The notes beneath the pieces are model-generated. The model made no database searches and had not been told where the DNA came from. It saw only the letters and a program-made list of their open reading frames with translations. The position numbers were made by a program, and so were the translations under genes. DNA of 37,340 bases, taken from contig JAUWTD010000007.1 in the NCBI GenBank assembly GCA_030609775.1, positions 1 to 37,340 of the forward strand. The letters are read 5' to 3'. Shown here piece after piece: positions 1 through 37,340 of this stretch (position 1 is the first letter of the stretch; each line of letters begins with the position of its first letter). The stretch comes from Candidatus Altarchaeota archaeon (GTDB lineage: Archaea; Altiarchaeota; Altiarchaeia; IMC4; QMZM01).

Positions 1-230
1 ACAGGGAGGATATGGATGATTCAGATCTGCTGGAATGTCTCTGGGTGAAAAAACCCATAGATATTGTAATAAGAACATCAAACACATACCGGCTCTCAAA
101 CTGTCCACTATACCAGATAAATTATGCACAACTGGCATTTATAGAAAAAAATTTTCCAGAGATAACAAGAGAAGACATAGAAAAGATTATGGCCGATTAC
201 TCAGTTACAGAGAGAAGATACGGTAAATGA
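1..230 (+). CDS. uppS: Cis-prenyltransferase (undecaprenyl/polyprenyl diphosphate synthase family), C-terminal fragment truncated by the window edge
   Basis: Translation DIVIRTSNTYRLSNCPLYQINYAQLAFIEKNFPEI...RRYG matches the conserved UppS C-terminal region (RTSGExRLSNFLLWQxxYAE...RRFG). The frame is open to the left edge. Confidence 0.88.
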   Translation, partial: REDMDDSDLLECLWVKKPIDIVIRTSNTYRLSNCPLYQINYAQLAFIEKNFPEITREDIEKIMADYSVTERRYGK

Positions 231-234
231 TGCC

Positions 235-1254
235 TCAAGAGGTAGAGTAGAGAATGGAGAGTGTTTTATAGGATTCATTAACTTTATTAACCTTGAAATC
301 CTTATCCAACAGCCATAGATACCCTAGAACCGATTTTATCAAAAAATCCCAGTTATCGTCCTCTAACTGAAACCCATGGGGAATATGCTTAAGCTGGATT
401 ATTATTTCTCTATGAGTTTTAACCATTATTTTCACAACACCCCACCCCATCGACTGCAGAAGGGTTTTAAGCAGATTAAGCTTCTCCTCATCTAACGAAT
501 CTTTCATGACAACATCCTTAAAACAGCTGTAGGCTATATGAGGTATCCTGTCAGATAGAATAGCTTGGATGCCGATTAAATGAAACACAGTATTTTCTAT
601 TGGAGTTACTAATTTATCTCTAAAATATATCTGGTTATTTTTCTTTAATTGAAATACATGCGACCGCAAGGCATTCTTTAATGTGGATTTGTCAGATACA
701 GGTAAAGAATTCAATTGATCATACCTGGACTTCTTTTTACCACGCACATAAAACGGCGTATCTTCTATCTTAAAAACATACCTACACGAACGCTCTGATT
801 GAGATACGTCAACAGAGGTTATCTCTGATTTATACACTGCATTCAAAATCCCAGTATATAAACCAACCACAAACTCATTTTCACCGATAAACCGGGTTAT
901 GCTTTCATTTTGTGTGTTTAATGTAACAATCTTATCTTTTAAATCAAGACACAGATCATCAATTAACCCAGGTTAATCCACACCCTCCGCATAACATCAC
1001 CTAAAAGAAGCTTCATTGGCAATCTGTTCATAGTAGCAGGCACAAGCTTGTTTATGATAAAAAAAAAACTGGCCAATTAACCTCATCTCATTAGAATAAC
1101 CTGCACACTCACATTCCAGGATATATTGTGCAGGAATTTCCTCAAAGAATAGAGTATTCCGCCTACCACTTATCTCAAACCGGTTCAAGATTCCGCCAAC
1201 TGAAGCTTTCAGTATGTTTCTTTGCAAAGAAGTTGACAGCCTCAACCTATACAC
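235..1254 (-). pseudogene. Tandem V4R-like protein interrupted by two in-frame stops (pieces 997-1254 and 235-972)
   Basis: Both ORFs are in the same minus-strand frame, separated by TGA (997-999) and TAA (973-975). The linker reads ..ASFR*CYAEGVD*PGLIDDLCLDLKDKIVTLNTQNESITRFIGENEFVVGLYTGILNAVYKSEITSVDVSQSERSCRYVFKI. There is no ATG between the stops and GTG 868-870. V4R-like elements (GLYTGILNAVY...C.YVF, then LLQSMGWGVVKI in a second half) continue across the break. Confidence 0.55.
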
Positions 1255-1307
1255 CCCCTAATAATTCATTTGAGGGAAACAATAAAAAATAAAAACCAAT
1301 ACATGGT

Positions 1308-1997
1308 TCACAGGATCAGGGTCTCAGTTACACTCAAACCATCAGCACATATGACAAACTCATGAGGTATCTTAGGTTCAAAGGAAGAATACCTTAATTT
1401 ATGGACCTCCATGATTCTTCTTGGTTTTTCCTCGAATTCCATAAATGATGAATGGAGCACACCGTCACATTCAAAGGCTTCGCCGTTTTTTGTATCTATC
1501 TCTCCTTTATTTGTTTCACATAAAAGCAGGGTACACTTTACTCTCTTTTTTAAATATCTTACCAATTCAGAGAGCCGCATCCGGTAGTCTCTTTGGTTTT
1601 CTGCAAATATCAAAAGCCGGTTAACATTATCTATTACCAGACGATCAATCAAGGGATAGGATTCAAAAATTTTTGTGAAAGAATCCAAGCCTAAGTCCTC
1701 TCCCATGACGACATGTTCTATTGCAAGATTCTTGCCTAAATATCCTCTGATGTCTTTAAGTGGTTTTATGCCATCACACGCCCTCAATAATTCATCCAGG
1801 TCTTCTCCCAGGGAAAGATAACAACATTTTTCGCCTTTGATTGCGCCACTGAGAATGAAATTTAATCCAATAAGGGTTTTCCCAGAGCCCGCCTCACCTG
1901 AAACCAATACAACCGTCTCAGAAGGAAACCCCCCACCCAAAACCTTATCTAACCCAGGTATGCCTGAATCCTTTCTATTCATCTGACTCCTCCTCAA
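1308..1997 (-). CDS. KaiC-like RecA-superfamily ATPase
   Basis: GIPGLDKVLGGGFP; Walker A GEAGSGKT; Walker B-like RLVIDNVNRL; KaiC-like C-terminus. The start may be the internal ATG at 1982. Confidence 0.85.
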   Translation of the reverse strand: MRRSQMNRKDSGIPGLDKVLGGGFPSETVVLVSGEAGSGKTLIGLNFILSGAIKGEKCCYLSLGEDLDELLRACDGIKPLKDIRGYLGKNLAIEHVVMGEDLGLDSFTKIFESYPLIDRLVIDNVNRLLIFAENQRDYRMRLSELVRYLKKRVKCTLLLCETNKGEIDTKNGEAFECDGVLHSSFMEFEEKPRRIMEVHKLRYSSFEPKIPHEFVICADGLSVTETLIL

Positions 1998-2313
1998 AAA
2001 CAGGTATGCCTGGCTTGTTTTCTTCCAATTTTATCAAAAGAAACCTTCCGCCGTTTATCTCAAATATTTTTGCAGGAACCTTTTTGTGTAATTTTTCTAC
2101 ATGATATTTTTTCATGATCTTGTTTGGCAGCATTATCCGGTTTCCGTTTCCTAGTCTGCCTGTAGTCAACCACTCCTCCAACACATTTGAATCAGATGGC
2201 AAAAGAAGAAAATCAGTTCTCGGAGACTCTATTAGAGCGTATTCACTCTCAGATATCTTCAAATTCACAGAGATTCCATCAGGTTCTATGTTTATTGATT
2301 TGATTTCAGCCAT
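1975..2313 (-). CDS. Small protein with possible AbrB/SpoVT-like segment, overlapping the KaiC-like gene
   Basis: 112-aa ORF; GNGNRIMLPNKIMKKYHVEKL..K..AKIFEINGGRFLLIKL resembles an AbrB-type swapped hairpin. Gene overlap suggests co-transcription. Confidence 0.55.
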   Translation of the reverse strand: MAEIKSINIEPDGISVNLKISESEYALIESPRTDFLLLPSDSNVLEEWLTTGRLGNGNRIMLPNKIMKKYHVEKLHKKVPAKIFEINGGRFLLIKLEENKPGIPVFEEESDE

Positions 2314-2492
2314 GTATAGTAGTATATAAAGGAGACATAGGATATAAACGAATTCCTATTCTTCAGGTAGTATAAATAACATATTGACCCGAATCAGATT
2401 AACAAATGGTTTCATTAGTTAGCTTAAGTAAGATATCTACACAATTTGGCTAATCCATGCCTTAGATAGACACTACAAAGGAAACAACAACG

Positions 2493-4067
2493 CTATTTTT
2501 TAAGAGGTAAGGTGAACTGGAATACACTCCCCTCACCAAACTTGCTTTCCACCCAGATCCTTCCACCATGCGCCTCCACTATTTTTTTACATATGGCAAG
2601 ACCCAGACCGGTTCCACCATACCTCCTGCTTAAACTGGAATCAATCTGCTGGAATTTAACAAATAATCTACAGATATTTTTTTGGGCTATACCAATGCCC
2701 GTATCCCTTACCCTCACCAAAACATTATCCGCGCTTAGATTAACCTCAACAACTATACCCCCTTGCTCTGTGAACTTTGTTGCATTATCAATCAAATCAA
2801 TCAAAACCTGCATCAGACGATTCTTGTCTCCATGAACTAAGGGAATACCTGCCTGAATCTCTGCTTTAAGGGTAAGCCCCTTTCCAGCCGCGTAAGATTG
2901 CATATCCTGCACAGAATTCCAGGCAACATCCACAACCGAAATATCCGTCATCTCAAATCTCATAGCCCCAGATTCAAGTTTGGATATATCTAATATGTCA
3001 TCAATCAATTTTTTAAGTCGGTCAACGTTACGGGATATAATATCTAGGCTTTTTTCTTCTTCCTCAGTCAACTCACCTAAGCTACCATCCCGCATCATGC
3101 TGATGTAGCCTATTATCGGCACGAGAGGGGTTTTTAATTCATGTGCAGCAATATTCATAAACTCATCCTTTAATTTATCTGCTTCCTTTAATTTTTGATA
3201 TGATTCATTAAGTTCCTTGCTAGCCTTATCCATATCATCCAACAGATTCAACGCCGCAACCCGGGCGTCTTTGAGTTCAGTTATATTCTGGTTTAATTCA
3301 TTTGTTCTTTCACCAACCTTCGCTTCCAAGGTCCGGCTGTAGCATTCAAGCTCATAACGGGATTCCTTTAAATCCTTTGCCATTTTATTAAAGGCTACTG
3401 CTAGATGCCCTATCTCATCCTTGGTTTGAACATCTATCACATAGTCGAGGTTTCCAGCCCCAATTTCTCTTGCACCCTCAGTAAGCTTTTTTATTGAAAC
3501 TATGACACTGTTTGACAGAATATATGCGAATAATATGAACACACTCACAAGTAAAAAATCAATTAGCAAAGCTCTCTGGATCATCCCCCATATAGCTTGA
3601 TCAATTGATCGGGTTGATAAACCAAACCAAAAAGTCCCATCACCACAAGTGCGGGAAATAAACAATAATATAGGCTCACCCTCAAAGTTGCTGTTCTGGA
3701 TCATTATCTCATCTATAAGAACCGAGGGAACCTCAATAAACGCACCAACCTCGTCTTCGTCGCTTGAAATATATGCTCTGCCGTCAGGATCTGTTACCTT
3801 ATAGAATACAACCCCTTCATGAGAGGATAATTCAATAGAGATTATATCTGACAAAGCACTGACATTGCCAGCGGAGCATTCAATGGTGTTATTGATCCGG
3901 GCGACTGTTCTAATACCTTCCCCTAACCTTAACTCGAGCAGAATCTCTCGCTCATAACTAACTGTAAGATAAGAGTGTATCCCCATAGCTAAGATCAATG
4001 AAAGCAATACAATTAATGTAACTTTATGGATCAGTTTAAATTTAACCTTGCTGTTTTTATGTGCCAT
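2493..4067 (-). CDS. Membrane sensor histidine kinase (TM-extracytoplasmic-TM-HAMP-HisKA-HATPase)
   Basis: H-box NIAAHELKTPLVPI; N-box DLIDNATKF; G1 DTGIGI; G2 GGTGLGLAICKKIVEAHGG; two hydrophobic segments flanking a sensor region. Confidence 0.93.
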   Translation of the reverse strand: MAHKNSKVKFKLIHKVTLIVLLSLILAMGIHSYLTVSYEREILLELRLGEGIRTVARINNTIECSAGNVSALSDIISIELSSHEGVVFYKVTDPDGRAYISSDEDEVGAFIEVPSVLIDEIMIQNSNFEGEPILLFISRTCGDGTFWFGLSTRSIDQAIWGMIQRALLIDFLLVSVFILFAYILSNSVIVSIKKLTEGAREIGAGNLDYVIDVQTKDEIGHLAVAFNKMAKDLKESRYELECYSRTLEAKVGERTNELNQNITELKDARVAALNLLDDMDKASKELNESYQKLKEADKLKDEFMNIAAHELKTPLVPIIGYISMMRDGSLGELTEEEEKSLDIISRNVDRLKKLIDDILDISKLESGAMRFEMTDISVVDVAWNSVQDMQSYAAGKGLTLKAEIQAGIPLVHGDKNRLMQVLIDLIDNATKFTEQGGIVVEVNLSADNVLVRVRDTGIGIAQKNICRLFVKFQQIDSSLSRRYGGTGLGLAICKKIVEAHGGRIWVESKFGEGSVFQFTLPLKK

Positions 4068-5163
4068 TTTTTGACTTTAATTCATCTTCAAGCTCCTTAA
4101 CTCTCTTTTTTAATTCAATCATACGTAATTCCCTTCCAACCATTAGTTTATTGAACTTCTCAAGCTCATCCATCTTTATTCTCAGTTTCTTTTCCGCATA
4201 TTTAAGTTGGGTTAGATTAACGTCTACGCAAAACAGCTCAGGTTCCCGGCTAGATTGTTTTAACACAATATTACTTGAGAAAACACATACAGTGGACTTG
4301 TCCTTGCGCAAAAGCAGAAGTTCAGATGCATGCGGCATCTCTCCAGTCTCGGCGCCGCGTTTAAGTATCTCACGTACATCATCCTTCATTTCCGATGGAA
4401 TGATAAGATCAACAATATTTTTGCCAACAGCTTCCTGAGCAGAGTAACCATACACTGTTTCGCTTGCCTTATTCCAATAATGAATAACTCCATCAGACCT
4501 ATACCCCCGCACAGCAACATTTGGCAGATTCTCAAGCAGGATGCGGAATCTATTCTCACTCTCATGTAACGCATCCTCTGCCTGCTTGCGTTGAAGTGCA
4601 ATGGATGCCTGCTTTACAAATAGTTCGATTATTTCAGGGTTCCTCAATTCTCTGCCCTTGGATAGGATTATTATAGCATTCCCAAACAGTACACCACCCT
4701 TAATAAAACCCATTGTATAGATTTTATTTAGATCACATAGTTTCTCAAGGGCATGACAAGCCTGCCGAGGTACAGTCTCTAAAAAAAGCCCGTATAATCC
4801 GCCAGGGTATTGCTTTAAACCTCCGTCGTTAAGATAAGAAAGAGCTTCATCATCCAGATCATATGTAACCCCCACCGGATTACGTCCCATAAGCTCAACA
4901 ATCTGTTCTTTGAGTCTACCTAACCCATGGACGGTGCGAGTACAAATGACAGATGCCTCAGAATCTACTGAGTTAACGACAACAATAGATTCACCTGTAA
5001 GCTTCTTTAATTGTTTCCCAATGAAAGCATATAGGTCATCCTCAGGAGATAACTCAACGAAACCTATCGCGGTTTCCGACAGAATCTTCATACAATAAAG
5101 ATAATTGTTTTCTTTCTCCCCACCGCACCCACAATCAGGGGTATCATCATATGCTGCCACCAT
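4057..5163 (-). CDS. GAF-like plus PAS sensor protein without a kinase domain
   Basis: PAS segment ENRFRILLENLPNVAVRGYRSDGVIHYWNKASETVYGYSAQEAVGKNIVDLI; C-terminal coiled coil FNKLMVGRELRMIELKKRVKELEDEL. Confidence 0.82.
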   Translation of the reverse strand: MVAAYDDTPDCGCGGEKENNYLYCMKILSETAIGFVELSPEDDLYAFIGKQLKKLTGESIVVVNSVDSEASVICTRTVHGLGRLKEQIVELMGRNPVGVTYDLDDEALSYLNDGGLKQYPGGLYGLFLETVPRQACHALEKLCDLNKIYTMGFIKGGVLFGNAIIILSKGRELRNPEIIELFVKQASIALQRKQAEDALHESENRFRILLENLPNVAVRGYRSDGVIHYWNKASETVYGYSAQEAVGKNIVDLIIPSEMKDDVREILKRGAETGEMPHASELLLLRKDKSTVCVFSSNIVLKQSSREPELFCVDVNLTQLKYAEKKLRIKMDELEKFNKLMVGRELRMIELKKRVKELEDELKSKNGT

Positions 5164-5187
5164 ATTTATTTTCTAATTAGAATTTAA

Positions 5188-6585
5188 TTACTTTCCTTCA
5201 AGCTTCTTTATCCTATCTTTTAGTTCACGCATTTTAAGTTCTCTGCCAATCATCATCTTATTAAACCGCTCAAGTTCAACTACTTTCTCTTTTAGTTTTT
5301 TTTCTGCAATCTGCTTTTCAGTGATATCCCGCAGAATAACCAAATCCCCTACGGTTTTACCGTCCTTTTTCATCAACCTTGCATTAATCTCAATGGTCTG
5401 CAAATCCCCATCTTTTTTTACCAACTCCACATTGTAAGGTGGAATATTTAATCCTGCCATCCTTCCGGCAAAATTCTTCATAAGCACTGCAAGACTCTTC
5501 GGAGGAAACATGGTTAAGTTAATGATATTCATACCAATCACCTTCTCCCTATTATACCCACTTATCTCCTCGAACTTATGATTAACCGCAATTATGTTAC
5601 CGTGCAAATCAAGGGACACTATTACATCATTTGCAGTCTCAAAGATTGCCTTATATTTTTCTTCAGATTCTTTAAGATCCGCAATCAATTTCTGGAGTTC
5701 AACCGCCCTCTCCTGCAATCTTGTCTTAGCACCCACTAACTCATCATCTACTTTCGTTTTTTCGATGGCCAAACTCACCCTGCATGCAAAAATCGACAAC
5801 AATTCCAGGTCTGCTTTAGAATAAACCCTAGGCTCATTATTCAAAACACAGGTTGTACCGAGGACTCTGTTTTCTCTATCCACTAAAGGAACACCTACAT
5901 AGGACCTGATACCGTGTTCAATAAGATAAGGATATTTTTGAGATACTTCATCATCCCTTAGATCAGATATCATTACAGTTTTTTTTGTTCTTATAACAAT
6001 ACCACATATGGTTTCATTAACATTAACAGCCATATCTTTCTCTATCCAGCCTTTAAATTCACCGCGCAATACCTTGAAAACAAGGCTATCACCTTCCAGA
6101 AGAGTGATAAAACACATATCCGGATCCAGTATCTTTGCGACTTCGTCTGCCGTAAAATCAAGAAGATCATCAAAGCTTCTATCGACCCGGGATAAAAGCC
6201 CATATAATGTCATGAATCTTTCTTCGGCTCTTTTCCTCTCAGAAATATCTCTTGCTGTAGCAAACACACCTTCAACCACACCCAACGAGTCCTTATACAC
6301 CGCAGCATTATATGAAACATGTATCTTTTTTCCTTCTTTTGAGACCATAATAAGCCCATAGTCTCTAACAACCCCCTCACTAAATATTACATCAATTCCA
6401 TCTTGAACTCTCTTAGGATCTGTGAAATAATCCTTGAAAGATGAGTTGATTAATTCATCTCTATGATATCCAGTTAATCTGCCGGTCTCCTCATTCACGT
6501 CAGATATGACTCCATCCACATCAAAGACTACCATGGCATCAGGTGAGCTTTCAATCATTGCCCTATATTTTATGTCCAATTCCAC
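5188..6585 (-). CDS. PAS-GAF-PAS sensor protein without a kinase domain
   Basis: N-terminal PAS (IESSPDAMVVFDVDGVISDVNEETGRLTGYHRDELI), central GAF (SYVGVPLVDRENRVLGTTCVLN), second PAS (YKAIFETANDVIVSLDLHGNIIAVNHKFEEISGY); same C-terminal coiled coil as the preceding protein. GTG start. Confidence 0.85.
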   Translation of the reverse strand: MELDIKYRAMIESSPDAMVVFDVDGVISDVNEETGRLTGYHRDELINSSFKDYFTDPKRVQDGIDVIFSEGVVRDYGLIMVSKEGKKIHVSYNAAVYKDSLGVVEGVFATARDISERKRAEERFMTLYGLLSRVDRSFDDLLDFTADEVAKILDPDMCFITLLEGDSLVFKVLRGEFKGWIEKDMAVNVNETICGIVIRTKKTVMISDLRDDEVSQKYPYLIEHGIRSYVGVPLVDRENRVLGTTCVLNNEPRVYSKADLELLSIFACRVSLAIEKTKVDDELVGAKTRLQERAVELQKLIADLKESEEKYKAIFETANDVIVSLDLHGNIIAVNHKFEEISGYNREKVIGMNIINLTMFPPKSLAVLMKNFAGRMAGLNIPPYNVELVKKDGDLQTIEINARLMKKDGKTVGDLVILRDITEKQIAEKKLKEKVVELERFNKMMIGRELKMRELKDRIKKLEGK

Positions 6586-6622
6586 CCCACGATCTCTCTT
6601 AGTTTTTTGGTCATTTGTCTTT

Positions 6623-7159
6623 TTAGTTCCCTACTCTCATCACCCCATCAAAGAAGGGTACGAGTTTACGCATCAGCCGATTATCATCGCTTTCGACGAT
6701 GAATGACGCCATCTTCATGTTCGCCCGATATGATCTCTCAGTTAGATTCTGAATGAAGCGAGCTATGAACTCAGGAGTATGATAAATCCATAGAGTGTGC
6801 ACAGCATCAATCAACAGGAATTTTTCACCAGGTACAGTGTCAATGAAACGGGCGATTTCAATCGACAAACTGCACAAGTCAGATATGTCGGAGACAAAGG
6901 AAACATTGGCAAGATCATCCTGGCTTGGATGAGATATGCAATCCACAAAAAAGAGTCTACGGGTATCAATGTTATTAGCGGCAAGAAGATTGGTTACAGC
7001 ATCATACGGCTTATTTATGCTCACAAATATCCCTGCCATGACATTATCTTCCATAAGCCGGACCATAGAGATTAAATTATCCTGAAGCCGATCTGCAGGG
7101 GTTTCCACTAACACAGAGTGCCGACCACTTAATTCCATCGTTTCTTTTGTTAATTCCAT
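6623..7159 (-). CDS. KaiC/RecA-fold-like protein lacking a Walker A motif
   Basis: HSVLVETPADRLQDNLISMVRLMEDN.MAGIFVSINKPYDAVTNLLAANNID..RLFFVDCIS and KFLLIDAVHTLWIY (Walker B position). No GxxxxGKT. Confidence 0.6.
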   Translation of the reverse strand: MELTKETMELSGRHSVLVETPADRLQDNLISMVRLMEDNVMAGIFVSINKPYDAVTNLLAANNIDTRRLFFVDCISHPSQDDLANVSFVSDISDLCSLSIEIARFIDTVPGEKFLLIDAVHTLWIYHTPEFIARFIQNLTERSYRANMKMASFIVESDDNRLMRKLVPFFDGVMRVGN

Positions 7160-7171
7160 TACCTGCCTTCT

Positions 7172-7765
7172 TTATTCTTCTATCTGCTTTTTTATCAAAT
7201 CATATTTTTCACCCTCAATAAAGAGATCTCTTGGCTGAATCTTAAAACAGCAGTCAGAATAACCCATACACTTACATGTGGTCTCTATGCATTCTATATC
7301 ATCCCGCTCGAATGCAATCTGTGCGGCCCCTGCCGCCAGACCACGCATAGTGTGACATGAAGGCCGATCAGATTTACCGTAACTGTTAGCTATATTGCTA
7401 TTCTGCACCTTAAAGAGGCAATAGGCTTTCTTCATACTCACATCCATAACCACGAATTTACCAAACCCTGCGAAAGACGCCAGCTCCCAATTACAAAGAA
7501 GCAATTCAGAGCCATGTTTACGGTGAACTTTTATCAGCGCGTTTGCAATTTCCCTACCAACCAGCTTGAACTGAGCATACATTTGCAGACCACCTGCATC
7601 TTTCCCAGATTGGTCTTCAAGAATCTTCTGGAATGAAATGAAGGCAGAGATAGGCAACATTATTGCATGCATCCCCATAGCAGTGAGATAACCGTCATCC
7701 CATTTAAGCTGACCTTCAGCCATCAGCCGGGCTCCAAACATCTTGCCACGAGATATAACCTGCAT
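7172..7765 (-). CDS. V4R (4-vinyl reductase-type) domain protein
   Basis: HTMRGLAAGAAQIAFERDDIECIETTCKCMGYSDCCFKIQ matches the V4R C-terminal signature (small-residue-rich helix, then C.C.GY..C.F). Confidence 0.75.
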   Translation of the reverse strand: MQVISRGKMFGARLMAEGQLKWDDGYLTAMGMHAIMLPISAFISFQKILEDQSGKDAGGLQMYAQFKLVGREIANALIKVHRKHGSELLLCNWELASFAGFGKFVVMDVSMKKAYCLFKVQNSNIANSYGKSDRPSCHTMRGLAAGAAQIAFERDDIECIETTCKCMGYSDCCFKIQPRDLFIEGEKYDLIKKQIEE

Positions 7766-7766
7766 C

Positions 7767-8726
7767 TTAACTCACCGATAACCTATACGCCCCACCAAAT
7801 AATATACTAGTAAGCCATGTTAACATAATCGACCACTGCAAGATACGTTCCCTTGAAAAATTCAATGTAACCAGTTTATATACCAAAAAACCTACAGGGA
7901 TGAGAGCTACAAAAGACAACAACATTATAGAGGAATAGAACCCCGACACCGTAAACAAACCAACCCCTGCATAAGGAGCCAGAAAAAGCATAGATTTAAC
8001 CCTCGCCGCCGATGCCTCACCTAATACTACAGGGAGCGTCCGGATGCCGCTTTCCTTATCCCGCCCCATATCCATAAAATCTTTACCAATACTCGCCCCG
8101 AAAGCAAAAACCCCGCAGAGAAATGCAAGAACCAACACCTCCAGCGGAGGGATTAGTGCAGGTGCATAAATAGAATAACCTGCAAGCATCGGCAAAAAAA
8201 CATAACCTAAACCAATCATGACGTTTGGCGTGAACGGCAATTTTTTAAGCCTCGGATAAACCGAATACATAAAGGATAGATCCACCATCAACCCAAACAT
8301 TAATGCAAAAAACCAGTTTACAAGAAAATATGAAAGGATTATACCGGAAACATGTATTATGACACCCACACCCAAGGCCTCATATGGATGAATCTGTTTT
8401 TTGATTATCATCCTTGTATGGGAAAGAGGGTCTCCGTCAGTTAAACTGTCTACATCCTGATCGCCGAAGTCATTAATGTATCTGACACCACATTGACCGA
8501 AAACAGAGAAAATAAATGCACCAATAAAAAAAGGAATAAGCAGCATAAAAGTTATAGAATTCATAGATCCTGGAATAGAAATTATAGCCCCGGCAGAAAC
8601 ACTGAAAAAAAATATCAGCCACTTTACAAATGGACGTGTAAGGGTTACATGCGCAACCAGCTTCCGGTAGATTCTTCCTTGTTTTCTTTTACTCACCGCA
8701 TCCCCCCTTATCCACATCCACAACAA
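7767..8726 (-). CDS. UbiA-family prenyltransferase
   Basis: NDFGDQDVD (NDxxDxxxD) and KDFMDMGRDKESGIRTLPVVLG (second Asp-rich motif); many hydrophobic segments. Confidence 0.88.
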   Translation of the reverse strand: MLWMWIRGDAVSKRKQGRIYRKLVAHVTLTRPFVKWLIFFFSVSAGAIISIPGSMNSITFMLLIPFFIGAFIFSVFGQCGVRYINDFGDQDVDSLTDGDPLSHTRMIIKKQIHPYEALGVGVIIHVSGIILSYFLVNWFFALMFGLMVDLSFMYSVYPRLKKLPFTPNVMIGLGYVFLPMLAGYSIYAPALIPPLEVLVLAFLCGVFAFGASIGKDFMDMGRDKESGIRTLPVVLGEASAARVKSMLFLAPYAGVGLFTVSGFYSSIMLLSFVALIPVGFLVYKLVTLNFSRERILQWSIMLTWLTSILFGGAYRLSVS

Positions 8727-9441
8727 TGCCCTTATCAGTTATTTCGAAAAAATGGCTTTTCCGGTCCTGTTTGGTTTCTCTCATTTTTGCTACCCTGAGA
8801 ATCCGCATAGGGTCCTCACCAAAGATCACATCATCTAATATAATCACCCCGTCACAAACAAATTCAGAGATCCTGTCCCGACTCATCCATTTCGAATCCT
8901 TAGGCAGATCCGATGTTACTATGGATGTGACTCCAAGTGATTTTATCTCATCAAAGAATCGCTTCAGAAAAAGCCTGACATCCCCCTCACTAAAACCCTT
9001 CGGCAAAGACAAGGTGAGTGTAGAAATAGAATCGATTACCAGGATTTTAGCACCTATTGTATTAACCGAATCCTTGATCGCAGGAATGATTTCATTATGG
9101 ATCTTGGATCCTTTAACTGTTTCTATTATGCCCTGGTTCCCTAAACTCACACTTGAGGGTTTCATAAACTTAATGAAACCTGCTTTTTCGTATTCACCTA
9201 AATCCCAGTCAAACTGTTTTGCCTGATTGCGCATATCAGTTATGTTCTGATCCAAGGTGATAAAGATACCTGCTTTGCCTTTTTTTGCATTATCTACTAA
9301 AAACTGTAGGGTAAATATAGTCTTCCCTGCTCCAGGAGAACCGGAAATCAGGATACAAAAACCCTCTGGAAACCCACCCAGGATCAAATCATCTAAACCG
9401 GATACACCGCTTGATATTCTTTCAATTGACATATTAAACAC
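8689..9441 (-). CDS. KaiC-like RecA-superfamily ATPase
   Basis: GVSGLDDLILGGFPEG; Walker A GSPGAGKT; Walker B ILVIDSISTL; C-terminal RILRVAKMRETKQDRK. Confidence 0.92.
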   Translation of the reverse strand: MFNMSIERISSGVSGLDDLILGGFPEGFCILISGSPGAGKTIFTLQFLVDNAKKGKAGIFITLDQNITDMRNQAKQFDWDLGEYEKAGFIKFMKPSSVSLGNQGIIETVKGSKIHNEIIPAIKDSVNTIGAKILVIDSISTLTLSLPKGFSEGDVRLFLKRFFDEIKSLGVTSIVTSDLPKDSKWMSRDRISEFVCDGVIILDDVIFGEDPMRILRVAKMRETKQDRKSHFFEITDKGIVVDVDKGGCGE

Positions 9442-9453
9442 CTCCCATTAATA

Positions 9454-10203
9454 TTATAACCGCTCATCTTCTGCCAGCCAAGGCTGCGTCGAATACACAA
9501 CAATACCCTGATCAGTTATCTCATAGGGCCTTATTTCCCTGTGATGTTTCACACCCCTCATCTTCCGAACTGTGATGCCTTGAAGAAAAGACTGACCCTG
9601 ATTCATATTATACATCGCCAACACCCCATCTACTACGAATTCCTCAAACCCATACCGGCTTATATCCATTGTCTGCTCCTGGACCTCACATAACAACAAC
9701 GATACACATCCAAGCTTGGCAAGATGCTCAGATAACGTAGCTAAAGCCATCCGCCGCTCATCTTCATCATCAAACAACATAAGAAATAGATTTATAGGAT
9801 CCAATACTACTCTTTTTGCATTTATTTCCTTAACTATCTCCTTTACCTCAGAGAGAATATCCTCAAAGCCAGCGCCAGTCTTCTTCTTGTATCTGTAGAC
9901 TGTGGCTATGGGACCGCCCACTAACCTGAACTTATCCCCGAGCTTATCCAAATCCATTCCAAGAGAGGACATATCAGATCGTATCTTAGCCTTGTCCTGC
10001 TCAAAGGTCATATACAGCCCAGGCTCATTAAACTTCTTCACCCCATTATAGATGAACTGCATGCCAAGAGTAGTTTTCCCTGTCCCAGTGGAACCAGAAA
10101 CCATAATAATCCGCCCCCTAGGCAATCCACCGCCAAGCATAGCATCCAGACCACTTATCCCCGTCTGCGCCCTTAGTCCCAAACCAGTGCACATATATTT
10201 CAT
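9454..10203 (-). CDS. KaiC-like RecA-superfamily ATPase
   Basis: GISGLDAMLGGGLPRGRI; Walker A GSTGTGKTT; C-terminal TVRKMRGVKHHREIRPYEITDQGIVVY. The ORF track extends to 10224; an internal ATG gives 10203. Confidence 0.92.
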   Translation of the reverse strand: MKYMCTGLGLRAQTGISGLDAMLGGGLPRGRIIMVSGSTGTGKTTLGMQFIYNGVKKFNEPGLYMTFEQDKAKIRSDMSSLGMDLDKLGDKFRLVGGPIATVYRYKKKTGAGFEDILSEVKEIVKEINAKRVVLDPINLFLMLFDDEDERRMALATLSEHLAKLGCVSLLLCEVQEQTMDISRYGFEEFVVDGVLAMYNMNQGQSFLQGITVRKMRGVKHHREIRPYEITDQGIVVYSTQPWLAEDERL

Positions 10204-10766
10204 TATAGCTCCCTCAACATACATTTAGGTTTCCGTGTAGGTATAGAAGATACCACAGCTCCAGAAACAAACCCCATAAAATGATAAAATTCACCCTGAA
10301 AACATCTTTCATTACATGGATCATATCCAACAAAATCCAGAATAGATGAGGAAAACATAAATAATGTGAACAAGGGAAGGATTAGTTTAAGGGGTATAAG
10401 TTTTCTACTTTTTAGTAGTACCAGAGACAAAACACCGTAGATGCCACTTGAATTCCCTGCAATAGGGTCGTTATAGGGCAAAAGAAAGATGAGAGGTATC
10501 ACAACAAATACTGCCGCAAAATATGCAAAAGAAAATTCTTTGAGGTTCAGATTAAGCTCTGTTGCAATGAACCCAACTAGGACAAAACCAATAATATTTT
10601 CCACCAGATGCATCTGGCTTAGATGGCAGAACTGAAAGGTTATAAGGCTCCATGGCAGATTTATGATGTTTTTTGTAAGCATAAAAGGGGTTATGTCAGA
10701 TAAAAACAAAAAAAACGATGAGTTTATGGCACATACCAGGAGCACAAATGCAAGTAGTTTATACAT
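10203..10766 (-). CDS. Rhomboid-family intramembrane serine protease
   Basis: FCHLSQMHLVENIIGF (rhomboid HxxxxHxxxN-like), catalytic GNSSGIYG (GxSxG), distal catalytic-type His in YHFMGFVSG. The track starts at TTG 10775; ATG at 10766. Confidence 0.8.
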   Translation of the reverse strand: MYKLLAFVLLVCAINSSFFLFLSDITPFMLTKNIINLPWSLITFQFCHLSQMHLVENIIGFVLVGFIATELNLNLKEFSFAYFAAVFVVIPLIFLLPYNDPIAGNSSGIYGVLSLVLLKSRKLIPLKLILPLFTLFMFSSSILDFVGYDPCNERCFQGEFYHFMGFVSGAVVSSIPTRKPKCMLREL

Positions 10767-10767
10767 T

Positions 10768-10905
10768 TTAATCAACCTTGTCCATTATTTCTTCAAACCT
10801 AAGTACAAAACGCTTCATCTTGTTTTTTACTTTTTTCAGATAAAGCAGAACTACTAAACCTATGACACTGCTACATAATCCAAATCCCAGCAACACAGAA
10901 TCCAT
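10768..10905 (-). CDS. 45-aa single-TM small protein (not in the ORF track)
   Basis: Read directly: MDSVLLGFGLCSSVIGLVVLLYLKKVKNKMKRFVLRFEEIMDKVD*; ends at the rhomboid gene start. Confidence 0.5.
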   Translation of the reverse strand: MDSVLLGFGLCSSVIGLVVLLYLKKVKNKMKRFVLRFEEIMDKVD

Positions 10906-11342
10906 CTTATCAGCCTCAATCAATTATTCTTAATTAGTTTATATAATTTACTTTATGGTTAATAAACAGTAACACATTAGATAATAGGGAGTCATTAATT
11001 TTGATATATTCAAAAAAACAGTTATTTTGACCATAGGACTTAAAGCAATAAGTTTTCTATTCGAATAGATAAAAAACAGACTAAAACAATAAAATAGCGG
11101 ATAACTAATTTTCCTATAAGGAAATTTATTGTTTAACCCAACTTTGACATTTGAGATTTAAGTGTCCTTGGTGATTGATTTGTATCATGAAAACAATCAA
11201 TCCAAGGACAATAGGGATATATGAAACAAACCATTTTTGTCTACTGAAAGTTTCATACTACCCCACCTCATATATATTTACACTTAAAATCAAAAGTGTA
11301 ACATATGTAGAGGAATATTACATGAAGTATATAACTGTTTTA

Positions 11343-12341
11343 TTAATGTTTTCTTGTTTCTTTCAGAAAAATCCATGAATGCCTGAATACAAGCACGGGC
11401 ACAATAAATGCTATGAATGCCAGAATCTGGTTGCTTGTTACCAGATAGGTTACTCCGGAGAGGGTTACTATAATAATTTTTTTCATAAAAGAGAATCCGA
11501 TGAAGTTTGTTCCAACATAGATTACAGGAATAGATGCAATAAGAAGAGAGATTGATGCCAATAGGATTAAAAGAATCCATTTAAACACGAAAACAACATA
11601 CTTGGAGAGGGGAGGATACTCGGATATAAAGAATACTGATGCAAAAAACAACAACAAAACAAGGGTTCCAAGAGGATGTTTTACAAGCGAAGAAAAAGAA
11701 CCCTTAAAATCGACGCTGCTTGGAGCAGCGCCAAGACCCACACATACCTGCAAATAGAGGATTAAAAACAAGGCAGGCTTCAATGTGAAGATATAGAACT
11801 GTTGATAGAATGCGGTCACTATCAGATACACTGAATCCAGAATCGATTCCAATGTATCTGCTTCCATGACCCTATGAGAGAAAGCCATTCCAGAATATGT
11901 TCCAGAATAATATACATGCACAAGATTCAGGAGGGCTATTAAGACCATGCCGCATCCAAAGAAGGGTGCAAACCCAACAATAAAACTCCTGATCACTGAA
12001 AAACGGTCTATAGGCTGCTCATATTCCACTGAACCCAGGTTCTGTGCATGGGAATCAAAACGAAATAATGAAAAAGAGATGACATTACAGCCAGACAGTT
12101 CAGCCGCCAAGAAATGAGAGAGCTCATGTAACACAGTTCCCGGGAAGATGAGTAGCTTAAACCAGAAGGTGTTAAGGTTTATGAAGAGATAAGATTCAAT
12201 GAAGTCGTTTAAGAGTATCTGCAATGAAAAAAGCAGAGGAATCAGGGCTATGTAATTTCGAAGAATCGCGCCATCTAAAAAATACCAAGATACAATAGAT
12301 AACAATACAAATAGGGATATGATAAGAAACCTCGACTTCAT
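11343..12341 (-). CDS. Polytopic membrane zinc metalloprotease (HExxH, M50-like)
   Basis: PGTVLHELSHFLAAELSG carries HExxH in a hydrophobic context; multiple predicted TM segments. Confidence 0.7.
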   Translation of the reverse strand: MKSRFLIISLFVLLSIVSWYFLDGAILRNYIALIPLLFSLQILLNDFIESYLFINLNTFWFKLLIFPGTVLHELSHFLAAELSGCNVISFSLFRFDSHAQNLGSVEYEQPIDRFSVIRSFIVGFAPFFGCGMVLIALLNLVHVYYSGTYSGMAFSHRVMEADTLESILDSVYLIVTAFYQQFYIFTLKPALFLILYLQVCVGLGAAPSSVDFKGSFSSLVKHPLGTLVLLLFFASVFFISEYPPLSKYVVFVFKWILLILLASISLLIASIPVIYVGTNFIGFSFMKKIIIVTLSGVTYLVTSNQILAFIAFIVPVLVFRHSWIFLKETRKH

Positions 12342-12406
12342 AATAGATTATTTATTCAGCATTAATACACATTAATGCAAAAAAAAACGCGTGAAACAAA
12401 GAGATA

Positions 12407-13504
12407 ATGGCCTCACTGGAAGACAAGATAAAGGAGATAGAAGAAGAGATCCAGAAGACGCCCTACCATAAGGCAACACAACACCACCTAGGGAAACTAA
12501 AGGCCAAAATCGCCCAACTCCGCAGGAAAATGGAGAAAGGCAGCGGCAAAGGGAAAGGCGTAGGGTTTGCCATAAAAAAAAGCGGCGATGCCACCGTAGC
12601 GTTGGTAGGGTTCCCGTCCGTGGGTAAATCAACCCTCCTTAACAAACTCACCGACGCCAACTCACAGGTAGCCTCATACGAGTTCACAACAGTTGATGTG
12701 ATACCTGGAACCATGCTCTATAAGGGGGTGAAGATACAGATACTAGACATTCCCGGAATAATCGCCGGAGCTGCCGACGGAAGAGGACGCGGAAGAGAAA
12801 TCCTCTCAATTATCAGAAACACCAACCTTGTTTTGATCCTGCTTGACGTCTTCAGTCCAAAACACCTCAAAGCAATAGAAAAAGAACTCTACAACGTAGG
12901 CATAAGACTAAACCAGGGCCCTCCGAGAGTCAGCATAAAAAAAACCAGCAAAGGCGGAGTTAAAATTGTTTCAAGCGTTCCATTAAAGAAGATAAATGAA
13001 AGAACGATAAGAGGGATCCTTAACGTTAACGGAATACATTGCGCAGATGTTACATTACATGAAGACATAGACGAAGACCAGTTCATAGATGCTGTTATGA
13101 AAAACAGGATATATTTACCGAACATAATAGTGTTAAATAAGATAGACATGGTCAATAAAGAAGACCTCGATAGTGTAATAAAAAAACTTGGAAGAGATCT
13201 TATTGCGATATCAGCTGAAAACAGTGAGAACCTTGAGGAGTTAAAGGAGAGAATATTCCAGAAACTAGATATCATAAGAATCTATATGAAGCCACAAAAA
13301 GAGGAACCAGATTTTGATGAACCGCTTATTGTGAAAAAAGGGTCTAGTATACGGAAGGTCTGCAACATACTTCACAAAGACATAAAAGATAAGTTCAGGT
13401 ACGCTATAGTAAGCGGAGAATCCGCAAGATTCGACAGCCAGGTTGTTGGCGTAGAACACATATTAGAGGACGGAGACATTTTAACGATAATACAGAGCAG
13501 ATAA
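12407..13504 (+). CDS. drg: DRG/Rbg-family GTPase with TGS domain
   Basis: N-terminal IEEEIQKTPYHKATQHHLGKLKAKIAQLR; G1 GFPSVGKSTLL; G3 DIPGII; G4 NKID; C-terminal TGS region. Confidence 0.97.
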   Translation: MASLEDKIKEIEEEIQKTPYHKATQHHLGKLKAKIAQLRRKMEKGSGKGKGVGFAIKKSGDATVALVGFPSVGKSTLLNKLTDANSQVASYEFTTVDVIPGTMLYKGVKIQILDIPGIIAGAADGRGRGREILSIIRNTNLVLILLDVFSPKHLKAIEKELYNVGIRLNQGPPRVSIKKTSKGGVKIVSSVPLKKINERTIRGILNVNGIHCADVTLHEDIDEDQFIDAVMKNRIYLPNIIVLNKIDMVNKEDLDSVIKKLGRDLIAISAENSENLEELKERIFQKLDIIRIYMKPQKEEPDFDEPLIVKKGSSIRKVCNILHKDIKDKFRYAIVSGESARFDSQVVGVEHILEDGDILTIIQSR

Positions 13505-13510
13505 AAAAAA

Positions 13511-14578
13511 ATGGGTCTATCAAAGAAGATCTTTTTTGTGTTAAAGAAGATCCTTATTGTGTTACTTGCAATGATGCTTATAGTAGACCTACTTCTTATG
13601 GTGTCTGTGAGCACAGTAAAAGAGACAGTATTAAATCCTGATTTTATTGAAGAAGAACTAGACAAACTCGGCGTCTACTCCATGATACAACGAACGATTA
13701 TTAAGTCAGTTAACGCATCTATTGTCTCAGATATGGTAGATGCAGCCATCCCAGAAGAAATGATCCGGAAACAGGTGCATAATGTTTTAGGAAACGTCTT
13801 CGGCTACCTTAACTCTGAAACAGACACACTGGATATGACAATATCCCTAATAGAGATAAAAAAAGAGATCCTAAGCCATGTGCCTAACCCAGCATTTATA
13901 GGGCCTGTTGCCAGAAACACATTCAACAAACAAATCCCAGACCGCCTCGACTTATCCGATATTTTGAAATTAGGTGAACTCGGAATACTTGCACACCTAA
14001 GGATGCTTATAGGATACCTGATGATCTTTTTCTATATTCTTGCTGCAGCAGCCATAATCCTTGTCTTATCCATCATATTAATTGAAAGAAAAATAGAATC
14101 CATTACACTTACTTTAGGCCTGAGTTCACTTATCACCGGAGCAATATCCTACGGAATCCCGGCGATAGGGGTATTTCTCCTATCATATCTGTTAAGGGAT
14201 GCATACATACTAAACTTTATCCCTATGAACCCCTTGCTTATTATCATAGAGGATATGCTCCTGCCTGCAAAAAACTATGGAATACAGATGCTTACAATCG
14301 GGGGAATACTGCTCATATTTCCGATAGTGAAAATCTACAAAAAAAGAAAAGAAAAAAAACAAGAAAAAACAAAAGAAAAGATGATAGAAGACAAACAAAA
14401 AACAAAAGAAAACATACTAGAAGACAAAGAAACAACGGAACCTATGCTAGAAGACAAAAAAACAACGGAACCTATGCTAGAAGACAAAGAAACAACGGAG
14501 AATATGCTAGAAGACAGAACCGAGGAATTCATGCTAGAAGACAAACAAGAAACAAAAGAAAATATGCTAGAAGAATAA
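13511..14578 (+). CDS. Membrane protein with C-terminal charged decapeptide-type repeats
   Basis: N-terminal and central TM segments; tail MIEDKQKTKEN-ILEDKETTEP-MLEDKKTTEP-MLEDKETTEN-MLEDRTEEF-MLEDKQETKEN-MLEE. Confidence 0.75.
   Translation: MGLSKKIFFVLKKILIVLLAMMLIVDLLLMVSVSTVKETVLNPDFIEEELDKLGVYSMIQRTIIKSVNASIVSDMVDAAIPEEMIRKQVHNVLGNVFGYLNSETDTLDMTISLIEIKKEILSHVPNPAFIGPVARNTFNKQIPDRLDLSDILKLGELGILAHLRMLIGYLMIFFYILAAAAIILVLSIILIERKIESITLTLGLSSLITGAISYGIPAIGVFLLSYLLRDAYILNFIPMNPLLIIIEDMLLPAKNYGIQMLTIGGILLIFPIVKIYKKRKEKKQEKTKEKMIEDKQKTKENILEDKETTEPMLEDKKTTEPMLEDKETTENMLEDRTEEFMLEDKQETKENMLEE
14381..14577 (+). repeat. Coding tandem repeat, about 30-bp unit (ATGCTAGAAGACAAAGAAACAACGGAACCT-like), 6-7 units
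   Basis: Consecutive near-identical units of 27-33 nt each starting ATRMTAGAAGA. Confidence 0.92.
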
Positions 14579-14637
14579 GGAGACAAATGAATCCGTGCCA
14601 GAAGACTTGGGTGCAGATACAGAAATAGGGTAGATGC

Positions 14638-16185
14638 CTACTTTTTTCGTTTTATGATCGCGTTCTCGACGTTAAGGCTCTGCCAGTCCACGGAAAATCC
14701 TAGGGCATTAAAAACCTCTACATGATTTGATGGGATGAAGTCTTTGATTGAGTCCAGTGCCTGAATATAGGTTCCTACTCCAACAAGCTTATCTAATCTA
14801 CTTGATACCTTATCCATTAGTTCCTGAGATACCAGCAGGTTTCCAGTGAAAACATATCCTTTAACACCTTTTTGCAGAAAACTTTTCATCGACTCCGCCG
14901 AAACACCTACCAGGGAACATAGGTCATCTACGGAGACTAAGGGGGAGGTAGGCTGCCTGAAGTTATCTGCGATAATCTTTAGTTCCCTGACCCGTTCTTC
15001 TTTTTCATATGCCTTCAAAATCTTTAGGATCTTGTTTAAAGGAATTGTTTTCTTGTAAAAGATTATTTTCTCTGAACCCTGAGGTAAGCGAAGGTTAGGA
15101 GAACACCTTAACGCCTCATTAACACATACTATGAGACCGGGAAAGGTTTCAAGTTTCTTTGTTTTCTTTTCAAGGTACTCCGGAGTCCAGAAACCAACAA
15201 TCTCCATGAAAATCTTTTGACTGAATCCTTCAAAACAAAAATCAGGAAACATGACCACCCGACCACTTATAAGAGGCTCCGGCTCCCTCCTTAGAGTCCA
15301 CTTGGTGCCTAACGAATTAAAACGCCGAAAAAAATCTTTTTCAACGACGCTATCAAAAACAGGTTTATTTCCTACCTCTGCTGAACCGCCACCAAAATAT
15401 ACACTAAATTCCTCTTCACTGAGTTGAAATGTGAAAACATCCCGGCCATCCAAGATCCTAGATTTTAGAGACCAATTACCCATACAAATAACCGAGGGAA
15501 TAAATTTAGCTATCGCCACACCATACTTCCGCGTTAATTTAAGAACAGATAAGGGACCTGCCACAACCAAATTAATTCCATTACCTGATTTCCAGATATC
15601 ATACATCAACCCATAAAACCCAAGCCGCCTTAAAAGACCCCTCAACTGCAAAGTATCTGGATCAGTTAAAGATATCTCCAACAAATCCGCCTTAAATAAC
15701 AGGGTCTGCAATAAAGAAAGATTATATGAATCCAGTAATTCATCAGGAGAGGGGGATAGGAAGTCCTGCACAACCAGATCCTCATCAGCCCATAGGCCCT
15801 CTTCTAATTCTTTGACCGATAATCCAAGCCTACAGGACACCTCCTCAAACACAGCCATTCTATCCTCTTGTGAGGTAACCGGCTTACCGCTGGCTGCCTC
15901 AAACACATTCTGCCTCAAAAGAAAAGAATTCTGAATCGGCTCCTCCATAACCAGTCTTCTTTCTAATAAGGCGAACAACCCCCTAAGAAAACGGTAATCT
16001 CCCTCCGCGGATTCCTCCAACTCCCCAAACAGGCCACTTAAAACAGAATACTTCTTCCCGACACACTCAGAGAACAGGTTAATTACATTCTCAGCCACCG
16101 CCAGGTTAGCTTGTGACTTCTTAATAAACACCGGCCTAATCTTGCCTTTACGTTTCCGGGTGACTAACAGATTCGACTGCAGCAT
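14638..16185 (-). CDS. bax1: Bax1-type (DUF790) nuclease, XPB partner
   Basis: DUF790-like N-terminus MLQSNLLVTRKRKGKIRPVFI...; directly follows the XPB helicase in the same orientation, the known archaeal arrangement. Confidence 0.85.
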   Translation of the reverse strand: MLQSNLLVTRKRKGKIRPVFIKKSQANLAVAENVINLFSECVGKKYSVLSGLFGELEESAEGDYRFLRGLFALLERRLVMEEPIQNSFLLRQNVFEAASGKPVTSQEDRMAVFEEVSCRLGLSVKELEEGLWADEDLVVQDFLSPSPDELLDSYNLSLLQTLLFKADLLEISLTDPDTLQLRGLLRRLGFYGLMYDIWKSGNGINLVVAGPLSVLKLTRKYGVAIAKFIPSVICMGNWSLKSRILDGRDVFTFQLSEEEFSVYFGGGSAEVGNKPVFDSVVEKDFFRRFNSLGTKWTLRREPEPLISGRVVMFPDFCFEGFSQKIFMEIVGFWTPEYLEKKTKKLETFPGLIVCVNEALRCSPNLRLPQGSEKIIFYKKTIPLNKILKILKAYEKEERVRELKIIADNFRQPTSPLVSVDDLCSLVGVSAESMKSFLQKGVKGYVFTGNLLVSQELMDKVSSRLDKLVGVGTYIQALDSIKDFIPSNHVEVFNALGFSVDWQSLNVENAIIKRKK

Positions 16186-17561
16186 TATTCTGATCTCCTC
16201 CGATAGGATGTCCCAACCTCCGAGGTTTCACGGGACACAATCTCATAAAGAACCGCCTTCTTGCCTTCTTTTTTCCGCAGCACCCTGCCAAGCCGCTGAA
16301 TAAACTCCCGCCGACTCCCGGTTCCGCTCAAGATCACTCCAACGTTGGCTTCGGGAACATCAACTCCCTCATCCAAAACCTTTGAGGATACAATCCTAGG
16401 ATACACGCCCAACCGAAACTTATCTAAAACATCCAAACGCTCCTCTCTTCGAGTGGTATGGATAATTGAAGGAATCAAAAACCTATGAGATATCAATCTA
16501 ACCAAGTCATTATGTTCAGTGAATATAATCACCCGATCACTTGAATGCTTAAGCAGGATAGAGGATAAGGCATCTAATTTAGAGGAGGAATTGAATGCAA
16601 TCACCCTAGCCTTATGCCTTGAAAGCAGCGCTTTTCTCGCCTCCTTATCCCGCCCGGTCCGCATCACAAAAAAACTAAAATCCCTGGGTGTCCTCAAAGA
16701 GATATTATGGGTTTTCAGGTAACTTCGATAATGATTATAGTGCAAGTCATATTCCTCCCGCTCCTTATCAGATAATTGAGTATACACCCGCTCAGTCGAA
16801 TACTCTGAAAGATGTTTTCCAGTCAGCTTAGATACACTCTCCTCAAACACAACCCCGCCAACCAACCTAGGCAACTCCCCATGTAAATTATCTGCCCGCT
16901 CATAGGTGGCAGTCAAACCCAACCGATAAGGCGCACAAAACATCTCAGCAATATGCCTGTAACCCTCAGAGGGAAGATGATGGACCTCATCAAAAACCAA
17001 TAAAAGAAACCGGTTCCCCAGCTCTTCTGCCCGCAGATACGCTGAATCATAGGTTGCAACAGTTAAGGATCTTACAGTCTTTTCTTCGCCTGAATATTCC
17101 CCTATTTCGATACCGAATGATTCACCTAACACCGTCTTCCACTGCCTCACCAAATCCAGTGTAGGGACAACAATCAGGGAAGGGGCATTTAATTTAGAGA
17201 TAATGTGTGCTGCAACCAAGGTCTTACCTGAACCAGTCGGCAGCACAACAACACCTTTTTTGGATTTCATCCACGCATCAACCGCAGATTGCTGATAGTC
17301 TCTTAGCTTATGCCCGACAAATTCAAATCTGGGACAGGGTACAAGATCCAATACATTATCTTCAACATCTAATCCCTCCCGCACAACAAAACCCGATGAC
17401 GCAGATCCCGCACCTGAACCCTCATTTAAATAATCCAGGATATCAGAGTAATACAAGCCAAGAGCCCTATAACCCTTAGATCGCTCATCCCACCTACTAT
17501 TCGGAACATGAGTCCCCTTAACCAATACGGAACCCTTGTGATAAGACAAATGAACTACCAT
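16185..17561 (-). CDS. xpb: XPB/Rad25-like SF2 helicase
   Basis: LRDYQQSAVDAWMKSKKGVVVLPTGSGKT, DEVHH, LTATYERAD, QRLGRVLR. The track start at 17681 adds an unlikely leader; ATG at 17559-17561 (MVVHLSYHKGSV) is preferred. Confidence 0.93.
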   Translation of the reverse strand: MVVHLSYHKGSVLVKGTHVPNSRWDERSKGYRALGLYYSDILDYLNEGSGAGSASSGFVVREGLDVEDNVLDLVPCPRFEFVGHKLRDYQQSAVDAWMKSKKGVVVLPTGSGKTLVAAHIISKLNAPSLIVVPTLDLVRQWKTVLGESFGIEIGEYSGEEKTVRSLTVATYDSAYLRAEELGNRFLLLVFDEVHHLPSEGYRHIAEMFCAPYRLGLTATYERADNLHGELPRLVGGVVFEESVSKLTGKHLSEYSTERVYTQLSDKEREEYDLHYNHYRSYLKTHNISLRTPRDFSFFVMRTGRDKEARKALLSRHKARVIAFNSSSKLDALSSILLKHSSDRVIIFTEHNDLVRLISHRFLIPSIIHTTRREERLDVLDKFRLGVYPRIVSSKVLDEGVDVPEANVGVILSGTGSRREFIQRLGRVLRKKEGKKAVLYEIVSRETSEVGTSYRRRSE

Positions 17562-17673
17562 AGATAGGATATATAGGGGATTAGGATAGATTAGATGATT
17601 TTTTAAGGAAAGAAAGAGGAGGGAGTGAGAGAGAAAGAAAAAGAACGCGGAAGGAGATTGTTCCAATATTTTG

Positions 17674-17685
17674 TTAGGCACTACA
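17674..17685 (+). repeat. Dispersed motif TTAGGCACTACA, copy A
   Basis: Exact 12-mer in the XPB/TraB divergent intergenic region. Confidence 0.9.
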
Positions 17686-17904
17686 AAAGACCGGGTGTGG
17701 CAAACACATCATCTTTTTTTTAGGTCTCTACTTAATATTGAGAGATATCTGTCAAACTTCCGGAAGGATCCCTGAATCTAATTCGGGAGGGTTTTCCAGT
17801 TTTACCCTCCCCAATGATTTGTTTCATCACCCAAAAAAACGTTCACATAGTACCAGTATATTTCTCTTAATATAATTAGATTAGGCATCCAATATAATTA
17901 GAAT

Positions 17905-19071
17905 ATGTTAAATGAGGTAACGAAGATTAGTTTAGAGGGGAAAGAGGTCCTGCTCGTTGGAACCGCGCATGTTTCCCAGGAGAGTGTGGACCTGGTAAGA
18001 GACGTCATCGAAAAAGAATCCCCTGACGTAGTCGCAGTAGAGTTAGACAAACAACGCTATGAGGCTCTGGTGAACAAAAAAAAATGGGATGAAACAGAGA
18101 TCCATAAAGTCATAAAAGAAAAAAAAACATATCTATTCCTCCTGCAGCTACTTCTTACAAACTTCCAGCGAAAGATAGGAGACGAGTTAGGGGTCAGACC
18201 GGGCTCAGAGATGGTTAAGGCAATAGAGATAACAAAAGAAAAAAACATCAAAATCGCGCTCGTAGACCGAGACATCCGGGTGACGCTTAAAAGGGCGTTT
18301 AATAGGATGGGATTAAAGGAAAAATTCAGCATATTCTACGGCTTCTTTGCAGGAATATTCGAGAAAGAAGAGATAAATGAAGACCTCATCGAAAAACTCA
18401 AAGACAAAGATGTCATGACTGAGATGATGGAGGAACTCTCAAGGGAGATACCTTCCATAAAAGAGGTCCTGATAGATGAAAGAGACCGATACATAGCACA
18501 AAAGATACATGAGATGGAGGACAAAAAGATTGTGGCAGTTGTCGGAGCAGGACACGTTAAAGGCATAAAAGAGATCCTAGAATCCGGAACCCGGGAAGAT
18601 ACAAAAAAACTCGAAGAACTTACTGAGACCCGGAGCATGCTAAAGTATATTGGATACGGTGTGCCGTTAATCTTTATCGCGCTCGTCTGCTGGGGATTCT
18701 ATACCAACGGCACAGACCTTACAGTAGAGATGCTATACATGTGGTTTATGATAAACGGCGTCCTCTCAGCAGCCGGTGTCGCCTTGGCCTTCGGCCACCC
18801 CGCATCAATACTTGCCGCCCTCTTTGCAGCGCCCTTCACCTCGCTGAATCCAGCTATTGCCGCCGGCTGGGTTGCAGGCCTCACCGAGGCCTGGGTCAGG
18901 AAACCGAAGGTAAAAGACTTCGACAACCTATTTAAACTAGATAATATGAGAGACTACTGGAAAAACGGAGTCACACGAATACTCTTAGTGATAATATTTG
19001 CAAACATCGGAAGCTCAATCGGAACATTCATAGCCTTACCCTACATCGCAACACTACTACAAAATGGATAA
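17905..19071 (+). CDS. TraB/PrgY-family membrane protein (long form)
   Basis: LLVGTAHVSQESVDLVRDVIEKESPDVVAVELDKQRYEAL, VRPGSEM..AIE, VVGAGHVKGI; C-terminal TM region. Confidence 0.92.
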   Translation: MLNEVTKISLEGKEVLLVGTAHVSQESVDLVRDVIEKESPDVVAVELDKQRYEALVNKKKWDETEIHKVIKEKKTYLFLLQLLLTNFQRKIGDELGVRPGSEMVKAIEITKEKNIKIALVDRDIRVTLKRAFNRMGLKEKFSIFYGFFAGIFEKEEINEDLIEKLKDKDVMTEMMEELSREIPSIKEVLIDERDRYIAQKIHEMEDKKIVAVVGAGHVKGIKEILESGTREDTKKLEELTETRSMLKYIGYGVPLIFIALVCWGFYTNGTDLTVEMLYMWFMINGVLSAAGVALAFGHPASILAALFAAPFTSLNPAIAAGWVAGLTEAWVRKPKVKDFDNLFKLDNMRDYWKNGVTRILLVIIFANIGSSIGTFIALPYIATLLQNG

Positions 19072-19915
19072 GGAACCTAGACTATTAGGGGTAATCGGAC
19101 ACCCAATACAACATTCATTGTCCCCGGATATGCATAATGCAGTATTCAAAAAACTGAATCTAAACTGCAGTTATTCCGCATACGATGTCACCTCTGAAAA
19201 ACTTGAATCATTCCTTGAAGAATGCATAGAAAAAAGATTCGGGGGACTGAATGTGACAACACCCCACAAAGTCGATGTAATCAAGTATTTGGACTCAGTT
19301 GACGAAAACGCACGACGGATTAATGCAGTGAATACAATAAAATTTAACGAAAAAATAAAGATAGGATACAACACAGACGGCGTAGGCTGCATAAACGCAC
19401 TCAGAGAAGAAGGGGAAAAAATCAAGGGAAAAAGAATACTTGTCCTAGGAGCAGGAGGCGCCGCAAGAGCAATCACCTTCCAGTGCGCATTAGAGGGCGC
19501 GGAAATCATTATCTCAAACCGGACACGAGAAAACGCAATAAACCTATCAAAAGAGATAAGAGAAAAGTTGGGTAGGAGGGTGCTTGTTGTGAACTACTCA
19601 GAGAAATCGATAAAAGACATCATGCCTCAAACAGATATATTGATAAACACAACAACCGTTGGAATGCATCCAAAAGCAAACAGAAGCCCGATAACAGCAG
19701 ACACCCTGAGAAAAGAGGTGACAGTAATGGATATCGTATATAATCCGGTTGAAACGTTGCTACTGAAAACCGCCAAAAGAAAAGGATGCAAAACAATAGA
19801 CGGAGTAGGCATGCTAGCACACCAGGGAGCAGAATCCCTTAAAATCTGGCTCAACCTTAAGGCACCTGTAGATGAGATGAAGAAAACAGTACTTGAAAAA
19901 CTTAAGGCACGATGA
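19064..19915 (+). CDS. aroE: Shikimate dehydrogenase
   Basis: GVIGHPIQHSLSPDMHN, GLNVTTPHK, NTDGVG, LGAGGAARAI, DIVYNPVET. Confidence 0.97.
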   Translation: MDKEPRLLGVIGHPIQHSLSPDMHNAVFKKLNLNCSYSAYDVTSEKLESFLEECIEKRFGGLNVTTPHKVDVIKYLDSVDENARRINAVNTIKFNEKIKIGYNTDGVGCINALREEGEKIKGKRILVLGAGGAARAITFQCALEGAEIIISNRTRENAINLSKEIREKLGRRVLVVNYSEKSIKDIMPQTDILINTTTVGMHPKANRSPITADTLRKEVTVMDIVYNPVETLLLKTAKRKGCKTIDGVGMLAHQGAESLKIWLNLKAPVDEMKKTVLEKLKAR

Positions 19916-20355
19916 AGGTTTCAGGAAAAGAACTGATTGGATACGTTGAGGGTATAGTCTATGAAAAAACTCAGGTAAAAGAGTATGGGATAGATTTGAC
20001 GATTAAATGCGTTTATGAGATAAAGGATGCGGGTTCACTGGACTTCGGCGGAAGCGAATATAGGATGGCCGGGAAGAATAATATAGAGCCAGTGAAAAAA
20101 ATAGGAGACAAATACGGTTGGTGGCATCTAGAACATAAGACATATCTTGTAAGCCTGAACGAAACTGTGAAACCTGGATTCATCTATTATATATCGCCGC
20201 ACACCAGGCTCCTCAACACCGGAGCAAACCACCCCACTGTAATGACAACCGAGTGGGGATCAGAGGAGGTGCTGCCACTCCAGGTAAGTGAACAGGGACT
20301 TAATCTGAAGGAGAATGCAAGAATCTCAAGGCTTTTCGCATTAAGGATACAATAA
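19912..20355 (+). CDS. dCTP deaminase/dUTPase family protein
   Basis: 147 aa; dUTPase-like pattern with YLVSLNETVKPGFIYYISPHTRLLNTGA; 4-nt overlap with aroE. Confidence 0.7.
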   Translation: MKVSGKELIGYVEGIVYEKTQVKEYGIDLTIKCVYEIKDAGSLDFGGSEYRMAGKNNIEPVKKIGDKYGWWHLEHKTYLVSLNETVKPGFIYYISPHTRLLNTGANHPTVMTTEWGSEEVLPLQVSEQGLNLKENARISRLFALRIQ

Positions 20356-20359
20356 AGGA

Positions 20360-21040
20360 TTATTTCTGCGGACCCGATGTGTTCATCTTTAAGAATTTGT
20401 AGGCTAATGCTGCTGCACCGAATCCATTATCTATGTTCACTACTGCCACGGGGGTGCAGGAATTCAGCATGGTGAATAAGGCCGCTTTCCCTCCTTCCCC
20501 TGTCCCATAGCCTACAGAGGTTGGGACCGCAATCACTGGCGCAGACACTAGACCTGCGACCACCGAAGGCAGTGCACCTTCCATTCCTGCGACCACGATA
20601 AGTATTTGCGCATCCTTAAGTTGCTCAAGGGCACCGAAAACCCTGTGAAGCCCGGCGATGCCGACATCATATACCTTGATTATTTCGCAACCAAATTCCT
20701 CCGCGACCGCGGCCGCCTCCTCGGCGACGCCGACATCCGAGGTCCCGGCAGTTAACACCCCGACCCGTCCAACCGAAACGGATACAAAGTCTTTCTTTTT
20801 TATGGATAAAACCCTGCCTTTACGGTTATGAACTACCAAAAATTTGTTAATATCTATTGACGATAACACCTTTTCGGTTTTTTCAGGGGATATGCGAGTG
20901 ATTATAGCCCGGCCCAAATCCTTTAAGAAGGTGTCTACTATGGCTACTAATTCTTCTGCGGATTTCCCTTCACCAAAGACGACTTCAGGAATGCCGCACC
21001 TCTCCTCACGGGATTTATCATGGTTCAAATACATTCTCAA
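20360..21040 (-). CDS. larB: LarB-like (PurE/NCAIR mutase-related) protein
   Basis: R.ERCGIPEVVFGEGKSAEELVAI; SVGRVGVLTAGTSDVGVAEEAAAVAEEFGCEI; GMEGALPSVVAGLVSAPVIAVPTSVGYG. Confidence 0.9.
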   Translation of the reverse strand: MRMYLNHDKSREERCGIPEVVFGEGKSAEELVAIVDTFLKDLGRAIITRISPEKTEKVLSSIDINKFLVVHNRKGRVLSIKKKDFVSVSVGRVGVLTAGTSDVGVAEEAAAVAEEFGCEIIKVYDVGIAGLHRVFGALEQLKDAQILIVVAGMEGALPSVVAGLVSAPVIAVPTSVGYGTGEGGKAALFTMLNSCTPVAVVNIDNGFGAAALAYKFLKMNTSGPQK

Positions 21041-21714
21041 TCAAGTATCTTGAGTATCTGGGTTAATTCATCCAATGTAAGCTGCCCTGGAGCGGATTCC
21101 CCTCCTTTTTCTATTGGGGCATATGTGAGATAGGAGCCAAGCAACGGACCGATTACCCTTGATATCTTGCCGAATTTACCCATTGATATAGCGATCAGGG
21201 GTATGTTAAATGATGCGTCATCGTTTTGGTCTACGAGAACCTGCATCAGGTTTAAGACATCGGTGTAGTTGTTTGCCATGAATGCAATCTTTGCTATGTC
21301 TGCATTAGCTTCAAGCTCCTTGTTTAGTATTCTGATAATTTCCTGCCTTGGAGGGGTTAAATCAAAGTTGTGATAAGAAAGAATCACCTTAACACCTGCA
21401 TCTTTTGCTGCGGCCACCAAGGAATCCCGCAAGATTTTATCGGTATTCAACTCTATTGTAATAAAATCCGCGAAATCAAGGGAGCTACGAAGAATTTTCA
21501 TTCTATCCGGTTCAGAACCCTTAAAGTTCCCGCCTTCCCAAGAAGGCATACATGCGACGACCTTTTTTTTCTCTATTTTCTCCAAATGCCCCAGATCAGA
21601 GAAACCAGATAAGAAATCAAGCCGCAGCTCAACGGTTTCACACTCTACCCTGTTTGCTTTATCTACCATAGAATCTATCCCAGATTCAACGAGGGGAACA
21701 CATATCAAACACAT
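21037..21714 (-). CDS. aroD: Type I 3-dehydroquinate dehydratase
   Basis: ETVELRLDFL, VILSYHNFDLTP, AKIAFMAN, PLIAISMGKFGKISRV. Confidence 0.94.
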   Translation of the reverse strand: MCLICVPLVESGIDSMVDKANRVECETVELRLDFLSGFSDLGHLEKIEKKKVVACMPSWEGGNFKGSEPDRMKILRSSLDFADFITIELNTDKILRDSLVAAAKDAGVKVILSYHNFDLTPPRQEIIRILNKELEANADIAKIAFMANNYTDVLNLMQVLVDQNDDASFNIPLIAISMGKFGKISRVIGPLLGSYLTYAPIEKGGESAPGQLTLDELTQILKILD

Positions 21715-21768
21715 AGTATATTATAAAAAACCACATCATTTATATTTATAGATAATAATTTATTACAT

Positions 21769-22524
21769 ATGACAAGAATAATTGGGGTAATGTCAGGAAA
21801 GGGTGGTGTGGGAAAAACCACACTAGTTTCGAATCTAGGGGTTTCCCTATCACAAGGAGGGAAAAAAGTAGGGATCATAGACGCGAACCTGTCAGGGGCA
21901 AACCTAGGGCTTCATTTCGGCCTAATATCTTATCCAACCTCTGTCCACGATGTGATGAGAGGGAATACTAGCTTAACCGATGCTATGTACAAGCATCCGT
22001 CAGGGATAGATATAGTTCCTGCGTCCTTATCCATTGAGGACCTTGATGTGGAGCCAAGCAACATAAGACAACAGATCATGGAGTCTATGAGCGACAAGGA
22101 CTATGTTCTGATAGACTGCGCAACCGGATTAGACCGGGAAACTATGAAAGCAATGGAAATGGTTGACGACGTTATATTAGTCACACACCCCGAGCTTCCG
22201 ACAATCTCCGATGCCCTTAGAACAAAAACGATTGCAAAAAAATATGACAAAAATGTTCTCGGAATCGTCCTCAACAGGGTAAGCAAAAGCGACGAGTTAA
22301 AAAAAGAAAACATTTCAGCATTCTTTGATCTTCCAGTGATTGGAGTAATCCCAGAAGACCATTCCATAAGAAGATCCATCGAAGCAAAAAATCCGATTAC
22401 ACTCGAACATCCGAAACACCAGATAAGCCAAGAAATCCATTGTGTTGCAAACTATATTATGGGCAAAAAATGCGCACAAAAAAGAAGCTTCATGGATAAA
22501 ATCAAATCATTCTTCAGAAAGTAA
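21769..22524 (+). CDS. MinD/ParA-family ATPase with a possible C-terminal amphipathic membrane-targeting helix
   Basis: MSGKGGVGKTTLVSNLG deviant Walker A; C-terminus RSFMDKIKSFFRK. Confidence 0.92.
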   Translation: MTRIIGVMSGKGGVGKTTLVSNLGVSLSQGGKKVGIIDANLSGANLGLHFGLISYPTSVHDVMRGNTSLTDAMYKHPSGIDIVPASLSIEDLDVEPSNIRQQIMESMSDKDYVLIDCATGLDRETMKAMEMVDDVILVTHPELPTISDALRTKTIAKKYDKNVLGIVLNRVSKSDELKKENISAFFDLPVIGVIPEDHSIRRSIEAKNPITLEHPKHQISQEIHCVANYIMGKKCAQKRSFMDKIKSFFRK

Positions 22525-22528
22525 GGGT

Positions 22529-22933
22529 ATGCAGGTAGTGAATAAAACAAAAAACGAAGTAATCAGTAGCAACATAGAAACAGCGTGCTCTATCTTATCA
22601 AGGATACGGGGTTTGATGCTCTCCAAACCCAAGGACCTGATTCTTGTCTCCCCCCGGGAGGATATAACCTCATCTGCAATACATATGATGTTTATGTTAT
22701 ATCCTATAGATGTTATCTGGGTGAGTTCAGAACAGATGGTTGTAGACTTAAAAAAGAAGATTCCTGCATATAATCCCCTGAAACCAAGAACATGGAAAAC
22801 CTACAAACCCAAGACGGCTGCAAAATACGTAATTGAATTAGGGCGAGGAGATTTAGGCAACACAGAAATCGGAGACAAAATAAGGTTTCTACATGCCGGC
22901 TCCGAATCCGACACGCTTCATCATCTGCTTTAG
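22529..22933 (+). CDS. DUF192 family protein
   Basis: MQVVNKTKNEVISSNIETACSILSRIRGLMLSK..IHMMFMLYPIDVIWVSSEQMVVDLKKKIPAYNPLKP. ATG at 22529 preferred over the track start 22442. Confidence 0.85.
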   Translation: MQVVNKTKNEVISSNIETACSILSRIRGLMLSKPKDLILVSPREDITSSAIHMMFMLYPIDVIWVSSEQMVVDLKKKIPAYNPLKPRTWKTYKPKTAAKYVIELGRGDLGNTEIGDKIRFLHAGSESDTLHHLL

Positions 22934-24208
22934 CTTCCGTTCATCGCCAAATGTTTTCATCATCTTCTTCATCTTTTTATAGTGGTTAAGAAGCTCCCTT
23001 ACCTCCTCTACCGACCTGCCTGAACCTACTGCTATCCTATCAATTCTCGACCTCTTAACTATTCCAGGGTCCTGCTTCTCTTCATAAGTCATAGAATCCA
23101 TTATAATCCGGAAGATTTGAAGCTTCTCCTCTTGCACATCCATCACATCCTTAGGTATCTTAGACCCGAATGGAAGCATATCCAAAAGTTTCGAAAGAGA
23201 ACCCATATTCTGCATCTGAGTTATCTGCTGATACAGGTCCTCAAGTGTGAACTTACCGGACATAAGACGCTTTGCAGCATCCTCATCAAACTCCACCTCC
23301 TGCGCCCGCTCCAACAACCCCTGAAGGTCGCCGAAACCTATCAGCCTAGAAACAAACCGCTCAGAATCAAATTCCTCAAAATCATCCAAACGCTCTCCAA
23401 CCCCTATAAAATACACGGGGGCCTTGATGGCCGCACACGCAGACAACGCCCCGCCACCCTTTGCTGAACCATCCAATTTAGTGAGGATCACCCCATCCAC
23501 GTTACATGCCTTCTTAAAAGCGGCTGCCTGCTCACCTGCACGCTGACCAATAGTGGAATCGAGTACTAGAAGGGTTTTTTCTGGTTTTATCTTGGCATAT
23601 ATCTTGTTTATGTCCCTCATCAGATCCTCATCAAGACTATGCCTTCCTTCAGAATCGATTATAGTCAGGCCTTCACCTTTGAAATTAGATAATCCCTCCT
23701 TTATGATCTTCAATGAATCCTTCTCCTGGGGGCGCCCATAGAGCGGGACATGGATCTCCTCAGAAAGCTGACTTAACTGATCATATGCTGCAGGACGAAA
23801 GGTATCCGCACATATAAGTTTCGGATGCATGCCCTTCTTTTTCAGGTATTTGGATAATTTCGCTGCAGTGGTTGTCTTACCTGAACCCTGCGTGCCCACT
23901 AAGAGAATCTTTTCACCGTCCTTTATCTGCAATCTCTCCCCGGTGCCGATAAGCTCCACCAATGCCTCATACGTAATCCGGATAAGATTCTCTCTCCTAT
24001 CAAGCACCCCGGGGGGTTTTTCGAGAAACCCGCGCTCCTCTATTTTCTTCGAAAGCTCAAATACGAGCTTTACATCAACATCGGCTGAAAGCAGCGTCTT
24101 TTGTATACCCTTCAAATACTCCTTGACTGTTTTTTTATCAAGTACAACCGCCTTCCGGAGGCTGAGAACAGTGTCCTGAAGACCGGATTTTAGCTTCTCA
24201 AAAACCAT
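22889..24208 (-). CDS. srp54: Signal recognition particle protein SRP54
   Basis: GTQGSGKTTTAAKLSKYL, ADTFRPAAYDQL, LTKLDGSAKGGGALS; M-domain FTLEDLYQQITQMQNMGSLSKLLDMLP. Start at MVFEKL (24208) preferred over 24262. Confidence 0.97.
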   Translation of the reverse strand: MVFEKLKSGLQDTVLSLRKAVVLDKKTVKEYLKGIQKTLLSADVDVKLVFELSKKIEERGFLEKPPGVLDRRENLIRITYEALVELIGTGERLQIKDGEKILLVGTQGSGKTTTAAKLSKYLKKKGMHPKLICADTFRPAAYDQLSQLSEEIHVPLYGRPQEKDSLKIIKEGLSNFKGEGLTIIDSEGRHSLDEDLMRDINKIYAKIKPEKTLLVLDSTIGQRAGEQAAAFKKACNVDGVILTKLDGSAKGGGALSACAAIKAPVYFIGVGERLDDFEEFDSERFVSRLIGFGDLQGLLERAQEVEFDEDAAKRLMSGKFTLEDLYQQITQMQNMGSLSKLLDMLPFGSKIPKDVMDVQEEKLQIFRIIMDSMTYEEKQDPGIVKRSRIDRIAVGSGRSVEEVRELLNHYKKMKKMMKTFGDERKLKQMMKRVGFGAGM

Positions 24209-24212
24209 TTTA

Positions 24213-24866
24213 TCAACAGATGATGTGTCTCCATAATTCATCCTTGCCATGGAGACCTTCAAGCTTTACTTCCTCATTAATGAGCAAGGTAGGGGTTAGA
24301 GTTATATTATACTGCTTTTTTATTATATCGATGGTTGTTATGTTAAGGTCGACTGGCAGAGGAATCAACATCAGATTCGGCCCACAGGACTCCTTAACCT
24401 CCTGCAGGACCTTGCTTTGAACATGTTCAGGCATTGTGGTATTATAGTGGGAGTAGAAGTACACAAGATTTGTGTAATTCGCCTTACAGGTCCTTTTTAA
24501 TTCTATGCTGTTAAACCAAAACTGCAGCTTCAATAGGATATACCGTCTTTTATCAGTTACAAGAGACGGAGCTAGCTTATTTATCTTCTCATACCGTTCT
24601 ATGCGCACCCCTTCACTATAGACCTTCTCTGAAAACACTAGATTCTCTTGTATTGCAGGTTCACAGAAGTTAGATGAATTCCTAAATACCTGATAATATA
24701 GAGCCTGCAATCTAGCATCATTTGAACTTATCTCCATTCCCTTATACTCTGCCCGAATTTCCTCTACCCTCCCGTTATCAATCCAGAAACCAACCAACAT
24801 TCCAAGTACGAAGATAACAAGAGTCAATACAAACGCCTTCCAGAATACATCAGACTGAACTACCAT
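24213..24866 (-). CDS. Membrane-anchored protein with thioredoxin-like C-terminus
   Basis: N-terminal TM; ITTIDIIKKQYNITLTPTLLINEEVKLEGLHGKDEL resembles the cis-Pro half of a thioredoxin fold; no CxxC. Confidence 0.55.
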   Translation of the reverse strand: MVVQSDVFWKAFVLTLVIFVLGMLVGFWIDNGRVEEIRAEYKGMEISSNDARLQALYYQVFRNSSNFCEPAIQENLVFSEKVYSEGVRIERYEKINKLAPSLVTDKRRYILLKLQFWFNSIELKRTCKANYTNLVYFYSHYNTTMPEHVQSKVLQEVKESCGPNLMLIPLPVDLNITTIDIIKKQYNITLTPTLLINEEVKLEGLHGKDELWRHIIC

Positions 24867-26080
24867 TTTTGTTTTTTATAAACCAAGAGCCTCCAGAAAG
24901 ACTGGGCAAGCAATATCGGAAACATGAAAAGATACACAGATAGATATATTAGCATCTCAAAGAAGGTTCTTATGTTAAGTATCTTTTTATCCATCGCTCT
25001 TAAGCCAACCACAAGATAAACCAAGGATAAAAAAAACACAGTGAACCCGAGAACTGTGAAAACATTAGGATACAGGTTTATGGAAAAAGATTTGAAAGGA
25101 TTCATGCCCACCATCTGGGCATAATGCAAAAATTCTATGAGGTTGGACGCCCTGAGGGTTATAAGATAAAGAAACAAACCTAAACCAATGAGGCTTATGA
25201 AAATCGACAAAGAAAAGTAGGGTATAATGAACATACCAAATATGCCGTGCCTTCTCTTAAAACATGCACTCTTGTATGCGTTCGCTGTCTGGATGCCGCC
25301 GATATCCCACCTGAGGCGCTGACTCCACCACTTCCGAAGAGATGAAGGCACGGTTGTGTAGACTCTAGCAGGTAAAACCATCCGTATCCGGTAGCCTTCC
25401 TTTTGCAGCCTCCATGCAATCTCAATATCCTCGGTTAAAACACTTCCATCAAAGCCGCCCACCCCCTCAAGAACCTCCTTACGATATAAACTCAGAGGCC
25501 CGGGCGTTACGTATACACTATTCAGATAATCAAGAAGCTTACGATTCCATGCGATAAGGAGATACTCCATCTCCTGAAGATTCTCCAAAAAACCTTTAGG
25601 ATTTTTCACAAAAATTGATGAAGTAACCGCCGCAACCCGTGAATCATCGAAATAGGGTGCCATCTTCAATAAGGCATCCTTCATTGGATAAGAATCAGCA
25701 TCAATGCAGCCTACAATGTCGCCTTTGGCCAGTTTCACCCCCCGGTTGAGGGCCGCGGCCTTGCCTGAATTATCCTGCGAAACCACCAAAACACCCTCAG
25801 CTCTTGCCTTCTCGACGGTCTTATCAGTAGAACCATCATCCACCACAATGAGTTCAAATAAGTCTTCGGGATAAGATAGTCTCTTAACTGCGTGAATCGT
25901 TTCGGTTATATGGTCCTCCTCGTTATATGCCGGAATAATTATAGTTAAAGAGGGAAGATGCGTCATCTGAACATCATCAAACATCTGCTTGCGATTCTTT
26001 AGGAAGAGTATCATAAACAAAGAGACCATATACAATGAAATAAAGGTAAACCCAAGAAACATGTAATCGATGATATACAT
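24860..26080 (-). CDS. Family 2 glycosyltransferase, membrane-associated
   Basis: LTIIIPAYNEEDHITETIHAVKRL, VVDDGSTDKT, GCIDADSY, LTEDIEIAWRLQKEGY, QRLRWDIGG; C-terminal TMs. Confidence 0.95.
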   Translation of the reverse strand: MYIIDYMFLGFTFISLYMVSLFMILFLKNRKQMFDDVQMTHLPSLTIIIPAYNEEDHITETIHAVKRLSYPEDLFELIVVDDGSTDKTVEKARAEGVLVVSQDNSGKAAALNRGVKLAKGDIVGCIDADSYPMKDALLKMAPYFDDSRVAAVTSSIFVKNPKGFLENLQEMEYLLIAWNRKLLDYLNSVYVTPGPLSLYRKEVLEGVGGFDGSVLTEDIEIAWRLQKEGYRIRMVLPARVYTTVPSSLRKWWSQRLRWDIGGIQTANAYKSACFKRRHGIFGMFIIPYFSLSIFISLIGLGLFLYLITLRASNLIEFLHYAQMVGMNPFKSFSINLYPNVFTVLGFTVFFLSLVYLVVGLRAMDKKILNIRTFFEMLIYLSVYLFMFPILLAQSFWRLLVYKKQKW

Positions 26081-26147
26081 TTTAAAATATGTCTACATGA
26101 TAAATATTAATTCATAAAAAGTTTCGCCTATGCTGTAATGATATCAA

Positions 26148-26180
26148 AATAATATATGAATAATATATGAATAATATATG
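26148..26180. repeat. 3 x 11-bp tandem repeat AATAATATATG
   Basis: Three exact consecutive copies in the divergent intergenic region. Confidence 0.97.
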
Positions 26181-26286
26181 AATACATCCATATAACTATT
26201 AGGTCAGCCCTCGTTCTCTCACACTTGAGAGATGAGAGAAGGCATATTCTGACTAAAAATATAGTGGGAGGAAGAAAAGGAAAGAA

Positions 26287-26892
26287 ATGTTTAATGACAG
26301 GATATTTATTCTGGAGACGAAAAGACAACTAGTGCATTTATGCCTTGGGTTAGGCATAAGCTTTATGTTATACTATCTGATGCCGCTTGTAGGATATGCT
26401 GTCTTGATTCCATTGATTATAGCATTGGTTCTGTTATATGCTGTACCTAGAAAATGGTCAGATATAAAGATAACAAACCATTTCCTCCTACATTTTGAAA
26501 GAGACAAAGATAAACACACCTTCCCCTTCAAAGGACCGATATATTATGGTTTGGGAATAATACCCCCCATACTTTTCCTGCCTCTGGAATACGCCTGCGC
26601 AGTAATCGCCGTCCTCAGTGTGGGGGATTCTGTGTCAACATTGTTAGGTAAATTCTTTGGCCGGATAAGGATAGGGGAAAAAAGCCTGGAAGGCTTCCTT
26701 GCATTCTTCATATTCGGCTCACTTTCAGTGCTATTATTCGTGCAAAACTATCCTCTTGCATTAGTCTTTGGTTTCGTCGGAGCCATCCTTGAATTCAACG
26801 CAATAATAGACGACAACCTCCTGATTCCAGGAGGACTCACCGTCTTATACTATATCATAAACATAACCACACCAAATCTAGTAATTGTATAA
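26287..26892 (+). CDS. DGK1/SEC59-like lipid kinase or phosphatidate cytidylyltransferase family membrane protein
   Basis: LSVGDSVSTLLGKFFGRIRIGEKSLEGFLAFFIFGSL; GAILEFNAIIDDNLLIP. Confidence 0.75.
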   Translation: MFNDRIFILETKRQLVHLCLGLGISFMLYYLMPLVGYAVLIPLIIALVLLYAVPRKWSDIKITNHFLLHFERDKDKHTFPFKGPIYYGLGIIPPILFLPLEYACAVIAVLSVGDSVSTLLGKFFGRIRIGEKSLEGFLAFFIFGSLSVLLFVQNYPLALVFGFVGAILEFNAIIDDNLLIPGGLTVLYYIINITTPNLVIV

Positions 26893-26935
26893 TAAATTCA
26901 TGAAAACATAAAATAAGTAATATATAGGTACAATA

Positions 26936-27010
26936 GGGCCTGTAGCCTAGCCTGGATAGGGCACCGGACTTCTAATCCGGAGATCATGGGTTCGAATCCC
27001 ATCAGGTCCG
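26936..27010 (+). tRNA. tRNA-Arg (anticodon UCU)
   Basis: Acceptor GGGCCTG/CAGGTCC; anticodon arm CCGGA-CTTCTAA-TCCGG; T arm ATGGG-TTCGAAT-CCCAT; TATA-like stretch upstream. Confidence 0.97.
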
Positions 27011-27063
27011 TATGATTTTTTTTTCTGCTAAATAGGGTTTTGATGTATCCGGATTCATGTAAG

Positions 27064-27075
27064 TTAGGCACTACA
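27064..27075 (+). repeat. Dispersed motif TTAGGCACTACA, copy B
   Basis: Exact 12-mer downstream of tRNA-Arg. Confidence 0.9.
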
Positions 27076-27171
27076 CCAAGATAAATGCGTGTAACCCCTT
27101 AAAAAAAACGAAAAATATTTTAACCCGAAACAACAAAAGATAAGTATAAATAAAACTATTTTATAGATAAA

Positions 27172-27417
27172 ATGGAAGAGATAGATAAAGAGAGGATAGG
27201 TATACGAATAGATGTACTATACGACATCATCAATGACCTGAACAATGATGAAGAACTGCAGAAACTATTTGGCATCCCTGTTTCTAAGTCGCTTTTTGCA
27301 ATCGCAGAAGAAAACGACTTCCGGATCGAAGAGGGAGGCGCAATCGACCTACACGAGGATGACGCCGACAGATTCCTGCAGATCCTTGACAGGATCATAA
27401 AGGACAACACAGTCTAA
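27172..27417 (+). CDS. Conserved-looking small acidic protein, unknown function
   Basis: 81-aa ORF directly followed by the DUF167 gene in the same orientation. Confidence 0.6.
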   Translation: MEEIDKERIGIRIDVLYDIINDLNNDEELQKLFGIPVSKSLFAIAEENDFRIEEGGAIDLHEDDADRFLQILDRIIKDNTV

Positions 27418-27423
27418 AAAAAA

Positions 27424-27723
27424 ATGCCTAAATGCATCCGTCCATGCAAAGAAGGCACATTAATAGATATCTATGTTACACCAGGATCAAAGAAAGAAAA
27501 CATCACATATGATAATCTAACAGGCAGAATCAAAGTCAGGATACATGAACCTGCACGGAAAGGAAAAGCAAATAATTCCATTAGTAAAACATTCAAAGAC
27601 ATCATGGGAGAATGCATAATCATATCAGGAAACCGATCTAAGAAAAAAACAATACTTGTAACGGGAAAATCCCCCGACGATGTCAAAGAAATGCTTAAAG
27701 AACAAGGTGTTTTTATTGGTTGA
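27424..27723 (+). CDS. DUF167/YggU family protein
   Basis: IDIYVTPGSKKENITYDNLTGRIKVRIHEPARKGKANNSISKTF. Confidence 0.88.
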   Translation: MPKCIRPCKEGTLIDIYVTPGSKKENITYDNLTGRIKVRIHEPARKGKANNSISKTFKDIMGECIIISGNRSKKKTILVTGKSPDDVKEMLKEQGVFIG

Positions 27724-27760
27724 ATCTATAATGATAAGAATAATAAACATATTAAACATA

Positions 27761-27901
27761 TAATTCGGATTATATCAAAAAAAAATCATTACGCCAAATT
27801 AATTTAGGAGGGCGTCACCAATCATGATAACCGAGTAGATTCCAATCAAGGATTAGATAGAACCTAAAGTTTCTTTTTGGTAAAAGATATAATCTGAATT
27901 A
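27761..27901 (+). ncRNA. Candidate structured RNA or dnaG leader closed by a 16-bp helix
   Basis: TAATTCGGATTATATC (27761-27776) pairs with GATATAATCTGAATTA (27886-27901), 15 Watson-Crick pairs plus one G.U. Internal helices include CGCC/GGCG and an ACCTAAAG/TTTTTGGT-type hairpin. Confidence 0.35.
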
Positions 27902-27935
27902 ATAGTGTTTATATTTGTTTTATGAGGTGATTTAA

Positions 27936-29102
27936 ATGGCAAAAGCGCCAGCAGACACTATAAAATACAACATTTATGCAGATATCATAATTGATGGAGT
28001 AGTTGAAAAACCAGACGTCGTCGGAGCAATCTTCGGACAATCCGAAGGACTGCTTGGAGAAGACTTAGAGTTAAGAGAATTACAGAAAACAGGTAGAATA
28101 GGGCGAATAGAAGTTGACATAAAAACAAATGTCGGCAAATCCAGTGGATCAGTAACAGTACCCTCAAGCCTTGACATGATCGAGACCTCAATTATTGCAG
28201 CAGCAATAGAGACCGTTGACCGGGTAGGACCCTGCAACGCAAAGATTAATGTTAAGGATATTGAAGATGCACGGTCATCGAAGAGAAAACAGATCATAGA
28301 CCGGGCAAAGATACTTCTAAAGAAACTGGTTGAGGAAGAAATTCCAGAGAGCGACCAACTCACAGAGGAAGTGAAGAAATCAGTCCAATTAAGTGAAATC
28401 ACAGACTATAACGGCTTACCGGCTGGTCCGGGGATAGATGTGGCAGAAAGTGTGATCCTGGTAGAGGGAAGAGCAGATGTTTTGTCACTGCTTAAATGCG
28501 GCATAAAAAATGTCGTCGCAGTTGGAGGGACAAACATACCAAAACAAGTGATAGACCTATGCAAACAGAAAACCACCATCACATTCTTAGATGGGGATAG
28601 AGGAGGAGACATCATCCTAAAAGAGTTGACCCAGGTATCCGATGTCGACTTCGTTGCAAGAGCACCGAAAGGCAAAGAGGTAGAGGAATTAGGCAAAAAA
28701 GAGATAATAATGGCCCTACGCCGAAAGATCCCTCTAAGTCAAGTCAGAGGATACGAAGACAAGAAAGAAGGCTCCAGGGAATACGTGGAAAAAAAAGAAC
28801 AGCCCAAACCAGAGATTAAAGGAGAAGACAACAAAAAGCTTTTGGATCTTCTAAAAGCAGTGAAAGGCAAACTCACCGCAAGGCTCTACGACAAAAACCT
28901 TGAGATGATAACAGAGATCGAAATCAAAGACTTAGTAGACAGCCTAAAAGACGTCCAACCCTATTGCATTGTCTTTGATGGAATAGTGACACAGAGACTG
29001 GTTGATTCCGCTGTAGAAAGCAGAGTAGAGTATGTTGTGGGGGTTAATAAATCCACGATCTCAAACACGAAAAAGGTGAAGATTCTAACCGAAAAAAACT
29101 AG
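27936..29102 (+). CDS. dnaG: Archaeal DnaG (Toprim) protein
   Basis: VILVEGRADVLSLLKCGIKNVVAVGGTNIP..TITFLDGDRGGDIILKEL Toprim motifs; archaeal DnaG N-terminus. Confidence 0.96.
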   Translation: MAKAPADTIKYNIYADIIIDGVVEKPDVVGAIFGQSEGLLGEDLELRELQKTGRIGRIEVDIKTNVGKSSGSVTVPSSLDMIETSIIAAAIETVDRVGPCNAKINVKDIEDARSSKRKQIIDRAKILLKKLVEEEIPESDQLTEEVKKSVQLSEITDYNGLPAGPGIDVAESVILVEGRADVLSLLKCGIKNVVAVGGTNIPKQVIDLCKQKTTITFLDGDRGGDIILKELTQVSDVDFVARAPKGKEVEELGKKEIIMALRRKIPLSQVRGYEDKKEGSREYVEKKEQPKPEIKGEDNKKLLDLLKAVKGKLTARLYDKNLEMITEIEIKDLVDSLKDVQPYCIVFDGIVTQRLVDSAVESRVEYVVGVNKSTISNTKKVKILTEKN

Positions 29103-29154
29103 TTTCGCCTTTTTTTCTTTTTCTTATTTCTTCTTATTTTACATTATATTTAAT

Positions 29155-30639
29155 ATGGCTTCTCCAGTGGACGGAATACATTTAGGAGATATAGAGTCCA
29201 CAAAAGATGTTAAGATACCAAAAGAGCCAATAGATAGGATTATCGGACAAGACCACGCCATAAACAAGGTAAAGAGCGCAATAAAACAGCGCAGAAATCT
29301 TCTTCTCGTCGGCCCGCCAGGCATCGGAAAAAGTATGGTGGCCCAGGCCCTTGCGTTAAATATGTCTAAACCCACACAAGAAATACGCGTCCTGCATAAT
29401 CCAGAGAACCCAGAAAAACCTATTCTTGAGATGATAAACAAGGAAGAACTCAACAAAGAACTGAAAACCCACTCCATACGCGGTTTTATTGTTTCAGTAA
29501 GAGAGGTTCCGTCATTCGTTGCAGAACAATTAGGGTGCAGATGCATCAGTTGCGGAGAAATTAGTGACATCAGTGAAGACATATGCCTAAAATGCGGCAC
29601 AAACAAATACAGCAAGGTTTCATGGGGTAAAAGAAACACGCCGTTTGGTGACATAATAACTGAGATTTTTGAGATAGGCACAATAAGACCCCAAAGAGAA
29701 GTGAGGACAACAAAAATAGGAAGAGATGGCAGAGAGACAATTGTTGTATACCAGTACGTAGGGGAAGGACAGATACGTGTCATGGATCAATCAGATTTTG
29801 GAGACATTAAAGAAACAGAAGATAAAAAACAGATGAAGATTATTATTCCAATAGATAGATTTCCTTTCGTGCATGCAACAGGCGCATCTGAAACAGAGCT
29901 TCTAGGGGATGTGAGACATGATCCATACGGTAGTCACCCAGAGATAGGGACCCCTGCATATAAACGGGTTATTCCCGGAGCAATACATGAAGCACATGAG
30001 GGGGTTTTATTCATTGACGAACTCCCTCACATGGAGTACCTGCAAAGCTACATACTTACTGCGATGCAGGAAAAAAAGTTTTCAATCACCGGCAGAAACC
30101 CGCATTCAGCAGGCGCGTCTGTTAAAGTGAACGACGTCCCTTGCGATTTCATTTTTGTAGGAGCATGCAATATAGAAGACATCGGAAAAATCCTGCCTCC
30201 ATTGAGATCAAGGATCCTTGGTAACGGATATGAGATTCTTCTTGAAACAGATATGGAAGATAATGAAAAAAATAGATGCAGACTCCTTCAATTTATTGCC
30301 CAAGAAATAGAAAGAGACGGCAGGATACCTCATGCAAGCAGGGAGGGTGCAGGCATGATTATTAAGGAGGCTATGAGAAGAGCCTTTGACTTGGATGGGA
30401 AAAGAAACCGCCTCACCCTAAGATTAAGGGATCTTGGAGGAGTACTCAGGCTTGCAGGAGATTTAGCGATTATTGATGCGTCTGAATTAATAGAAGCAGA
30501 CCACGTGAAGAACAGCATTAAAGACTCCAAACCAATAGAACATCAAATAAGGGAGAGATATGGTTCCATGTGGGAGGGCGCCCAAAGAGATCGGAGTGTT
30601 CAATTCAAGCAGAATAAGGGAGATAAAGGATACCTATAA
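29155..30639 (+). CDS. LonB-like AAA+ ATPase with Zn ribbon and no S16 protease domain
   Basis: Walker A GPPGIGKS; LonB-type ATGASETELLGDVRHDPYG and TPAYKRVIPGAIHEAHEGVLFIDELPHM; Zn ribbon CRCISCGEISDISEDICLKCGTNK; the ORF ends before any protease domain. Confidence 0.85.
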   Translation: MASPVDGIHLGDIESTKDVKIPKEPIDRIIGQDHAINKVKSAIKQRRNLLLVGPPGIGKSMVAQALALNMSKPTQEIRVLHNPENPEKPILEMINKEELNKELKTHSIRGFIVSVREVPSFVAEQLGCRCISCGEISDISEDICLKCGTNKYSKVSWGKRNTPFGDIITEIFEIGTIRPQREVRTTKIGRDGRETIVVYQYVGEGQIRVMDQSDFGDIKETEDKKQMKIIIPIDRFPFVHATGASETELLGDVRHDPYGSHPEIGTPAYKRVIPGAIHEAHEGVLFIDELPHMEYLQSYILTAMQEKKFSITGRNPHSAGASVKVNDVPCDFIFVGACNIEDIGKILPPLRSRILGNGYEILLETDMEDNEKNRCRLLQFIAQEIERDGRIPHASREGAGMIIKEAMRRAFDLDGKRNRLTLRLRDLGGVLRLAGDLAIIDASELIEADHVKNSIKDSKPIEHQIRERYGSMWEGAQRDRSVQFKQNKGDKGYL

Positions 30640-30698
30640 AAAATAAATAATACTCAGGGGGGGGTCATTTCCTGTATTTTCTTGGTTGAAGTGGATTA

Positions 30699-30817
30699 CA
30701 TAAGAACAGTAATTAGGCACTACAACCATAAGAACAGTAATTAGGCACTACAACCATAAGAACAGTAATTAGGCACTACAACCATAAGAACAGTAATTAG
30801 GCACTACAACCATAAGA
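30699..30817. repeat. 4 perfect 28-bp tandem repeats (CATAAGAACAGTAATTAGGCACTACAAC) plus a 7-bp partial
   Basis: Exact units at 30699-30726, 30727-30754, 30755-30782, 30783-30810; partial cataaga at 30811-30817. Confidence 0.99.
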
Positions 30818-30823
30818 TTGCTT

Positions 30824-32029
30824 CTATTTCTGTTCTTTCTGTTTTTGTTGTTTTAATTCCTTTTCAGAGGCACCTAGGCAATACAACAAGCCCTTTAAAT
30901 TATTTTTTGTTATGCTGCCATCTGCGACATTCTTAAGAACATCCTTTGCATTAAAAGCAATGCCAAGACCTGCATTCTCCAACATAATCCGGTCATTTGC
31001 ACCGTCGCCGACAGCAACAATATCCTTTCTTTGCAACCCTTCCTTATCAGCCAACTCCTCCATGATCGCAGCCTTCCTCTCAGAGTCAATTATATCTCCC
31101 TTGAGTTCACCTGTAACCTTCCCGTCTTGAATAACCAGTTCATTCCCGAAGGCATAATCAAAACCCAGCCGCTCCTTTAAAGCATCCGTGAAATACGTAA
31201 ACCCCCCACTTATAAGAGCAACCTTATAACCCATATTCTTCAATGCCGAAATAAGATCCTCAGTTCCAGGAGTTATCCTCAACTCATCAACCATCTCTTT
31301 TAAAACAGATTCAGGGAGACCCTTCAACATAGAAACCCTCTTTTTTAGGGATTCTTCAAAATCTATTTCACCCCGCATACCCTTTGCAGTTAGCTCAGAC
31401 ACCTGAGGCCCAATACCTGCTTTCTTTGCCATCTCATCAAGGATCTCTTCATCAATAATGGTTCCATCCATATCAAAAACAATAAGCATTTTCCTAAACA
31501 CTGAAGCCGATTTAGGCTGAACTATAACATCTATTCCCATCTGTTTACCTGCTTTACCCATAATATTCCTCAATTCATTTAATGCAATGGCTTTAGAGTC
31601 AACAAACAATTCCATTGCAAGAAGATCACCGCGGGCAATCATCTTTATCCTTTCAATGTTTAGGTTTATATTAGATAATGCCATAGATATACTTGCTACA
31701 ATTCCAGGCATATCTTTTCCAAATATTATTATCCTTTGAATATTTCTTTCTCCAGTGTTTTTTCTGCCGTCATACTCAGAAAAAGGGATTAATCTAACAT
31801 CAATAGCCTGTTTTATGGAATAATTATGTAGTTTATTTTGTATGTCCTTAATAGGGGATATTGATTTACTGATGTCTACTAGCATAAACATTGAGAATAA
31901 ACCATGTATGACACTTTGCTCTATGTCAACAATGTTAACATTATCCTTGGCTAATTGTTTCGTGATTCCTGAAACAAGACCTTCCTTATCCTTCCCTAAT
32001 ACTGTAACAACAAACAAATGGTCGTTCAT
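30824..32029 (-). CDS. serB: Phosphoserine phosphatase with N-terminal ACT domains
   Basis: FDMDGTIIDEE, ALISGGFTYFTDAL, AVGDGANDRIMLENAGLGIAFNAK; two N-terminal ACT-like segments. Confidence 0.95.
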   Translation of the reverse strand: MNDHLFVVTVLGKDKEGLVSGITKQLAKDNVNIVDIEQSVIHGLFSMFMLVDISKSISPIKDIQNKLHNYSIKQAIDVRLIPFSEYDGRKNTGERNIQRIIIFGKDMPGIVASISMALSNINLNIERIKMIARGDLLAMELFVDSKAIALNELRNIMGKAGKQMGIDVIVQPKSASVFRKMLIVFDMDGTIIDEEILDEMAKKAGIGPQVSELTAKGMRGEIDFEESLKKRVSMLKGLPESVLKEMVDELRITPGTEDLISALKNMGYKVALISGGFTYFTDALKERLGFDYAFGNELVIQDGKVTGELKGDIIDSERKAAIMEELADKEGLQRKDIVAVGDGANDRIMLENAGLGIAFNAKDVLKNVADGSITKNNLKGLLYCLGASEKELKQQKQKEQK

Positions 32030-32048
32030 TCTTAGGAAGAAAAATGAT

Positions 32049-32333
32049 TTATTCTATATTAATCTTCCCAAATTTTCCTGACCCTATTTGAAGTTCGTCT
32101 CTGTACTCCTTTGTCCAGCCGTTTTCTATTTTTATCTTGATTCCAGGACTAATTAAATCGATTTCCTCATTCCATAACGTTAATTTAACTTCTCCGGTTT
32201 CATCTTTAACTATAGCGTTTGCTACTTTGCCACTTCCTCTAAAGCTGTTAAACTCCCGTGGCTCATCGATACTAACAACCTCTAATTCTATACTGTCTAT
32301 GGATGTGTTTGGTTTCAAATCTTTTACTTGCAT
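32049..32333 (-). CDS. OB-fold (RPA/SOSS-B-like) nucleic-acid-binding protein
   Basis: ANAIVKDETGEVKLTLWNEEIDLISPGIKIKIENGWTKEYRDELQIGSGKFGKI is typical of an archaeal OB-fold SSB-like protein. Confidence 0.88.
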   Translation of the reverse strand: MQVKDLKPNTSIDSIELEVVSIDEPREFNSFRGSGKVANAIVKDETGEVKLTLWNEEIDLISPGIKIKIENGWTKEYRDELQIGSGKFGKINIE

Positions 32334-32412
32334 TATAATTCACCTTTAATTTAGATTTAAGTATTTATTACTGAAGTATAAAAACCAGGCCAGAAATTAT
32401 TTATTCTATTAA

Positions 32413-32424
32413 TGTAGTGCCTAA
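32413..32424 (-). repeat. Dispersed motif TTAGGCACTACA, copy on the minus strand
   Basis: tgtagtgcctaa on the plus strand, directly adjacent to the nadX stop codon. Confidence 0.9.
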
Positions 32425-33204
32425 TTATGTCCCGATTTGTACAACCTCAAATATCTCTTTAAGCATGGCTATGGCAGAAAGTGCAGCAATCCAACTCGTT
32501 TTAGGATTTTGAGTTGAGGGTATATTTTTTGTTACTGTGGTAAATTCACCAAAATCCCCTTTCACATATATTTCATGAATATTTCTTTTGATGTTTGGAT
32601 CGGCTATTATCCTTAAATCAGTTCTATCCATACCAATACCTGCAATACCTACTGTTGCTGCAACATTTACATTTCTTGGAAATTTCATAACACCTTCACT
32701 AGCCGGACCTTCAAAAACCAAGGTCTCCCTATCAACATCAACCCCTAGATTAATAGGATTCTTTCTTGTTGTTATCTCTACTGATTCTATTGAAGCAAGC
32801 TTTGCAGCATTAATACCATCTATCCCAATAATTCCTCCTGAGGGAACATATATCTTCACATTATTCTTCCTGGCTGCTTTTTTCATGTTCCTGAATAATT
32901 CATTATCCGCTAAAGCCCCTACACTTAAAACCATTAGATGCTTCCCGGCATTTAAAATATTGATACCATATTCTCTAACCGCCTCCTGTGAAGCAGTCTC
33001 AACAACTAAGTCTACACCTTCCATTAATTCCTCTATACTATCTGCCACCTGAAAATCTATATTCACGTATTTTCGAAAATTCTCTGCGGTTTTTCTGTTT
33101 TCATCGAAAACCTTAGATAGCTTACAGTGAATTACGCCCCTGTAAATGGCATTAGCTATAAACCCGCCGATGTTTCCACAACCAAGAATAGCAATATTTG
33201 TCAT
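32425..33204 (-). CDS. nadX: L-aspartate dehydrogenase
   Basis: ILGCGNIGGFIANAI, VPSGGIIGIDGINAAKL, NVNVAATVGIAGIGMDRTDLRIIADP. Confidence 0.92.
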   Translation of the reverse strand: MTNIAILGCGNIGGFIANAIYRGVIHCKLSKVFDENRKTAENFRKYVNIDFQVADSIEELMEGVDLVVETASQEAVREYGINILNAGKHLMVLSVGALADNELFRNMKKAARKNNVKIYVPSGGIIGIDGINAAKLASIESVEITTRKNPINLGVDVDRETLVFEGPASEGVMKFPRNVNVAATVGIAGIGMDRTDLRIIADPNIKRNIHEIYVKGDFGEFTTVTKNIPSTQNPKTSWIAALSAIAMLKEIFEVVQIGT

Positions 33205-34004
33205 TTCCTGATTCTAAATTTGATTTTAATCAATATATATGCAAAGAAGAAGAGAATGAAGAGAACCAATATTTGCAGCCGGGATACTGCCCGCAGCTCT
33301 ACAAGCTTCCTTAACTCTATTCTCTTTGGATTCTTTAGATAATATCTTATTCCCCTACGATGACCTGCACCAACAACTGCAACAATATCCATATCAGGAA
33401 ATCTATCCTGAAGCTTCAATAGGTTGGAGGCCATATACATGTCTCTTTCATCAACAAGCGCAGAATATAATGCTGGAAAACCCTCACTTAACTCCTTGAG
33501 AATTTTTTCTATGTTCTCTTCTTCAAGAATACTTTCTATATTGGATCCAAAAGAAATATTCAAGGCACCTATATCTTCACTGCTCTTGGTAAAAAGCCTG
33601 ATTTTTTCCTTTAACGGTATACAGATAACATGATTTAAGGTTATATTCAAATCCCTGTCTATAAGAGCGATCTTACATCCCATCTTTTTTGCAGCCTGAA
33701 CTGCTTCAAGCATGTCAGAGCCTGGATGAATACCGAATCTTTTGCCAAGATCCCTCTGAATTAATGAAAGAGAACCTTTAAGTAATACCGGAAATGACCC
33801 CCCCCTGAGAGCCTCCTTTAAAATAGAACGAAAAGTGACATCCTCATCTGAAAAATCCAGTTTCCAATTACGCTCCTCTAATGCAGTGAATCTATTCCTA
33901 TCAAGCTCGATTGCAATTATGCCTGGTTTTTTATCCTCTATAGTTTCCTTAACCTCCTGCACACTCTGACTGAGGATATGGCCGGTTCCCACTATTTCTA
34001 TCAT
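33201..34004 (-). CDS. TraB/PrgY-family protein (short form)
   Basis: IVGTGHILSQSVQEVKETIEDKKPGIIAIELDRNRFTAL; HPGSDMLEAV; VVGAGHRRGI; a single C-terminal TM. Confidence 0.88.
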   Translation of the reverse strand: MIEIVGTGHILSQSVQEVKETIEDKKPGIIAIELDRNRFTALEERNWKLDFSDEDVTFRSILKEALRGGSFPVLLKGSLSLIQRDLGKRFGIHPGSDMLEAVQAAKKMGCKIALIDRDLNITLNHVICIPLKEKIRLFTKSSEDIGALNISFGSNIESILEEENIEKILKELSEGFPALYSALVDERDMYMASNLLKLQDRFPDMDIVAVVGAGHRRGIRYYLKNPKRIELRKLVELRAVSRLQILVLFILFFFAYILIKIKFRIRK

Positions 34005-34030
34005 ATTTTATCATATTTATATCTATCTTA

Positions 34031-34099
34031 CATAATTCTATTATAACGGTTAACATAATTCTATTATAACGGTTAACATAATTCTATTATAACGGTTAA
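34031..34099 (+). repeat. 3 x 23-bp tandem repeat CATAATTCTATTATAACGGTTAA abutting a start codon, likely promoter
   Basis: Three exact copies at 34031-34053, 34054-34076, 34077-34099; ATG at 34101. Each unit contains an AT-rich TATA-like stretch. Confidence 0.97.
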
Positions 34100-34100
34100 A

Positions 34101-34385
34101 ATGAGCAAACGACTATCAGAGATCTATGGGATGGACCTCTTCACAGAAAAGGCAGAATACGTTGGAAAAGTCGGAGACATCATACTCAACATTGATCAAG
34201 GAGAAATCATGCAGTTGAGTCTGACGCCACTGAAACCAGAAGACGGAGACATACGCAGGATCCTGCAGGAGGAAACCATATCATATGAGGATGTCTTAAA
34301 GGTCGGAGACATTATACTATGCAAAAAAAATCCACGCAGGGAAGGAAGAGCCCGGAGCGAAAGCGCCCCAAGAACAACCCTCTAA
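34101..34385 (+). CDS. PRC-barrel domain protein
   Basis: LSEIYGMDLFTEKAEYVGKVGDIILNIDQGEIMQLSLTPL; ISYEDVLKVGDIILCK. Confidence 0.82.
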   Translation: MSKRLSEIYGMDLFTEKAEYVGKVGDIILNIDQGEIMQLSLTPLKPEDGDIRRILQEETISYEDVLKVGDIILCKKNPRREGRARSESAPRTTL

Positions 34386-34462
34386 CCCAATTTTTTTTTA
34401 ACGTAATTTAACATAAATATAATCTTCTGAAAAATCTAATTCTTATAGTTTTTTTTATAAAA

Positions 34463-35272
34463 ATGCAGTTATCAAAGATAGGTGTGATATCCCATCCAAG
34501 GATAGAAATAGAACTTGTTTCTATGGTAACTGAAAAATTGACACAGTTAGGAGTAGATTTATTCTTTGATCCGGTTACTGCAGAAAAAATAGGCAGAGAA
34601 GAGACAAAGATTACTGACATGAAAACCGACCTTGCACTCGTTTTTGGAGGGGACGGCACCATTCTTTGGGTTGCGGACGAGATATCAGGTGAGCCTCTAA
34701 TCCTCGGAGTAAACACAGGAAAAGTCGGATACCTTGCCGAGCTTGCTCCAGAGGATGTTATGGAAAAACTTGATCTTTTAATTAAAGGAGATTTTCGCAT
34801 CGATGAAAGAATGAAGCTTAAAGTCAATGACAAATTCGAAGCATTAAACGAGGTGTTAATCTCCTCCAAAGAACCTGCAACCCTCCTTGATTTCAGGATA
34901 ACCTTAGATGATAGAGAGATAGCGCACTTTAGGGCGGATGGTGTAATGGTTTCAACACCTACGGGTTCTACCGGTTACTCAATGTCTGCGGGAGGATCAA
35001 TACTGCATCCGGAATTGAAGGGATACATTATAACACCCATAAACCCCTTTCTTCGCAGACAGTTTCCAATTGTTGTTCCAGAGGATTCAAAGACAAAAAT
35101 CGAGCTAATTAGAGAGGATCGGAAAGCAGGCCTTATAATCGATGGCAGATTTATAGAAGACATAAATCCAAGGCAAAAAACAGCAGTCAAGAAGGCAGAG
35201 CATAAAGCAAGATTTGTGAGATTCTCAGATGATTGCAATTATAACTCCCTTACGATGGGAAAATTAAGATAA
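34463..35272 (+). CDS. nadK: NAD kinase
   Basis: VFGGDGTILWVADEI, ADGVMVSTPTGSTGYSMSAGGSILHPEL, IITPINP. Confidence 0.96.
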   Translation: MQLSKIGVISHPRIEIELVSMVTEKLTQLGVDLFFDPVTAEKIGREETKITDMKTDLALVFGGDGTILWVADEISGEPLILGVNTGKVGYLAELAPEDVMEKLDLLIKGDFRIDERMKLKVNDKFEALNEVLISSKEPATLLDFRITLDDREIAHFRADGVMVSTPTGSTGYSMSAGGSILHPELKGYIITPINPFLRRQFPIVVPEDSKTKIELIREDRKAGLIIDGRFIEDINPRQKTAVKKAEHKARFVRFSDDCNYNSLTMGKLR

Positions 35273-35291
35273 GAAATAGGCGCAACTTACG

Positions 35292-36128
35292 ATGAACCAA
35301 ATTATACTTGAGGAAAAATTCCTTAGAATGATCAAAGAAGACCTGGGCTCAGGCGACATAACAACAGAGCTTATACCCAACAGCGATGTAAAAGCAGAGA
35401 TAATAGTAAAAGAAGACTGCATCATCTCAGGAGTCTATGAATTAAAGACACTATTCAATCTCTTTAACATACAGGTTCATAAATCCGCAGGGGATGCTAA
35501 GGCAGTTGAAAAACAGCAAAGAATATTTTTGCTTTCAGGAAAGGTCCACGATATCTTGCTTGTTGAGAGAACTGCGTTAAACATACTCTCAAGGATGAGC
35601 GGCATCACCTCACTTACACAAGACTTCGTTTTAACTGCACGCAAAAAAAATCCAAGAATACGGGTTGCAGCAACAAGAAAAACAACCCCTTTATTTGGCT
35701 ACTTTGAGAAAAAGGCAGTAAAGCTTGGAGGAGGCGACCCACACAGACATACTCTATCCGATATGATCCTGATCAAAGACAACCACCTAAAACTCTTTGG
35801 GGATGTACGCAAAGCAATCAGAAAAGCAAAAAAAGAATCCGTCACCCACAAAATCGAAATAGAGGTAAACACAATCCGGGATGCTATCACAGCAGCAGAA
35901 GAGAAAACAGATACTATAATGCTTGACAATATGACAGTAGAACAGGTAAAGGAAACAATATCCCAGCTTAAGGAAAAGAATCTAAGAGATGCGGTACTCA
36001 TTGAGGTCTCCGGAGGAATAACTCTAGAAAACATATCCCAATACGCATCCTGTGAACCCGACATAATATCTGTAGGGATGCTAACACATTCAGCGAAGTC
36101 AAAAGACTTCTCTTTTAGAATCCTCTAA
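35292..36128 (+). CDS. nadC: Nicotinate-nucleotide pyrophosphorylase (carboxylating)
   Basis: EDLGSGDITTELI, ERTALNILSRMSGI, ATRKTTPLFGYFEKKAVKLGGGDPHRHTLSDMILIKDNH, IEVSGGI. Confidence 0.97.
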   Translation: MNQIILEEKFLRMIKEDLGSGDITTELIPNSDVKAEIIVKEDCIISGVYELKTLFNLFNIQVHKSAGDAKAVEKQQRIFLLSGKVHDILLVERTALNILSRMSGITSLTQDFVLTARKKNPRIRVAATRKTTPLFGYFEKKAVKLGGGDPHRHTLSDMILIKDNHLKLFGDVRKAIRKAKKESVTHKIEIEVNTIRDAITAAEEKTDTIMLDNMTVEQVKETISQLKEKNLRDAVLIEVSGGITLENISQYASCEPDIISVGMLTHSAKSKDFSFRIL

Positions 36129-36176
36129 AAAATTTGCTTTTTAACGAGGCCTTTCTAAGTAATAATCAGATTTTTC

Positions 36177-36611
36177 ATGATTCCTAACAATAACCCTGTT
36201 TTCAAGAAACTGGAAATAAGTGCATTTATCTTCGGGTTATTGCTAATAATCTCTCTTTTATCCTATTCTCTTCTTGTTAATGAACTCCTTATGTGGAGAA
36301 GCATTGCACTCAGCGTGGGAACATCCCTCACTGTTTTCCTATTTTATTCAAGTATCAGAGGCATCAGGGCAGGGGACGTAGTCATGGTCCCGATATTAAA
36401 AGAGATAGAAACACCCTTCATGGAAGAATCTTATATGGACACTGTCCCGGCAATAGCGATGGAAGAGGGAAGAAAAAACAACATCATAGAGGTCCGCCTC
36501 GTAGACGGAACCCGCGGCTTGGTTAAACTCCTCCACTACGGAATACTCTCATTTCCTGAAGGACGACTTATGGAGATAGAGAAACCCATGAAGAATACAC
36601 AGTCTATCTAG
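36177..36611 (+). CDS. Hypothetical two-TM membrane protein
   Basis: 144-aa ORF with two hydrophobic N-terminal segments and a soluble tail; follows nadC. Confidence 0.6.
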   Translation: MIPNNNPVFKKLEISAFIFGLLLIISLLSYSLLVNELLMWRSIALSVGTSLTVFLFYSSIRGIRAGDVVMVPILKEIETPFMEESYMDTVPAIAMEEGRKNNIIEVRLVDGTRGLVKLLHYGILSFPEGRLMEIEKPMKNTQSI

Positions 36612-37188
36612 ATTCCCTTAGAATCCTTTTGCTTCGCAGGTCAACAACCCTTGACGGCTTACCTACCCTACATCTGCCTGAGTCCACTGCCATATCACTT
36701 GCGGCCATAATCTCATCACATATATCCTGAAAACTAACCGGGGGCGCGCCTCCCGATATGTTAGCAGACGACGTTATTATTGGCATGCCTGCGGTCTCTA
36801 TGATCTCTTTTACAACACGGTGATTCGGTATCCTGATACCTACCGTATCCCTTCCAGAGGTTACAATATCCGGGACAGATTCCTTCTTTATGGCAATGAA
36901 GGTATATGGTTTAAGAATGTTTGACTTGATAAATCTGGATTCTTCTGGCGTAAAGACTGCATAATCTGCTGCCATGTCCATACTAGAACATGCGATAGAT
37001 AGAGGCTGTTTGAGACAACGCTTCTTGATCTCAAATATGCGCTTAACCGCATCTGGTTTCAGGGAACAGCCAATGCCATAGACCGTATCTGTCGGATACA
37101 CTATGATTTTATCCTCCTTTACTGCATCAGCGGCAAGGAGCATCATATGTTTTTTTGGGTTCTTTGGGTCTATCCTAAGAATTTTCAT
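36604..37188 (-). CDS. Sua5/YciO/YrdC family (threonylcarbamoyl-AMP synthase-like)
   Basis: KIIVYPTDTVYGIGCS, IFEIKKRCLKQPLSI, VGIRIPNHRV, PIITSSANISGGAPP. Confidence 0.95.
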   Translation of the reverse strand: MKILRIDPKNPKKHMMLLAADAVKEDKIIVYPTDTVYGIGCSLKPDAVKRIFEIKKRCLKQPLSIACSSMDMAADYAVFTPEESRFIKSNILKPYTFIAIKKESVPDIVTSGRDTVGIRIPNHRVVKEIIETAGMPIITSSANISGGAPPVSFQDICDEIMAASDMAVDSGRCRVGKPSRVVDLRSKRILRESR

Positions 37189-37340
37189 GGCCCGGCGAAA
37201 TCACATTTACTGCAGGTATATTCTGTACCTAGGATCCTGCAAGATTTACACCGCACTATAGTATCTTTGCCACAGCTAGGGCATTTAAATTCACTGTATT
37301 TTTCACTTACCTCTGTTCCACAGCTTGTGCATTTCTTCAT
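37185..37340 (-). CDS. 51-aa double Zn-ribbon protein (archaeal COG2888-like), not in the ORF track
   Basis: Read directly: MKKCTSCGTEVSEKYSEFKCPSCGKDTIVRCKSCRILGTEYTCSKCDFAGP*; four CxxC motifs; ATGA overlap with the YrdC start. Confidence 0.9.
   Translation of the reverse strand: MKKCTSCGTEVSEKYSEFKCPSCGKDTIVRCKSCRILGTEYTCSKCDFAGP

Follow-up and report, generated by a model that had tools for sequence, protein, structure and literature searches.

Within the window, by which we mean the whole analysed stretch of 37,340 nt, a LonB-like gene, a serB-like gene and a nadX-like gene follow one another, and the 12-mer TTAGGCACTACA lies beside them and at two places further upstream (Table 1). The earlier note had described seven exact copies at four loci, and every position and strand was reproduced in our count. 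When up to two mismatches were allowed, the window contained ten matches, a number attained in none of 100 dinucleotide shuffles. The first copy overlaps only a doubtful GTG extension of the ORF at 16185-17681, and the same-genus genome G001 has two copies of the motif in the region corresponding to the tRNA-Arg locus. The window also contains other tandem repeats. Three perfect 23-bp units (ACATAATTCTATTATAACGGTTA, 34030-34099), unrelated to the 12-mer, end just before the ATG of a 94-aa ORF (34101-34385), and degenerate A-rich repeats occupy positions 14340-14574 at the 3' end of the ORF at 13511-14578.

Table 1 Position and context of the motif copies and of the neighbouring genes in the window
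Feature	Position	Strand	Context
Exact TTAGGCACTACA	17674..17685	+	between a minus-strand gene and a plus-strand gene starting at 17905
Exact motif	27064..27075	+	53 nt downstream of tRNA-Arg(tct), 26936-27010
LonB-like gene	29155..30639	+	
28-bp tandem array (CATAAGAACAGTAATTAGGCACTACAAC, 4.2 perfect units)	30699..30817	+	between the LonB-like gene and serB, which are convergent
Exact motif, first in the array	30713..30724	+	
Exact motif, second in the array	30741..30752	+	
Exact motif, third in the array	30769..30780	+	
Exact motif, fourth in the array	30797..30808	+	
serB-like gene (ACT domains and HAD phosphatase)	30824..32029	-	
Exact motif	32413..32424	-	immediately adjoins the nadX stop codon
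nadX-like gene	32425..33204	-	

An abundant and strict 12-mer

The source genome (1.36 Mb on 85 contigs, 74% complete) contains 26 exact copies of TTAGGCACTACA, 10 on the plus strand and 16 on the minus strand, compared to about 0.3 expected. This is far above random expectation, and the proposal of a genome-wide repeat is well supported. The reversed word, used as a control, had no exact copy in the genome; allowing one mismatch added four words for TTAGGCACTACA and five for the control. The statement that all copies are intergenic holds for the window and fails for the genome, where about five copies outside the window sit within ORFs.

In 674 kb of the source genome, we counted 13 exact copies, no one-mismatch word and 39 two-mismatch words. 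Markov simulations on the same 674 kb gave 0.15, 2.35 and 43, respectively, and 300 permuted words had a mean of 0.07 copies with a maximum of 2. Since 13 exact copies are accompanied by no one-mismatch word, we conclude that the motif is strict, i.e. either exact or absent. The flanks of 233 compared sites have in common only a preference for A/T at position -2 and an avoidance of C at -1. With regard to a possible structured RNA around the motif, flank composition showed no conservation. TTAGGC is an Illumina index sequence; an index or adapter artefact was rejected, because independent MAG projects show the sites at orthologous positions. The idea of an integron attC site (GTTRRRY) was dropped, as G precedes TTAGGCACTACA in just 45% of the sites. 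A search of the open-access literature for the 12-mer and its complement returned no relevant paper, and topic searches likewise found nothing on the motif.

Distribution and conservation of the motif

The motif was found to recur in the family and the order of the source genome and in several other archaeal phyla. Each of the 13 genomes of the source family contains it (1-36 copies). It is also present in the sampled genomes of another family of the same order (f5, 1-27 copies), and family f7 has essentially no copies. Scanning the named genomes for tandem pairs gave 43 stretches spanning Altiarchaeota, Diapherotrites, Micrarchaeota, Woesearchaeota, Pacearchaeota and Nanoarchaeota; the others come from bins labelled Archaeoglobales (one), Euryarchaeota (one) and bacteria (two), and from two further archaea. 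One of the two "bacterial" contigs (L106, from AMOR_Bin_1762, labelled Patescibacteria) has archaeal genes for ribosomal proteins as well as scpA and is probably misbinned, and the other (L077) has a gene block common to viral contigs.

The arrangement of the sites depends on the lineage. A dispersed pattern, with sites both within and between genes and no preferred gene function, is seen in Altiarchaeota, Micrarchaeota (20 sites in one genome, distributed along a 452-kb contig), Diapherotrites (27-30 sites) and family f11 (7-14 sites). Woesearchaeota have one cluster of same-orientation copies per genome, and one-mismatch variants are concentrated there. Pacearchaeota have very few sites, the main one being a pair with a spacing of 21-23 bp that immediately precedes the TATA box of scpA, the gene for the SMC kleisin. 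In related Pacearchaeota genomes, the scpA promoter carries variants such as TTAGGTACTACA, and a direct-repeat pair of variant motifs with this spacing is present at this promoter in many of them (L205-L234, L276-L287). These sites lie upstream of the TATA box, and their orientation relative to the gene is opposite to that of the small-gene sites described below. Larger repeats containing the motif occur as well: ~200-bp hairpin-rich stretches with the motif at their boundaries in genome G002 (L065, L069, L074), and a 32-bp unit with the motif at many loci in the Diapherotrites genome G129 (L270, L272).

At the LonB-serB-nadX locus, the motif persists although the surrounding sequence diverges between genomes. 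The 3' end of LonB is followed by a motif in sense orientation in all four genomes in which that end was read, and the 3' end of nadX in seven out of eight, within 75 nt in six of them. Inward-pointing motifs flank serB in eight genomes from five genera. In G005, G007 and G011 (loci L061, L062 and L063), serB is inverted relative to its neighbours, and the flanking motifs keep their orientation.

One copy lies in the coding sequence of trpC. Read in frame, the motif encodes LGTT. Seven genomes from six genera were compared: the sequence is exactly TTA GGC ACT ACA in five, and a single synonymous base change separates each of the other two from it. Of the conserved columns in the trpC alignment, 53 are at least fourfold degenerate; only two of these have the same codon in every one of the seven genomes, and both fall within the motif. 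None of 200,000 random four-column sets matched the four motif columns. Because the motif codons hold the sole fully conserved degenerate positions across genera, we conclude that selection acts here on DNA, and at least some of the dispersed sites are under selection. The ratio of sense to antisense copies in ORFs was 16:8 in Altiarchaeota, 21:7 in Micrarchaeota and Diapherotrites and 4:8 in f11. A preference for one RNA strand is not needed to explain the first two ratios, since they are close to what open frames permit (two sense to one antisense).

A small protein family encoded next to the motif

The starting point for the search for a cognate protein was a short ORF that is framed by two copies of the motif and lies beside the f11 orc1 gene. 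The corresponding family has a size of about 45-100 aa and is recognizable by the short pattern M-x-F-[IV]-R...YYYLV...VRQKVLKYLG (consensus: M-x-F-[IV]-R-x-K-x-I-x-G-x-x-YYYLV-x-S-x-R-x-x-x-x-V-x-Q-K-V-L-x-YLG). A profile search of the fetched loci identified 17 distinct family genes and one weak Fic-like match. They are present in Altiarchaeota (including the source genome, on contig C14 at about 4301-4492, minus strand), f11, Woesearchaeota, Nanoarchaeia, Diapherotrites and Pacearchaeota. In some Pacearchaeota, the domain forms the N-terminus of glycyl-tRNA synthetase (GlyRS), and the motif is found at the promoter of this gene (L167, L350-L381; in G177:C3 near 179,200).

For 16 of the 17 genes, the nearest exact motif precedes the start by 1-183 nt (median about 25), although most loci had been chosen for holding the motif, so that this adjacency is partly selected and unbiased stretches are few. 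All 16 upstream motifs have one divergent orientation, in which the coding strand reads TGTAGTGCCTAA. For the remaining gene, a Micrarchaeota ORF, the nearest motif is 851 nt away. Most family genes show a TATA-like stretch, then the motif, often in several copies, and closely thereafter the ATG. Protein bound at this position would be expected to block initiation. Two cases are free of the selection. A 623-kb Pacearchaeota contig, read over its whole length, contains one domain copy only, the N-terminus of GlyRS, and here an exact motif precedes the ATG by 8 nt; the only other boxes on this contig are the scpA pair and one in-frame LGTT coding site. In about half of the source genome, the C14 gene is the sole strong match, and the motif precedes it by 23 nt. 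Among motif loci that are alone in their genome, not all gave a family gene, L102 being one example. A 43-aa ribbon-helix-helix protein beside a site in one Nanoarchaeia genome was also considered as the cognate factor and rejected, since it is not co-distributed with the motif.

Comparison of the small protein with Pfam, NCBIfam, PHROGs, PDB sequences, plasmids, phages and viral contigs gave nothing significant. The family is previously undescribed and absent from Pfam, NCBIfam and PHROGs. Its AlphaFold model has a beta-beta-beta-alpha order, i.e. a three-stranded sheet and a helix (pLDDT 84, pTM 0.54). A Foldseek search with this model against the PDB revealed no significant relative (best E 0.37), and the arm-binding domain of HPI integrase was at rank 24 with a TM of 0.17. 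AP2 domains and the arm-binding domains of Tn916- and lambda-type integrases are beta-beta-beta-alpha monomers that read about 11-12 bp. The small protein resembles them in the predicted order of its secondary structure elements and has no significant Foldseek match; the parallel is a lead only. Another weak similarity was detected to the N-terminal region of IS1634-family transposases: a degenerate IS1634-family remnant on contig C19 of the source genome (L401:3400-4400) contains a weak copy of the domain (E 7e-4), and another ORF of the remnant matches NF033559 at 6e-5. This suggests a possible origin of the small domain in the DNA-binding region of a transposase.

Possible functions of the motif

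We consider it fairly probable that TTAGGCACTACA is the strict asymmetric binding site of this small autoregulated DNA-binding protein family and that it has expanded genome-wide in some lineages. The protein-binding site suggested by the earlier note is well supported by the 26 copies, by the conservation at the DNA level and by a candidate cognate gene with the site in its own promoter; binding itself is what we infer from them. The small protein would bind TTAGGCACTACA sequence-specifically and would most likely repress its own promoter through TGTAGTGCCTAA between the TATA-like box and the ATG. Some lineages would have retained one or a few loci, namely Woesearchaeota and Pacearchaeota, the latter with the GlyRS fusion and the variant scpA site pairs. 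In Altiarchaeota, Micrarchaeota, Diapherotrites and f11, the exact site would have multiplied, reaching up to 36 places per genome, and there the protein is probably a global regulator, a boundary factor or a nucleoid factor. Simple operator logic leaves the dispersed sites uncovered, because in Altiarchaeota they are mostly away from promoters and some are inside genes. The array in the window has convergent 3' ends on both sides, so that operator logic on its own fails there as well; the array may instead serve as a boundary, a roadblock or a nucleoid site.

Such a system would share features with several known ones. An autoregulated repressor and its operator have the same layout, with the site between the TATA-like box and the ATG of the gene and often in several copies. 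Here, however, the site lacks symmetry and hardly varies across phyla, and several lineages have it far from promoters and inside genes. The matS/MatP and parS/ParB systems likewise have tens of strict sites within and between genes and a small dedicated reader (a putative one in our case), whereas TTAGGCACTACA is not palindromic and shows no evident clustering in one chromosomal domain, and the protein is unrelated.

The other explanations are less likely than a binding site. The best of them, in our view an unlikely one, is that a protein occupying the motif downstream of genes terminates or insulates transcription, acting as a roadblock or 3' boundary. In Altiarchaeota, intergenic sites follow a same-strand gene at a ratio of 21:8 (p=0.024, homologous loci collapsed), and in the genomes read, motifs at the 3' ends of LonB and nadX are always in sense. 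The bias is absent in the other lineages (18:12 in Micrarchaeota and Diapherotrites, 3:3 in f11, likewise with homologous loci collapsed). Furthermore, the flanks have no common hairpin or U-tract, and 28-46% of the site clusters are within ORFs, including the constrained site in the middle of trpC. With this share of clusters in ORFs and a bias confined to Altiarchaeota, a transcript 3'-end or processing signal is not supported as the general explanation. It is possible as a local consequence of binding, and a roadblock role can coexist with the binding-site explanation as an effect of the bound protein.

We regard it as improbable that the 12-mer is an uptake signal that tags the cell's own DNA for import and builds up through molecular drive, like those of Neisseriaceae (DUS) and Pasteurellaceae (USS). 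The resemblance consists in a short strict word present in both orientations at intergenic and permissive coding positions, here with sense matches in frames such as LGTT and a weak A/T extension at -2/-1. However, TTAGGCACTACA is far rarer, with 26 copies in 1.36 Mb and 1-36 in the family relatives, compared to hundreds to thousands, and the halo of one-mismatch words is absent in the 674 kb. ComEC (PF03772) was above the cut-off in none of 67 genomes tested, whereas the controls were positive. Import would also leave unexplained why Woesearchaeota and Pacearchaeota have a single promoter locus and why the position next to one gene family is fixed.

We judge it equally improbable that the motif is the terminal repeat or the scar of a mobile element with a relationship to IS1634-type transposases, which resemble the small protein at their N-terminus. 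The C19 remnant with its weak domain copy, the tandem duplications at sites and the G002 repeats bounded by the motif would fit such an element. However, the motif forms the ends of no element that we found: the +/- pairs about 1.6 kb apart enclose serB and no insertion sequence. The flanks are unrelated, decayed near-copies are absent in the 674 kb and the trpC copy is constrained at the codon level, which speaks against the mobile-element scar mentioned in the earlier note. In contrast to an IS1634-family transposase, the small protein has no catalytic domain (no NCBIfam or Pfam match at about 45-100 aa).

Least probable is a replication-origin or centromere-like site. Woesearchaeota genomes and virus-like contigs each have a single iteron-like cluster, and this is compatible with such a site, as are the f11 sites about 0.5 kb upstream of orc1 and the variant pairs at the scpA promoter. 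However, GC skew at three single-locus sites tracks the coding strand without an origin-like switch, 27 of 30 orc1 loci have no nearby site, the f11 sites there belong to the small gene, and the Micrarchaeota sites are spread along their contig.

Returning to the binding site, we can imagine, as a tentative and rather doubtful extension, that DPANN and altiarchaeal phyla share in the motif a strict 12-bp genome-addressing code, whose reader would be a new minimal beta-sheet protein family (fused to GlyRS in Pacearchaeota) and which would link autoregulation, scpA and boundary or nucleoid sites. Most DPANN archaea have not been cultivated, and only a small number of DNA-binding regulators are known from them. 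One short word and one tiny protein family that recur together across phyla offer a testable recognition code and a marker for genome comparison, and they may connect a tRNA synthetase and the control of a chromosome-segregation gene with sites across the genome.

The motif also occurs on virus-like contigs (L077, L119, L121, L123, L124). These contigs have a terminase-containing gene block in common, and each carries one motif cluster near structural genes, with 2-3 copies within a single intergenic region. DPANN archaea may be the hosts of these viruses.
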